Below are positions 1 to 48,172 of a DNA stretch of 48,172 nt, piece by piece. The stretch spans positions 1 through 48,172 of IMG/VR virus record IMGVR_UViG_3300025913_000377, one strand, 5' to 3'. This stretch comes from a virus. Every line of letters starts with the position of its first letter. Within the stretch, counting starts at the first letter, position 1. The position numbers and the translations under genes were made by a program. The notes under the pieces were generated by a model. The model was not told the DNA's origin. It saw nothing but the letters and a program-made list of their open reading frames with translations, and ran no database searches.

Positions 1-775
1 TCACGCCCGAGCGATCGAAGGTCGCGGGCACCGAGACGGCAAGCCCCCAAGGCTGGCCGCGCCGCCATCCGGCATTGTAGAAATAATTGCCGATCGAGGC
101 GAGCGTATCGGCGTCGCTGTTCCAGATATCGGCGCGGCCATCGCCGTTGCCGTCGCGCGCCATGCGCAGATAGACCGACGGCAGGAATTGCGGCCCGCCC
201 ATCGCCCCCGCCCAGCTGCCGACGAGTTGGCTGCGCGAAACGCCGCGATCGACCATCTTCATCGAGGCGATCAATTCGCCTTCGAACAGCGAGCGACGGC
301 GGCCATCATAGGCCAGGGTTGCCAAAGCGCGCGGCAGGTCGAAATTGCCCATGATCCGACCGTAATTGGTCTCATGCCCCCAGATCGCGACCATGATCGA
401 TTCGGGAACCCCGGTTTGGGTCTCGATGCTGCGCAAGTGCGCGCGTTCGGCGAGGTACTTCGCCCTGCCCTGCCCGATTCGGGCGGCGTCGACATGGCTG
501 CGGAGATAAGGCGCGAAAGGCGGCGAGGCGCTATTGGTCGGGTTGGCCGGATTGCCTCCCGGCTGGGCATGGTCGAGATCGATCACACGCTGGTTGAAAG
601 TGAGCCCGGCCAATACCGAATCGGCGCTCGACGGCTTGACCCCCTGGGCAATCGCGCGGCTGCGCACGCTTTGCAGATAGGCCTGAAACGCCGCGTCGTC
701 CTGCGCGTTCGCCGACCCTGCCGTCAGCCACACCCCGGCGGCCAGCGTGATCGCCGCTGCCATTCGCCCCATCAT
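1..775 (-). CDS. Membrane-bound lytic murein transglycosylase B family protein (C-terminus beyond window)
   Basis: Host enzyme that cleaves the MurNAc-GlcNAc glycan bond of peptidoglycan, forming 1,6-anhydroMurNAc ends, in the periplasm. The N-terminus has a cleavable signal peptide (hydrophobic stretch about residues 5-20, Ala-Asn-Ala before Gln25). The MltB signature IWGHETNYGR contains the expected catalytic Glu at about residue 135, and the motif GAMGGPQFLPS follows. The start at 775 is one of several in-frame ATGs (790, 775, 772, 763); 775 follows a GGACGGGG stretch. The gene is read leftward and is cut by the window edge, so about 258 residues are visible. It lies outside the prophage. 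Confidence 0.9.
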   Translation of the reverse strand, partial: MMGRMAAAITLAAGVWLTAGSANAQDDAAFQAYLQSVRSRAIAQGVKPSSADSVLAGLTFNQRVIDLDHAQPGGNPANPTNSASPPFAPYLRSHVDAARIGQGRAKYLAERAHLRSIETQTGVPESIMVAIWGHETNYGRIMGNFDLPRALATLAYDGRRRSLFEGELIASMKMVDRGVSRSQLVGSWAGAMGGPQFLPSVYLRMARDGNGDGRADIWNSDADTLASIGNYFYNAGWRRGQPWGLAVSVPATFDRSGV

Positions 776-883
776 ACCCCGTCCGCGCATCGGCAGACCG
801 TGCCACAGCGCGCCGCAAAGGTGAAATCCCATCGTCGCACGACTTGCACAAATCGCCGCCCTTGCGCAAAGCGCTGCTCGCGC

Positions 884-927
884 GGAGAGGTGGCCGAGTG
901 GTTTAAGGCAGCGGTCTTGAAAACCGC
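884..927 (+). pseudogene. Host 5' half of tRNA-Ser(TGA), severed by prophage integration (attL side)
   Basis: GGAGAGG acceptor strand at 884-890, D-arm with GCC/GGC stem, and anticodon arm through 927 match a serine tRNA. After 927 the sequence turns into phage DNA (TAGCAGAGAACACC) with no variable arm, T-arm or CCA. Joining 884-927 to 44489-44534 recreates a well-folded tRNA-Ser, which is the inferred uninterrupted attB. A weak upstream promoter (TTGCAC at 844-849, CAAAGC at 867-872) could still fire and read into the left-arm phage genes. Confidence 0.9.
908..927 (+). repeat. attL core, 20-bp direct repeat in the tRNA anticodon arm
   Basis: The 20 bases GCAGCGGTCTTGAAAACCGC are identical to 44469-44488. 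The core covers the whole anticodon stem-loop (GCGGT, loop CTTGAAA, ACCGC) and is itself a near-perfect inverted repeat. Flanking bases differ on both sides, so the crossover lies within this block. Confidence 0.93.
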
Positions 928-1041
928 TAGCAGAGAACACCGCAACACCGCAGAAAACTCCCAAACCCGCAGAAGTCCTAGCCGAAACAACCGCGTTCCC
1001 CGCCTGTTCGCGAAGAACATCCGGGCACAGGAGTCGGCACA

Positions 1042-1359
1042 ATGAAAAAGTCACCCATCGAAATCCGCGTTGAGGCCCGTAATCTGGCGACGGAGTATGC
1101 GCTCGATCCCGTCATCGCTTTCGAGGAATATTGGGGCGCGTCGAAATACCGCACGCGCAACATGATCGGCTACAGCGACAAGAAGTGCCTTGCGTGGGAA
1201 GCATTCCAACAGGGGCTCTCCGCGTCAGTCGATGAGCGCCCGGAGGGCCAAGACCCGCAGGGGCTTGGTGCGCAGCACGCCAGCGCGGCGCCCGAAGGGC
1301 GGACGCCCAACCTCAGTCGCCCTATTCCAGACACCCTGAATGCGGGAGGGTGTGAATGA
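1042..1359 (+). CDS. Phage hypothetical protein, first gene of the left-arm operon
   Basis: 105 residues, not recognised. The ATG follows CAGGAGTCGGCACA, a plausible ribosome site. The N-terminal 60 residues are charged and look folded; the tail from about residue 60 is Gly/Ala/Pro-rich and contains the peptide PEGQD, which recurs in the HNH gene at 38750-39394 together with matching DNA. The 3' end overlaps the next start by 4 bases. In the excised phage this is the first gene downstream of attP and the integrase. Confidence 0.75.
   Translation: MKKSPIEIRVEARNLATEYALDPVIAFEEYWGASKYRTRNMIGYSDKKCLAWEAFQQGLSASVDERPEGQDPQGLGAQHASAAPEGRTPNLSRPIPDTLNAGGCE
1221..1254 (+). repeat. Copy 1 of a dispersed 34-bp repeat (partner 39277-39310)
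   Basis: CGCGTCAGTCG, seven variable bases, then CCCGGAGGGCCAAGAC. The copy at 39277-39310 has both blocks identical with the same 7-base spacing. Both are read in the same frame, giving ASV-x3-PEGQD, near the C-terminus of two otherwise different phage proteins. Confidence 0.85.
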
Positions 1360-1652
1360 GCGGGCTTGTCCTTTGGTCTGACGACCTCACCGACGCACAG
1401 TTGAAGATGGTCATGGCCTGCAAGGGTGATGGCACGCAGCTTGGTGATAGCGTCGGCTACGAACTGCGCGGCTCTGAGTTCACCGTTGCTCGCGCGCTGG
1501 AACGCAAGGGCCTTGGTGAGATCGAAGGCATTGGCGGTTCTCTGCCCCCGATGTTCTGGCTCAACGAAGAAGGCGTCCGCATCGCGCACGAGTTCGATGA
1601 CGAGACTGATGACGGATACGACCCCCTGAATGATGGGGAGGGGCTGTCATGA
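1356..1652 (+). CDS. Phage hypothetical protein
   Basis: 98 residues, acidic C-terminus (FDDETDDGYD), no family recognised. Start ATG overlaps the stop of the preceding gene (ATGA junction) and the stop overlaps the next start in the same way, so it is translationally coupled in the left-arm operon. The phrase ERKGLGEI in mid-protein resembles a short helix-turn segment, but that is not enough to assign function. Confidence 0.7.
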   Translation: MSGLVLWSDDLTDAQLKMVMACKGDGTQLGDSVGYELRGSEFTVARALERKGLGEIEGIGGSLPPMFWLNEEGVRIAHEFDDETDDGYDPLNDGEGLS

Positions 1653-1846
1653 GCCCGTTCCTGGCGATAGCCGACCTGACAGACGGGACCTTTGCTGTCG
1701 TGGCGATCGATCCGACCCGGCGGGTTGGAGACGGCTGCGCTGCGATCGTTCAATCGCTGCATCACACCAGAGATGGGGCCGTGTCAGCGATCGAAGGACC
1801 GCTGCCTCTCCCCAACCCCTCGAATGAGGGAGGCGCGCGTGGGTGA
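1649..1846 (+). CDS. Phage hypothetical small protein
   Basis: 65 residues, starting in a 4-base overlap with the upstream gene and ending 8 bases inside the next gene. The first 50 residues read like a small beta-rich domain; the last 15 are Pro/Asn/Gly-rich. No family recognised. The tight packing and continuous reading frame are the main support. Confidence 0.6.
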   Translation: MSPFLAIADLTDGTFAVVAIDPTRRVGDGCAAIVQSLHHTRDGAVSAIEGPLPLPNPSNEGGARG

Positions 1847-2186
1847 GCCTGTCGAAATACTCAGCCTCGGCTACACCGACCCGCGTGTCGAGGCGACGAA
1901 GAAGCGTTGGTATCAGGCGCTCAAGCCGTTCTCGCTGAAGGCGCATTATCACGCCGCGAACCTCGCCGCCCACAACTGGGATGTGCTGCTGATCGACGAT
2001 CGCATCCTTCTTTTTCAGACGAAGTACGGAGGTGACGCCGGCCATTGGGTCAACCTCGATGGTTCGCATGAGGTCGTCTCATCGGCTGAAATGGACCGCC
2101 TGTACCAACGCGAGGAAGGCGGAGCCATGCGGAGGCTGTTCGACACGTCCGCCGCCAGCCTCCGAGCAATAGGAGAGGGATTGTGA
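1839..2186 (+). CDS. Phage hypothetical protein, GTG start
   Basis: 115 residues from a GTG at 1839, chosen because GAGGGAGG (1826-1833) lies just upstream and it overlaps the preceding stop; a longer upstream extension of the same frame would overlap the preceding gene heavily. The protein has a mixed alpha/beta pattern (DVLLIDDRILLFQTKYGG) and an N-terminal region rich in aromatic and Lys residues. Not recognised. Confidence 0.65.
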   Translation: MGEPVEILSLGYTDPRVEATKKRWYQALKPFSLKAHYHAANLAAHNWDVLLIDDRILLFQTKYGGDAGHWVNLDGSHEVVSSAEMDRLYQREEGGAMRRLFDTSAASLRAIGEGL

Positions 2187-2338
2187 CGGACGAACGCCGC
2201 TGGTCGCCATGTCGCGTTCAGTGCGCATGGTGTGCGGATCGCGGGATTGTCTGCAATGCGGCTCGGCGACCCAGGCCAGCCCTCGCCACACCCCCTTCAC
2301 CTTCCCCTGACATGGATAAGGATATGATCGATGGTTGA
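2183..2338 (+). CDS. Small cysteine-rich phage protein, possible zinc finger
   Basis: 51 residues from a GTG overlapping the upstream stop (GTGA), preceded by AGGAGAGG. It contains C-x3-C-x2-C within CRVQCAWCADRGIVC plus a further Cys, a pattern typical of tiny phage zinc-binding proteins. The second half is Pro-rich. The stop overlaps the next ATG by 8 bases. Function unknown; zinc binding is inferred only from cysteine spacing. Confidence 0.55.
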   Translation: MTDERRWSPCRVQCAWCADRGIVCNAARRPRPALATPPSPSPDMDKDMIDG

Positions 2339-2543
2339 CCAAGCGCTGATAAATCTCATCATCGCCGCGCGAGAAGCGTTCGATACGGGTAGCTTGCCCG
2401 CTGATGAAGAACGTGCGCTTGACCGCGCCCTGGAGCCTTATTCGGCTGTCGTGCCGTATGCGGATGAGCAGACGGTCATGTCCGGTGCGGTACGGCGAGC
2501 GCGTTACGAGCTCGGGGTGTTGCTGCCCCAGCGTTCGTCATGA
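2331..2543 (+). CDS. Phage hypothetical small protein
   Basis: 70 residues, predicted mostly alpha-helical (ALINLIIAAREAFD, EERALDRALEPY). It starts inside the end of the upstream gene and ends with a 4-base overlap to the next. No family recognised. Confidence 0.65.
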   Translation: MVDQALINLIIAAREAFDTGSLPADEERALDRALEPYSAVVPYADEQTVMSGAVRRARYELGVLLPQRSS

Positions 2544-2776
2544 CCTCCATCCCCACGATAGCGTCCAAGCTGACGAGCCTCGCAGGTACGTTCGGCACTG
2601 AGGGCTATGCGATTCTGCGTGAGGCGCGGCGCGCTGGCCCCGATCACAGCAAATGGCCCCGGATAAGCCCCGATGAGGCGAAGGCCATAACGGATGATCT
2701 GCATCGCGCAAACGAACTGGCCGAACAGGTCCGCGAGTTTGTCCGCACCCACCTACAGAAGGAAGCGAGCAAGTGA
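2540..2776 (+). CDS. Phage hypothetical small helical protein
   Basis: 78 residues, helical throughout, ending in a charged helix (HRANELAEQVREFVRTHLQ). ATGA overlap with the upstream gene and GTGA overlap with the downstream gene support real coupled translation. No recognised domain. Confidence 0.65.
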   Translation: MTSIPTIASKLTSLAGTFGTEGYAILREARRAGPDHSKWPRISPDEAKAITDDLHRANELAEQVREFVRTHLQKEASK

Positions 2777-3066
2777 GCGAGGAACAGATGATGAGCGAGC
2801 AAGAGCCTGACCTGTCGTGGATCGACATCGCCGTGTGCCGCAATGCCACCGTGATCGCCGACTTCTCGCCCGGATGGAAAGAGTATTTCGACAGCCTGGA
2901 TTTGCATGTCGAGGATTGCATCGAGACGGCGCGCGAAATGCCAACGGAAGTCGGCATGTACCGTTGGTCCGACTACACTCTGAAATATTGGGATGAAGGC
3001 GACAATCCGAACATCTCGGGCGGCACATTCGCGCTACACCCCTCTCTCGAAAGCCCCCAGCCATGA
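2773..3066 (+). CDS. Phage hypothetical protein, GTG start
   Basis: 97 residues, acidic, with many aromatic residues (SPGWKEYFDSLDL, MYRWSDYTLKYW). GTG at 2773 overlaps the preceding stop; an alternative ATG lies a few codons in (SEEQMMSEQ). No family recognised. The end overlaps the next start by 4 bases. Confidence 0.65.
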   Translation: MSEEQMMSEQEPDLSWIDIAVCRNATVIADFSPGWKEYFDSLDLHVEDCIETAREMPTEVGMYRWSDYTLKYWDEGDNPNISGGTFALHPSLESPQP

Positions 3067-3815
3067 ACACAGATGATCGAGCGCTTGCGGACCAACTGAG
3101 TCGGCTACGTGACACACCCACCAACGAACTCACACAAGAGGACCTCGTATGGTGGCTTCGCCAACCCGGCCAAAATGTACCAACACGCGTGCGCGTCCTC
3201 GCCGCAGACAGACTAGAAGCCTTCCACGCCAAACCGCCCGTGCCGACAGAACGCCTGACGCACTACCCAGATTACATTGATGACCCGGAAGGGCTGGAAC
3301 GCTTCCGGACCAGTGTAATTGAAGCGCGCGATCGCCACGACATGGCGCCGGTGAACTTCAATTCGCTGGGCCGCCTGATCGACACAATCGACAGGCTCGC
3401 CGCCCTGCAATCCCCGCCTCCCATAGTAGAGGAAGGGCGGCGGGAGGCGGACGAACTTGAGTACGAGTTCGAGCAGGAAGTCGACGAATTTGCCTTGAGC
3501 TGGCCCGATGGGCGCTGGCTGGTCGCGCACGGCACCGGCAAAATCCATTTTGGGAAATCACCGCGCGATTCTGCCATTCCGATCCGCACGACGAACTTGG
3601 ACGCCATTCTCGCGCTAACCCCCGTTGAAGGGGCGGGGGAGATCGGGGACGAGTTGCGCAAGAACCCGGAGGCGATTTGGCTATCTCCGCGATGCGAAAC
3701 CGATCTCGGCAGAACTTGGGCGAGCCCAGCGCCAGACCGCGAATGCGGAGGTTGTGGCCTGCCTTGGGTCAAGTACGTGCGCTCCGATCTTGCCGCCCTC
3801 TCCCCCCCCCCGTAG
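3063..3815 (+). CDS. Phage hypothetical protein ending at a C10 tract
   Basis: 250 residues. A helical N-terminal half (LADQLSRL, DRLEAFHAK), an acidic linker (EADELEYEFEQEVDEF) and a C-terminal half with cysteines (RECGGCGLPW) that looks like the first half of a zinc ribbon. Translation ends immediately after a run of ten C bases (3802-3811). A -1 shift on that run would continue into a frame encoding CDNCGTEW and CHLC, completing a zinc ribbon and giving a protein of about 294 residues ending at 3946. The true product may therefore be longer. Confidence 0.7.
   Translation: MNTDDRALADQLSRLRDTPTNELTQEDLVWWLRQPGQNVPTRVRVLAADRLEAFHAKPPVPTERLTHYPDYIDDPEGLERFRTSVIEARDRHDMAPVNFNSLGRLIDTIDRLAALQSPPPIVEEGRREADELEYEFEQEVDEFALSWPDGRWLVAHGTGKIHFGKSPRDSAIPIRTTNLDAILALTPVEGAGEIGDELRKNPEAIWLSPRCETDLGRTWASPAPDRECGGCGLPWVKYVRSDLAALSPPP
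3802..3811 (+). repeat. Homopolymeric C10 tract at the end of a coding region
   Basis: Ten consecutive C bases close the 3063-3815 gene. Such runs are prone to replication or transcriptional slippage. With eleven C bases, or a -1 shift, the reading frame opens into the zinc-ribbon frame downstream. Confidence 0.95.
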
Positions 3816-3844
3816 CCGCGCAGGGGGATGAGGTACGGGAGCAG

Positions 3845-3946
3845 GTGTGTGACAATTGCGGCACTGAATGGTTCTCGACGGATGGCAAATGCCACCTTTG
3901 CCGTCGCGGTCTGCCCACCCTCGCAGGAGCGCCCCATGAAGGATGA
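3845..3946 (+). CDS. Zinc-ribbon segment: separate mini-gene or frameshifted extension of the upstream gene
   Basis: The frame from 3812 to 3946 encodes VCDNCGTEWF and GKCHLCRRGL, a clear CxxC-x11-CxxC zinc ribbon. If it is its own gene, the best start is GTG 3845 after GGAG, giving 33 residues. Equally it may be the C-terminal part of the 3063 gene, reached by slippage on the C10 tract. The stop overlaps the next ATG by 11 bases. Confidence 0.5.
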   Translation: MCDNCGTEWFSTDGKCHLCRRGLPTLAGAPHEG

Positions 3947-4328
3947 TGCTGAACGAGCGCGGGAACGCTTGGGTAAGTTGGTCGCTGAGTCAGGTCGCTA
4001 TTCGAGTGTGGCTAGCCATGCTTTTGCAACCCAGGGCCGTGACATCTTCATCCTCGCCAGCGATGCTATCGAGCTTGCTGTCGCCTTTGCACAGCAGCCA
4101 GAGGGGTCAATCACCGACGATGAGGCGTTCGTCTGGCGGTGGGTCGAGCGAGCGCTCTATGATCCAACGGTGCCCATGACTGACGCTCTGAACGTTCTCG
4201 CGCACTATCCCGGCGCGCCGTGGAACCGGATGCGCTGGAATGTCGACCACAAGTCGTATGCCGACCAGTTCTACCGCAATCACCCCGCAGCCATGCTCGA
4301 CGTAGCGCCGATACCAGGGGAAGAGTGA
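3936..4328 (+). CDS. Phage hypothetical protein
   Basis: 130 residues from ATG 3936, chosen over an upstream in-frame ATG (3828) because AGGAG sits just before it and the longer form would overlap the zinc-ribbon frame. The sequence shows a helical N-terminus (AERARERLGKLVAE) followed by an acidic, Trp-rich middle (AFVWRWVERAL). Not recognised. The TGATG junction couples it to the next gene. Confidence 0.7.
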   Translation: MKDDAERARERLGKLVAESGRYSSVASHAFATQGRDIFILASDAIELAVAFAQQPEGSITDDEAFVWRWVERALYDPTVPMTDALNVLAHYPGAPWNRMRWNVDHKSYADQFYRNHPAAMLDVAPIPGEE

Positions 4329-4669
4329 TGGAGCTTGAACCATGCCCTTTCTGCGGCAACCGGCTGCAGGCGTCCAGTGTGCAAGCCGTCCACCCGATAG
4401 TTGATGGCGGCTGCTTTCTGGAGGGCACGGGATTCGATGCGAGCGAGTTTGGTGTTTGGAACACCCGCACCTCTACCGCATCCGAAGCCGAGAGGGTCAG
4501 AGAGGCAGCAACCGCGTTGGTTGCCAAGCTGGACGAATGCGACCCGCACCTGACCAGCATGTTCAGCTTCGCGCTGGCGCACGATCATCTGTACAGCGGG
4601 CCGACCTATGGTGAAGAGCTTGAGGCTCTGCGCGCTGCTATCCGTTCCCTTCCGATCGGTGAGGAATAG
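4328..4669 (+). CDS. Lar-like (restriction alleviation family) zinc protein
   Basis: 113 residues from ATG 4328, overlapping the preceding stop. The N-terminus MELEPCPFCGN and the later phrase VWNTR match the start and end of the Lar / phage zinc-ribbon family (L-x-PCPFCG ... WNTR/WNRR). In the Rac prophage, Lar modulates host type I restriction. Here the second CxxC pair of the usual ribbon is missing; only one Cys lies between. The extra C-terminal 60 residues are helical. Family membership is reasonable, while an anti-restriction role is inference from the family. Confidence 0.6.
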   Translation: MELEPCPFCGNRLQASSVQAVHPIVDGGCFLEGTGFDASEFGVWNTRTSTASEAERVREAATALVAKLDECDPHLTSMFSFALAHDHLYSGPTYGEELEALRAAIRSLPIGEE

Positions 4670-4711
4670 TAGCTGTGCACCACAGAGCTAACACGCGGAG
4701 GGGTCTTTGAT

Positions 4712-4885
4712 ATGTGGACGTTAATTCTCATCATTCAGGGCTGCTGCTCAGCCGGCAGCTCAGGCCGGGCCATGACCACTGTCACCGGCCTACCGACGCA
4801 AGCCGCGTGCGTTGCGACCGGCGAGGCTGTGAGCGCCAAAACGTGGGGCGTCGTCTTCCATTGTGCTAAGGTCGCTAAGAGATGA
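4712..4885 (+). CDS. Small Cys-containing phage protein, possibly membrane-associated
   Basis: 57 residues from ATG 4712, preceded by GGAGGGG. The N-terminus MWTLILIIQGCCSAGSS is hydrophobic and could act as a short membrane anchor or signal. Four Cys in all. The TGA overlaps the ATG of the next mini-gene (GATGA). Not recognised. Confidence 0.5.
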   Translation: MWTLILIIQGCCSAGSSGRAMTTVTGLPTQAACVATGEAVSAKTWGVVFHCAKVAKR

Positions 4886-4977
4886 ACGTTGGCCCCACCC
4901 TCGTTGAACTCGGTCTATGGATACTAGCTTTCACCCTTATAGCTGCTGCTATACATTGGGTGAGGAGGAGATGGTGA
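4882..4977 (+). CDS. 31-residue single-pass membrane peptide
   Basis: A short ORF that starts in overlap with the upstream stop and ends in overlap with the downstream ATG. It encodes one strong transmembrane helix (LGLWILAFTLIAAAIHWV) followed by the basic tail RRRW, so the expected topology is N-out, C-in. Small membrane peptides of this kind are common in early phage operons. Function unknown. Confidence 0.5.
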   Translation: MNVGPTLVELGLWILAFTLIAAAIHWVRRRW

Positions 4978-5192
4978 TGACGATTCTACAGGCTATGACG
5001 CCGCTCGCCGTGCGCGATCATCAGATATTCGTACCGGTTCGCGCGGTCGGGAACAGCATCCTCGATAACGGAGGCGACACGATAGCGGTCTGTGCCAACG
5101 ATCGGCTAGCGGCGGGGATTGCCTCCGCGATCAACCAAGATGCTGCGCGAGATCCGTATGCCACGATCCGGTCCGTCTCTCCCAATCCCTGA
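4977..5192 (+). CDS. Phage hypothetical small protein
   Basis: 71 residues from ATG 4977, preferred because it overlaps the upstream stop (ATGA) and follows GAGGAGG; ATG 4971 is the alternative. Beta-rich in the middle (IFVPVRAVGNSIL), then helical. Last clearly + strand gene before a 400-base stretch holding the minus-strand tRNA-like element. Confidence 0.55.
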   Translation: MTILQAMTPLAVRDHQIFVPVRAVGNSILDNGGDTIAVCANDRLAAGIASAINQDAARDPYATIRSVSPNP

Positions 5193-5198
5193 GATAGG

Positions 5199-5342
5199 CT
5201 AGCGCTTCGTCCGCTTCGACCGGCTGGCATGAAAGAACCCCTCCACTTCCTCCTTCCAGGATCTAGGCTTGGGTATATCTGGCATCATCTCGGGAGGGAT
5301 GCCGATGGGGATGCCGAATCTCTCGTCGGGTTCGTATTTCAT
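5199..5342 (-). CDS. 47-codon minus-strand ORF downstream of the tRNA-like element
   Basis: Encodes MKYEPDERFGIPIGIP at the N-terminus and a basic C-terminus (SRSKRTKR). The amino-acid composition and codon use look coding rather than random, but no ribosome site is visible. It lies 36 bases downstream of the minus-strand tRNA-like element, so the two may share a transcript. Between convergent operons, its placement would suit a small independent cassette. Confidence 0.4.
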   Translation of the reverse strand: MKYEPDERFGIPIGIPPEMMPDIPKPRSWKEEVEGFFHASRSKRTKR

Positions 5343-5378
5343 GCGGCTAACGTGCGACGCGGTTTCCAACAAGGGAAG

Positions 5379-5455
5379 TGGCTACAGTCGGTGGGGTTCG
5401 AACCCACGGCGCCCGGAGTATCAGCCGACACATTGCTCCAAGCGTCTTGCTGTCG
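5379..5455 (-). tRNA. tRNA-like element, degenerate acceptor stem, possible GAT (Ile) anticodon
   Basis: On the minus strand there is a perfect T-arm (GTGGG, TTCGAAC, CCCAC), a D-arm (GACGC pairing with GTGTC, loop with TTGG), an anticodon region CTGATACT and a terminal GCCA. The anticodon stem is only 4 bp around an 8-base loop, and the acceptor strands pair at only about 4 positions (ACAG with CTGT). It could be a decayed phage tRNA or an unusual one with an enlarged loop. Boundaries at the 5' end are approximate. Confidence 0.4.
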
Positions 5456-5600
5456 TTCACCCTTGGACCAAACATCCCAGCCTAGCCGTTTCCGGTATCT
5501 GGGCGCTATCTCAGGCACGACCGCAGCACAATGCCTGCGTAATTGATAATACCCTCCCCGTCAAGTTGCGTTCGGTAGAGGAAAGGAGTAAGGTTCAGGG

Positions 5601-5780
5601 ATGGAAGACCTGCCGTCATTCACGTTGTCGCCCAGTCAAGGCGTGCAACTACTTTCGCTGGCTGCGATGATCTGCGCAGGTGATGTGGATTTTCGGGGGT
5701 ATGGCCGGGAAGACGAAGAGAATGCTCGGAAGCTGATCGCTGACGTAGCGCAAGAGATCGCGCTCCAAGTGCCCGCGTAA
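5601..5780 (+). CDS. Phage hypothetical small protein coupled to HNH nuclease
   Basis: 59 residues from ATG 5601, ending TAATG so that the stop shares a base with the HNH start. Acidic helical protein (SQGVQLLSLAAMI, EENARKLIADVAQEIAL). An AAAGGAG box about 15 bases upstream is rather distant. No family recognised. Confidence 0.55.
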   Translation: MEDLPSFTLSPSQGVQLLSLAAMICAGDVDFRGYGREDEENARKLIADVAQEIALQVPA

Positions 5781-6073
5781 TGGCGAAGGTCCCGCGAGAC
5801 ACCCGCCTCGCCGTCTGGCAGCGCGATCAGTGGAGGTGCCGCTATTGCAAACGCTCGGTCCTAAAGCCAAGCGATGATGCGCCAGAGTATCTGTGGGCCA
5901 CGATCGATCATGTTACACCACGCGCAAAGGGCGGAAGCAATAAACCGTCCAATTTGGTCACATCGTGCAAGCCGTGTAACGCCGCTAAGGGCTCCCACAG
6001 CGCAGAGGCGTACCGGGCGGGGCATGTGGATCGTCTAAGACCAGCAACCGCACTAAAGATGGGCTGGCGCTAG
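5780..6073 (+). CDS. HNH endonuclease
   Basis: 97 residues with a complete HNH fold: RDQWRCRYC, then ATIDHVTPRAKGG, then NLVTSCKPCNAAKG. The Cys pairs form the structural zinc site, the DH pair and the final Asn are the catalytic metal site. Such nucleases nick or cut dsDNA; in phages they assist packaging or act as homing enzymes. It is the last gene of the left-arm operon and converges with the late operon, a position that does not reveal its job. Confidence 0.88.
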   Translation: MAKVPRDTRLAVWQRDQWRCRYCKRSVLKPSDDAPEYLWATIDHVTPRAKGGSNKPSNLVTSCKPCNAAKGSHSAEAYRAGHVDRLRPATALKMGWR

Positions 6074-6093
6074 ACATGTTGGAAAGCCAGCCC
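6061..6093 (+). terminator. Stem-loop between convergent operons
   Basis: GGGCTGGC at 6061-6068 pairs perfectly with GCCAGCCC at 6086-6093 around a 17-base loop, overlapping the HNH stop. The T-run after it is poor (TCTAACC), so it may act with Rho or simply protect the transcript end. Confidence 0.4.
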
Positions 6094-6156
6094 TCTAACC
6101 CCTAGCTGCCGTGGGCATTCTGCTTGAGTCGTTACTTGCCTCGTGTCCACGGCGCC

Positions 6157-6450
6157 TTAGGGGGAGGGGCAAGTGGGGTGCGGCAACTTGTTTGCCTGAG
6201 CCCAACGGCAGAGGCGGGCAACAGCGGCCCACCCCCTATCACCCCAAGCCTCCACGTCGCTGCTGTATTTAGCCGCAGCCGTGTCGTCCGTGATAGCCGC
6301 ATCCGGCATCACTGGCTTGATCTCAGTAGTGATATCAGCAACCGGCGGCCCGATCGGTACGACCTGGATGCTGTTGCGTCCACCGCACGCAGTTAGCGGC
6401 GCGAGTAGCAGCGCCAGTGCTAGAAGGCGGCGCGGAGGATATAACGACAT
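6157..6450 (-). CDS. Outer-membrane spanin lipoprotein (Rz1-like)
   Basis: 97 residues with a lipoprotein signal: basic start PPRR, hydrophobic stretch LLALALLLAP, and lipobox LTAC with Cys22 as the lipidation site, followed by Gly-Gly. Spanin o-subunits link to the inner-membrane partner and fuse the two membranes in the last lysis step. The start lies inside the Rz-like gene in another frame, the classic nested arrangement, but the C-terminus runs 178 bases past it. Typical Rz1 proteins are shorter and more Pro-rich. Confidence 0.75.
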   Translation of the reverse strand: MSLYPPRRLLALALLLAPLTACGGRNSIQVVPIGPPVADITTEIKPVMPDAAITDDTAAAKYSSDVEAWGDRGWAAVARLCRWAQANKLPHPTCPSP

Positions 6451-6730
6451 TGCGGGCGTCCTGTTGATTGGAGATGATGGCGATATCGTTCACGCGCTCG
6501 GTAGCGGCCTTGTCCTTGGCCGCGTCGTTGACCTGAAGCGCCTTGTTCGCGGTGTCGGCGTTGGTCTTCGCCAGCGCGGCCCATCCCGCATTGAACGCCC
6601 GGTTATAGGCGGACGTGACAGCGATGCCGTGAAGGAACCATGCGGCCACGACAGCGACGACAATGCCGATCGCCACTCGCCAGTTGCGCCAGAGATAGGA
6701 GCCGATGCTTTCGGCGAGCGTCCATATCAT
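6335..6730 (-). CDS. Inner-membrane spanin (Rz-like)
   Basis: 131 residues with one N-terminal transmembrane helix (about 19-38) and a periplasmic helical region rich in Ala, Asn, Asp and Lys (ALAKTNADTANKALQVND), as expected of the coiled-coil i-spanin. Its 3' third overlaps the Rz1-like lipoprotein in a different frame. It starts in a 4-base overlap with the holin-like gene, so the order holin, Rz, Rz1 is preserved. Confidence 0.75.
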   Translation of the reverse strand: MIWTLAESIGSYLWRNWRVAIGIVVAVVAAWFLHGIAVTSAYNRAFNAGWAALAKTNADTANKALQVNDAAKDKAATERVNDIAIISNQQDARNVVISSAPPSSTGAATRAANCVRWTQQHPGRTDRAAGC

Positions 6731-7053
6731 GGCGTCTCTACCTTCGTTGTGGTGGTGACGGTTGGCGTTGGGGCAGGTGTGTCGCCGTCGCCGCCGGATG
6801 CCTCAAAGCCATCTCGGGACAGCTTGAGCGTGCGCCGGTTGATCGCCATGCCCAGCGTGCCCAGCACAAGCAGGGCGCCGCCGAGTGCGAGAAAGCCCAG
6901 CTTGGCGATAGGGTCGATTCGGTCGCGCCACATGGCCTGATAGGCGAGCAAGTAGAGGACAGCCGACGCGAACACGGTCATTGCGACAGCGCCGCCGATC
7001 GACGCGAGCAGCGCCCATTTCGCGCGCCAGTCGCGGGGCGTAAGGTCCGTCAT
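6727..7053 (-). CDS. Putative holin with two transmembrane helices
   Basis: 108 residues: basic N-terminus, helices at about 15-38 and 51-71, then a hydrophilic Thr/Pro/Val-rich tail (TPAPTPTVTTTTKVETP). Size, topology and position between endolysin and spanins support a holin that opens the inner membrane for the endolysin. The long TP-rich tail is unusual. It overlaps both neighbours by 4 bases. No sequence family was recognised, so the call rests on context. Confidence 0.65.
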   Translation of the reverse strand: MTDLTPRDWRAKWALLASIGGAVAMTVFASAVLYLLAYQAMWRDRIDPIAKLGFLALGGALLVLGTLGMAINRRTLKLSRDGFEASGGDGDTPAPTPTVTTTTKVETP

Positions 7054-7487
7054 GACAGATACATCGCCTTCTCAGCGGCGCGGCGACGCACAAGGCCCTT
7101 CAGGACGACTCCGGCCTGTTTCGTCCACCGGTCGAATTGCGCAGCCGCCTGATCGCTCTGCCCCGCAAGATGAAGGCGGAGTAGTGTGGATTTTCGGAAC
7201 GCTTCGGCGCCGATGTTATAGGCGAGCGAGACGCAGGCATCGAACTGGCCCTGGGTCGTTTTAGCTCCCGCCAGCATCGTTTCCACGCTGTGCGCAAAGC
7301 GGTTGAGATCAGTTGCAAACCGCGCATCGGCCTGTTCCTGTGTCCAAGTCATGCCAAGGCGAATGTCGGGACCGGTTGAGCCCCAACCGATCGTCGGAAC
7401 GTCGTGGCTGGTCGGCATGTACGAGGTCAGCCGGCATTGTTCGAAGCCCTTGATAAGGGCCTCGCACGCTTTCGATGGCGTCATCAA
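7050..7487 (-). CDS. Endolysin, GH24 lysozyme
   Basis: 145 residues of the T4-lysozyme/lambdoid GH24 type (muramidase). The N-terminal catalytic block is IKGFEQCRLTSY with Glu16, followed by HDVPTIGWGSTG, giving the E-(x8)-D/C-(x5)-T arrangement. Mid-protein NRFAHSVETML and LAYNIGAEAF are family-typical. No signal peptide or SAR helix is seen, so export should depend on the holin next door. Confidence 0.9.
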   Translation of the reverse strand: MMTPSKACEALIKGFEQCRLTSYMPTSHDVPTIGWGSTGPDIRLGMTWTQEQADARFATDLNRFAHSVETMLAGAKTTQGQFDACVSLAYNIGAEAFRKSTLLRLHLAGQSDQAAAQFDRWTKQAGVVLKGLVRRRAAEKAMYLS

Positions 7488-7500
7488 TGGATCCTTCTGG

Positions 7501-7776
7501 TTAGGCGGCGCCGAGCGCTTCAGCCTTCAGCGCTGCGTACGCGACACAATCTATAGCGGAATCCTTGTGGAACTCCGGGCGCTGCCACTGGCGAGCATCC
7601 TTCACGATCTGCATGAATAGCCACCCGTCCCCTTCGGTCAGCTTGCCGCCAGTGATCGCGTTATACGCGGTGACGGCATTGATCATGTACCGTTGGCCAT
7701 CTGTGGTGTCGTAGGACTTGCCGCGCTCGCCAAGAAGCTCTTCGGCGCGTTCGAGGTAGGATATTGCGTCGCTCAT
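7501..7776 (-). CDS. DUF6378-like phage protein
   Basis: 91 residues with ERGKSYD, TAYNAITGGKLTEGDGWLF and a closing IDCVAYAALKAEA, the pattern of a small phage family (DUF6378) often found near lysis or nucleotide-metabolism genes. Its biochemical role is unknown. It overlaps the upstream phosphoesterase gene by 4 bases. Confidence 0.65.
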   Translation of the reverse strand: MSDAISYLERAEELLGERGKSYDTTDGQRYMINAVTAYNAITGGKLTEGDGWLFMQIVKDARQWQRPEFHKDSAIDCVAYAALKAEALGAA

Positions 7777-8915
7777 GCCGCCATCTCCAACATCGGTACA
7801 CCGCAGCGAATACGGGTCATCTCCCCGAAGTCGCGGTGATAGACGATCGCCTTCATGTCCCGCGCCGAACGGTAGCCCATGTGGGTGTGCCAGCTATCCT
7901 TGGCCGCGAGCGTGCGATGCGTTTCGACCGTGCAACCTGGATGGTCTTTGACTTGGTCATGATGGAAATGGCCGCAGTGAAACACGCGGAACTTGGTGCG
8001 ACCCCACGCCTCACCCTGATCGTCGGCCATGATAAGCGGGAGTTCGCCTAGCTTGGCGCCATCACCATGCGTCGAGCCGATCAACACCTTGCCGAACTCG
8101 AAATAGTAGAAGCTGGCCGGCGACATATCGATTTCGACGCGGACCTCGTTGCGGAAGTGGGCGTTGAGCGCCACAGCGAGCATGAAGGCTTGGTGCGGGT
8201 CATGATTGCCGCGATTGTTACGCACGATGACCCGGCGATGCTTTTCGAGTAGTCGATAGATGCAGTGCACCATGGCGTCCAAGGCGACGACGGCGATACG
8301 CGGAAAGCGCCCGTCAACGTCAAGACTGGCCCCGCTTCGGGGCGTCCGGTTGCTGCTGTCGTCTGCGTGGAACAGGTCGCCCAAATTGAGCAGCATCGCC
8401 AGTTCGGACGCGGGTGCGGACGCCACCAGTCGGTCAATCGCTGCGAGCGTCAGGCGACTGGCGATTGCCAGGTCGAAATTCTCCCCCGTCTCCTTGGCCC
8501 AGCTCAAAAGCCCGAAGTGTGGATCTCCCATGGGATAGACGGTGAGTAAGTCAGCGTCGCAAATCGATGGCGCGGCAATGGTCGGCGCGGGAGGCGCATT
8601 TTCAGCCAGCCCTTCGATCCACGCGCGTAAAACCTCTTGGGCTTGCTCTTGGTCTGGAGACTGTCGCTCCCACGTACGCTCTACGCTGCCGTCTGCCGCC
8701 CGCTGGACGGTGACTTTGCCCATCAGGTAACCTGGGGCCACTCCGTTCGAGAAATGCCCTGGCGCCGCTCCTAGGCGTGCTGCGTGCTTCAACCGACTGC
8801 CTAGCGTCGATCGCGGCATCCCAAGGGCAAGCGCGGCGGCTGTGACAGACCCATGCTCGCGCACGGCCTCGACTGCCGCGAACGCTAATTCGTCCGCTAG
8901 CGGGGGTGTTGGCAT
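7773..8915 (-). CDS. Metallophosphoesterase with N-terminal helix-turn-helix
   Basis: 380 residues. Residues about 17-50 form a helix-turn-helix (HGSVTAAALALGMPRSTLGS). The calcineurin-like phosphoesterase follows with all metal ligands visible: GDPHFG (Asp131, His133), GDLFHADD (Asp180), NRGNHD (Asn237, His238), His283 in THGDG and GHFHHD (His316, His318). Such domains hydrolyse phosphodiesters, including DNA or cyclic nucleotides. The gene is common in podovirus late regions; its substrate is unknown. The HTH suggests a DNA-directed enzyme (inference). Confidence 0.85.
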   Translation of the reverse strand: MPTPPLADELAFAAVEAVREHGSVTAAALALGMPRSTLGSRLKHAARLGAAPGHFSNGVAPGYLMGKVTVQRAADGSVERTWERQSPDQEQAQEVLRAWIEGLAENAPPAPTIAAPSICDADLLTVYPMGDPHFGLLSWAKETGENFDLAIASRLTLAAIDRLVASAPASELAMLLNLGDLFHADDSSNRTPRSGASLDVDGRFPRIAVVALDAMVHCIYRLLEKHRRVIVRNNRGNHDPHQAFMLAVALNAHFRNEVRVEIDMSPASFYYFEFGKVLIGSTHGDGAKLGELPLIMADDQGEAWGRTKFRVFHCGHFHHDQVKDHPGCTVETHRTLAAKDSWHTHMGYRSARDMKAIVYHRDFGEMTRIRCGVPMLEMAA

Positions 8916-8936
8916 GCAGCGCTCCCTATGCTGTTG

Positions 8937-9170
8937 CTATTTGAATGCGGCTGTTATCGCGGCAAGGATCGCAGCGAGCTTTGCGCCCACGACACCGGCA
9001 GCAATGGCGACACCGATCAAGATACCGGTGCCCTTGTTTCGGAGGGCGGCAAGGTCCGCGATGTCCTTGTTCTGCGCCGTCTCGATTGAAGCAAGGCGGT
9101 CTTCTACCCGCTCCAAGATTGCCTCAATGCGGGCAAGGCGCTCCACCTGAGAACCCCCTGCCCCGCTCAT
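8937..9170 (-). CDS. Coiled-coil plus single TM protein (hemolysin XhlA/holin-accessory-like)
   Basis: 77 residues: an amphipathic coiled-coil (VERLARIEAILERVEDRLASIE) followed by a C-terminal transmembrane helix (GILIGVAIAAGVVGAKLAAI). This architecture resembles XhlA-type proteins that accompany holins and endolysins. Sequence identity to that family is not certain. It lies upstream of the phosphoesterase in the lysis-proximal part of the late operon. Confidence 0.6.
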   Translation of the reverse strand: MSGAGGSQVERLARIEAILERVEDRLASIETAQNKDIADLAALRNKGTGILIGVAIAAGVVGAKLAAILAAITAAFK

Positions 9171-9200
9171 TGAGGGCGCACCAATGCTATCACCGATGCT

Positions 9201-9428
9201 GTGGGCATGGCGTTCTCCGGTATATCGTTGGGTAGATGGCTACTTCTCGGCGGCGGTGTTTTTGGCTACACGGCCACCATGTCTCGATATGATCGTCAGC
9301 GGGAGCGCAAGCGGCTCCTAATTGTTGTGTGCGTCGTCGCCGTATTCGGCGGTGCGTTTATCTGGTGGGGCTCGCACGCGAACGGAAGTTTAGCCGGCCT
9401 CGAACAAGAAACCTCGACCAAGCGGTAG
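9201..9428 (+). CDS. Small two-helix membrane protein, antisense to the late operon
   Basis: 75 residues from GTG 9201 (ATG 9207 also possible). Two hydrophobic segments (SLGRWLLLGGGVFGYTA and LLIVVCVVAVFGGAFIWW) flank a strongly basic loop (RYDRQRERKR), so both ends should be outside the cytoplasm. The minus strand holds no gene over 9171-9498, so this fills a real gap in the late operon. A shorter form from ATG 9276 would have one helix. Likely accessory (moron-like) gene; no promoter of good quality is visible. Confidence 0.5.
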   Translation: MGMAFSGISLGRWLLLGGGVFGYTATMSRYDRQRERKRLLIVVCVVAVFGGAFIWWGSHANGSLAGLEQETSTKR

Positions 9429-9431
9429 GCG

Positions 9432-9632
9432 GTGGTGATCGGCGCCCGAGATATTTTAGGCTGGCTACTTCGCTTCCCGAATTGGGTAGCCGATGATTTT
9501 ACCGCGCGGCACGAAAGGGAATTTGAACCACAGCGGGATTTCGTTGGCATGTGTCGCTGCGGCGAGCGCCTGACGACGGATGCTGAACGCTCCCTTGGTG
9601 AATGCGCAGAGTGTGCGTCGCGATGGTGGTAA
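9432..9632 (+). CDS. Small zinc-ribbon-like protein, second gene of the antisense cassette
   Basis: 66 residues from GTG 9432, three bases after the preceding stop. The C-terminus contains CRCGERL and GECAECASRW, a compact C-x-C...CxxC pattern suggesting zinc binding. The last 134 bases overlap the 3' end of the minus-strand gene 9499-9801; one of the two reading frames there must be poorly constrained. Confidence 0.5.
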   Translation: MVIGARDILGWLLRFPNWVADDFTARHEREFEPQRDFVGMCRCGERLTTDAERSLGECAECASRWW

Positions 9633-9801
9633 CCATTACGCCGTAGAGGCTGAGTTGCGCCTGAGGCTCGGGGAGTCCGAAGCGCCATGCCAGATAGCCC
9701 AGCGCAAACACGCCCACCGTTATCGCCGCCGCCCGATTGAACAGCGACGACGGCAGTACGACCAAGAGCATCAACGCCCATATGATTTGGTCCGGCGTCA
9801 T
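9499..9801 (-). CDS. Phage membrane protein
   Basis: 100 residues. Residues 1-60 have two or three hydrophobic helices (IIWALMLLVVLPSSLF, AITVGVFALGYLAW, LYGVMVTTIAT). The last 30 residues are polar, Ser/Arg-rich and overlap the + strand gene 9432-9632, so the C-terminus may have been altered by insertion of that cassette. Context suggests a lysis- or envelope-related role; not recognised. Confidence 0.55.
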   Translation of the reverse strand: MTPDQIIWALMLLVVLPSSLFNRAAAITVGVFALGYLAWRFGLPEPQAQLSLYGVMVTTIATHTLRIHQGSVQHPSSGARRSDTCQRNPAVVQIPFRAAR

Positions 9802-9803
9802 GA

Positions 9804-9902
9804 TTAGAAGCCGGGTTTCTCGCGCGGGGTTGGGGTCGGTGTGGGTGTAGGAGTTGGCGTGGGTGTTGGAGCCGGGTGGCTCACTTGTCCGTCTTCAGGC
9901 AT
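9804..9902 (-). CDS. 32-residue Thr-Pro repeat peptide
   Basis: ATG 9902 follows AAGGAGCAACGCC, a good ribosome site, and the stop is 2 bases before the next start. The peptide consists of a short acidic start, seven consecutive Thr-Pro pairs and a basic end (REKPGF). Codons for Thr and Pro vary, which argues for selection on the protein rather than a simple DNA repeat. A similar TP-rich run ends the holin-like protein (6727-7053). Function unknown. Confidence 0.55.
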   Translation of the reverse strand: MPEDGQVSHPAPTPTPTPTPTPTPTPREKPGF

Positions 9903-9935
9903 GGCGTTGCTCCTTGGTTGTTGAGGATTTGGTCA

Positions 9936-12900
9936 TCAGCCCAGGCCATTGATCGCAGCGGCGACATAAGCACCCATGTAGGCGTGCCCCCTCGCCTTCG
10001 GGTGAAGGTTGCCGTTCATCCAGGTAGGGTCGGTGACGTTGGCGTGCTGTCCGACGTAAGGATCACTACCATAGTCCGCCAATGCATCTGCGAACGTTTG
10101 CCAGTTTGCCTGCAGCCAAGCATTGATTAGTAGACGCGATGCCTCAAAACTTGTGTCTGTCTGCCCGCCAGTGAAGGAGTTGTTCCGGGGCAGGATTGTG
10201 CATACGACTATCTTTGCGGTCGGATTTGCCGCCTTGATTGCTGCGCAATGTGCCTGAATGCGACCCTGCACCGTCGCGGCATTTGTAGCGTCGCCGTTCG
10301 CGGCGCTCAGGGCAGCTAGGTCGTTGGTGCCATAGGCATAGGCGACGATGTTGGTCACGCCCGCCCTTACCGTTGAGGTTACTTGGGCGGCGATAGTAGC
10401 TGACGCTGCGAGCGCGGTATCTCCCTCAAGCCCATTGTTGAACACCTTGAAGTCGCGGTCGAGCACCGGCAGGATCTGGCGCCACCAAGGCTGAACAGTG
10501 CTGTCAGCCCCGACAGTGATACTATCCCCGACAGGGATGAGACGATCGCGGGGCTGCGGCGCCAATCGCATTACGCGGCTGATACATTGCCTCAGCGTTT
10601 GCATCTCTGCTGGGGTGCGCTTGGTGGGATAAACGATGAACGCGGCGTAGTCGCCCCAATAGGTGTAGGAGAAGGTATTGGCAGCGCCAACATAGCCGCC
10701 TGTCAGTGTGAAGGCGCTAAGTCCTCCGGCTGTAGCAACTTCGTCGTTGCACATGTAGTCGCTGACACCGCTGCCGAAGCTGGCCCCCATAACGTGCGGC
10801 GTGCTCTCGATGCGAGTGCCCACCAAGTTCACGTTGCCGATCGGCTGCAGCCTGCCATCGCGCGCGATCGTAGTTAGCAGCAGCCGGTTGAGGTAGCTGG
10901 CGTCGTTTCCGAGCTCGCAGAAGGCGTTGCCGTGACCCGATGCCGAGACGAGGCCCGCCGTTATCACGGTACAGTTCTGTCGACTGACCGAGTGCGCAAC
11001 TGGGATTGCCATGCCCAGGACCGTGCCGCCCCAAAAGCTGATTGTGCGCAGACCATGGATGTCGTTGCGCGTCGTTCCGATAACTTGGTTGATATAGACC
11101 GGCTTTCCCGCAACTTCGGTCAGGTCATACCCGTTTCCGCTCTGGTCGTAGATGATCGAATACCAGGCGTTCACCGAGCCGTCGTTGATGAACTTGTCGA
11201 CCGCCTCCCAATCGGCGACGTACACCTTTCTATTGCTGTCAAATACGAAGCCGATATCGAGCGTCGTGCTGTCGCTGCTTCGCTTTACCTGAAAGCAATT
11301 ACCCGCATATGCGGCGCGCATCTTCCAAGGCGCAAAGGCCAGCGACGCGCCAGTGATGCGATCGAGCGGAAGCGTCTGCCGCCCCATCGGTATATTGCTG
11401 AGATCGTTTACCGCCCACACCGCTTTGCCCGTCTGCGGGGTTGAGCACATATACTGCGTGCCGTCCTTCATCCCCCAGAGATCGCCGGCGACATAGCCTA
11501 GGCTAGTATCATCCGTTGGGGATGGGGCTCGGTTAATGGATTTTGATGCGTTGCCGCCTTGCGCGATAGTGAGCACGGTGCCGGTATATTGACCGCCGCC
11601 GGAAGTCGTGCCCGCCACATTTCCAGGAAAATAGGTAGCCCCGCCGCTGCCTACATTGATGCTACCGTTATAGCTTGCTTCATATCTCTTTCCCGTAGCA
11701 CTCCCGGCGAATGTCATCCCGGCGGCCCAGATTGCAGCGCCCATGTCGCAAAAAGCGAACGACGCTCCAAAAGCCGGAATGCCTGTGATAGTTAGCGTAA
11801 CGCCCTGAATATTGATGACGCCACTAAGGCGCGTTAAGGCATGATAGTTCGCCGCCCCTGTAACAGAGTAATTTGCCGTGAAGACCACCTGGGCGCCAGT
11901 GATACTATAGATATGAGCCTGTGAGCATACGCCAAAGTTAACGTTGGCGATCGATATGATCGCGCCCTGCTCAGCCCTAACACCCGAACCTGCCGTCGCC
12001 TGAAGCTTCATACCCTCGATGAAGTACTTGGTGCGAATACCGATCGCGACCACACCGTCATTAGGCCCCGCAATAATGACGTTCGCAGGTGTAGCGAGAT
12101 TGCCACGAACGATGACGCTGGGGTAGGCCACGTCTCGAAAGTTGATCGTCTGCGCATAGGTGCCGTCCGCAATCTGGATCACCCACCCGGCGCCAGGGGC
12201 GAAGCCCTTCGGATCGTAAGGCAACTTGGCCAGCGTATCGATAGCCGCCTGGATCGTCAGAAACGCGCGGGCGGCGGTATTCGCGAACCCATCGTTAGCG
12301 TCGTTGCCGTCAGCCCTGACATAGAGGGTACGCGCCGTCATCAGCTCTGGATTGGCTATATATCCACCATCTTCCACTTCGTACGCAGTGCCGCCGAGCG
12401 GATTTCCGGTCAGGCTGGAGATGTTCAGAATGCCGGCGTCGTGCACCAGAATACGGCCCGTCGCCGTGCCGACAATGGTCGCGCTGTCCAGATTCACGGA
12501 CGCGTCATTGATTCCGAACAGGTAGGTCGAAAAGGTGGGGTTAGAGACGTAGGTCAGGGTCTGCGCCGCAAAATCGATGATCGATCGCTTGGTCGCGTGC
12601 AGGAACGTCACCGCATTACCGGCAACCGTCGTCGGGCCGAGTGCGCGCACCGACGCATGATGCTGCGTTATAATCATGTCCGTCGCCACGTCGCCGAAGC
12701 GGCAGTTGCGATGCTCCAGCATAGCATTGCTGGCAACGCTCCAGCCGGCCCCGCTGATAGTCGTGCTCATGGTGACGCCTGCGAGCAGCAGATACGCCCC
12801 GTTTTCCATCGTGAGGGCATTGTTACCCGCTACCGAAATGACGACGTTGGCTGGCGTTGCTTCGTTGCCAAGGATGCGGAGGGGCTGGCCGGCGGCTGCG

Positions 12901-13415
12901 CCCAGGGCCGTGCCGCGCAAGGCGATTGGATTGGTATACGTGCCGTCCGCGACCTGAATGGTGACCACCTGGCCGTTGAGGTCGAGCGTGTCGTAAACGG
13001 TGTCGATCGCCTTCTGGATGGTCAGGAACGCGGCGCCCGCGCTGTTGGCCAGCCCGGAATTGCCATCGTTGCCATCGTTGCGGACATAATATGTCCGGTT
13101 GGCGGAAAGCGGGCGGCGCGTGGCGCTGTCAGCGCCTTGTGGCATGCCGACGTTATCGACGCGCTTAATGAACGTTGCCGCATCGGGGGCGTAGATGTTA
13201 AGGTGGTAAGTGCCCGGTGAGACGTAGAATGACATGTTGCCCGCGTCGTCAGTTCGCGCCATGTCCGTATAACCAGAAACCGTCGCAATGGGCGTACCGC
13301 TGTCATCAGCGGAAAGAGTGATGACATTGCCGGTCGCAGGGTCGGTCAGGCGGACGAAATACCCGACCAAGCTATCGCCCTTGGTATTGGTGATAGCCTC
13401 GAAGAAATGGAACAT
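9936..13415 (-). CDS. Tail spike with two beta-helix modules and C-terminal SGNH/GDSL esterase
   Basis: 1159 residues. Residues 1-100 form the virion-attachment part. Two related pectate-lyase-like modules start at about 109 (YYVRNDGNDGNSG) and 362 (LYVRADGNDANDG), each followed by FLTIQ-x-AID and DGTY, indicating internal duplication. Residues about 690-770 resemble the arabinofuranosidase-B-type lectin fold (RSSDSTTLDIGF, IIYDQSGNGYD). The C-terminus is an SGNH hydrolase: GDSIT (about 962), GTND (about 1030) and HPKARGH (about 1138). It should bind and de-esterify surface polysaccharide during adsorption, fixing host range. Confidence 0.85.
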   Translation of the reverse strand: MFHFFEAITNTKGDSLVGYFVRLTDPATGNVITLSADDSGTPIATVSGYTDMARTDDAGNMSFYVSPGTYHLNIYAPDAATFIKRVDNVGMPQGADSATRRPLSANRTYYVRNDGNDGNSGLANSAGAAFLTIQKAIDTVYDTLDLNGQVVTIQVADGTYTNPIALRGTALGAAAGQPLRILGNEATPANVVISVAGNNALTMENGAYLLLAGVTMSTTISGAGWSVASNAMLEHRNCRFGDVATDMIITQHHASVRALGPTTVAGNAVTFLHATKRSIIDFAAQTLTYVSNPTFSTYLFGINDASVNLDSATIVGTATGRILVHDAGILNISSLTGNPLGGTAYEVEDGGYIANPELMTARTLYVRADGNDANDGFANTAARAFLTIQAAIDTLAKLPYDPKGFAPGAGWVIQIADGTYAQTINFRDVAYPSVIVRGNLATPANVIIAGPNDGVVAIGIRTKYFIEGMKLQATAGSGVRAEQGAIISIANVNFGVCSQAHIYSITGAQVVFTANYSVTGAANYHALTRLSGVINIQGVTLTITGIPAFGASFAFCDMGAAIWAAGMTFAGSATGKRYEASYNGSINVGSGGATYFPGNVAGTTSGGGQYTGTVLTIAQGGNASKSINRAPSPTDDTSLGYVAGDLWGMKDGTQYMCSTPQTGKAVWAVNDLSNIPMGRQTLPLDRITGASLAFAPWKMRAAYAGNCFQVKRSSDSTTLDIGFVFDSNRKVYVADWEAVDKFINDGSVNAWYSIIYDQSGNGYDLTEVAGKPVYINQVIGTTRNDIHGLRTISFWGGTVLGMAIPVAHSVSRQNCTVITAGLVSASGHGNAFCELGNDASYLNRLLLTTIARDGRLQPIGNVNLVGTRIESTPHVMGASFGSGVSDYMCNDEVATAGGLSAFTLTGGYVGAANTFSYTYWGDYAAFIVYPTKRTPAEMQTLRQCISRVMRLAPQPRDRLIPVGDSITVGADSTVQPWWRQILPVLDRDFKVFNNGLEGDTALAASATIAAQVTSTVRAGVTNIVAYAYGTNDLAALSAANGDATNAATVQGRIQAHCAAIKAANPTAKIVVCTILPRNNSFTGGQTDTSFEASRLLINAWLQANWQTFADALADYGSDPYVGQHANVTDPTWMNGNLHPKARGHAYMGAYVAAAINGLG

Positions 13416-13429
13416 GAGCGGCGCTCCGA

Positions 13430-13867
13430 TTATGGATTATTTACGAGGGTGACGGACACGCCGGTTGCAGCGGTAACGCCTAGAGAGTCGGTGACGGTGC
13501 AAGATGCGAAGCCGTCTACTTCTGCTTCCGATAATACGAAGGCGGAGAAATTAGTTGTGGCGCTGTGGGGGAACGAAACCGACACGTCAGACCCGGTCCA
13601 GTCATACGTGTATGGACCCAATCCGCCCGTTGGCGTCACTGTCACCGATCCGCTGGTGACCGTGACACCATGCTTGGATCCGCCGTCACCAAATGCGCTT
13701 GGTGGCGATGCAAGTGCGGTCATCGGCAGCACGAACGTAAACAGCGCGTGCCACGCCCCGCCCTTGTAGATCTCGCCCCTGGTAAGCGTGCGCCATGAGC
13801 CGCCGCGATAAAGCTCGCCGCGCGTGATCGAGTGCCAGCTACCACCGACACGAATGTCAGGGTTCAT
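13430..13867 (-). CDS. Tail appendage protein with GGSW repeats and Ig/PKD-like domain
   Basis: 145 residues. The N-terminus has three tandem repeats of about 12 residues (VGGSWHSITRGELY, RGGSWRTLTRGEIY, KGGAWHALF), a motif seen in phage tail proteins. Then comes an Ig/PKD-like beta domain with GPYTYDWTGSD and a Thr/Val-rich end. It lies between the spike and a fibre-adaptor protein and overlaps the latter by 4 bases. A role in spike attachment or host-surface binding is inferred. Confidence 0.7.
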   Translation of the reverse strand: MNPDIRVGGSWHSITRGELYRGGSWRTLTRGEIYKGGAWHALFTFVLPMTALASPPSAFGDGGSKHGVTVTSGSVTVTPTGGLGPYTYDWTGSDVSVSFPHSATTNFSAFVLSEAEVDGFASCTVTDSLGVTAATGVSVTLVNNP

Positions 13868-14199
13868 GCCGAGTAGTAGAACACCCGGTCACCTTCCGCC
13901 GGGCTCGCTGGTCGGGAACTGCCTTCAATCAGGTGGTAGTCGCGTCCGCTGATCAGGGTTGGGTCAACGTTGTAACGATAGGAGCCGGCGCCGTTGAAGA
14001 AGATTGCGCCGGTGAAGGTGCCGCCAGCATAAGGCATGCCGGTCGTGATCGCTGACACGGTGTTGTTGAGCGTCTTGCCGTCCGCCATAAGCTGGCGAAT
14101 GGCGTTGTTGACGTTCCCGGCCGCGCACCCTTCCGCAACGTTCGTCCCTGCGATCGACGTGTTGACCGAAGGCGTTGTGCTATAATCTGAGAAGGCCAA
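13864..14199 (-). CDS. Tail fibre/spike adaptor-type protein
   Basis: 111 residues. The N-terminus MAFSDYSTTPSVNTSIAG followed by VAEGCAAGNVNNAIRQLMAD is the conserved start of many phage tail-fibre proteins (the module that docks on the virion). The remainder (GGTFTGAIFFNGAGSY) is a short beta region, much shorter than a full fibre, so this protein probably bridges virion and receptor-binding proteins. Confidence 0.75.
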   Translation of the reverse strand: MAFSDYSTTPSVNTSIAGTNVAEGCAAGNVNNAIRQLMADGKTLNNTVSAITTGMPYAGGTFTGAIFFNGAGSYRYNVDPTLISGRDYHLIEGSSRPASPAEGDRVFYYSA

Positions 14200-14324
14200 T
14201 GCTAGTCCTTTCCCATCGCCGGCAGGCGTGGTATTGTGGTCGAATGCCGATGTGGACGATTGCCGCTGGAGCGGCCCTGTCAGTCCCGCTTAGAGTGTGG
14301 CTGTCGAACAGGCGTATTGCAAAG

Positions 14325-17279
14325 TTACGGCTGGCTGAGCTGGAGCAACGTAGCGCTGCCGAGGGCGCCACCGTATGGGGCGGCGTTCTTCATTCCGAGC
14401 CCAAGCTGTTGCAAGATTTCCGGGCGGGTCAGCAGCAGGTTGCGAAGGGCCTTTTGCCCGGTCTTGCTGTAGATCGCCGTACCGAATAGACCGCCGGCCA
14501 GTCCCGCGATAGGCTGGCCCACGGCAGCGCCGCCGGCCGCAGACCCGCCGAGCGCCAACGGGATCGACAAGCGCCCCGCTGTACCACTGTCAGGCACCTT
14601 GTTCGGTAGCACATCTTGCCCCGCGCGCGTGAGATCGAAGAACGGCTGATTGGTCGTTCCCTGCGTCCCGCCAAAGCGCTTTGCATTGGCTGCGGCCGCA
14701 TCCGAAAGCTGCGAAGGTGTGAACACGTCGGTCGTTTTCGAGCGCGTTCCGTTGCGGGCGCGGTTCACGGCATCCTGAAGCACCGACTTGAGCCGGTATG
14801 CATCGTTGGCCTGGTTGAACTGCGGTAGCGTGCCGGGGGATTGGCGCTCCAGCATACCTGTGAGCGCGTCCTGAGCCTGTCCGGTAACATTCCCGAAGTC
14901 GTCGCCGTAGGGCTCGCTCCGAACGGCTGAGGCGTCCCTACGCAAGCCGCGAAGGGCCTGTTGGAAGTCGTTGCCGCTCAGTGAGCCATCAGGAGCGATG
15001 GAATTGCCGACGCGAGTAGGAAGCGTGTACTGGATACGGGCGCGCATCGGTTCGGGGAGCGCGTTACCAGCCGTGACAGCGTTGCGCATGTCTGAGGTGA
15101 ATGGCTCGTCCGCCTTCAGCTTCACATTCCCCAGAATGTTGTCGTATGCGCCGCCGATCGATCGGTTTGCCGCCTCTACGCCCAACGGCCCCACGTTCTT
15201 GACGGTCTGCCCGCTCAGTGGCGCGGCGACATCGTTGAACTGGCCGAATGCAGCACGGTTGAAGCCCTCCATGCTTTCGCCGATGCGCTTGCCGATCTGG
15301 TCGCCAATGATCGGGAAGCCGGACAAGCGATCCTCAACCCCTTTTACCGCCCGCCCGGCAAACCCGGAATTGCCGACAGTCTGCCCTAGCGTGAGCGGAA
15401 CGCCCTGATCCGCAAGATAGCCAACCCTGGGATCGGACACGCCGCGCATGGCTGAGCCCGCTGCCTTCATGACATTGCGCCCCATCATGCCGCCACCTAG
15501 ACCGAGCGCAGCACCTTCTAGCGCATCAATCCCACCCTGCCCTTCGGGGGCGTTCGTGGCGCCAGTGATCGCGCCAAATCCAGCGTCGCCAGCGCGGGCG
15601 GCCCAAGGTGCGATTGCTGCGGCCCTATCGGCGCCTTCCAGCCCCCTGAACAACATGGGAACCTTTGACAGTCCACTAGCCGCCAAACCCTCGCCAGCCA
15701 CGTTGCCAGCCGCCGCGCCAACCAACGCCCCGCCAATCGCAGCGCGCGGGTTCATCTCACGGGCAACGCCAAAGCGAGCCCGCGCAAGATCTGGATTGCC
15801 CGATAGCTGCGCAGCGGTCCATTGCGGGATGCCGGCGCCAGCCGCGTTGCCCGCTTCGCCGACGAACGTACCGGTCGGACTACCGGCCATCGCGTTTGCG
15901 AGTTTCGACATGGGGTCGGTGACAGGCACCTGAATGGACAGCCCGCCAGGCGTCGGTGGGATAGAGCCACGAAAGCCAGGGTTTGCCTTGCGGTAGGCAA
16001 GCTGTGCACTCGGATCGACGCCGAACTGCGAGGCATAGGCGCGGATACGTTCGTCGCTCGCCCCAGCGTGGAACAGAGAGTTAAGCCCGCCCATGAACTG
16101 AATGCCAAGCTCGTTCGGGACGCTCTTGGTCGCGCCAGCTACTTCGGTATTCGTGGCATCGCCGTACTGGCCCTGTGCGTAGTTCAGGGGGTTCGATTGC
16201 GGGCCAGTCGGGCCACCACCGCCAGTGATCGGAGGGATGCCGCCGGGCATTGATGGAGGGGCGCCAGTGCCGCCAGAGGGTGGTGCGGCGCGGCCCGTCG
16301 CGAGTGCCACAAATCCAGGATTGATGCCATCTGGTAGCGGGCCTTCAGAGCCATCGTCCTGCAAGCGCATCAGATGGAGTAGCTGGGCAGCCTGCTCAGG
16401 TGACATGGCTTGCGGAATGTCGGTGCCCATGGTGCGGCGATAGGCGTCGTTCGCATCGCGGAACTTCTGGTAGTTCTGGATCGCTCCGGTGCGCAGGGCC
16501 GCGCGCTGGGCGTCGATCGGCATAGACGCCGTGATAGCGTTCTGGGCTTCCTGACGATCCGCCAGCGCAGAGCCTGCGCCAGCCGTGCCCACGTTGCCCG
16601 TGATGCTCTTTACTTGCTCGCCAGAATAGACGCGGTTCGCTTGGTCGAACTGAGCGCCGGCCGGGCCGTTCTTATTGAACAGCCAGTTGTTGAGCGCCGC
16701 GCCGCCAAACCGGCCATACACCCCGCCGGGGTTGCCCAGGCGATTGATTGCTGCCTCTTCTTCGCGCGAGTGATCGATGTTGGCTGCAAGCGAGGTGAGG
16801 TATCCGCCTGTTGCCTTCATGTCGGCGAGTTGGCCCGTTGCCTTCTGGCGCGCGGAGAAGGTGTTTGCGCTGAAATTGGGATCTACGCCCATCGCCATCT
16901 TGATATATGGCAGCATGGTCTTGGACGCGATCGAGCGTTGGCCCGCCGGTAGATTGCCCTGCAACAGGCCCGAGACGATCCCCTGCGCATCGGGCGGCAA
17001 GTCGGACAGCTTGATGCGGCCACCGGCCTTGAGTTGGGCGAGCGTGACGGCGTCAATGTCGCCACCGTTCGCCGCGTCGGCATCGGCTTGAGCCTTCTTT
17101 GCTTCTGCCTGAGCCTTTTCAAGCTGTGCCTTGATGAGCGCGGGGTTGGCTTCAGCTTGTGCGCGCGCAGCATCGGCCGCCGCCTTTGGGCCTTCGTACT
17201 GATAGCTGGGCTTGCGGGTGCCAACGGTCGTCGGGCCTTGCGGCTGCGACCAATCCTCTTCCCACGGCTTTTTCTGCAT
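14325..17279 (-). CDS. Large internal virion (ejection) protein
   Basis: 984 residues. The N-terminal 100 residues carry an Ala/Gln/Lys-rich coiled coil (KAQLEKAQAEAKKAQAD). The middle is Gly/Pro-rich, and a Gly/Ala-rich segment (about 530-640) is mildly hydrophobic, as in proteins that enter the envelope during DNA ejection. No enzymatic motif was found. It is co-transcribed with two smaller internal proteins and a transglycosylase, the usual podovirus ejection set. A 125-base stretch with no convincing gene follows it (14200-14324). Confidence 0.7.
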   Translation of the reverse strand: MQKKPWEEDWSQPQGPTTVGTRKPSYQYEGPKAAADAARAQAEANPALIKAQLEKAQAEAKKAQADADAANGGDIDAVTLAQLKAGGRIKLSDLPPDAQGIVSGLLQGNLPAGQRSIASKTMLPYIKMAMGVDPNFSANTFSARQKATGQLADMKATGGYLTSLAANIDHSREEEAAINRLGNPGGVYGRFGGAALNNWLFNKNGPAGAQFDQANRVYSGEQVKSITGNVGTAGAGSALADRQEAQNAITASMPIDAQRAALRTGAIQNYQKFRDANDAYRRTMGTDIPQAMSPEQAAQLLHLMRLQDDGSEGPLPDGINPGFVALATGRAAPPSGGTGAPPSMPGGIPPITGGGGPTGPQSNPLNYAQGQYGDATNTEVAGATKSVPNELGIQFMGGLNSLFHAGASDERIRAYASQFGVDPSAQLAYRKANPGFRGSIPPTPGGLSIQVPVTDPMSKLANAMAGSPTGTFVGEAGNAAGAGIPQWTAAQLSGNPDLARARFGVAREMNPRAAIGGALVGAAAGNVAGEGLAASGLSKVPMLFRGLEGADRAAAIAPWAARAGDAGFGAITGATNAPEGQGGIDALEGAALGLGGGMMGRNVMKAAGSAMRGVSDPRVGYLADQGVPLTLGQTVGNSGFAGRAVKGVEDRLSGFPIIGDQIGKRIGESMEGFNRAAFGQFNDVAAPLSGQTVKNVGPLGVEAANRSIGGAYDNILGNVKLKADEPFTSDMRNAVTAGNALPEPMRARIQYTLPTRVGNSIAPDGSLSGNDFQQALRGLRRDASAVRSEPYGDDFGNVTGQAQDALTGMLERQSPGTLPQFNQANDAYRLKSVLQDAVNRARNGTRSKTTDVFTPSQLSDAAAANAKRFGGTQGTTNQPFFDLTRAGQDVLPNKVPDSGTAGRLSIPLALGGSAAGGAAVGQPIAGLAGGLFGTAIYSKTGQKALRNLLLTRPEILQQLGLGMKNAAPYGGALGSATLLQLSQP

Positions 17280-17671
17280 TATTGATTTCCCACGCGAGAA
17301 AGGATTTGGTCGGCATATCGGTTGGTCTTCCGACCCCAGATCCCCCGATTGGGACCGCCGTGGTAATAGCGCAGTGCATCCCGCAAATTGCCGGTCGCGT
17401 CATAGCCCTGCTGTAGGTATGCCTGCCCGAGGGCGTCTTGATATTGCTTGCCTTGGGGGCTGGTGTCGGTGAGCAGGTCGGGGCGCCACGGAAGGTTGAG
17501 CTTGTCCGCCATGTCCTTTGCGGTGCCGGGCAAAAGCTGGTTGCCGCCGAGCGCCTGTCCGTACTTGGTCTGTCGGCCCACTGCCGCGTAGTTTCCGCTG
17601 CTTTCCTGTGCGTTCAACGCCGGCCAGATCGAGCTAACGTCGAAAGCCGCCCGACGCACTGGGCGTCGCAC
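17279..17671 (-). CDS. Virion lytic transglycosylase (SLT domain)
   Basis: 130 residues. IWPALNAQESSGN contains the SLT catalytic Glu (about residue 23), with GGNQLLPGTAKDMADKLNL (the G-x-MQ-x3-TA-type block) and RYYHGGPNRGIW following. It cuts peptidoglycan locally so that DNA can cross the wall. It overlaps the upstream gene by 38 bases, suggesting that a larger ancestral protein was split or that the start is somewhat downstream (GTG 17659). Confidence 0.82.
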   Translation of the reverse strand: MRRPVRRAAFDVSSIWPALNAQESSGNYAAVGRQTKYGQALGGNQLLPGTAKDMADKLNLPWRPDLLTDTSPQGKQYQDALGQAYLQQGYDATGNLRDALRYYHGGPNRGIWGRKTNRYADQILSRVGNQ

Positions 17672-18314
17672 CTCCGATCGGTTCCCATGCGTTCTGGTCT
17701 TTCGGATTGCCGCCCTTGAAGCGATACCCGTTCTTGATCATGCCGGGGGCAGGTCCACCCGCCGCTGGCGCGCCGCCGAACGCCCCGCGCGGATAGATGG
17801 TCTTCGTCCCATCGCCATTATCTACAGCCATCGGAGGCCCTGCCGCGATATTGCGTAGATAGCTGTCTGCGGCTTCCGGCCCTAGGTGCGACTTGATGTA
17901 CTCATAGTCGTTCGCGGTGTCGTTGTTCACCGGCTTTGGCTCGGGCGTATAGACCGCCTCGTATTTGCCAGTCTGTGGATTCAGGCGCACCAACGAGCCG
18001 CCAACGTCCTGCGGCTGGTACATTTTAGCAGCTTCGGCGCGCGCCTTTTGCTGGAGCATGCGCTGCTGCTGAATATTCTGTTGATATTGAGCGAATTGGT
18101 CGTTTTGGTAGCCGCCCAGCTGGCTGAGAATGCCGCCGATCGCCGCCAGCTTGTCCGAAAGCGCGGGTTTGTAATCTGGCATGATGCCGCCGACCGGCGC
18201 GAATGCCTGCGGCTGGGGCACACCCTGCGTCACCTGAGGCGCGCCTTGGGGGGCTCCATAGCCAGGTTGCGCGAACATCGAGGTAAAGCGTGGCGCCGCT
18301 CCGAACATAGCCAT
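17634..18314 (-). CDS. Internal virion protein, Gln/Pro/Gly-rich
   Basis: 226 residues. Repetitive N-terminus (GAPQGAPQVTQGVPQPQ), a helical Gln-rich segment (QYQQNIQQQRMLQQKARAEA), then a compact C-terminal half. No enzymatic motif. Placed between the SLT protein and another internal protein, it probably belongs to the ejection apparatus; its exact counterpart in model phages was not recognised. Confidence 0.65.
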   Translation of the reverse strand: MAMFGAAPRFTSMFAQPGYGAPQGAPQVTQGVPQPQAFAPVGGIMPDYKPALSDKLAAIGGILSQLGGYQNDQFAQYQQNIQQQRMLQQKARAEAAKMYQPQDVGGSLVRLNPQTGKYEAVYTPEPKPVNNDTANDYEYIKSHLGPEAADSYLRNIAAGPPMAVDNGDGTKTIYPRGAFGGAPAAGGPAPGMIKNGYRFKGGNPKDQNAWEPIGGATPSASGGFRR

Positions 18315-19006
18315 TAGTGAGTTCCCCCCGGCTTCATGAACAGGGACGCGATGCTGGTGCCGGCGCCTAGCAGGCCCATCAGCCCGGAGAACGGGCTTTG
18401 CTGTTGGGTGGTAGTTTGCGTGTTGTACTGGCCAAGGAGTCCGCCAACGCCGCTGGCGTATTGGCCAGCGTTCTGCATTGGCAAGCCTGCCGCCGTTTGC
18501 GCCAGAGCAAGTGCTGGGGCATATCCCGCATACTTTGCTGCATCGAGATTAGGAGCCTGTCCGAGCGCCTGCATCATCTGGTTGCGCTCGTTGGAATAGT
18601 CGTTGTACCGCAGGCCATTCTCTGCATCAGCGAGGCCCTGACCAAGAGCGGCGGCGTGCTGCGTGCCGCCAGTGCGACCAGCCGCGCCAAACGTTGAGTT
18701 CACCTTGTCCGACACGCTGCGATCGGTCTGGTCGATCATCCCGCTAAGGTACGGATTGCCCTGGCCGAGATACTTGCCACTTAGAACGTCGGTTGCGTAG
18801 CCATTGGCAGCACCCATCAGCGGGCTTTGCGTGGTCGCCTGCTGGAGTAGCCCAGGAAATGCGCCAGACAGCGAATCGGCCATGCTCTGCACGTTGCCGG
18901 AATTGGCCTTATACGTGTCCTGCAACGCATTAGCCGCTGGGGTGATATACCCCTTTGCATAGGCTGACGGATCGTTAGTCGTCGTGGATTTCGATTTCTT
19001 CGACAC
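18314..19006 (-). CDS. Internal virion protein, Ala/Gln/Gly-rich
   Basis: 230 residues, Lys/Ser/Thr-rich start, then long Ala/Gln/Gly helices, ending in a hydrophobic segment (SGLMGLLGAGTSIASLFM) that may insert in a membrane. A similar small protein is found next to the ejection proteins of many podoviruses. Starts next to its upstream neighbour with a one-base overlap. Confidence 0.65.
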   Translation of the reverse strand: MSKKSKSTTTNDPSAYAKGYITPAANALQDTYKANSGNVQSMADSLSGAFPGLLQQATTQSPLMGAANGYATDVLSGKYLGQGNPYLSGMIDQTDRSVSDKVNSTFGAAGRTGGTQHAAALGQGLADAENGLRYNDYSNERNQMMQALGQAPNLDAAKYAGYAPALALAQTAAGLPMQNAGQYASGVGGLLGQYNTQTTTQQQSPFSGLMGLLGAGTSIASLFMKPGGTH

Positions 19007-19395
19007 TAGGCCAACCCTCGCTCATAGATCGTCACTCGCCCTTCAGACGTTGCCGACCATCCTTGTTTCGTTAGAACGGGCACCCACCCGCGCCGTCCGT
19101 AGGCTCGCAGACAGGTTGCCCCCTCGTCTCGCGCCCAAGCCCCGATCCGCTCATCAAGCCGACCGATCCAATCGCGGAAGTCCGATCCGCCCACCAAAAC
19201 CACCTCAACCGCGCGATCTACCGTGCGCCGACAGTGCGCCGCTGCGATCAGGGTTGGCCCGTCGTGAACCGTCCAAGTCGTCCAACCCGGTCCATGCTCA
19301 ATCACCTCGCCGCCAAGGTCGGCTGCGGGCTTCAGGAATGCGATAATCTCGTCAGTGTGCGGGTACGGCCAAACGCCTACCAGCAGTTTTGCCAC
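19006..19395 (-). CDS. GNAT-like phage virion-region protein
   Basis: 129 residues. The C-terminal pattern WARDEGATCLRAYGRRGWVP followed by LTKQGW resembles the acetyl-CoA-binding and last-strand part of GNAT acetyltransferases, a fold reused in small podovirus virion-assembly proteins. The canonical Q/R-x2-G-x-G/A loop is imperfect, so catalysis is doubtful. Gene context is structural. Confidence 0.55.
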   Translation of the reverse strand: MAKLLVGVWPYPHTDEIIAFLKPAADLGGEVIEHGPGWTTWTVHDGPTLIAAAHCRRTVDRAVEVVLVGGSDFRDWIGRLDERIGAWARDEGATCLRAYGRRGWVPVLTKQGWSATSEGRVTIYERGLA

Positions 19396-19607
19396 GTAGA
19401 GCCATCCCAGACGCGCAGCTTGTGCAGTGTGGCGTCGTAGTAGGCTTGTCCCTCGATTGGCGCTGTGGGGGCCGCCTGAGGGGCAAAATAGATGCTTCCG
19501 GGCGTGAACGTCTCAAGCGCCCCGATCAGTGAGTTGATTGCGAGCGCGGCAGACCTGATCCAGCGCGGAAAATTGGGGTCGTCGGTCGAGACGTGGCGGA
19601 TCGTCAT
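19377..19607 (-). CDS. Small tail-associated protein
   Basis: 76 residues. The C-terminal motif YYDATLHKLRVWDGSTWQN is widespread at the ends of phage fibre and baseplate proteins (a small beta domain). The N-terminus is helical. It overlaps both neighbours and lies next to the nozzle-like gene, so it is probably a minor tail component. Confidence 0.65.
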   Translation of the reverse strand: MTIRHVSTDDPNFPRWIRSAALAINSLIGALETFTPGSIYFAPQAAPTAPIEGQAYYDATLHKLRVWDGSTWQNCW

Positions 19608-21016
19608 CGCCCGCCCTCCGGTTCGAACGTCACGTCAATCCCCGAAACGTAGGTCCATTGCGATGCTGCCGGGATCGTCAGGGTCGGTGCTATGTGGCGG
19701 CCATTGGCGCGAATCGGATATTCGCCGTTCGCCCGCATGCTCGAAGCCGCGACCGAGTTAGGCGCATCACCGTCAACCGCGCGGATATCGACCGCGATCG
19801 TGCAATTCTCGGCATCGGACACCGGACGCAGCGACCGCAGGCGCAACCGCTTACCCGGCACTATCTCCGTCCTTGGTCCGACCAGCCGCGCCTCCAGCGT
19901 GCTGCCAGACAGTGTGCCGACAACATCGCCGCTATTCGCGAACAGGATCAGCGGATTGCCGCCGGAAAAGGTCGGGTCGTCCAACGAGAGCGGGATGCTA
20001 TCAAGGCCCGAAGGATAAAGCGCGTCCAGGGCATCGAGCGACACATTGGCCGTAAAGCCGTTGAACACCGCTTTGACCGGCAATTCGAGATACGACGCCT
20101 TTTGCAGGGTAATGTGGTAGAGCAGCACAGCCCCGGGTGAGCCGGGCATGGTCCAATAAACGACGTTCGCGCGCGGATCGACCGCGGCGGTGATGCCCTT
20201 CTCGATATCGGTGCGAGAGAAGCGGCCGAAGAACCAGCGATTGAACTTCTCGTCACCGATCGGGATCGTGTCGTTGCCGTCCGTGTAGAAAAACCCGCGT
20301 TCGGACAGGAAGAACACCAGCCGCCCAGCCTGGGCAACGCTGCCCTTGGCCATGCACCCGACGTTCGAACTGATCTCGTCAATCTGGAATACGACGGGTG
20401 CACCAACGTAGCTCAACCGCTTGACTGCGCCGCGTTGCAGGATCAGCCCGTATTCGCCCCCGGCCAGCCCCATGATCTCCCCACCATCGGGAAGGATCTG
20501 ATCACCCGCTTGGTTCGTGCCGGCGAGGTTGTAATCCTCTGCGTTGTTGAAGCCAGACCATGTTACCGTCTGTCGTGCCGCAGGATCGCCCGCCAGCACG
20601 ACGAAATCGCGCACCGTGGCGACCAGCGACGCAGCGGGAGGCGTTCCCCCGAGCAATGCCGCCGTGCCGCCAGCCAGATCGAACTTGACCGGAGCCCCGC
20701 CCGTTGCCGCGATAACCAGCGTGCCGAACTGTGCGAACCGCCACGTGCTGGCAGAGCCAGCATAGACACTGGACCAAGCCGAACCCGAATAACGATAGAG
20801 GTTCGTTGACGTGCCCGACAACAATGCAGCCGTACCATCGAACCCGACGAATGCCCCTCCCCCGAGGAACGCCCCAGCAAGCGCCGAGGTGATCGCGCTG
20901 AACCCCGAGACAGGATAATATCCATCCGCGCCCGGCATGACGTTGCGAGCGTCACGAAGGGTTGTCAGTGATGCCTTGTCCGGCTCCCAAGGGCCGAACG
21001 CGAGGCGCTTCAACAC
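19604..21016 (-). CDS. Tail nozzle/stabilisation-like protein
   Basis: 470 residues, beta-rich. FGPWEPDKASLTTLRDARNV, then repeated blade-like stretches (FVGFDGTAALLSGTSTNLYR, TWRFAQFGTLVIAATGG), resemble the beta-propeller-type nozzle proteins of short-tailed phages (functional counterparts of P22 gp10 or T7 gp12). It follows the adaptor gene, the expected order. No exact family name assigned. Confidence 0.7.
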   Translation of the reverse strand: MLKRLAFGPWEPDKASLTTLRDARNVMPGADGYYPVSGFSAITSALAGAFLGGGAFVGFDGTAALLSGTSTNLYRYSGSAWSSVYAGSASTWRFAQFGTLVIAATGGAPVKFDLAGGTAALLGGTPPAASLVATVRDFVVLAGDPAARQTVTWSGFNNAEDYNLAGTNQAGDQILPDGGEIMGLAGGEYGLILQRGAVKRLSYVGAPVVFQIDEISSNVGCMAKGSVAQAGRLVFFLSERGFFYTDGNDTIPIGDEKFNRWFFGRFSRTDIEKGITAAVDPRANVVYWTMPGSPGAVLLYHITLQKASYLELPVKAVFNGFTANVSLDALDALYPSGLDSIPLSLDDPTFSGGNPLILFANSGDVVGTLSGSTLEARLVGPRTEIVPGKRLRLRSLRPVSDAENCTIAVDIRAVDGDAPNSVAASSMRANGEYPIRANGRHIAPTLTIPAASQWTYVSGIDVTFEPEGGR

Positions 21017-21669
21017 GTAGCGCCACGGACCTGGCGAACGGTCGTCGGGGAAAGCGGCCCCGACCCATAGCGGGCCTTTGCGCCCGCAGAGATCAGTTCG
21101 CCGATCGCCTCGTCATAGGCGGCCTTCCACTGTTGTACACGGGCAGCATCATCGATGAATGCTGAGGCCTCAAGCAGCGCGCCGTAGAGGTAAATGTCGG
21201 CGTGCGAGTCAAGCACCCAATTCGACGGCGAACCATCTGTCAGCGCCGTGATCTTGGCGAAATACACCATCTGGAGCGTCGTGGCGCTCGCGGGGGGCGG
21301 AACGAGCCGCAGGATGCCGCTGAACACCGTAAAGCCGGTCGGAATGCCCGTAGAGCCGTTATATGCCGAAGCGATGGCGTTCGGAGAATATTCGTTGAGC
21401 GGGCGGTCAGGGCTACCCTCGATATAGATCGACCGCATGGCGAGGAAATCGAGCGGGAGCGCATTGTCTTCCGATGAGGCAACGATAGCCGTCGTCGTCT
21501 CCATGTCCGGCGTGCGCAGCAAGCGATTGAGACGCGCTTCGCATAGCCGAATGAATGTCGGGATGCGTCCATCCAGATCGTTGCGGTTCAGCCACTCGCC
21601 GATCTCGCTAACGAGGTCGACATAGCTGCTAATCGCACCTGTCGGATTGGTGTTAAGGGCGATCGACAC
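21010..21669 (-). CDS. Head-to-tail adaptor protein
   Basis: 219 residues. The N-terminal signature YVDLVSEIGEWLNRNDL followed by IPTFIRLCEARLNRLLR and METTT is the conserved helical start of podovirus adaptor/tail-tubular-A proteins, which form a ring under the portal. The C-terminal helices (ADIYLYGALLEASAFI, WKAAYDEAI) also fit. Overlaps the nozzle-like gene by 7 bases. Confidence 0.8.
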   Translation of the reverse strand: MSIALNTNPTGAISSYVDLVSEIGEWLNRNDLDGRIPTFIRLCEARLNRLLRTPDMETTTAIVASSEDNALPLDFLAMRSIYIEGSPDRPLNEYSPNAIASAYNGSTGIPTGFTVFSGILRLVPPPASATTLQMVYFAKITALTDGSPSNWVLDSHADIYLYGALLEASAFIDDAARVQQWKAAYDEAIGELISAGAKARYGSGPLSPTTVRQVRGATC

Positions 21670-21672
21670 GGA

Positions 21673-22146
21673 TTAGGCGCCCGCCCAACCCTGAACATCG
21701 ACAAAGACACCGCCTGCACCCGAAGCGGTCAGGGTCACGACTTCGAGCAGGGTGTTGGCCGTTCCGCGTAGCGCGGTGCCGAACTTGGTATGCGCCTGAC
21801 CAGCGGCAGCGGTCGGGATTTTGAAGCGCCAGAGCACCGTTCCGGCCGCGCCGTCGCGGATGGCAAATTCACCACCGGCAGTCAGCGAATCCCACGAAAG
21901 CTGGATGCCCTCGATGTAGTTCCTGACACCAGCACCGCCCGCCGCCTTGATCGTGACCGCCGTTGTCGTGTTCACGATGCCGCCGGTCGGGGAAGCGTAG
22001 TTCCAGAAGTTGGCCGTCAACGCAGGCTGGAAGATCTGGGCGTTGGGGTCTGAGGTAAGACCGATGTTGAAGACGCCCTGGGCCTCGCGAATTTCGCCGC
22101 TCGCCGCCTTGTATTGGGCGGTGTCGTTGATGGTAACTACCGTCAT
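21673..22146 (-). CDS. Virion structural protein, beta-rich (possible head decoration)
   Basis: 157 residues of beta pattern with many Thr, Gly and Ala (ALTANFWNYASPTGG, TTAVTIKAAGGAG). The position between the capsid and adaptor genes and the jelly-roll-like composition suggest a decoration or stabilising protein. No family recognised; the call rests on context. Confidence 0.55.
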   Translation of the reverse strand: MTVVTINDTAQYKAASGEIREAQGVFNIGLTSDPNAQIFQPALTANFWNYASPTGGIVNTTTAVTIKAAGGAGVRNYIEGIQLSWDSLTAGGEFAIRDGAAGTVLWRFKIPTAAAGQAHTKFGTALRGTANTLLEVVTLTASGAGGVFVDVQGWAGA

Positions 22147-22157
22147 GGCTCAGGCCC

Positions 22158-22496
22158 TCAAATCTGGAAAGGCACGCGGCGAAGGTGGCGATATTCGCTG
22201 CTGTTGAGCAGGCGACGCACACCCTCCGCATGATTGGGATTGAAAATGTCCAACCCGTGTTCGATGCGCCATTTGAGCAGCACCGATGCCGGGATTTTAG
22301 CTGCGTGCCACATCTCCGAGCGGCGATCGTGCGCCTCGCTCTGGGCTCGCTTGTTGTCCTCCAGGATCAGAGGAACATCATAACCTTCGTATTTGACTGT
22401 GACCGTGCCGTGGTCTTCGCCGGTCGCCTTCATCCACTTGCGGACGCCGTTCCACGAGCCGTCGTCAATCAGCTCCCACTCAGACGCGCTCGGCAT
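22158..22496 (-). CDS. Conserved phage head-region protein
   Basis: 112 residues, Trp-rich N-terminus (SEWELIDDGSWNGVRKWM) and basic C-terminus (VRRLLNSSEYRHLRRVP). It sits between capsid and adaptor genes, as similar proteins do in related podoviruses. Function unknown. Its start is overlapped by 17 bases by the preceding mini-gene. Confidence 0.6.
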   Translation of the reverse strand: MPSASEWELIDDGSWNGVRKWMKATGEDHGTVTVKYEGYDVPLILEDNKRAQSEAHDRRSEMWHAAKIPASVLLKWRIEHGLDIFNPNHAEGVRRLLNSSEYRHLRRVPFQI

Positions 22497-22644
22497 GCTT
22501 AGACCCGATCAAGGCTTTGGCGATATCGGCGGGAACCGTCTCGACAGCGCCAGTATCGCGGCGCTCGTCTTCGGCGATGAAAACGCCGTCCTTGGTGACG
22601 CGTATCTTCACGCCCGCAGACGCAGGCTGTGTAGCTTTCGCCAT
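22480..22644 (-). CDS. 54-residue head-region mini-protein
   Basis: ATG 22644 follows GGGAGCAACAAT. The protein starts MAKATQPASAGVKIRVTKDG and ends ALIGSKHAERV, a small basic/acidic beta-helix pattern of the type often seen directly after capsid genes. A different-frame longer ORF over the same bases is Arg-rich and looks like a shadow. Function unknown. Confidence 0.6.
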   Translation of the reverse strand: MAKATQPASAGVKIRVTKDGVFIAEDERRDTGAVETVPADIAKALIGSKHAERV

Positions 22645-22694
22645 ATTGTTGCTCCCAAAAGAAAGGGGCGAGCCGAAGCCCGCCCCGATCAGTC

Positions 22695-23645
22695 TTAGGT
22701 GAGATCGGCCACCACGCCCGACGCCGCCTGATTGAGACAGCGAAGCGCGAACTCGGTGTGCATCTCCTTGCGGGTAGCAAGGCCGGTCTTGGCCAGGTCA
22801 TTGACCTGCATCGAGTCACCGACCGCGATATCCCAATATTCCGGGTCCACGATCAACGCATCGCGCGCCGAGCAGAAGCGATCCGGAACGAACTGGATCG
22901 TACCGAAGTCCGACACATAGGCATCGGCGCCGGCAACGATCGTCAGCTTCTTGTTGCCCGTCTCGCGGCGCTGGGTCGCCAAGCCGAGGAAACCGGCCTC
23001 AGCCTGCTTCTGGGTGCCGTTGGTGATAACCATTTTCGGGTTACCGCCGTTGACCCAGATCGACTGAAGTACCGGCTTCAGCAAGGCTTCCGTGTAGGCG
23101 CGCTGCGTGCCGTTGGTGGCAGCAGCGACGATGCCCGCCGAGAAGCCGCCGTTGGAACCGGTGGCACCGCGTGACGTGTTGGTCGTGAGCCACGCCAGAG
23201 CGCCGGCAGTCTGGCCAGCCGTACCCGCAAGAGCGGCGACCGACGCATAGTTGCCGGAGCAGCGCGCTTCCATGTCGGTGCGAAGCTCGCGGCCCGCCTT
23301 CATGATTTCGCGCGCCAGTTCCGAGCGGCGGCCGGCCTTGTTGGTCCATTCGACGGTCGTGGACGAGCCAACGACCTTCTTCATGATCTGGGTGTGCGTG
23401 CCGACGCGGGTGGTGTTCGGACGGCTGTCGTTGGTCAGATCATCGCCCTGGATAGTGGCGTTGTTGGCATTGGCCGCGACGAGGCTGTCCGTCTGCCATT
23501 CGGTGTAGGTATTCGACGCCTTCGACCGACCAATCGCGTCGATGAAAGGGGTGTCATCGGGGAAGAGCGCGGCGATCTTGTCGTCGAGGTCTTCGCGAAC
23601 GCCGACACGTGCGACGTTCTGGATGGTGTTAGTTGCAACAGTCAT
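22695..23645 (-). CDS. Major capsid protein, SU10/DUF5309 type (HK97 fold)
   Basis: 316 residues. LDDKIAALFPDDTPFIDAIG, then YTEWQTDSLVAA, VGTHTQIMKKVVGSS and a C-terminal YWDIAVGDSMQVNDLAKTG are typical of the SU10 capsid family, whose members begin with a short N-arm rather than a long delta domain. A separate scaffold gene lies two genes upstream, consistent with this. It builds the icosahedral shell. Confidence 0.88.
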   Translation of the reverse strand: MTVATNTIQNVARVGVREDLDDKIAALFPDDTPFIDAIGRSKASNTYTEWQTDSLVAANANNATIQGDDLTNDSRPNTTRVGTHTQIMKKVVGSSTTVEWTNKAGRRSELAREIMKAGRELRTDMEARCSGNYASVAALAGTAGQTAGALAWLTTNTSRGATGSNGGFSAGIVAAATNGTQRAYTEALLKPVLQSIWVNGGNPKMVITNGTQKQAEAGFLGLATQRRETGNKKLTIVAGADAYVSDFGTIQFVPDRFCSARDALIVDPEYWDIAVGDSMQVNDLAKTGLATRKEMHTEFALRCLNQAASGVVADLT

Positions 23646-23694
23646 CGAAAGGGTTCCATCTAGATTGATGGGTCCCGCCGCTGCGTATCGCCCC

Positions 23695-24135
23695 CTAGAT
23701 CAGCATCCCAAGCGACCGCATGTGATCGACTGGGTCTTTAGCCCCCTTGCCAATATTGCATGGAGGGCAAAGTAACTGAATGTTTGATGGAAAATTAGTT
23801 CCGCCGAGCTTTAGCGGCACAATATGGTCCCGATGAAACTTGTCACCAAGCTGGGTACGGCATATTGCGCAACGACCGCGCTGCAGTAACTTTATCCGGT
23901 CAACGTCTTCGGGAGTAAAGCGTCCGTCCGCCTCGCGCTTCCGCTTGTCGCGGAGGTTGTAAAGCGGTTTCAGCTTTTCCTTGTTCCGATGATACCAGTC
24001 CCGCTTAATAGCGCGCGACTTCTCAAGATTGGCGGCGTGCCAATCCCGCCTCGATTTACAATGCGCTTCCACATTTGCTTCTCTGAGCGCCCGCTGCTTA
24101 TTTGCTTCGGGAGAGTTACTTGTCCTTCGCGCCAT
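23695..24135 (-). CDS. HNH homing-type endonuclease inserted between scaffold and capsid genes
   Basis: 146 residues. A long basic helical N-terminus (KSRRDWHAANLEKSRAIKRD) is followed by an HNH core: RCAICRTQL, FHRDHIVPLKLGG, NIQLLCPPCNIGKG. Free-standing homing nucleases of this kind insert between essential phage genes. The gene is visibly less GC-rich than its neighbours and is set off by non-coding stretches, unlike the tightly packed late genes. The start lies in a small hairpin (24135-24159). Confidence 0.85.
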   Translation of the reverse strand: MARRTSNSPEANKQRALREANVEAHCKSRRDWHAANLEKSRAIKRDWYHRNKEKLKPLYNLRDKRKREADGRFTPEDVDRIKLLQRGRCAICRTQLGDKFHRDHIVPLKLGGTNFPSNIQLLCPPCNIGKGAKDPVDHMRSLGMLI

Positions 24136-24159
24136 TCACGAATGATAACACATCGTGAA
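24135..24159 (-). promoter_or_regulatory. Hairpin covering the start of the HNH gene
   Basis: TTCACGA (24135-24141) and TCGTGAA (24153-24159) form a perfect 7-bp inverted repeat with an 11-base loop, ending on the A of the HNH start codon. No Shine-Dalgarno is visible in front of the start. Such a hairpin could limit translation from the read-through late mRNA; in phage T4, homing-nuclease mRNAs are restrained similarly. Confidence 0.5.
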
Positions 24160-24218
24160 AGGGAAATGAATCCATCAAAGGGAGGGTTTACGTCTCACGA
24201 CGTGACCCAAGCCGATGC

Positions 24219-25211
24219 TCAGTCGAGCAGGCCGGCGTTGGTGAGGTATTCTCCAAACGCATCGGATTTCTCAGCCCGCGAACGGGCGCCGAGTGCGCGT
24301 TGGAAAGCGGCATCAGCCTTGCCTTGACGGTTCTGGTCGCTGGTCCGAGCAACGCCCGGCTTCACGACCTTCGGCAAGTTCTTGGCGGCTGCGACACCTT
24401 TCATCTTGGCGCTCATCGCGGCATCCCATTTGTCGGCTTTCGCCTTCAGTTCGGACACTTTGCGCATTGCCAAGATGTCAGCGGCGCGGGCCTGGCTGAC
24501 GTGCGTCTCCGAATAGCCCAGCTCCAGGGCGATGGCCGTCAGATCCTTCTGAAGGTTCGCGCTGGTTTCCGGGGCAAACCATTCCGGAAACTGACTGCGG
24601 AGCGTGGCGACTTCGGCCTGCATTTCTGCCTGCTCGATTGCCGACGCCTGCTGTCGGGCCTGATCCTCATAGATGGCCGCCTGTTGCTGCGCTTCCGTGC
24701 GCTGGGCAATTGCCGCCTCGTAGTTGGACTGCGCCTGATAAAAGCCCTGGGGGTCATATTGCAGCATGGCCGGATCAGGGCGTTGTGTGGTGAACATGCT
24801 GGCGTATTGCTGAAGCTCGCGGGCCATTTGCTGCGACTGCTGGGCAATCACCGCACGCGCTTCATTCTCGACCGCCTGTCGGGTGTTGGCGGCCTCTTGT
24901 GCCTTCGTCTGCACGAATGCCTCGCGCTGCGCTTCGCGCTCGCTTACGACCTTCTGCATCTCGGGCGGTAGTTGGGCGAATAGCTCCTTGGCATCCGCCT
25001 TCCACGATGCCGGGGGATCGATGGCCGGCTCTGCCGGTTCATCCTCAGGCTCGTCTTCCTCGGCTTCCGGCTCTTCAGCCTCGTCCTCAGGTAGTTCTTC
25101 GTCTTCTTCCAGGCCGAGCATATCGGCAAGGTCGTCCCCGGTCTTCGGTTGAGCCGGGGCGTCATCGATTTCGATGGCGTCGCCGGCTGTTGCGTCTTGC
25201 AACTGGGCCAT
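24219..25211 (-). CDS. Capsid scaffolding protein
   Basis: 330 residues. Very acidic N-terminal 70 residues (LGLEEDEELPEDEAEEPEAE), a long Gln/Ala/Glu coiled coil (about 90-200) and a basic C-terminal end. This architecture and the position between portal and capsid genes are typical of podovirus scaffolds, which direct procapsid assembly and then leave. No protease motif was seen. Confidence 0.82.
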   Translation of the reverse strand: MAQLQDATAGDAIEIDDAPAQPKTGDDLADMLGLEEDEELPEDEAEEPEAEEDEPEDEPAEPAIDPPASWKADAKELFAQLPPEMQKVVSEREAQREAFVQTKAQEAANTRQAVENEARAVIAQQSQQMARELQQYASMFTTQRPDPAMLQYDPQGFYQAQSNYEAAIAQRTEAQQQAAIYEDQARQQASAIEQAEMQAEVATLRSQFPEWFAPETSANLQKDLTAIALELGYSETHVSQARAADILAMRKVSELKAKADKWDAAMSAKMKGVAAAKNLPKVVKPGVARTSDQNRQGKADAAFQRALGARSRAEKSDAFGEYLTNAGLLD

Positions 25212-25276
25212 TGTACGTCCTCTTGCGAATGGCGACGCCTCACGACGTGGCCGGATACCCCGTTACGATCGGGGAA

Positions 25277-25579
25277 TTAGAGCATCCCCATCAGCTTGCG
25301 CCGCTCGATCGGGATGGCTGCAATCTTGTCGGCCTGGGCCTTGTCGGCGCGAGCCATGTCACCAGCGGCAATGACCGCCTCAATCTGGTTGCGCACTTCA
25401 CGCAGCACGCGGTTGGCCAGGGCCAGCTTGACGATCTTGTCCGATGCCCACGGCTCGGTTGATGCGATCTCGGATAGGCGGGCCGTATAGGCGGCAGCAA
25501 CTGCGTCGAACGCGGGCGCCAGGAATTGTTCCATGGCGCGCTCTGCCTGCTGGCCTAGGACGATGCTGTCAGGCGTCAT
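25277..25579 (-). CDS. Conserved small protein between portal and scaffold
   Basis: 100 residues, all helical (AMEQFLAPAFDAVAAAYTAR, LANRVLREVRNQIEAVIAAG). It overlaps the portal stop by 4 bases. Small helical proteins are often found at this position in related phages; role unknown, perhaps assembly. Confidence 0.6.
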   Translation of the reverse strand: MTPDSIVLGQQAERAMEQFLAPAFDAVAAAYTARLSEIASTEPWASDKIVKLALANRVLREVRNQIEAVIAAGDMARADKAQADKIAAIPIERRKLMGML

Positions 25580-27720
25580 TTCGACAAGTCCCCGCCAGCC
25601 TTCATTTGATGCACCTTAGCGCTAGCCGCCTCTGATGCGATCTGTAGATCGTGGTCGTGCTTCTCGCGCGCCATCTGCAAATCGTGCGCCTGCTTTTGCT
25701 CTGCGAGGGTTGCGTTGGCGATAAACGTGCGTTCGGCCAGCGACGCCTCGAACTCTGCTTTCTCGCGGGCAAGCTGGGCCTGCTGATCAGCCGTCGAGCG
25801 CATCGTGTCGAGCTTCAGTGATGCTTCCTGAGCCTGCATCGCCATCTGTGCCTGCGACATCTGCTGGTCATGCTGCATCTTCTGTGCGGCAAGCTGTGCG
25901 TCCGCTTGGGCCTTCGCCATCGCAGGATCGGGCTTCGGCTGTGCCGGCGGCGAGTTGGCTGGATCGCCCCAATAGTCGTTCGGATCGCCAAGGTTGCAAT
26001 CCTCGATCAGCCCCTTCACGTTGTTGTAAATCTTGTCCGGCGTGACCTCAGCCAAGCCTGCTGCCATGCCCGCTTGCTGGATGCTGAGAAGCTCCATGCG
26101 GTACTGAAGGCGCTGATCCTTACGGCCCGAGCCCAAGCCGACGCGGACGTTGATGTCGATCTCTTCCGGCCACTGGCTGGGGTCAACCATGACCTTTTGC
26201 CCGTCGATCCGCATCGGGAACGGCTTACCGAACTCACGTAGCTGGCGGTAAATCTTGGCGAACAGCGGCGCGACCAGCATCTCAGCGAAGTTGCGCGCGA
26301 CGTATTCCTGAATCTGCTCACCCGCTGCCGTCTGCAACGCCATGCCGGTAGCGGTTTTGTTGAGCGTGTCGGCGTCCAAGCCCTGATTGTGCCGCGTGAT
26401 GCCGGTGCGGCTCTCACGCTGGCCAATCATGAACTCGATAGCCTGGAATGCGGTTGCCGATGTATCCTGATTGCTGACCGTCTCGGGCTTGACGCTGCCT
26501 TTCCACCGCACCACTGCGTTCGGCCGCACCGTCAGCAGATCATCGATCGTGTTCTCGCCGATCGCCGCTTCGTTCACATAGGTACGCGGGGCCAAGCCTA
26601 TGTAGAGCGAGTCCATCGCGTTCCGCAGCAGCACCGAGTTGGTGCGCTGAATGTCCGCCACCTTGTCGCCGAGTGATTGCCCGACCAACCGGTGCGGCAT
26701 CGGGAATGGGCACCAATATTCGAACGGATGCTCGTCAACGGATTCGATCTTCAGGATCTCGCGGCCGGCGCGATGCACGCAAATGAACTCGGATACGCCG
26801 TCGTCGTTCACATCGAAGCGGGTATATTCCTCCAGCAGCCAAACCTTACGGTTCGAACCGTCGCGCTCCACCAGCGTTGACATCTGGTTGCGGTTTGGCT
26901 CGCGGGCGCTGGACAGGCCACTATCGATGTAGCTGTCACTGCCCGACACGTCGTTGGACACGTCGAAACCCATCTCGCGCAGATCGCTCAACGTCTTTTG
27001 CGTGCGATGGGCAATGTACGGCGTGCTGATCAGGTCGCGCGTATCGGGCGAGACTAGGATTTCCTCATTCGGAATAGCGTCAACGCAGAACTTGGGCGGC
27101 TTTGGCTCATGCGTGACAACACGCCAATCACCCTCCTCGTTCGCTGGATCGACGGGCTCTGCTTCCTGCGCCTCGATCATCGACAGCATCTCTGCCGGCA
27201 CGATATGTTCGCTGCGCTTGGGCGGCACGGCCTCGGGGTACGACTTCACCCAGCCAGTCTTTTCGAGAAGGCCGGCCTTCAGCGAATCATGAAGCACGGC
27301 ATAACCCCGGCTCTTCTTCATGAAGAGGTAGTGGATCGCCTCCGTTGCTTGCTGCGCTGGCCCGATCGGGTTGCGCTTCGGCTGCTGCGGCATCGGTTGC
27401 CCGTCAGGCCCGACCTGGGGCTGACCCTGCTCTGCCGCCTCACCCTCTTCGTCTTCGTCGTCGTCGCTGTCGTGGTCGCTGTCTTCGAACTCAGCGATCT
27501 TGTCCCCCGATACCATCGTGCGAAGAACGGCAACCGTCATGTGATCGACAACTTCTGCCACGTCGCGGGTAACGAGCTGTGAACGGCCGTCCTCTTCGTC
27601 GCCGTACGGTTCGCCATTGTAGAAGCCGAGCAATGCTGCGCGCTGTTCATCCAGCGTGTTGTCGCGGGCTCGCGTTTCCTCTTGCTCCAGGAATTGCAGA
27701 AGCTCGGGGGCGTCAATCAT
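25576..27720 (-). CDS. Portal protein
   Basis: 714 residues from ATG 27720 (the frame stays open further upstream, but this ATG overlaps the terminase stop in ATGA). Motifs typical of large podovirus portals are visible: FYNGEPYGDEEDGRSQLVTRDVAE split over residues about 28-52, QRTNSVLLRNAMDSLY in mid-protein and LGSGRKDQRLQ. The C-terminal 150 residues form a Gln/Ala/Lys coiled coil, matching the barrel extension of P22-like portals. It forms the dodecameric DNA gate. Confidence 0.85.
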   Translation of the reverse strand: MIDAPELLQFLEQEETRARDNTLDEQRAALLGFYNGEPYGDEEDGRSQLVTRDVAEVVDHMTVAVLRTMVSGDKIAEFEDSDHDSDDDEDEEGEAAEQGQPQVGPDGQPMPQQPKRNPIGPAQQATEAIHYLFMKKSRGYAVLHDSLKAGLLEKTGWVKSYPEAVPPKRSEHIVPAEMLSMIEAQEAEPVDPANEEGDWRVVTHEPKPPKFCVDAIPNEEILVSPDTRDLISTPYIAHRTQKTLSDLREMGFDVSNDVSGSDSYIDSGLSSAREPNRNQMSTLVERDGSNRKVWLLEEYTRFDVNDDGVSEFICVHRAGREILKIESVDEHPFEYWCPFPMPHRLVGQSLGDKVADIQRTNSVLLRNAMDSLYIGLAPRTYVNEAAIGENTIDDLLTVRPNAVVRWKGSVKPETVSNQDTSATAFQAIEFMIGQRESRTGITRHNQGLDADTLNKTATGMALQTAAGEQIQEYVARNFAEMLVAPLFAKIYRQLREFGKPFPMRIDGQKVMVDPSQWPEEIDINVRVGLGSGRKDQRLQYRMELLSIQQAGMAAGLAEVTPDKIYNNVKGLIEDCNLGDPNDYWGDPANSPPAQPKPDPAMAKAQADAQLAAQKMQHDQQMSQAQMAMQAQEASLKLDTMRSTADQQAQLAREKAEFEASLAERTFIANATLAEQKQAHDLQMAREKHDHDLQIASEAASAKVHQMKAGGDLSK

Positions 27721-29006
27721 CAAGCAATGCCCCTGCTGGAATAGGTGATCTTTGCGGATTTGCGCGGCTCTTCGTAAGCGACACACATCGCCCCGAAGGC
27801 ATCGGCGCCGTGGCTTGCCCAATCATGCTCGGGACCAAGACCAACTTGCCGCGCTTCATCTTTCCTCTCGTGATACCAACCGAGCGCATCGCGCCCGGGC
27901 TGCGTCGTCTCTTCATCAAACCAAATGGACGGGAACATGCGCCGCCCCGCCTCGATACGGGCTGCGGCGGCGCCCTTCCCCTGATTGGGGATGACTGTCA
28001 CATTGTATCCTGCGTCTCTCAACGCGCTTTCATATGATACGTCGATCACGCGATCATGAGTCGCGCCGTCATGTGGCAACCAGAACTCTGCCCGGTCAGG
28101 CGTGTAGCCCTTCGATCGTAGCCAATTGAGGTGGGTGGCCAAATCCTGGCCGACTGCCTCGTAATAGTCTCTCGTCCTGATCTCGCGGCCGATGAACTGC
28201 GCTGGCCACATCGCGAAGGCATCCGCCCTTGCGCCTGTGCCGCCAATGTCCACGAACAGGCGGATCGTCATCAGAGGGTCGAAGGCTACCTTGCCGATGC
28301 GACCCTCAGTCTTGGCCGCCGTCAATTGCTTGGCATAATAGGCGCCCTCGGCAACCGTGATGTACCCGCCTTCCCAGATGTGCTCGTACTGGTCTGGCTG
28401 CATTCGCAGGCAGTCCAGACGCTCTTGCTCAAGCTCGGTGGTGAACCATGGGTTGTCGCGCCAGTTGGCCTGAACCACGACAGCGCCAGTAGGCTTTTCC
28501 GCCCCTCTCAGCATCACGTCGACTGGGTCGCTCTTGCGCCGCGCGTTCCAGCTGGCGAGGATCTGTGATCCGGGCGCTCGGATCGTTGGGCGAAGTAGCG
28601 ACAGGCTGTGCGCCGACACCGTCTGGGCTTCCTCCAGCCATGCGCGCTTGAAACCCTCCAGCGACTTGATCGATTCCGCCGTATGGTCCTGCATGCCCTG
28701 GAAGATGATGACACCATCTCCCGGTGTCTGGATTAGCTCCTTGAACACCTTGAACCCGTCAGCCTCGCCCAAGCGGAAGTCGGACAGCTTCGTTTCAATC
28801 AACCGCTTGGACGATTGCGCGAGAGACTTTTGAACCTCACGAATGCACACCGACAGCAAGCCGCGCTCGGCAATCGCGTCCTCGATCAACAGCCCGGCGA
28901 AGAAGTGAGACTTGCCCGAGCCTCGCCCGCCCCATGCGCCCTTGTATCGGGCCGGTGCTAGCAAGGGCTCGAACGCTTCAGCCGTTGGTATGCGAAGGGC
29001 GGACAA
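27720..29006 (-). CDS. Terminase large subunit (PBSX type)
   Basis: 428 residues. ATPase: Walker A GGRGSGKS (26-33), Walker B AWLEEA (about 122-127). Nuclease: VDIGGTGARADAFA with Asp at about 253 and a final Asp/His pair near WASHGADAFG. The protein drives DNA into the procapsid and cuts it. It overlaps the small subunit by 29 bases and the portal by 1. Confidence 0.92.
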   Translation of the reverse strand: MSALRIPTAEAFEPLLAPARYKGAWGGRGSGKSHFFAGLLIEDAIAERGLLSVCIREVQKSLAQSSKRLIETKLSDFRLGEADGFKVFKELIQTPGDGVIIFQGMQDHTAESIKSLEGFKRAWLEEAQTVSAHSLSLLRPTIRAPGSQILASWNARRKSDPVDVMLRGAEKPTGAVVVQANWRDNPWFTTELEQERLDCLRMQPDQYEHIWEGGYITVAEGAYYAKQLTAAKTEGRIGKVAFDPLMTIRLFVDIGGTGARADAFAMWPAQFIGREIRTRDYYEAVGQDLATHLNWLRSKGYTPDRAEFWLPHDGATHDRVIDVSYESALRDAGYNVTVIPNQGKGAAAARIEAGRRMFPSIWFDEETTQPGRDALGWYHERKDEARQVGLGPEHDWASHGADAFGAMCVAYEEPRKSAKITYSSRGIA

Positions 29007-29262
29007 TTTCCCGCACTACCTTGTGGATATGCTCGCCCTCTTCGCCAGGGCCGTTCACTTGCAGCGGGAGAAGTTTCGGGTAGATTGTTGTCCAGAACGC
29101 CGCCTCGTTCTTCTCGTCTTCCTTAGCCCATGCGACGAGCCGCTTCGTTCCGCCTAAGCTTTCAGCCGCCAATGCGATTGCTTCCTTGGCGATCAAGGTC
29201 GTCTTGTTGGGAGAGCCCTTAGGCCGCCCGCGTCCAGCCGCCGGTGGTTTAATATCCGCCAC
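28978..29262 (-). CDS. Terminase small subunit
   Basis: 94 residues from GTG 29262 after GAGGGG. The N-terminus GRGRPKGSPNKTT is the AT-hook-like DNA-contact segment found in many small terminases of this class, followed by helices (LIAKEAIALAAESLGG). It recognises the packaging site and loads the large subunit. The 29-base overlap with the large subunit supports coupling. Confidence 0.78.
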   Translation of the reverse strand: MADIKPPAAGRGRPKGSPNKTTLIAKEAIALAAESLGGTKRLVAWAKEDEKNEAAFWTTIYPKLLPLQVNGPGEEGEHIHKVVREIVRPSHTNG

Positions 29263-29314
29263 TATTAAATTCCCCTCGTTTCTGCTCCCGATCGGGTGGG
29301 CAGGCTTGGGTGGG

Positions 29315-29425
29315 TTACTTGATCGACCGTGTTTCGTGTCGCTTGTCGGCCGCGCTGGAAAGCTGGCGACATACCTCTTGAAAGAATGCTTTGGCTGCGT
29401 GGAGGGCGAGCAAGCGCCAGTCCAT
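29315..29425 (-). CDS. 36-residue mini-protein upstream of terminase
   Basis: ATG 29425 overlaps the stop of the preceding gene (TGATG). The peptide is an amphipathic helix (WRLLALHAAKAFFQEVCRQL) with a basic tail (KRHETRSIK). An alternative ORF over the same bases in another frame (29265-29450) is Arg/Ser-rich and less convincing. Function unknown. Confidence 0.45.
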   Translation of the reverse strand: MDWRLLALHAAKAFFQEVCRQLSSAADKRHETRSIK

Positions 29426-29622
29426 CAGCCCCATTCCTCATCGCGGCCAAAGCCCATCGGATTAGGCGCGCGCCAGATCATGTCGCCCGAACTATCGAGC
29501 AAACCCGTGTCGATTGCCTCGTGATCGTGAACCGTGATCGAAACGAGAGTGTTCGGCTCTGGCGAGAAATACTCATCCTCGACCCAGCCCTGAGAGCGTG
29601 GGCGGGTGAAGTAGCGTGCCAT
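29425..29622 (-). CDS. Phage hypothetical small protein
   Basis: 65 residues from ATG 29622 (the frame continues upstream, but only into the preceding gene). Contains RYFTRPRSQGWVEDEYFSPE and an acidic end. Two bases separate it from the upstream stop. It lies at the start of the late operon, before the terminase genes; role unknown. Confidence 0.6.
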   Translation of the reverse strand: MARYFTRPRSQGWVEDEYFSPEPNTLVSITVHDHEAIDTGLLDSSGDMIWRAPNPMGFGRDEEWG

Positions 29623-29624
29623 CT

Positions 29625-29852
29625 CTACAGCCCAGCCCAGATCCCGAGCTTCCTCGCCCGCTCGTCGTACAAGGCGAGATCCGATTTGCCGGACCACTCA
29701 ATTACCTTGAGCCACTGGCTGGCAAGTTCATCCTTGCTAATCATCCAGCGCCATAGGCCGTGCTTGCCGTTTTTGACGGTCACGTGATCGCTGTCCTGCC
29801 TGACGATAATTCTAGGTTTGGTGGCAACGGCGCGGACGACCGCTCTCTGCAT
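29625..29852 (-). CDS. Phage hypothetical protein, first gene of the late transcript
   Basis: 75 residues with a beta-hairpin-like start (KPRIIVRQDSDHVTVKNGKHG) and helical end (DLALYDERARKLGIW). Preceded by GAGAGGTGAGCG. It is the first gene after the promoter/hairpin leader at 29979-30064. Not recognised. Confidence 0.65.
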   Translation of the reverse strand: MQRAVVRAVATKPRIIVRQDSDHVTVKNGKHGLWRWMISKDELASQWLKVIEWSGKSDLALYDERARKLGIWAGL

Positions 29853-29978
29853 CGCTCACCTCTCGATTAACCCAGCAAGTCGTCCAGTGCTGTGCGACAG
29901 GGCCTAGCATAGGGAGGATGAAGGTGCGCCAGGTGGGCGCTTGCTGGTCGGGCCGAAGCCCAAAGCCCTGAAATGCGA

Positions 29979-30009
29979 AACGGCCCGCGCGATTTCTCGC
30001 TGGGCCGTT
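29979..30009 (-). terminator. Stem-loop in the late-operon leader (terminator or antitermination target)
   Basis: AACGGCCC and GGGCCGTT pair over 8 bp, with an inner GCGA/TCGC stem. Read on the minus strand it is followed by TTTCGCATTT, a weak T-rich tail. It lies just downstream of the promoter at 30035-30064 and also after the end of the early leftward operon, so it could stop early transcripts until antitermination. The stretch 29853-30060 otherwise holds no gene. Confidence 0.5.
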
Positions 30010-30034
30010 GACGCAATCCTAGATATTGCTGATC

Positions 30035-30064
30035 GCTTTACCATGCGGGGTGGGGCAATGTCAA
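30035..30064 (-). promoter_or_regulatory. Putative late promoter
   Basis: Minus-strand TTGACA (30064-30059), perfect consensus, with GTAAAG at 30041-30036 (17-base spacing) or TAAAGC at 30040-30035 (18 bases). It overlaps the stop codon of the preceding gene. Start of transcription would fall near 30028, giving a leader of about 175 bases containing the hairpin. Confidence 0.55.
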
Positions 30065-30291
30065 GCGCGTTCCAACAATAATTTTTCGATCAGATCGGCG
30101 CATGCCTGGAAGTGGCAGCTTTGGCAGTCGCCGTCATATCGCCAAACACCCAGGCCCCAGCGCGTAGGCTCTGCAAAGGGCTGATCAGTCTCATAGAACC
30201 GGCCAGCGTAAAACCGTGCCCACCCGGCTACATCCTCATGCGGTGGCCTGGCATCCGGGTCGCGGTTGAGCTCTATCTCCGGGTTCCACAT
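30061..30291 (-). CDS. Phage hypothetical protein
   Basis: 76 residues with many aromatic residues (GWARFYAGRFYE, RWGLGVWRYDGD) and three Cys in GDCQSCHFQAC. It is the last gene of the leftward early operon; its stop lies in the -35 region of the putative late promoter. Position invites a role in late-gene control, but no DNA-binding motif is visible. Confidence 0.65.
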   Translation of the reverse strand: MWNPEIELNRDPDARPPHEDVAGWARFYAGRFYETDQPFAEPTRWGLGVWRYDGDCQSCHFQACADLIEKLLLERA

Positions 30292-30827
30292 CAGTACGAA
30301 AGCCTTTCCTTCATGCTGATGATATCGGCGACGAACTGCACAACCGTTCGCGCGGCGCTAACCTGATCGTTTTTGCATTCAGTCAGCCTGGATCCAGCAT
30401 ATCCGGCCGGCTCATCGAACCGCACCACGTTCTCGTAGGTGTCCCAATATTTGGCCGGGAAATACCCCTTGATCCGGTGCAGATCGTCCCGCGCCTCGAT
30501 CTCGCGCATGTTGCCATCGCCTGGGCTACCGAACACCGTTCGGTTGAGGTTTGCCACCAAGCCGCCTGACGTACTGATGGCATCCCATAGGGCGATGCAG
30601 TGCGCTATTGCCGCGTTCTGGCTGTCGCTTAGCAGGCCGGCGGTTTGCCACCGAGCGATCGGCGTTCCCCCGCGATTGACGACCTTGGTTAGGTTGCGAT
30701 CGTAGTCGCCATGTCGCGCAGCGAACTCATTGACGAGCGGCTGCGCGTGATCGTTCGCGGCCTCAGCGTCGGCCAGCTTTTGCAGCGGCCCGCGTGTGTC
30801 AATTCTCAGCTTTGATCGCTTTGCCAT
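30291..30827 (-). CDS. Phage hypothetical protein (candidate late regulator by position)
   Basis: 178 residues from ATG 30827 (the longer in-frame start lacks support). Basic N-terminus (MAKRSKLRID), a helical middle (LLSDSQNAAIAHCIALWDAI) and SAARTVVQFVADI near the end. Not a known antiterminator family to my eye. Its location directly before the late promoter and hairpin is where Q-like antiterminators sit, which is inference only. Confidence 0.6.
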   Translation of the reverse strand: MAKRSKLRIDTRGPLQKLADAEAANDHAQPLVNEFAARHGDYDRNLTKVVNRGGTPIARWQTAGLLSDSQNAAIAHCIALWDAISTSGGLVANLNRTVFGSPGDGNMREIEARDDLHRIKGYFPAKYWDTYENVVRFDEPAGYAGSRLTECKNDQVSAARTVVQFVADIISMKERLSY

Positions 30828-30850
30828 GATACCCCACCCTTTGAAATGAG

Positions 30851-31015
30851 TTAGTCGCCAGCGATTAGATTTGCCGCGATGCCGACCCACGCGACGAGCC
30901 CAACCACAGCCGCCAGAACGACAACGTATAACCAGCCAATGAGGAGCGCCGGGGCACAGAACGCGCAGACCAACATTCCAACGCCGATAATTGGTTTCAA
31001 ATTCGATTTCGTCAT
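30851..31015 (-). CDS. 54-residue two-helix membrane protein
   Basis: ATG 31015 overlaps the upstream stop (ATGA). Basic start MTKSNLKP, then two hydrophobic helices (IIGVGMLVCAFCAPALLIG and VVVLAAVVGLVAWVGIA) with a short turn, both ends expected inside. Small membrane proteins in early operons may act in exclusion or lysis timing; no family recognised. Confidence 0.55.
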   Translation of the reverse strand: MTKSNLKPIIGVGMLVCAFCAPALLIGWLYVVVLAAVVGLVAWVGIAANLIAGD

Positions 31016-31209
31016 CTCGCTTCCTCCAAATCGTCCTGTCCGTTAACTCGCCAGAAAAATGCTACGTCGTGATCGTCGCCGCGAAGGCGCCAGTCTAATT
31101 GTGCTGCCGTGTATGTGTGCCGCGAGACTTTCCCGTTCCTCCACCTGATATGCAGCGGGATTGTCTTGTCGCGCGGTGGCCGACCTTTGTTGGCGTGTTC
31201 GCGGATCAA
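31012..31209 (-). CDS. Phage hypothetical small basic protein
   Basis: 65 residues, N-terminus rich in Arg and Lys (REHANKGRPPRDK), then KVSRHTYTAAQLDWRLRGDD. Four-base overlaps with both neighbours. Possibly nucleic-acid binding by charge, but unassigned. Confidence 0.6.
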   Translation of the reverse strand: MIREHANKGRPPRDKTIPLHIRWRNGKVSRHTYTAAQLDWRLRGDDHDVAFFWRVNGQDDLEEAR

Positions 31210-31517
31210 GCGGGCACTCGACCGTAGTCAGTGACGTAGCGCTGGATCGGAGCCGCCCTTGAGGCGCGCTGTGCGGCTTGATTGCGATAGGAGTCAGTGC
31301 CCACTTGATCGACCCAATCGATCGTGCGGTTCTTCACCTTGCCGTTCTCATCGAGAAGGTATTTCGTGACCCAAGAACCAGCCCGCTTGTTCTTTGCGTT
31401 CATCCATCCGATGAACTCATCCCAGGTGCAGGCGACCATCACATCATTCACCGGAACGTAAGCTTCTGGACGGCCAGAGCCGCTAGTGCCGGAGGGTTGC
31501 CGAAGCGGATTTGTCAT
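31206..31517 (-). CDS. Phage hypothetical protein
   Basis: 103 residues. VACTWDEFIGWMNAKNKRAG and DQVGTDSYRNQAAQRASR suggest a small alpha/beta protein with a basic C-terminus. Its start overlaps the end of the initiator gene by 35 bases, so expression may be coupled. Not recognised. Confidence 0.6.
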   Translation of the reverse strand: MTNPLRQPSGTSGSGRPEAYVPVNDVMVACTWDEFIGWMNAKNKRAGSWVTKYLLDENGKVKNRTIDWVDQVGTDSYRNQAAQRASRAAPIQRYVTDYGRVPA

Positions 31518-32229
31518 TGTAGTTGCCTTCCAAGGTCTTCTGGAAATTCGCTTTTTTGGTTATCCAGTCGAATGAGCAGCCGCGCCACTCGCGCAGGAAA
31601 GTTGACCGCTCGACAGCGCCAAACACAGCGCGCCAATCGTCAAGAGAGTATCCGGCTATGCGGGCTCTAAGCCGCTGGCGGCGTTCTGGCGTGAGGTCGC
31701 GGACGGTCGGCTTGCCAATGCGCTTGGCCACGTCATTCCAAGCTTCAACAACATGCTCGGGCTTGAGTGCATCGTCAGATGCACAATCACCGTTAGGTGA
31801 TAGTTCTAATTCTTGTTCTTTAGGTTTTTTATATTCTTGTTCTGTGTCCCGGGTCTGTCCCGCGCCTGTCCCGACAGCTGTCCCTTGCGCTGTCTCAAGG
31901 TTGTCGTTTCCCGCCTGATATTTGTCGTAATTACAGATTGTTATGACAAGTACGCCTGTCCCGGCGTCTGTCGTTATCATGTCCTCGTCACGCATCCGTT
32001 GCAAAACGCGACTTACCCAGTTTTTATTGCGCTCGTGGGCGTCGGCGAAATCGCGAACTGAGATGGCAAGCTGCCCGCGCTCAAGTGATATGGCCTTGCC
32101 CTTGTAGCGAACCCGCACGGGCCGCCACGAAGCACGTAAGACCATCCAGGCGAACGCCATGGCCTCCGCATCGCTGCGAAATGCTGGGTGCCCTATCAGG
32201 CTGCGGTGAAGGCGCGCGTATCCACTCAC
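31483..32229 (-). CDS. Phage replication initiator-like protein with winged helix
   Basis: 248 residues. The N-terminal 100 residues are a winged-helix module of the phage O/DnaD-like type: GYARLHRSLIGHPAFRS, ISLERGQLAISVRDFAD, NWVSRVLQRMRDEDMI. A polar AT-rich linker (about 115-150) leads to a C-terminal helical domain (VEAWNDVAKRIGKP, WRGCSFDWITKKANFQKTLEGNY cut into its two halves) like that of DnaD/phage initiators that load helicase. With the DnaA-like gene upstream it should open the phage origin. Confidence 0.75.
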   Translation of the reverse strand: MSGYARLHRSLIGHPAFRSDAEAMAFAWMVLRASWRPVRVRYKGKAISLERGQLAISVRDFADAHERNKNWVSRVLQRMRDEDMITTDAGTGVLVITICNYDKYQAGNDNLETAQGTAVGTGAGQTRDTEQEYKKPKEQELELSPNGDCASDDALKPEHVVEAWNDVAKRIGKPTVRDLTPERRQRLRARIAGYSLDDWRAVFGAVERSTFLREWRGCSFDWITKKANFQKTLEGNYNDKSASATLRH

Positions 32230-32411
32230 TCAGGCACCACCTCGGGCCGAGCCCGGATGATGTCCTGATCGTCTAGATCCTTGATACGTGCTGCTATCCA
32301 GCCGTTGATCGTATCGAGAGGTATGAAGGACGTGCGCGACCACCAGCTTGCGTTGATGGCTGCCAGCATGTCCCTAGAGGCCGAGCGGATCAGTGCTTCG
32401 TAGCGGGTCAT
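32226..32411 (-). CDS. Phage hypothetical small protein
   Basis: 61 residues, helical (YEALIRSASRDMLAAINASW; TINGWIAARIKDLDDQDII). It lies between the DnaA-like and initiator genes with 4-base overlaps on both sides. Unknown; a replication accessory is possible from position. Confidence 0.6.
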   Translation of the reverse strand: MTRYEALIRSASRDMLAAINASWWSRTSFIPLDTINGWIAARIKDLDDQDIIRARPEVVPE

Positions 32412-32821
32412 AGATCCTCCACGAATTGCGCTATGATCGTGTCAGCCACGGCTCGGACTTCAGCGTCACGCGACAGGCGATATTCGACTTGGCGAACGGC
32501 ATGCATGACGGTCGTATGATCCCTGCCGCCGAACAGCCGACCGATCTCTGGATATGAGCGGTCTGTGAGTTTTCGGCTTAGGTACATCGCCAACTGGCGC
32601 GGCTGGCAGACACGCTTCGCCCTGCGCTGCGTGGTCATGTCGCCATATGCTAAGCCGTAGTGTTTGGCGACGGCCTGCTTGATGTCATACACCTGCGGCG
32701 GCCCCTTGGGGACTGGCGGCGGTGACGGCTCGATGATGATGTAATCCCGAACGCGCGGGACCGGAGCGGCGACGACCACGCGGGGCGACCAGCCTGGCGG
32801 ATTGGTGCGGCGCGCGATCAT
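32408..32821 (-). CDS. Stand-alone DnaA domain IV-like DNA-binding protein
   Basis: 137 residues. The C-terminal half carries the DnaA domain IV signature: RQLAMYLSRKLTDRSYPEIG followed by LFGGRDHTTVMHAVRQVE, which recognises DnaA boxes. No AAA+ ATPase domain is present; the N-terminal half is a Pro-rich arm with a short helical segment (DIKQAVAKHYGL). It may direct the initiator to the phage origin or compete with host DnaA. Confidence 0.85.
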   Translation of the reverse strand: MIARRTNPPGWSPRVVVAAPVPRVRDYIIIEPSPPPVPKGPPQVYDIKQAVAKHYGLAYGDMTTQRRAKRVCQPRQLAMYLSRKLTDRSYPEIGRLFGGRDHTTVMHAVRQVEYRLSRDAEVRAVADTIIAQFVEDL

Positions 32822-33165
32822 TGCAGCAAGTCCCGCAGCAGCGACAGGCGGATGACGACCAGCGTCTCCGAACTGTCGGCGCGCATTGCCATGAAGTCGT
32901 GATCGCCCAACGGTCCTGTGATCCAGGCGGGCAATTCCTTCTTGCGCTTAAGCTCACCACGCAGCGGCTTTGCGTCGGCGGCGTATCCCGGCTTTACCGT
33001 GATATCCCCCTTTTCCTCCCCTGCCCCTGACAGTGGGACGCGGCGCGCGAGCAAGCCGCCCTCGCGAAGGAAGTTCACCGTCTCGCGCTCGAAACTGTAG
33101 CCCCTGCGGCGAGTGTACGCCCCGTTGCGCGGCTTCTTGCCAGCGATTCCTGTGCCCCCCGCCAT
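32818..33165 (-). CDS. PD-(D/E)XK nuclease, Hjc/Holliday-junction-resolvase-like
   Basis: 115 residues. RRGYSFERETVNFLREGG (Glu in the first helix), then EEKGDITV (catalytic Asp) and GELKRKKELP (E-x-K) reproduce the motif order of small archaeal-type resolvases and phage PDDEXK nucleases. It probably resolves branched DNA before packaging. Family placement is by motif; substrate is inferred. Confidence 0.75.
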   Translation of the reverse strand: MAGGTGIAGKKPRNGAYTRRRGYSFERETVNFLREGGLLARRVPLSGAGEEKGDITVKPGYAADAKPLRGELKRKKELPAWITGPLGDHDFMAMRADSSETLVVIRLSLLRDLLQ

Positions 33166-33167
33166 CT

Positions 33168-33464
33168 CTACGCTGCCTGCTTGAGGCGGTTAGCGTAGTA
33201 GCGGTCCATTGCCTCTTTCAGCATGCGGCATCCACGCTCCGCATCAAGGCGCCGCAGAACGATGTCGCTGGAGTCGGGCGGAAGGTAATCGCGCGAAAGG
33301 CCATGTGCCTTGCGAACCGTCTTATAGCGGGCCTGGATTGAGCGAAGCGATCGGCCCGGGAACTTCTCCCACACCTCCCGCGCCTGAAGCCCGGCAAGGA
33401 CTAAGCCCTCCAGAAAGGCATTGTCCTCGGCGCTCCACAGTGTGGCGTGCTGTGCGGGGCTCAT
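33168..33464 (-). CDS. SANT/Myb-like DNA-binding protein
   Basis: 98 residues. WSAEDNAFLEGLVLAGLQAR, then WEKFPGRSLRSIQARYKTV form the three-helix SANT/Myb pattern with spaced Trp/Phe and R-S-x2-S-I-x2-R/K. Such proteins in phages bind DNA as regulators or replication accessories. Starts in overlap with the upstream gene. Confidence 0.65.
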   Translation of the reverse strand: MSPAQHATLWSAEDNAFLEGLVLAGLQAREVWEKFPGRSLRSIQARYKTVRKAHGLSRDYLPPDSSDIVLRRLDAERGCRMLKEAMDRYYANRLKQAA

Positions 33465-33895
33465 GCTCGCGCCACCCGCTGCGCCACGGCGGCAATCTTC
33501 TGCGAGCGGCGACGTAGGCGCGCCTTCTCGATATGGTCGACCCTGCCGTCAGCTTCCGCGTCCAGCTTTTCGTGGATGAACCCGGCGGCTTCCCGGCCGA
33601 GCGCGTCGAGGTCGCCATCGTCAGGCTCTACGGACGTAACCAGCTTGCCGGCGATACCAGTGATAATCGACGTGCAATCATCCGGGATCACGCGGAGCAG
33701 CTTAACGAACACCGGTAGCGGCATCTTGGCGCGGGCGAAGATGTTGCTGCGGTTGTAGCTCTTGAGAGTGTCGAGAGGCACACCCGTCTCCCGCGCCAGC
33801 GTGGCCATCGTCAGGCCGTGATCGTGTTCGGCGAGGCGAAACATCTCAGCTTGCGCCGCCAGTGTTTCACCATCTGTTCCGTAATGATCGAGCAT
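33461..33895 (-). CDS. HTH regulatory protein (possible CII-like activator)
   Basis: 144 residues from ATG 33895, preceded by GGGGAGGAAAAG; a longer in-frame version would cover two small upstream genes. The HTH is LTMATLARETGVPLDTLKSY. The C-terminal half is acidic then basic (RLRRRSQKIAAVAQRVARA). It is the fourth gene after the Cro-like gene, where lambda-like phages have cII, but homology was not established. Confidence 0.65.
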   Translation of the reverse strand: MLDHYGTDGETLAAQAEMFRLAEHDHGLTMATLARETGVPLDTLKSYNRSNIFARAKMPLPVFVKLLRVIPDDCTSIITGIAGKLVTSVEPDDGDLDALGREAAGFIHEKLDAEADGRVDHIEKARLRRRSQKIAAVAQRVARA

Positions 33896-33915
33896 GATGC
33901 TTTTCCTCCCCAGGA

Positions 33916-34071
33916 TTATTGGTTGCGGCCATGGAACGAACGTTGAGCCCGATCCCGCTTGGTGAAACTGCTGCGATTGCTGTCGCGCGACTGAAGGATC
34001 ATGCCGAGAAAGGCGGCTGCGCCGACACCAAGCGGGACACCGACGAAACCGACGAAAAACAGTTCGCTCAT
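33916..34071 (-). CDS. 51-residue single-pass membrane protein
   Basis: ATG 34071 overlaps the upstream stop (TCATGA on the complementary strand). One transmembrane helix (LFFVGFVGVPLGVGAAAFLGMI) and a basic cytoplasmic tail (RDSNRSSFTKRDRAQRS). Function unknown. Confidence 0.55.
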   Translation of the reverse strand: MSELFFVGFVGVPLGVGAAAFLGMILQSRDSNRSSFTKRDRAQRSFHGRNQ

Positions 34072-34238
34072 GAGGCTTCCCCATGTTGATTGGCTGGTTT
34101 GTTGCTCGGCGGGATGGTCGGCGCCGGTTGGCCGCGTTGCGCAGCAAGGTGCCACAGCTCGCGCTCCCACGACTTGTCGGGGCTCACGTCATCTATCGTG
34201 ACGGTCGCTCGTTTGAAGGTGCCGCCCGGCGCATTCAT
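34068..34238 (-). CDS. 56-residue phage protein
   Basis: ATG 34238 overlaps the Cro-like stop. N-terminus MNAPGGTFKRATVTIDDVSP, then a Trp-containing helix (SWERELWHLAAQRGQP) and a Pro/Asn-rich tail. The four-base overlaps on both ends indicate a real coupled gene. Not recognised. Confidence 0.5.
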   Translation of the reverse strand: MNAPGGTFKRATVTIDDVSPDKSWERELWHLAAQRGQPAPTIPPSNKPANQHGEAS

Positions 34239-34438
34239 CTTGTTTCTGGCCGGTAGGACTGAATGTATTGGATCACCTTGCCCGCGTTCTTGAGCGTCAG
34301 CGAACGACCCTCGCGAAGCGTCTGGATCAGCGCCCCGTCTCCCATCACTTCGCGGCCGAAGCGCGACGGCGGAATGTTCTTGTCTGCGATGAATTGCTCG
34401 ACCTTTGCGAGCAGGGCTTGATCGGTGAGCATCTCCAT
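34235..34438 (-). CDS. Cro-like repressor
   Basis: 67 residues from ATG 34438 (ATG 34432 also possible; upstream codons of the same frame lie in the operator). Helical with an HTH-like centre (IPPSRFGREVMGDGALIQTL) and a C-terminal helix. First gene leftward from the operator region, divergent from the repressor, the position of cro. The -10 TATGAT at 34457-34452 puts the start codon within a few bases of the transcription start, so translation may be leaderless. Confidence 0.65.
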   Translation of the reverse strand: MEMLTDQALLAKVEQFIADKNIPPSRFGREVMGDGALIQTLREGRSLTLKNAGKVIQYIQSYRPETR

Positions 34439-34451
34439 GACCGATCTAAGT

Positions 34452-34491
34452 ATCATAAATTCCCAACGCTGCAACCAAAAAGTGTTGGGAA
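34452..34491. promoter_or_regulatory. Left operator region with two GTTGGGAA half-sites and divergent promoter
   Basis: TTCCCAAC (34460-34467) and GTTGGGAA (34484-34491) form an inverted pair with 16 bases between. On the minus strand the first site continues into TTTATGAT, giving a -10 box TATGAT (34457-34452) for the Cro-like gene. The 16-mer GTTGGGAATTTATGAT (minus strand 34467-34452) is identical to 36573-36588 on the plus strand. Confidence 0.75.
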
Positions 34492-34526
34492 TGTATGAAA
34501 TAGGCATTGCGTGCCCGTTATGGGAT

Positions 34527-35015
34527 ATGGCCGCCATGGCCAAATCTCAGGGCAAGACAGAGGAAAGCCAGAAACGGGCGGTCGTATTAGCGGCGCGCCT
34601 TGAGCAGATACGCCCCGATGGATGGTCGGAGCGTCAGTGGTGCCTCAAGGCAGGGGTCAGCTCGTCATTCTTCTCAAATATGCGAGGGACGCCCACAAAG
34701 CCGCCTAGCGAGCCCTCTATCGGGAACCTGCGACTTGTTCTTGAAACAGCGGGAACGTCGCTTCCGGAGTTTTTCGTTGCCGAGGCGCGCGGGAGGGTCG
34801 TTCGGACGCCGAATAGACGAGAGCTAGAGCGGGCTTTTGCCGAAGCCTTGCCAGGCCTGCCACGGGCACCGGACAGGCGCGCGCAATATCTCGTTCAATC
34901 CGTTGCAGATGTCCTTGGGCTTCCCTCAGGTCTTCGCGAAATGCCGGGTAACGACGAGATGTCAGAGGCGGGCGATCGCGAAGCAACCGCTCCTGTTCGG
35001 CGAGCCACCAAGTAA
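34527..35015 (+). CDS. CI-like XRE-family repressor lacking a peptidase domain
   Basis: 162 residues from ATG 34527 (34536 also possible). The N-terminal DNA-binding domain reads WSERQWCLKAGVSSSFFSNM ... PSIGNLRLVLETAGTSLPEF, the XRE/HTH pattern typical of sphingomonad prophage repressors. The C-terminal 80 residues are Arg/Ala/Pro-rich and carry no S24 Ser/Lys dyad. Divergent from the Cro-like gene and flanked by the operators, so it should maintain lysogeny. A 249-base stretch without a clear gene follows. Confidence 0.7.
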   Translation: MAAMAKSQGKTEESQKRAVVLAARLEQIRPDGWSERQWCLKAGVSSSFFSNMRGTPTKPPSEPSIGNLRLVLETAGTSLPEFFVAEARGRVVRTPNRRELERAFAEALPGLPRAPDRRAQYLVQSVADVLGLPSGLREMPGNDEMSEAGDREATAPVRRATK

Positions 35016-35165
35016 GCTGTATCTGCGCTACGGCGCACGATCTGGTGCATCCAACACACGCGACCTCGCAGCCATAAATGCTTGGCGTCGCTGGCTCGCT
35101 ACGCCCGCGCTTGATCCTAACCTGCTCACCCATGCCTTCGGCCTCGCCCTTTGAGTCGCTGATAG

Positions 35166-35198
35166 CATGTTCATGTTTCGTTCCGAAATTCCAACATG
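35166..35198. promoter_or_regulatory. Inverted repeat upstream of the PemK/MazF-like gene
   Basis: Two tandem CATGTT units (35166-35177) and an inverted AACATG (35193-35198), with TTCCGAAATT between. The arrangement looks like a protein-binding operator; its distance of about 70 bases from the gene is compatible with promoter control. Confidence 0.4.
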
Positions 35199-35264
35199 TC
35201 TAGGATTTTTCCTGCGGTGGCAGGCGGGCTTGTAAAAGCAGAGAACCCAAGCCTAGCTTAGCCG

Positions 35265-35684
35265 ATGGCTCTCCAAATTCATCCCAATCCAGGCACGATC
35301 GTCATCTGTGATTACAGCACAGGCTTCAAGGAACCCGAAATGGTGAAACGGCGTCTGGCAATAGTCGTCTCGCCTCGTCTTAGGAGGCGCAGCAACCTTT
35401 GCTCAGTTGTCCCGCTTTCTACGACCGCGCCAGACCCGCTGGAGCCATGGCATCTGCGGTTGGAGTTCGCCAATCCACTCCCATCACCTTGGGATTCGCC
35501 TGTCATGTGGGCAAAGGCTGACATGGTCGCGACCGTCGCGTTCTCCCGTCTGTCCCTGCCGTTCGACGGGAGAGACGCGTTCCGCAATCAAAGGCGATAT
35601 ATTCAGCGTTTAGTGGGGGATGATCAGCTATCCAGCATCAGGCGATGCGTGGCTGCTGCCCTAGGCATAGTCATTGAACGTTAA
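35265..35684 (+). CDS. PemK/MazF-like toxin (endoribonuclease fold)
   Basis: 139 residues. PNPGTIVICDYSTGFKEPEM, then KRRLAIVVSPRLR, SVVPLSTTAPDP and WAKADMVATVAFSRL follow the PemK/MazF core: G-x-I strand, P-V/I-V-V-x-S, T-S/T-T and a D-Q/M-helix segment. These toxins cleave mRNA and serve in prophage stability or phage exclusion. The usual small antitoxin gene is not visible immediately upstream; the repressor at 34527-35015 is the only upstream partner in the same direction. Confidence 0.75.
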   Translation: MALQIHPNPGTIVICDYSTGFKEPEMVKRRLAIVVSPRLRRRSNLCSVVPLSTTAPDPLEPWHLRLEFANPLPSPWDSPVMWAKADMVATVAFSRLSLPFDGRDAFRNQRRYIQRLVGDDQLSSIRRCVAAALGIVIER

Positions 35685-35797
35685 GCTGCAGTACGCTATA
35701 TCACACTCGTTCCCGCTCTGCTTCGGTATCGGGCTGAAGTCCTGCACGTCGCAGGCGGGGTCCTCGGGCGATGACAAGCTGAGGGCCTGTCAGAACC

Positions 35798-35827
35798 GGC
35801 CCCGGCTGGCTCGTTCCAGTCGGGGCC
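35798..35827. terminator. Strong bidirectional stem-loop between convergent genes
   Basis: GGCCCCGGCTGG (35798-35809) pairs with CCAGTCGGGGCC (35816-35827) over 12 positions (one G-T) with a six-base loop. It lies between the + strand toxin gene (end 35684) and the minus-strand exported-protein gene (end 35873), ideal for termination from both sides, although T-runs are short. Confidence 0.7.
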
Positions 35828-35872
35828 TGTCTGTCTCTGGGCCACAGTTATCGCCGTTGCCCCTCCAATCGA

Positions 35873-36109
35873 TCAATAACGCTTCTTCGGCGCGTAGGGA
35901 TCTTTCGTGCCACGCGTTCCGGTGTACGGATTGACGTTCGGCCGGCTCGACCAGTTGTCGGTGCGCGTCCGGTTCGGCGATGTGCGGTGATACGGTGCGA
36001 CGTAGGTGCCGGTGGAGCGCTTGAAATAGCCCCGCACTGACGTGCTCCTGGCGTCTGCCGGTGTGGCGGCAACGACTGCCGCGATAGCTGCGAGCATCAA
36101 TATGCGCAT
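35873..36109 (-). CDS. Small exported protein, conserved C-terminal YFKRSTGTYV domain
   Basis: 78 residues from ATG 36109 after AGGGGAGAAACC. Signal peptide (MRILMLAAIAAVVAATPADA), then GYFKRSTGTYVAPYHRTSPN and DNWSSRPNVNPYTGTRGTKDP, a small conserved domain found in many bacterial and prophage periplasmic proteins. Role unknown. Transcribed with the Rap1a-like gene from their own promoter, so probably expressed in the lysogen. Confidence 0.75.
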   Translation of the reverse strand: MRILMLAAIAAVVAATPADARSTSVRGYFKRSTGTYVAPYHRTSPNRTRTDNWSSRPNVNPYTGTRGTKDPYAPKKRY

Positions 36110-36132
36110 TGGTTTCTCCCCTCTCCTTTGCA

Positions 36133-36516
36133 TCATTTCTTCAGGCACGGATATTTGTCAGCCAGCGCCTTGAAGAACGTGCCTACAAGTAAAGCTTTGC
36201 CTTCGGCTGGGTGAGCTTTGACATAGGCGATCATGATGGCGCGTTCATCTATGGACTCTGGCCGCCCTCCTGGCACACAGAAAAGCAGATTATCAAAGCC
36301 TTTCCCGTTTTGAGAGTTAGTGATCGCCGCGCCTAGTCTAAGGCCGTCTGACATACCGCGCGTAAGGGCATTGCAGGCAATGACGGCCGTTGCGTCCGTC
36401 AACGTACAGAGATGCACATAGTCATCTGCTGTGCTTAGCTGTTTGGGTAGCTCTTCAGCCGTCGCTGGCATGCCCCAGTTAGCCGCCGCGACAGCCACGA
36501 GAATTAGCCTTCGCAT
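36133..36516 (-). CDS. Rap1a/Tai-like exported protein
   Basis: 127 residues with a signal peptide ending ATA before EELPK. Four Cys and the end pattern FCVPGGRPESIDERAIMIAY, HPAEGKALLVGTFFKALADKYPC match the Rap1a/Tai family of small periplasmic proteins, some of which neutralise type VI amidase effectors. In a prophage it may protect the lysogen's envelope or act in exclusion. Preceded by AGAGGGG. Confidence 0.65.
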   Translation of the reverse strand: MRRLILVAVAAANWGMPATAEELPKQLSTADDYVHLCTLTDATAVIACNALTRGMSDGLRLGAAITNSQNGKGFDNLLFCVPGGRPESIDERAIMIAYVKAHPAEGKALLVGTFFKALADKYPCLKK

Positions 36517-36534
36517 ATCATTCCCCTCTTTTTC

Positions 36535-36563
36535 TGTAGAATCCTAACCGATCAGGTCGCCAA
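36535..36563 (-). promoter_or_regulatory. Promoter for the exported-protein gene pair
   Basis: Minus-strand TTGGCG (36563-36558), 17 bases, then TCTACA (36540-36535). The site lies between the right operator and the Rap1a-like gene and is not overlapped by the GTTGGGAA motifs (nearest at 36573), so it may fire during lysogeny. Confidence 0.5.
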
Positions 36564-36572
36564 AAACCACCT

Positions 36573-36625
36573 GTTGGGAATTTATGATTTTTCCGCTTGA
36601 CGTGTCATTAATTCCCAACGTATAC
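36573..36625 (+). promoter_or_regulatory. Right early promoter and operators
   Basis: GTTGGGAA (36573-36580) and TTCCCAAC (36612-36619) are copies of the left-operator half-site. The promoter is TTGACG (36597-36602), 17 bases, GTATAC (36620-36625); the second operator fills the spacer up to the -10 box, so a bound repressor would block RNA polymerase. It drives the 36661-44367 operon. Confidence 0.75.
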
Positions 36626-36660
36626 CCCCTTCAACACGATCAGAGTGTTGGAGGCGGAAT

Positions 36661-37125
36661 ATGGTTCAGGATGTGGAAGTTGGGCGCGCCGCTGACGCGG
36701 AAGCTGCTCTATCGGCTTCGCCGACCGCGCCTGTAGTCGCGGCCCTGCCGGGTAACGATCAGCCGCGCGACTATGTTAACGAAATGTTCGCCGCGCTGAT
36801 CAAGCGAAACGCGGACGGTATGCGCGAACGGGAAACGCACGTTCTTCCGCGTGTGTCATGCAAGTCTGGGCTCAACTTTTCGGTTCAGGCCAGCAGTTCC
36901 CATTATTGCTCGCCTCGCGACGATCGCGGCCCATGGCATATGGTTGAGATCGGGTACCCGACACGCAAGATTCCCGCTTGGTTGGAATATGCCGAGGAAG
37001 TCGGCGCGCCTCTCCAGACGGTCTACGGCTATGTTCCCGTCGCCGTCGTGAACGCTACGATTGCTGCCAATGGCGGCTGGAGCAAGGCGACCGAAAAGCG
37101 CCTCGCTGAGCAGGCTTCGGCATGA
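36661..37125 (+). CDS. First gene of the rightward early operon; hypothetical
   Basis: 154 residues, ATG after GGAGGCGGAAT. Its N-terminal segment (GRAADAEAALSASP, then GNDQPRDYV) is related at protein and DNA level to that of the 42290-42688 gene. The rest holds VSCKSGLNFSVQASSSHYCS and IGYPTRKIPAWLEYAEE. First early gene products often subvert the host; no function is recognised here. Confidence 0.7.
   Translation: MVQDVEVGRAADAEAALSASPTAPVVAALPGNDQPRDYVNEMFAALIKRNADGMRERETHVLPRVSCKSGLNFSVQASSSHYCSPRDDRGPWHMVEIGYPTRKIPAWLEYAEEVGAPLQTVYGYVPVAVVNATIAANGGWSKATEKRLAEQASA
36750..36768 (+). repeat. Copy 1 of a 19-bp repeat (partner 42454-42472)
   Basis: GGGTAACGATCAGCCGCGC differs from 42454-42472 by one base. 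Both lie within related N-terminal coding segments that also share TGGGCGCGCC and GGAAGCTGCTCTA upstream, indicating a duplicated domain. Confidence 0.85.
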
Positions 37126-37484
37126 CCGCTAACTCCCACCCTATAGAAGAACCGATGCGCGTTTCGGACGTGCTGGACCGTGCTGCCGATCTTCTGACGC
37201 CGGAAGGCGCTTGGACGCAGGAACTTTTTGCCCGCGATATCTGCGGGGGCCCATTGTCCGCTGGGTTCGATGAGGGAGCCGTATGCTGGTGCGCGATTGG
37301 CGCTATAGAAAAGGTGACTGGAGAGGAATTCCTTGAAGAGCTTCCCGTTCTCGCCGCCCAGCAACTCGAAAGCGTCCTTCTTACTGCAATCCCGCCTTGG
37401 AACGACGCTCCAGAGCGCACTCAAGCTGAGGTCGTAGCCAAGCTGCGCGAAGCCGCCGCCCTCGCACGGGAGCGAGGCGCATGA
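37122..37484 (+). CDS. DUF6197-like phage protein
   Basis: 120 residues. VSDVLDRAADLLTPEGAWTQ, AVCWCAIGAIEKVTG and IPPWNDAPERTQAEVVAKL correspond to the conserved blocks of DUF6197 (L-x2-AAD ... CW-x-x-GA ... WND-x3-RT). The biochemical role is not known. Four-base overlaps with both neighbours. Confidence 0.65.
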   Translation: MTANSHPIEEPMRVSDVLDRAADLLTPEGAWTQELFARDICGGPLSAGFDEGAVCWCAIGAIEKVTGEEFLEELPVLAAQQLESVLLTAIPPWNDAPERTQAEVVAKLREAAALARERGA

Positions 37485-37705
37485 AAGCCCCCATCTCACA
37501 AGAACCCGGTGACTGGATGGCATTGCCTTTTTCAGTCCGAGATGGCGTGTTCCATGCCATTCTCGATCCCGGCGCGGTCGTTGGCTATCGGCTGGAAGCA
37601 TCAGACGGCGCGCTGGAAACAGCCGCTCACTGGCAAGCAAGGGCGGCCATAGAGGCAATGCGGTTGGCTGGCTGGCGGTACGTTGGCGAAGGCCGCGCAG
37701 CATGA
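37481..37705 (+). CDS. Phage hypothetical small protein
   Basis: 74 residues; WMALPFSVRDGVFHAILDPG and WQARAAIEAMRLAGWRYVGE show a small beta sheet followed by one helix. Overlaps both neighbours by 4 bases. Not recognised. Confidence 0.6.
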   Translation: MKAPISQEPGDWMALPFSVRDGVFHAILDPGAVVGYRLEASDGALETAAHWQARAAIEAMRLAGWRYVGEGRAA

Positions 37706-37923
37706 ACGCCCCCTCTCACATCAAGGCACACAACGCTCTCCGTTACTGCCCTACCTGCACAGCAATGTCAGAGATGGCTGAAGACGGAACGTGTCTTGAA
37801 TGCCTCTCCATCATAGACCTGACCCTCTGGCAGGAAACAGAGGAAGCATGGGCTTCTGATGCTCGCGCAATGGAGGCCGAGGAATTGGCTCCGCGCGTCA
37901 TCGTTTGGGATTTCACGAGATGA
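37702..37923 (+). CDS. Small zinc-finger-like phage protein
   Basis: 73 residues with CPTCTAM and GTCLECLS, a CxxC-x11-CxxC zinc ribbon, then an acidic Trp/Glu-rich tail (WQETEEAWASDARAMEAEEL). Probably a protein- or nucleic-acid-binding adapter; function unknown. Confidence 0.6.
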   Translation: MNAPSHIKAHNALRYCPTCTAMSEMAEDGTCLECLSIIDLTLWQETEEAWASDARAMEAEELAPRVIVWDFTR

Positions 37924-38246
37924 GCCGCGACGTTCACCCCTACTGGCGCATCTTCGCCGAGGAAGTGCCCTGTGAATTGGGCATCACACTGACAGATGAT
38001 CAGGTCACGGCGCTTGCGCATGCCATTGAGGGGGCGGCCGAGAACCAATCGACCGGGTGTGGCTGGGATCACATTCCCAATCCCGACCGAGCGGAGATCG
38101 AACGCCTTGAGCGGCAATTGAAAGCCGTGCGGGCGGAGGCTGAAAATGCCGAAGACGTGTGGCGCAACGCCTTTGCGTTCATCGGCGGCGTTCGTCCTAG
38201 CGAACTGTATCGCGATGGCAATCGTATCAAGGTCGGAGGCTTCTGA
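37920..38246 (+). CDS. Phage hypothetical protein with coiled coil
   Basis: 108 residues from ATG 37920, overlapping the previous stop (ATGA). An N-terminal domain (WRIFAEEVPCELGITLTDDQ), a short Cys/Trp segment and a coiled coil (AEIERLERQLKAVRAEAENA). Not recognised, but similar layouts occur in many phage early proteins. Confidence 0.65.
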   Translation: MSRDVHPYWRIFAEEVPCELGITLTDDQVTALAHAIEGAAENQSTGCGWDHIPNPDRAEIERLERQLKAVRAEAENAEDVWRNAFAFIGGVRPSELYRDGNRIKVGGF

Positions 38247-38314
38247 TGGCCAGCCTTACCCCCTTCTTTGCGTCCGATCGGGCGCTCAACCGTGGATATG
38301 GGAGAGTGTTGTGA
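38246..38314 (+). CDS. 22-residue coupled mini-ORF
   Basis: ATG 38246 shares a base with the preceding stop and the stop overlaps the next GTG. The peptide MASLTPFFASDRALNRGYGR is followed by VL. It may be a real micropeptide or merely a translation-coupling element between its neighbours. Confidence 0.3.
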   Translation: MASLTPFFASDRALNRGYGRVL

Positions 38315-38487
38315 CCGATAAAGATTTCGTACGCGACGCGAGGAAGCGTTGGGACAAGATTCTCGATTACGCGAACGATCCGGCGAAAGACGGGACTGCC
38401 GCAGCAATCGCGATTGGCATGTGGGCGACGATGAATGTCGATCGCCTGCTTAAGATCGCTGCCACCAAAACCGAAGGCCGGTCATGA
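38311..38487 (+). CDS. Phage hypothetical small protein, GTG start
   Basis: 58 residues from GTG 38311 after GGGAGAG, in overlap with the preceding mini-ORF stop. Helical (RDARKRWDKILDYANDPAKD, IAIGMWATMNVDRLLKIA). The longer form of the frame runs through the upstream gene and is not needed. Confidence 0.55.
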   Translation: MTDKDFVRDARKRWDKILDYANDPAKDGTAAAIAIGMWATMNVDRLLKIAATKTEGRS

Positions 38488-38750
38488 TCCCCCTCCCCGA
38501 GATCAAGGTAACCGACAAGACCATTCCTGTTCTGGAAAGCTTGGGGGTGTGCCTGAATAGGATGATTGAACTTCAGATGCAGGCTTACCCGTCTGTTTGG
38601 TCTGATGCTGAGCGACGCGAGGAAGCGGAGAAGTTTCTTTATGGAGACTTGGCGAATGCGGCTGCGCCGCACCGCGCTGCCAGCCTTCGGCCTCAGCCTG
38701 CTTCGCAGTCTTCGCGGAGTGGCATCGACTTTCGCGGGGAGTTAGGCTGA
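38484..38750 (+). CDS. Phage hypothetical protein
   Basis: 88 residues. Helical middle (LNRMIELQMQAYPSVW, RREEAEKFLYGDLANAA) and a Ser/Arg/Gln-rich tail. It shares its last base with the HNH start. Unknown function. Confidence 0.6.
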   Translation: MIPLPEIKVTDKTIPVLESLGVCLNRMIELQMQAYPSVWSDAERREEAEKFLYGDLANAAAPHRAASLRPQPASQSSRSGIDFRGELG

Positions 38751-39394
38751 TGGCATCCCTCCCTATTCGCCGCCAGCAATTCGACGTGCAAGGGTTCGCG
38801 TCATGGTTGGCACGGAACGGCGCGGAGGTTGGCATCCCCACCAATCCCTATGAAGTAATCCGCTATCGCGCTTACGATCGGTCGGGCGCCAAAGCCGCGA
38901 CCCACATCGTCTATTCGAAGGAGAATGGACTTCTCAATTTCCAGGGTAGTTCGCGCGAGCACTACACCCTGTTCTCTAGCGGGTGCGATTTCCTCAGACC
39001 GCAAGCGCTTACGACGCCGACAGCGGTTGCGCCAAAGGCTGCCAAGCTGAGCAAAACCGCATTTGCGCGCGAGAAACTTTTGCAGCGCGACGGCGATGAA
39101 TGCTGGTTCTGTGGTCTGGCAATGGGCGACGATATCACCATCGAGCACTTAGTTCCCAAGTCTGCCGGCGGCGGCAACAAGCTTGCAAACTACGCCTTGG
39201 CCCATGCCCGCTGCAATCATCTAGCGGCCGACAAGCCGCTGATCGAGAAGATTGAACTGCGATCGGCAATGCGCGCCGCGTCAGTCGGTACCCACCCGGA
39301 GGGCCAAGACGGCGAAGCTGGCTTGGTACGTAGCATGGGTGGCGCGGTGGCGCAGCCAGACGCCCAAACCACCCCATCGGAGAACCCCTCATGA
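38750..39394 (+). CDS. HNH endonuclease with N-terminal accessory domain
   Basis: 214 residues. Residues 1-90 form an accessory domain (FDVQGFASWLARNGAEVG, YRAYDRSGAKAATHIVYSK). The HNH core at about 110-165 has RDGDECWFCGLAMG, ITIEHLVPKSAGGG and NYALAHARCNH, with the catalytic Glu-His and final Asn-His in place. The C-terminal tail repeats the PEGQD element of the first left-arm gene. Likely a DNA nuclease active early in infection. Confidence 0.82.
   Translation: MASLPIRRQQFDVQGFASWLARNGAEVGIPTNPYEVIRYRAYDRSGAKAATHIVYSKENGLLNFQGSSREHYTLFSSGCDFLRPQALTTPTAVAPKAAKLSKTAFAREKLLQRDGDECWFCGLAMGDDITIEHLVPKSAGGGNKLANYALAHARCNHLAADKPLIEKIELRSAMRAASVGTHPEGQDGEAGLVRSMGGAVAQPDAQTTPSENPS
39277..39310 (+). 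repeat. Copy 2 of the dispersed 34-bp repeat
   Basis: CGCGTCAGTCG, seven variable bases, CCCGGAGGGCCAAGAC, matching 1221-1254 with identical spacing. It lies near the 3' end of the HNH gene, in the same frame as copy 1 (ASV-x3-PEGQD). Confidence 0.85.
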
Positions 39395-39762
39395 CAACCA
39401 AGGTGATCCAAGCGGATAGGGAAGCTGCGGCAAAGCTTGCCGACTGGTTCGGCACGGAGCTGGGCATCGATGGCAATGATCTTGCCGCCATCCTCAATGG
39501 TGCGTGGGACGATGAGATTGATGATTTAGGCGCCATCGTTACCGCCTTCGCCTCTCATGCTGATCCGTTGAGAAGGGCTCTGGAGAAGATCGCGGAAGGC
39601 GATGAGCCTAGGCCGGTCGGAAAGTCGTGGTTCCCCGACAAGCGGGTCAGCAAGCACGACCAATGCACCCATGGTGTCTGGATGTACGAAACCTGCGGAA
39701 ACTGCATCGCAGACTTCGCTCTTGCCGCCCTTAGTAGTGGGGAGAACAACAATGGCGAGTAA
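39391..39762 (+). CDS. Phage hypothetical protein
   Basis: 123 residues. Helical, acidic N-terminus (AAAKLADWFGTELGIDGND) and a C-terminal part with two Cys (HGVWMYETCGNCIADFALAA) that could bind metal with His/Cys upstream (KHDQCTHG). Related helical early proteins are common in sphingomonad phages; function unknown. Confidence 0.65.
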   Translation: MTTKVIQADREAAAKLADWFGTELGIDGNDLAAILNGAWDDEIDDLGAIVTAFASHADPLRRALEKIAEGDEPRPVGKSWFPDKRVSKHDQCTHGVWMYETCGNCIADFALAALSSGENNNGE

Positions 39763-39877
39763 AGATCGGGCGATTGCCGCTTCGCGTCACCGCGTCACTC
39801 AGGCTTCGCCCCAAGCCGCTGCGCGTCTTGGCCATTCGGTGAGTACCGCATATCGCAATCAAGGAGACAATCTGTGA
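39752..39877 (+). CDS. 41-residue basic phage protein
   Basis: ATG 39752 lies in the end of the upstream gene after GGGGAG; the stop overlaps the GTG of the ERF gene. SRHRVTQASPQAAARLGHSV looks like a helix-turn segment with basic character. Likely a small accessory to the recombination genes. Confidence 0.5.
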   Translation: MASKDRAIAASRHRVTQASPQAAARLGHSVSTAYRNQGDNL

Positions 39878-40464
39878 TCGAGCAGAGTGAAAGCATCGCC
39901 GCGCTCTCGAAAGCCCTGACCCAGGTTCAGGGCAGCGTAGAGGGTGCGGTCAAGGGCAAGGTGAACCCTGCCTTCAAGTCCAAGTACGCCGATCTGACGA
40001 GCGTGTGGGAAGCCTGCCGCGAGCCGCTGGTGATGAACGGCCTGTCGGTCGTGCAATTCCCCGGCGAGATGATCGACAACCGCATGACGCTCACCACCCA
40101 GCTTTCGCACGAAAGCGGCGAATGGATGCGCTGCACGCTGTCGATCCCGCTCACCAAGGCGGACGCCCAAGGATACGGCTCGGCCGTCACCTATGCCCGC
40201 CGCTACGCCCTGGCTGCCGTTGTCGGCGTGTGCCCCGAGGATGACGACGGCAACGCCGCCAGCCGTGCCACGGCCCGGAATGATACCCGTAACGAGGATC
40301 GCATCACCGAAGCGCAGCGGGTCGAGCTTATGGCCCTTGCGGCGGGCAAAAACACCGACATGAAGGCGTTCTGCACCTTCTACAAAATCGACGCCCTGCC
40401 CGAGCTTCCCGCGTCGAAATACGCGCACGCCAAGGCCGCTCTGACCCGGAAGGAAGCGGCATGA
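39874..40464 (+). CDS. erf: ERF-family single-strand annealing protein
   Basis: 196 residues from GTG 39874 after AAGGAG. The ERF core is clear: LSKALTQVQGSVEGAVKGKV, NPAFKSKYADLTSVWEACRE, LSHESGEWMRCTLSIPLTK and QGYGSAVTYARRYALAAVVG. ERF proteins anneal complementary ssDNA in phage recombination and concatemer formation. The partner exonuclease gene follows with a 4-base overlap, forming a Red-like pair. Confidence 0.9.
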   Translation: MIEQSESIAALSKALTQVQGSVEGAVKGKVNPAFKSKYADLTSVWEACREPLVMNGLSVVQFPGEMIDNRMTLTTQLSHESGEWMRCTLSIPLTKADAQGYGSAVTYARRYALAAVVGVCPEDDDGNAASRATARNDTRNEDRITEAQRVELMALAAGKNTDMKAFCTFYKIDALPELPASKYAHAKAALTRKEAA

Positions 40465-41084
40465 TCGAACAGCGCACCGATGAATGGTTCGCGTCGCGCT
40501 GCGGCAAGGTGACCGCCAGCCGCATCGCCGACGTGATGGCCAAGACCAAGACCGGCTATGGCGCTGGCCGGGCGAACTACATGGCGCAGCTTGTGGCCGA
40601 GCGGCTAACTGGCGCGACGGAGCCCTGCTTCACCAATGCCGCGATGCAATGGGGCACGGAGAAGGAACCCGAGGCGCGCGAGTGCTATTCGTTCCATCGC
40701 GGCTTATCCGTGGTCGAGGAAGGCTTTGTCCCGCACCCGGTAATTGACATGGCCGGCGCGTCGCCAGACGGCCTGGTAGGCGATCACGGGCTCGTGGAAA
40801 TTAAGTGTCCTAACACGGCCACCCACATCGATACCCTGCTGGGCGCTGCGATCGATGACAAGTACATCAAGCAGATGCAGTTCCAGATGGCGTGCTGTGG
40901 TCGCAAATGGTGCGACTTCGCATCCTATGACCCCCGGCTTGGTGTCGAGATGCAATTGCACGTCCGCCGAGTGGAACGCGACGACGCACTGATTGCCGAG
41001 ATCGAGGAAGCAGTTGCCGCGTTTCTGGCTGAGCTTGACGACAAGGTCGCGCGCCTGACTGCCGAGTACCGGAAAGCAGCATGA
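40461..41084 (+). CDS. Lambda-exonuclease/YqaJ-type recombination nuclease
   Basis: 207 residues. TDEWFASRCGKVTASRIADV (RxGxxTAS block), NAAMQWGTEKEPEAREC, then AGASPDGLVGDHGLVEIKCP with catalytic Asp103, Glu113 and Lys115. It degrades the 5' strand of dsDNA ends, providing substrate for the ERF protein encoded just upstream. Confidence 0.92.
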   Translation: MIEQRTDEWFASRCGKVTASRIADVMAKTKTGYGAGRANYMAQLVAERLTGATEPCFTNAAMQWGTEKEPEARECYSFHRGLSVVEEGFVPHPVIDMAGASPDGLVGDHGLVEIKCPNTATHIDTLLGAAIDDKYIKQMQFQMACCGRKWCDFASYDPRLGVEMQLHVRRVERDDALIAEIEEAVAAFLAELDDKVARLTAEYRKAA

Positions 41085-41254
41085 CACTCCCAGAGCGCGC
41101 CCAAATCGCCACACAGACTCGCCAGAGTATGGCCAACGAACGCGCGGCCATTTTCCTGCGGATGCTTGACGATGGCATCAACCGGAAAACGGCGCTGTAC
41201 TATCTTGGCGTTAGCGACCGCACAGCGTCTCGCTACCGGCAGAGGGTGGGCTGA
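41081..41254 (+). CDS. 57-residue helix-turn-helix protein
   Basis: ATG 41081 overlaps the exonuclease stop; the TGATG end couples it to the next gene. Helical with an HTH-like end (DGINRKTALYYLGVSDRTAS followed by RYRQ). Possibly a DNA-binding accessory or regulator of this operon. Confidence 0.6.
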   Translation: MTLPERAQIATQTRQSMANERAAIFLRMLDDGINRKTALYYLGVSDRTASRYRQRVG

Positions 41255-41598
41255 TGCTCCCCCGCCGCATCCCCAAGCCTGCCAAGCGCGCTAGTCGTTG
41301 GCGTAGCCAGGCGCATTGCAACTTCGTGCGCTCGCATAGCTGTTCGTGGAACGGCTGTGACGGTCGCCCGATCGAGGTTGCACACGTCAGGCTCGGGAGC
41401 GGCGCTGGCATAGGCCAAAAGCCGGATGATTTTCTGACGGTAAGTCTGTGCCAGTTTCACCATGCCCAGCAACACCGCGTTGGCGAACAGACCTTTTGGA
41501 AGGGCTTTCCGATCGTGGATTTGATCGAAGAGTTCATCAAGGCGAGCCCGAAGCGGGCAGAGATTGAGCGCATCAGAAAGGAGCGCGAGAATGTCTGA
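41254..41598 (+). CDS. DUF968-like HNH-fold nuclease
   Basis: 114 residues. CSWNGCDGRPIEVAHVRLGS, GAGIGQKPDDFLTVSLCQFH and HHAQQHRVGEQTFW follow the DUF968 pattern (Cys pair, AHVR, G-x-G-x-K-x-D, C-x2-HH, H-x2-G). This family is related to HNH nucleases and is found next to phage recombination genes, where it likely processes DNA structures. Confidence 0.78.
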   Translation: MLPRRIPKPAKRASRWRSQAHCNFVRSHSCSWNGCDGRPIEVAHVRLGSGAGIGQKPDDFLTVSLCQFHHAQQHRVGEQTFWKGFPIVDLIEEFIKASPKRAEIERIRKERENV

Positions 41599-42028
41599 TC
41601 GCATCGCCCCGCTCCACTTCGCCAAGACGGTGCAGGGCTTTGTCCCGGTATCCGCTGCCGCCCGCGAGTTCCACGCCAAGACCAAGATCGGCCAGCGCGT
41701 GGAACTGAAAGGCCGGCGCCCGCGCAACGCCGCTCATCACCGCAAGCTGTTCGCGCTCCTGGCATTGCTGGCGGACAACCGGGACGAGTTCTCATCGGCT
41801 GATGACGCATTGCTCGGGCTTAAGGCCGTGCTTGGTTACGGGTCATGGAAGCTGCTGCATCCGAAGGCCGAACGTGAAGTGTTCGTGCCCGACAGCATCG
41901 CTTTCGAGAACATGGCGCAGGACGATTTTGAAGCATTCTACGAACAGGCGATCGCTGCCGTCCAACGTTGGTGGCTGCCGGTTGCCGACAACGATTTACG
42001 CGAAGCCATCGAAGCCTTCGCAGCATAG
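41591..42028 (+). CDS. DUF1367-like phage protein
   Basis: 145 residues from ATG 41591, overlapping the DUF968 gene by 8 bases. IGQRVELKGRRPRNAAHHRK and LFALLALLADNRDEFSSADD, then VFVPDSIAFENMAQDDFEAF resemble DUF1367, a family accompanying DUF968/NinB in lambdoid recombination regions. The function is unknown; a recombination accessory is inferred. Confidence 0.68.
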   Translation: MSDRIAPLHFAKTVQGFVPVSAAAREFHAKTKIGQRVELKGRRPRNAAHHRKLFALLALLADNRDEFSSADDALLGLKAVLGYGSWKLLHPKAEREVFVPDSIAFENMAQDDFEAFYEQAIAAVQRWWLPVADNDLREAIEAFAA

Positions 42029-42038
42029 GAGAAACGAC

Positions 42039-42293
42039 GTGGATTTGGAAACTGCAAAGCGCGCCCTTGATATCGAGATGGGGCCGAATGACGCCGACGC
42101 CTCAACCGTCCGCGACTACCTCAAGGAACTGTTGCTTACGGTTCTTATCGAAGAGGAATCGTTCAGCGGGAAGCGTCCGTTCGGCAATAGCGGATGGCAA
42201 TACGAATTGCTCGGCCCGATCGAGGCCGCCGGTATCGACTGCAACGACTCTGAGGCGCTGTTCGCCGACTTAGTGAACGCGCTGGCAGCATGA
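42039..42293 (+). CDS. Phage hypothetical small protein, GTG start
   Basis: 84 residues from GTG 42039 after AGGAGAAACGAC; the same frame upstream is a shadow of the DUF1367-like gene. Acidic helices (LETAKRALDIEMGPND, VRDYLKELLLTVLIEEESF). Not recognised. Confidence 0.6.
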   Translation: MDLETAKRALDIEMGPNDADASTVRDYLKELLLTVLIEEESFSGKRPFGNSGWQYELLGPIEAAGIDCNDSEALFADLVNALAA

Positions 42294-42688
42294 CTTCGAA
42301 GCGCAGCAATACCGCTAGCGCCAAGGGCCGGGATATCGCCCCCGGTGTTCCGGCCCAGAAAGGTAGTGTGATGGAAGAGGATATTGGGCGCGCCCTTCGG
42401 GAAGCTGCTCTAGTCGCTGACGCGACCGGAGCCGCAAGCGTCTCCGCCCATGCGGGTGACGATCAGCCGCGCTTGTACGTCATGACTGCCGTGAATGACA
42501 CTTGGTGTGTCTGGACCAAAAACGGCCGTCGCCCGAAACGTTTTCATGCCTCCCGTGAGGATGCTGAAACCGAAGCAGTTCGTCTGGCGAAGGTCGTGCC
42601 GGGGGCAAAGTTCCACGTCCTGCACATGGTGGCGAAATTCTGGGCGCACGAGGCTGGCCCAGCGATCGCCCAAGGAGACGCAGCATGA
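42290..42688 (+). CDS. Phage hypothetical protein, paralogous N-segment with the 36661 gene
   Basis: 132 residues from ATG 42290 (overlapping the previous stop) or 97 from ATG 42371 (MEEDIGRAL). The segment GRALREAALVADATGAASVS ... GDDQPRLYV corresponds to the N-terminus of the 36661-37125 protein. The rest (WCVWTKNGRRPKRFHASRED) is a small alpha/beta domain. Function unknown. Confidence 0.65.
   Translation: MTSKRSNTASAKGRDIAPGVPAQKGSVMEEDIGRALREAALVADATGAASVSAHAGDDQPRLYVMTAVNDTWCVWTKNGRRPKRFHASREDAETEAVRLAKVVPGAKFHVLHMVAKFWAHEAGPAIAQGDAA
42454..42472 (+). repeat. Copy 2 of the 19-bp repeat
   Basis: GGGTGACGATCAGCCGCGC matches 36750-36768 with one difference and is embedded in the longer region of similarity described for the two genes. 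Confidence 0.85.
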
Positions 42689-42849
42689 CCGCCCTCCATA
42701 CCCGCCTCCCCAACTTCGAGCATGAAGCCCGCGTCCTAGCAGTGCGCCGGCAGATGCTTGCCCTAGACCCGCTAGCCAATGAACGCTGGCTCCGTCGAGC
42801 AAAAGCATATCCCAGGTTACAGAGGATCAAGCGGAGGGCGGGGTTGTGA
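42685..42849 (+). CDS. 54-residue basic phage protein
   Basis: ATG 42685 after AAGGAGACGC, overlapping neighbours by 4 bases on each side. Strongly basic, helical (FEHEARVLAVRRQMLALDPL, RWLRRAKAYPRLQRIKRRAG). May bind nucleic acid; unassigned. Confidence 0.55.
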   Translation: MTALHTRLPNFEHEARVLAVRRQMLALDPLANERWLRRAKAYPRLQRIKRRAGL

Positions 42850-43193
42850 CAGAGGTTTGCCCGTTTTGCGAACTGTCCCAAATCGCCAGCCCTATCGTGG
42901 TTTACGGTAACGTGATGGTATTCACGCCGCTCAATCCAGTCGCGCCAGGCCACCGTCTGGTAGTGCCAAGGGAGCATGTTGCCGACTTCGCCGCTGACCC
43001 AAGGGTTTCCGCTGATGTAATGGCAGTAGCTTCCCTGCTGGCACATGAGGCGGGCGGTGCGTTCAACGTTATTACGTCGCGAGGCACTGAAGCTACGCAG
43101 TCGGTGATGCACCTTCACCTGCACCTCATTCCCCGGAGTGAAGGAGACGGGCTAAAGCTGCCCTGGACTACCCCCAAGGACATTCAGGGATGA
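42846..43193 (+). CDS. HIT-family nucleotide hydrolase
   Basis: 115 residues from GTG 42846. CPFCEL zinc pair at the N-terminus (Cys5, Cys8), VFTPLNPVAPGHRLVVPREH and the histidine triad HLHLHLIPR (His89, His91, His93). HIT proteins hydrolyse AMP-linked and dinucleotide compounds. A full-length member between recombination and integration genes of a phage is unusual; the substrate in this setting is unknown. Confidence 0.88.
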   Translation: MTEVCPFCELSQIASPIVVYGNVMVFTPLNPVAPGHRLVVPREHVADFAADPRVSADVMAVASLLAHEAGGAFNVITSRGTEATQSVMHLHLHLIPRSEGDGLKLPWTTPKDIQG

Positions 43194-43501
43194 CAGCGCC
43201 CGAGCGCGTCCTAATCGAAGGAGCGGCCCTTATTACAGGGCTGCCGGCGCGCACCTTGCAATTGATGAGCCAGCGGGGCGACATATGGGGCGCGGCCAAG
43301 CTCGGTCGTCGCTGGACCTACAACGAAGCGAGTTTACGCGCATGGCTGCGAGCACAAGAAGCGGCAAACGAGAACCGTCAAACCTCTACAAGCGGGGCGG
43401 CATTTACTATGCGCGTGTCGCCGTCGATGGGCGGGAGCAACGACAATCCCTTAAAACGCGCGATCGAGCGGAAGCTAAAAGGCGCCTCGACCAATGGCTG
43501 A
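43190..43501 (+). CDS. Excisionase-like MerR/AlpA-type HTH protein
   Basis: 103 residues. The first 60 form a MerR/Xis-type winged helix: LIEGAALITGLPARTLQLMS, then AKLGRRWTYNEASLRAWLRA. The tail from residue about 62 is Asn/Ser/Gly-rich and overlaps the integrase gene by 160 bases in another frame. The position directly before the integrase suggests a directionality factor. Confidence 0.7.
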   Translation: MTAPERVLIEGAALITGLPARTLQLMSQRGDIWGAAKLGRRWTYNEASLRAWLRAQEAANENRQTSTSGAAFTMRVSPSMGGSNDNPLKRAIERKLKGASTNG

Positions 43502-44367
43502 AAGGCAAGTCCCCCTACCATGGCACGATCCGGCATACCTGGCGCGAGGCCGGGGCTCTGTGGATCGACCAAGGGCAGTGGAAGCCCAAGACGCTCGCGG
43601 GGTACGTGAAGCTGCTTGGCGTGCTGGATGCCTATTTCGGCGACAAGTATTGGGATCAAATCGACAAGGCAGCGCTGCAGGGATTCATTCAGATGCGGCG
43701 CGATGCCGGGTCGGGTGTGGCCACTATCAACCGATATTTGTCGGTCGTGTCTGGCATCGCAGATACGGTGAAGGAACTACCCGGCTGGCCAGATGTGAAC
43801 CCGGTGGCGTTGCTTCCGAAGAAACCGCGCAAGGAGAAGCGCAACAGCTACGTGCGTCCCCCGATCGAGGATATCGAGGCCTATTTCGCGCGAATGCACG
43901 GCACCTTCCGGGATCTATGCCGTCTGTCCCTACTGACCGGAGCGCGAATGGACGAGCTGGCGACACTGAAAGCGGCGGACGCGCGCAACGGCCGATTGCA
44001 ACTATGGAAGACAAAGCACGAGTTTCGGGTAATCCCGCTGGACCCGGAGGCGCTGGAGATAGTCAACCGGCAACCGGATCATCGCTCCGGGTATCTGTTC
44101 GTGACGCGCAACGGCGACCGCTACAAACGTGTAACCGAGATGTGGCGCGAGGTCGTGCTCCGGGCACAGAAAATGGCACAGCTGAACGGGCGCACGCTCA
44201 CGAAGATGCGCTTCCACGATCTGCGGCACGAGTATGCCATACGATACCTGGAAAACGGCGGCTCGATCTACACGCTTCAAAAGCTTTTGGGGCACAGCAC
44301 GATCGGGCAGACCGAATGGTATCTCCGCTATCTTACGCCCGCCCAAGCGGAAGCGGCAAAAAGATAG
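43342..44367 (+). CDS. int: Tyrosine-recombinase integrase
   Basis: 341 residues from ATG 43342 (an in-frame start at 43285 lies deeper in the excisionase gene). Residues about 15-50 form the arm-binding domain (NLYKRGGIYYARVAVDGREQ), 60-160 the SAM-like core-binding domain, and the catalytic domain follows with Arg202 (LLTGARMDEL), Lys223 or 225 (WKTKHEF), His292/Arg295 (HDLRHEYA), His318 (LGHS) and Tyr327 (TEWYLRY). It recombines attP with the tRNA-Ser attB; the gene ends 102 bases before the right core. Confidence 0.94.
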   Translation: MAASTRSGKREPSNLYKRGGIYYARVAVDGREQRQSLKTRDRAEAKRRLDQWLKGKSPYHGTIRHTWREAGALWIDQGQWKPKTLAGYVKLLGVLDAYFGDKYWDQIDKAALQGFIQMRRDAGSGVATINRYLSVVSGIADTVKELPGWPDVNPVALLPKKPRKEKRNSYVRPPIEDIEAYFARMHGTFRDLCRLSLLTGARMDELATLKAADARNGRLQLWKTKHEFRVIPLDPEALEIVNRQPDHRSGYLFVTRNGDRYKRVTEMWREVVLRAQKMAQLNGRTLTKMRFHDLRHEYAIRYLENGGSIYTLQKLLGHSTIGQTEWYLRYLTPAQAEAAKR

Positions 44368-44388
44368 GCGGCACATTGAACGGCACAC

Positions 44389-44416
44389 TTGCAGCGGTTT
44401 CTGGATGTGCTATAGT
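44389..44416 (+). promoter_or_regulatory. Phage-borne promoter now driving tRNA-Ser
   Basis: TTGCAG (44389-44394), 16 bases, TATAGT (44411-44416), close to the housekeeping consensus. Transcription would start near 44423, about 22 bases before the mature tRNA 5' end at 44445. It lies inside the prophage, between integrase and core. In the excised phage the same promoter would read through attP into the left-arm genes. Confidence 0.7.
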
Positions 44417-44444
44417 CCGTTTCACGGCGGAAATCCGTGGGTTT

Positions 44445-44535
<91 letters not shown>

Positions 44536-44624
44536 CGACCAGCCTGATGCCCAGCCGCCGCGCCTAGACGCCCCCGCGCGAACTGCACCCATGTTTGGAT
44601 ACGGCTTCCCGTAATCTCTGGTAG

Positions 44625-44816
44625 CTAATCCGCTTGGGGAGCACCGCCCTCGCTGGCGAGCCTCCACCATGAGCCGGTTTCATCGCCCGATGCGAAGGGC
44701 GGATGATTGGCCCGAAGCTGCTCGGAAAGAAGCCGTTTTGTCTCGGCTGAGTGGCGCGCGGAAGACCGGGCGCGAAGAACGTGGAATTTAGAGATGGCGC
44801 GACCTGCCATTTTCAT
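44625..44816 (-). CDS. Doubtful host ORF
   Basis: 63 residues, basic N-terminal half (KFHVLRARSSARHSAETKR), no recognised family and no evident ribosome site. It is the only candidate in the 320-base stretch between tRNA-Ser and the amidase gene. It may be a remnant or chance ORF; otherwise I see nothing there apart from the amidase leader. Confidence 0.2.
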   Translation of the reverse strand: MKMAGRAISKFHVLRARSSARHSAETKRLLSEQLRANHPPFASGDETGSWWRLASEGGAPQAD

Positions 44817-44855
44817 GGTCTGCTGGATTCTGGATGGAAACCGGCGGGGGCTGAA

Positions 44856-46397
44856 ATGTCATCACCGATCACGACTCCCGATCGCCGGACGGTCCTCGGC
44901 TGGGCGGCAAGCGGGTTCGCCTTGGCCGCTGCCGGCGGATCCGCAGCTGCCGCGCAAACATCCGAACTAATGGGGCTCGAGGCGCGCGCGCTCCTGAAGC
45001 TTATCCGGACCAGACAAGTCTCGTGCGTAGAAGTCATGCAAGCCTGCCTTCGCCAGATCGACCTGTCGAACGGCAGGTTCAACGCCGTCGTGTCGATGGG
45101 CGAGCCCGAAGAACTGCTGCGCGCGGCGCGGGCCAGGGACGCCGAACTGGCAAGCGGGACGGCGGCCGGGCCGCTATGCGGTTTGCCCCACGCCGTCAAA
45201 GACCTCGCGTCCTTAAAGGGTTTTCGGTTCACGGCCGGCGGTTCGCCGCTGTTCCGAGACCGGATCGCGACCCGGGACAATTTGCCGACCGAGCGACTTC
45301 GCGCTGCCGGGGTCATCTTCATCGGCAAGACCAACGCGCCCGAATTCGGCTTGGGCTCGCACACCTATAACCGCGTGTTCGGTCCGACCCACAATGCCTA
45401 CGACCCTTCGCGCTCCGCGGGTGGCAGCAGCGGTGGCGCCGCTGTGGCGCTGGCTCTGCGGATGCTGCCGCTGGCGGACGGGTCGGACTATGGCGGCAGC
45501 CTGCGCAATCCCGCCGGCTGGAACAATGTGTGCGGGTTTCGAACGAGCTTTGGCCGCGTGCCGCTGGACGGCCCCGACGCATGGCTGCCGTCCATGGGTG
45601 TCGCCGGGCCGATGGCGCGGACGGTATCCGATCTGGCGATGCTGCTCTCGGTCCAGGCCGGCTATGATCCGCGCGCACCGCTGTCGATGGAGAGCAGCGG
45701 CGCCGGGTTCGCGGGCTCGCTGCAGGCCGATCTGCGCGGGAAACGCGTCGGCTGGCTTGGCGATTTCGGCGGCGCCGTCACGTCCGAACCTGAAGTTCTG
45801 GCGGTTTGCCGCGCATCGCTCGGTCGATTCGCGGCAATCGGCTGCACCATTGGCGAAGCCTTGCCTGCCTTCGATATCGAAAGGGCATGGCAGGCGTTCG
45901 TAACGCTCAGGGCCTGGCAGTCGGCAGCACCTCTGGCCGATATTGCGCGCGACCCGGCGAAACGCGCGCAGCTCAATGCACAGGCTCTGTTCGAGCTCGA
46001 CCTCGCCAGCCGGTTGATCCCGAGCGATATCCAGGCAGCCTCGGCGGTGCGCGCCGGTTGGAGCGCGGCGTTCGGCCGCTTGTTCGAGCAGTTCGACGTG
46101 CTGGTGGCGCCGACCGCGCAGCTTTTCCCATTCGACATCGCCCAGCTATGGCCGACCGAAATCGCCGGCAAGCAGATGCGCACCTATCACGAATGGATGA
46201 AAGGCGTCTGTCTCGTCACGCTCGCGGGGACGCCGTCGCTGGCGGTTCCGGCAGGGTTCAGCCGCACCGGCTTACCGATCGGCCTCCAGATCATCGCGCC
46301 GAACCACCAGGAAATGACGTCGTTGCAGTTCGGCGCGGCATATGAGGCGGCTGAGCCCTTGTGGCGAAGGCGCCCACCCAGCTTACGAGCGCATTAG
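44856..46397 (+). CDS. Amidase signature family enzyme with Tat signal
   Basis: 513 residues from ATG 44856. Twin-arginine signal DRRTVLGWAASGFALAAAGG, so it is exported folded to the periplasm. The amidase Ser-cisSer-Lys triad is visible: Lys115 (PHAVKDLAS), Ser191 (SAGGSSGGAAVALA) and Ser215 (GSDYGGSLRNPA). It hydrolyses carboxamides to acid and ammonia; the substrate cannot be told from sequence. Host gene, in the same direction as the DoxX gene that follows 87 bases later. Confidence 0.88.
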   Translation: MSSPITTPDRRTVLGWAASGFALAAAGGSAAAAQTSELMGLEARALLKLIRTRQVSCVEVMQACLRQIDLSNGRFNAVVSMGEPEELLRAARARDAELASGTAAGPLCGLPHAVKDLASLKGFRFTAGGSPLFRDRIATRDNLPTERLRAAGVIFIGKTNAPEFGLGSHTYNRVFGPTHNAYDPSRSAGGSSGGAAVALALRMLPLADGSDYGGSLRNPAGWNNVCGFRTSFGRVPLDGPDAWLPSMGVAGPMARTVSDLAMLLSVQAGYDPRAPLSMESSGAGFAGSLQADLRGKRVGWLGDFGGAVTSEPEVLAVCRASLGRFAAIGCTIGEALPAFDIERAWQAFVTLRAWQSAAPLADIARDPAKRAQLNAQALFELDLASRLIPSDIQAASAVRAGWSAAFGRLFEQFDVLVAPTAQLFPFDIAQLWPTEIAGKQMRTYHEWMKGVCLVTLAGTPSLAVPAGFSRTGLPIGLQIIAPNHQEMTSLQFGAAYEAAEPLWRRRPPSLRAH

Positions 46398-46484
46398 CCA
46401 ACCTGGCCTCGCGCCACGCGTTGCGGATAGCGGTCCAACAGCGCTATCTGACGACCGCGGGCAGGCGCGACCGGGGAGCGGAAC

Positions 46485-46955
46485 ATGGGGAATGCACCAG
46501 CGCGAGGCGCGCCGGCCTCCGGCAGAGCGGCATTGCTGCTCCGGCTGCTGCTGGGGTCGCTCTTTATTGCGCATCTCTATTGGAAGTTCGCGATTTTCCC
46601 CGGCGGGCTGGATGCCTGGTGGGGAAATCTGCTCAAGGCGGGATATCCGTCTTTCGTTCCCGCCTATGTCCTTTCGGCGGAGCTTGCCGGCGCCCTGCTG
46701 CTGATCCCGGGCGTCCTGACCAGATATGTCGCCGGCTACGCCATGCCGATGATGCTCGGCGCGGCTCACTTTTGGATGACGCGCAATGGCTTCTTCTTCA
46801 CCAAGGCTGGAGCCGAACTGCCGCTCGTCTGGCTGGCGCTTCTTGGCATTCAGGCGGTAGCGGGGGACGGTGACTTCGCGGCGCTCCGGTCACCGGATTC
46901 GCGCAGGGCGATGGCATGGTTGCGACGCCGACGCTTTGCCGCTGCCCGCGCCTGA
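46485..46955 (+). CDS. DoxX-family membrane protein
   Basis: 156 residues with four hydrophobic helices (LLLRLLLGSLFIAHLYWKF, FVPAYVLSAELAGALLLIPG, YAMPMMLGAAHFWM, LPLVWLALLGIQAV). The pattern R-x3-G-x2-F-x2-H near the start and E-x2-G-x-L-L-I-PG is typical of the DoxX/DoxD superfamily of small inner-membrane proteins. Basic cytoplasmic tail. Probably co-transcribed with the amidase. Confidence 0.78.
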   Translation: MGNAPARGAPASGRAALLLRLLLGSLFIAHLYWKFAIFPGGLDAWWGNLLKAGYPSFVPAYVLSAELAGALLLIPGVLTRYVAGYAMPMMLGAAHFWMTRNGFFFTKAGAELPLVWLALLGIQAVAGDGDFAALRSPDSRRAMAWLRRRRFAAARA

Positions 46956-47040
46956 CCAATCGTCGTGACGTCTCTGCACTCCAATGACGACAACGGGGCC
47001 GCTGTTCGAGAGCCGCCCCGTCGATCGTCTTTAACGGCAT

Positions 47041-47390
47041 TCAAGCCGTGGCTGTCTTTTCCGCGGCGGCGAGCGCCGCGGCGAAGTCGCGATAGGAATG
47101 AAGCGGGCGACCCAGCAACCGGGTAAGACGCTCGATGTCGCCGGCCTCCGGGATCATGCCGTCGCTGACAAAGCGCCCGGCCATCAGGCGCATCTCATAG
47201 GCTGCCCATTTCGGCATGAAGCTCGCCAGATTCTGCTCGAACGCGCTGGGGTCATCGCCACCATAGACGATCGGGCGACCGAGGAGGTCCGACCAGATGG
47301 CGGCCACGTCCGAACCCGTCAGCGTGTCGGGGCCGGCCAATCTGAAAAAGGCGTTCCCCAGCGGCTCGCCCGACGAGTTGGCGGCGTTTA
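47041..47390 (-). pseudogene. Truncated NmrA-like NAD(P)-binding protein (C-terminal remnant)
   Basis: The frame from about 47390 to 47041 encodes EPLGNAFFRLAGPDTLTGSD, IWSDLLGRPIVYGGDD and a helical C-terminus, matching the substrate-binding half of NmrA/atypical SDR proteins. The N-terminal Rossmann domain (GxxGxxG) is absent and an in-frame stop lies just upstream, so the gene has lost its first half. An internal start (47340) would give 99 residues. Confidence 0.6.
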
Positions 47391-47693
47391 TCGATTAGCG
47401 GTGTGTTGACGCGGCTCATCAGTCCCGCGATCGCAGCTCGGCTTGGGCGCGCAATGACCGGCCGATTGCTGCGCATCGCAACGTTTCGCACGAGCGGCTC
47501 GGCGCGGCTGGACACAGTGTTTGTCGGCGGTTGAGGTGACGGCGGCGACCTGGCCGACGGGCATCTGGGTCAGGCCGAGTCCCGCTACCGCTCCGACCAG
47601 CAGCCCGATCCCGGCGAACGCGCCATAGCGGCGCATCACCGTCGGTTTGCGGGCGGGAGGATGGTAGAGTGAGATGCCTGGTTTGCGACGCAT
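47388..47693 (-). CDS. Host hypothetical membrane-anchored protein
   Basis: 101 residues. Basic start (MRRKPGISLYHPPARKP), one transmembrane helix (YGAFAGIGLLVGAVAGLGLT) and a Cys/Arg-rich C-terminal half with HCVQPRRAARAKRCD and HCAPKPSCD. No family recognised. Between the NmrA remnant and the PilZ gene. Confidence 0.5.
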   Translation of the reverse strand: MRRKPGISLYHPPARKPTVMRRYGAFAGIGLLVGAVAGLGLTQMPVGQVAAVTSTADKHCVQPRRAARAKRCDAQQSAGHCAPKPSCDRGTDEPRQHTANR

Positions 47694-47783
47694 GATATTA
47701 TCTCAGCGACTTATCAGATTTCTCAGCGTCTTCCATTAACCAAGAGCGCATGTGGTCGCTTTTTGATGGTCCAACCCTTGGGA

Positions 47784-48119
47784 TCAGGCGGCGCCCACCT
47801 CGACCAGCGCTTCGTACAGATGGTCGGGCAATGTCCGGTGGAACAGGCAGCCGGCTTGGAAATCGTCAGCCCAGCGGACTGTCGCCGCGATCTGGCCCGC
47901 TCCAGGCAGGGTCAGCCAGATCACGCTGTCCTTCTTGAGGGCCGAATAGGTCGAGATGCGTGCGCCTTCGGGCGACAAATCGGTCACGCGGCACAATGTC
48001 CGGTCGAGCCCACTCCTGCCCAGCTTTGCGTCGAGCGATACCGGTGCGCGCGGCGATCGCCGGCGGCTCATCAATGCGGGTTCGAATTCCGCGGATATAT
48101 TGATCTGCCTGGCTTCCAT
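47784..48119 (-). CDS. PilZ-domain protein (cyclic-di-GMP receptor type)
   Basis: 111 residues from ATG 48119 (48137 also possible). The PilZ c-di-GMP signature is present: SRRRSPRAPV (RxxxR) and DLSPEGARI (D-x-S-x2-G), followed by the beta strands VIWLTLPGAGQIAATVRW. Single-domain PilZ proteins relay c-di-GMP levels to partner proteins controlling motility or envelope functions; common in sphingomonads. Confidence 0.85.
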   Translation of the reverse strand: MEARQINISAEFEPALMSRRRSPRAPVSLDAKLGRSGLDRTLCRVTDLSPEGARISTYSALKKDSVIWLTLPGAGQIAATVRWADDFQAGCLFHRTLPDHLYEALVEVGAA

Positions 48120-48172
48120 GACGGGAAGTCTAGGCATGCGATGCCTAAGAGAGCGTTAAGGACTACGCCTTC

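Follow-up and report, generated by a model that had tools for sequence, protein, structure and literature searches.

Organization of the prophage

The 48,172-nucleotide stretch of viral DNA analyzed here (the window) contains a 43.6-kb sphingomonad prophage whose target is the anticodon stem-loop of a tRNA-Ser(UGA) gene. Alignment reveals GCAGCGGTCTTGAAAACCGC as the core common to attL (908–927) and attR (44469–44488). The intact tRNA-Ser gene (anticodon TGA) lies on the + strand at 44445–44534 and is composed of a phage-borne part, running from 44445 to about 44488 and including the core, and a host-derived remainder. Alignment with attR and the empty site identifies attL (884–927, + strand) as the orphaned host 5′ half of the gene.

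Each arm of the attachment site carries two GGCACA copies with a 12-bp period, which are probable integrase arm sites. In the P arm (44370–44387, + strand) they start at 44370 and 44382, and both are present in all seven members of the phage clade. In the P′ arm (1024–1041, + strand) they start at 1024 and 1036. Across the clade, the distal copy is kept and the proximal one is variable. The P′ arm also overlaps the ribosome-binding region of the gene that opens the left arm.

The left arm (1042–6073, + strand) contains small, mostly overlapping genes and ends with an HNH nuclease gene. The original prediction of a small-gene operon holds, with a count of about 15–17 genes rather than exactly 18. 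The gene content is almost unshared with relatives, and searches of Pfam and PHROGs gave nearly no matches apart from the HNH gene. The product of 4328–4669 has a weak Lar-like CPFCG start.

The right-arm operon (36661–44367, + strand) sequentially encodes an Erf-like annealing protein (39874–40464), a YqaJ exonuclease (40461–41084), a NinB-like protein (41564–42028), a HIT protein (42846–43193), an Xis-like protein (43190–43501), and a tyrosine integrase (probable start 43342, ending at 44367). The + strand genes of both arms are mostly joined by start-to-stop overlaps. A candidate early rightward promoter read from the sequence, TTGACG-18-TATACC, is located at 36597–36626 (+ strand). Its spacer harbors a repressor-like candidate operator, AATTCCCAAC (36610–36619), and a second copy is found at 36573–36582. 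A gene at 34539–35015 (+ strand), with candidate operators at 34458–34467 and 34484–34493, may encode the repressor, a 158-residue protein that appears helix-turn-helix-like by eye only. The assignment is based on position and operators and is putative, since the protein has no Pfam match and no useful PHROG match. AATTCCCAAC occurs only near 34.46–34.49 and 36.57–36.62 kb, and a CI-type operator in the P′ arm was rejected on this ground.

Uncut attP in related phages

Four related phages (L068, L003, L103, and L106) contain an uncut attP in which the integrase gene, the promoter, the half tRNA, the P′ arm, and the left arm follow one another. In L068, the sequences equivalent to 44347–44488 (94% identity) and 908–1045 (98% identity) are adjoining. 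One strand carries the recombination genes followed by xis, int, attP, and the genes beyond, and the promoter at 44389–44416 is placed before the left-arm operon in the circle. The lysogens of S. baiyangensis and G178 have the same layout as the window, each with one intact tRNA-Ser(UGA) gene and one half gene.

The arrangement differs in a second clade, represented by L005 and L009. These phages lack the shared phage promoter and, past one short ORF, their genes are mostly on the opposite strand, so the coupling of promoter and operon is not universal. Integrase relatives at 24–37% identity were left out of the att analysis. No close integrase was found among phage records, where all matches fall below 60% identity and the best among the matches listed reaches 29%.

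Promoters at the two prophage ends

The phage-borne promoter, TTGCAG-16-TATAGT (44389–44416, + strand), precedes the intact tRNA-Ser gene in the prophage, as originally predicted, and six of the seven members of the clade have kept it in a form resembling TTGCA(G/A)-16-TATAGT. Its −35, −10, and spacing are kept in L068, L008, L106, L103, and L003. The exception is L023, which has only a weak alternative promoter. Although the letters of the spacer drift, its 16-nt length and the −10 are maintained. Judged by this conservation, the element appears to bring a promoter together with the tRNA 5′ half. The −35 sits within TTGCAGCGGT, which repeats 10 bp of the core. Covariation of this repeat with the core is seen in L003 and was set aside because it fails in L103 and L023.

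The promoter in front of attL (844–872, + strand) is composed of TTGCAC (844–849), a 17-nt spacer, and CAAAGC (867–872), and faces the left arm in the lysogen. It is native to the host tRNA-Ser(UGA) gene: identical −35 and −10 elements are located upstream of the intact gene at the empty site of a congener, G159 (L070). The distance from the −10 to the tRNA is 2 nt shorter in attL than at that site. G159 has one UGA isoacceptor, apparently a single gene, among five tRNA-Ser-like hits, with anticodons checked for the two best and the others 70–76% alike.

Scored with a matrix against 32 native sphingomonad tRNA-Ser promoters, the host promoter lies at the 84th percentile and the phage promoter at the 31st, a measure of likeness rather than strength. 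The host −10, CAAAGC, is poor by plain sigma-70 consensus, and the host promoter of S. baiyangensis has a low matrix score. The original prediction had placed the left arm behind a weak host promoter or in silence; the identical elements at the empty site, and a closer likeness to tRNA-Ser promoters than that of the phage promoter, argue against that description.

Neither a terminator-like site nor a separate promoter-like site, both at odds with the predicted promoter swap, was found on the + strand of 928–1041. No + strand terminator-like site was detected in 928–5314, nor any such site between the int stop codon and the core. In the integrated state, the host tRNA promoter would therefore face the first element operon with no predicted terminator between them. 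A strong attenuator hairpin was also considered for the leader (880–1060), but its folding equals that of shuffled sequences (z 0.06).

A LexA-type box in attP

A GTTC-N7-GTTC motif, GTTCCCCGCCTGTTC, is located at 995–1009 (+ strand), in the leader between the left-arm genes and whichever tRNA promoter precedes them. The motif is the LexA box of sphingomonads, present there upstream of 18 of 18 lexA genes and 13 of 14 recA genes, and by this likeness 995–1009 is a candidate LexA site. It aligns to one position across all seven clade members, with a single mismatch in L023 (GTTT for the first GTTC), and is absent from the L005/L009 clade. The spacers of the boxes in the window and S. baiyangensis lie close to the LexA consensus (p about 0.01 for each), whereas those of L103 and L003 are unremarkable. 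With random spacers as the background, six lineages, which are related to one another, give a joint p = 0.0002; with other occurrences of the motif as the background, p = 0.013. No obvious precedent for a LexA site inside attP was seen in the titles and abstracts surveyed.

The box overlaps a palindrome, TGTTCGCGAAGAACA (1005–1019), of which GTTCGCGnnGAAC is conserved in all seven clade members. GCGnnGAAC is likewise found between the core and the P′ arm in all seven. As a phage operator used elsewhere, the TGTTC-N5-GAACA palindrome was discarded, as the window contains a single exact copy.

Integration as a probable exchange of two tRNA promoters

The integrase of this temperate phage would recombine within the part of the tRNA-Ser(UGA) gene that encodes the anticodon stem-loop, with attP supplying a tRNA 5′ half and a promoter. 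Integration would rebuild the tRNA from the phage promoter, the phage 5′ half, and the host 3′ half, and leave the host tRNA promoter and host 5′ half facing the left arm. The left arm would lie behind the host tRNA promoter in the prophage and behind the phage promoter in the circle, with a nearly identical leader, half-tRNA plus P′ arm, in both states. Integration would also sever it from the early operon (recombination genes, xis, and int) that lies upstream of attP, and excision would rejoin the two, in what is likely a lambda arrangement.

Because the attL promoter is native to an essential tRNA, the left arm should have a promoter in the lysogen too, and because that promoter is also typical by score, integration is best described as an exchange of two tRNA promoters. 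That the left arm keeps a promoter in both states and loses only its early-operon link on integration is probable, given the att sites, the intact attP of relatives, the conserved phage promoter, the empty site, and the lack of a predicted terminator. The phage promoter most likely serves mainly to restore the essential tRNA-Ser. The originally predicted geometry, a rightward unit cut at attP with its promoter swapped, is borne out by the intact attP of relatives, but the on/off switch attached to it is not.

Under that switch, the left arm would be virtually silent in the lysogen, and the attP promoter would activate it only after excision or on infection. Its geometry is correct, the promoter is conserved, integration does sever the left arm from the early operon, and Tn916 offers a precedent (PMC11658703). 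However, attL retains a native host promoter that recurs at the congener's empty site and is typical of its family, and the left arm has no predicted insulating terminator comparable to T1 of Tn916. We consider such a switch unlikely. We also consider it unlikely that the conserved elements, promoter-like and GTTC alike, serve solely as sites for recombination proteins (Int core or arm, Xis, IHF) with no transcriptional role. GGCACA repeats flank both elements, the −35 lies in the core copy, and a promoter and att sites overlap in KplE1 (PMC2951348). Yet the −10 and the spacing persist despite spacer drift, and the essential tRNA needs a promoter in the lysogen, for which the phage end offers no other obvious candidate.

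An added layer, compatible with the promoter exchange, is that LexA bound at 995–1009 would stop reading from either tRNA promoter into the left-arm genes, prevent use of the P′ arm, or both, and that DNA damage would release expression and/or excision. The aligned position of the motif across the clade, its occurrence upstream of host lexA and recA, and the spacer statistics point in this direction. On the other hand, the lineages are not independent, two spacers are unremarkable, the second clade lacks the box, no promoter overlaps it as one apparently does at lexA, and the nearby conserved GAAC half-sites could equally be explained by phage Xis or another protein. Such a gate is possible, with the balance against it. 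The composite view, in which attP of this clade combines tRNA repair (5′ half plus promoter), promoter exchange for variable cargo genes, and LexA binding, so that the host SOS repressor would directly gate cargo expression and/or excision from within attP, is similarly tentative.

Control without a repressor, as first proposed, is doubtful, given the candidate AATTCCCAAC operators at 36573 and 36610 and the LexA-type box before the left arm. A repressor probably matters, since the candidate early promoter that would feed the operon in the circle has repressor-like operators.

The arrangement illustrates how a phage can interrupt an essential tRNA gene midway and yet do no harm, supplying a front half and a promoter of its own. 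Such insertions involve no obvious silencing behind attL; a host housekeeping promoter is handed over instead, and lysogens may therefore express variable cargo. A directly testable link from DNA damage to excision or cargo expression is offered by the LexA-type box conserved in attP.

Comparison with known systems

Switching between a host tRNA promoter and an end promoter has been measured for ICEKp1, ICEclc, and ICEEc1 (PMC13023037). In these elements, as proposed here, the host tRNA promoter drives the first element gene when integrated, and a promoter from the other end reads across attP when circular. However, they switch int, whereas the phage would switch a variable left-arm operon and its int lies upstream of the promoter. 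They also insert at the tRNA 3′ end and leave the tRNA whole and driven by its own promoter, while here the tRNA changes promoter.

Tn916 is similar in that, in the circle, a promoter at one end reads over the joint into genes of the other end (PMC11658703). Once integrated, the Tn916 genes have no promoter and terminator T1 shields them, whereas this prophage has a host promoter at 844–872 and no insulating terminator is predicted in 928–1041. In lambda (J02459), too, a single strand carries exo, bet, gam, and on through xis, int, and attP to the genes that follow, with integration cutting at attP. The lambda attP carries no tRNA promoter, whereas attP here carries a predicted one. Lambda int is retroregulated post-transcriptionally from beyond attP by sib; no sib element was identified in the window, where 880–1060 folds no better than shuffled sequences. 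Use of a tRNA 5′ half is seldom met among bacterial elements according to a review (PMC8371274). The closest likeness in this respect is to elements with pTN3-like archaeal integrases, which give a tRNA 5′ half so that the rebuilt tRNA uses an element promoter. Those elements are archaeal and use the integrase promoter, while in this bacterial phage the promoter lies between int and the core (PMC8371274).

Replacement of the 5′ half of tRNA-Ser

The IMG/VR prophage record includes host sequence on both sides of the element. The two att sites share a 20-bp identity, GCAGCGGTCTTGAAAACCGC, at 908–927 and 44469–44488. The right site lies within an intact tRNA-Ser(TGA) gene (44445–44534), whereas the left site carries the 5′ half only (884–927), which indicates that the phage supplies the 5′ half and the 3′ half stays with the host. 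In the congener G159, whose site (L070) is empty, the counterpart of the left flank, 90% identical over 0.93 kb, is directly joined to the tRNA-Ser 3′ half, giving an element size of about 43.6 kb. Judged by sequence, the window clade is a bacterial instance of 5′-half tRNA replacement.

An operon cut at attP

The original prediction that integration cuts one rightward operon is borne out by the uncut attP of four related phages (L003, L068, L103, and L106), whose integrases are 68–78% identical to that of the window. In L068, both window ends align side by side, at 94% from the int end to the core and 98% from the core to the first left-arm codon; no match to the window's host flanks was found in L068. 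Homology ends at about the first codon (1042–1045) past the P′ arm, the att segment on the left-arm side. Of the 14 window left-arm proteins translated in the right frame (a fifteenth was left out of the count), only one detectably resembles any protein encoded in the left arms of six clade members and of two phages outside the clade. The att module is common to the clade; the cargo is not. Genes directly past attP run rightward in the window, L068, L003, L103, and the lysogens S. baiyangensis (L008/L029) and G178 (L023/L066). They are on mixed strands in L106 and mostly leftward in the more distant L009, while in its clade mate L005 the rightward direction is limited to the first short ORFs. 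The operon layout is thus common in the clade but not fixed.

GGCACA repeats with a 12-bp period flank the core on both sides (44370 and 44382; 1024 and 1036) and are most simply read as putative integrase arm sites. All seven clade members keep both repeats of the P arm, on the int side. Of the P′ pair, which overlaps the ribosome-binding region for the first gene of the left arm, the distal copy is retained whereas the proximal copy is variable.

Several further features lie in the left arm or next to it. A tRNA-like remnant on the minus strand (5384–5480), within the gap at 5193–5600, displays by eye a T-arm, GGTTCGAACCC, and tRNA-like ends; it matches a tmRNA 3′ end weakly (11.6 bits), and ARAGORN made no call on it. 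Two short, mostly noncoding stretches (5552–5608 and 6108–6157) are 96–98% identical to L183 despite differing neighbour genes, and are possibly shared promoters, terminators or recombination joints. The protein encoded at 4328–4669 begins MELEPCPFCGN, a start resembling that of restriction-alleviation Lar proteins, with a Pfam match below cutoff.

Promoter exchange and predicted control of the left arm

The phage-borne promoter on the + strand consists of TTGCAG (44389–44394), a 16-nt spacer, and TATAGT (44411–44416). It is conserved in the relatives: exact in L068 and L008, slightly altered in L106 and L103, and TTGCAA-16-TAAGAT in L003, with differing spacer sequences. The −35 is gone in L023, which may rely on a different site. 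Retention of the phage promoter would be explained most simply by a need to serve the rebuilt tRNA: in the lysogen this gene depends on what precedes 44445, and the tRNA-Ser-like matches of G159, of S. baiyangensis, and of G178 include a single intact tRNA-Ser(UGA) in each case.

The host promoter (844–872) had been called weak, which holds by plain sigma-70 consensus. Yet G159 has TTGCAC-17-CAAAGC, with the −35 and −10 of the window, upstream of a whole tRNA-Ser(UGA) gene. A two-block matrix trained on 32 distinct native sphingomonad tRNA-Ser(UGA) upstream regions, the G159 promoter included, learned a TTGCAC-like −35 and a TA(A/T)(A/G)G-like −10. In this matrix, which scores resemblance and not strength, the window host promoter reaches 14.4 bits, at the 84th percentile, compared with 8.6 bits and the 31st percentile for the phage promoter; for shuffled sequences the median is 1.0 bits and the 95th percentile 6.3 bits. 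The host promoter of S. baiyangensis receives a low score.

Promoter exchange at integration is real at the sequence level, with activity of the two promoters presumed. The original observation is thus confirmed in part, and its interpretation likewise finds partial support. A left arm silent in the lysogen and on only after excision is unsupported, as an intact housekeeping promoter lies upstream and no + strand terminator is predicted in 928–5314. The leader, composed of the half tRNA, the P′ arm, and the first gene, is nearly equal in the integrated and circular states.

Nor is there support for a switch that needs no repressor. The densely packed right-arm operon (36661–44367) encodes Erf-like and YqaJ/RecE-like recombination proteins, NinB-like, HIT, and Xis-like HTH_17 proteins, and the integrase. 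A candidate promoter upstream of it, TTGACG-18-TATACC, holds AATTCCCAAC within its spacer, and AATTCCCAAC also occurs twice immediately upstream of the gene at 34539. This gene is a candidate repressor by its position and these repeats; a family search with its product gave no match. In the circle, the right-arm operon would run on through attP into the left arm; integration would cut the left arm from this early operon, yet place it behind the host promoter. Divergent from the operon is a small minus-strand gene (36133–36516) whose match to the Rap1a-type immunity family (Pfam PF18602) is weak but exceeds the cutoff.

A LexA-type box in attP

Between the core and the P′ repeats, GTTC-N7-GTTC followed by GCGnnGAAC occupies the same aligned place in all seven clade members, with GTTT replacing the first GTTC in L023. 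GTTC-N7-GTTC is the Caulobacter LexA motif (PMC12700426), and in sphingomonads it precedes lexA in 18 of 18 loci and recA in 13 of 14. Exact copies number four in the window versus 1.17 expected, a count reached in two of 100 shuffles. The spacer fits the host LexA profile in the window (p 0.011) and S. baiyangensis (p 0.007); those of L103 and L003 are individually unremarkable. Jointly, the spacers of six lineages give p 0.0002 when compared with random spacers and p 0.013 when compared with other motif occurrences, values that are optimistic because the lineages are related. Binding of the region by a phage recombination protein rather than LexA is a serious alternative, since the seven members all carry a further GAACA past the core, and the box is followed by a GAAC. 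On balance, binding of LexA to the attP box with a gating role appears somewhat unlikely.

A PemK/MazF-like toxin gene (35265–35684) is preceded, at a distance of about 80 bp, by a second GTTC-N7-GTTC, GTTCATGTTTCGTTC (35169–35183), and is possibly SOS-linked; the spacer of this second copy falls outside the host LexA profile. L005 and L009 carry a different palindrome, GATGCAG-N8-CTGCATC-like, about 100 bp past the core in place of the GTTC/GAAC elements, which suggests that the protein bound there changes specificity between the two clades.

Comparison with known systems

Lambda has the same one-strand order of exo, bet, gam, xis, int, and attP, followed by further genes that integration likewise severs from the early operon. 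In ICEKp1, ICEclc, and ICEEc1, a host-promoter switch has been measured for int (PMC13023037); here too integration puts element genes behind a host promoter, in this case the left arm. Tn916, whose integrated genes are promoterless and insulated by a terminator (PMC11658703), is the published form of the stricter switch originally proposed, and neither feature is found in the window. To these systems the clade would add a rare attP that repairs its tRNA by the 5′ half, together with a possible SOS site.
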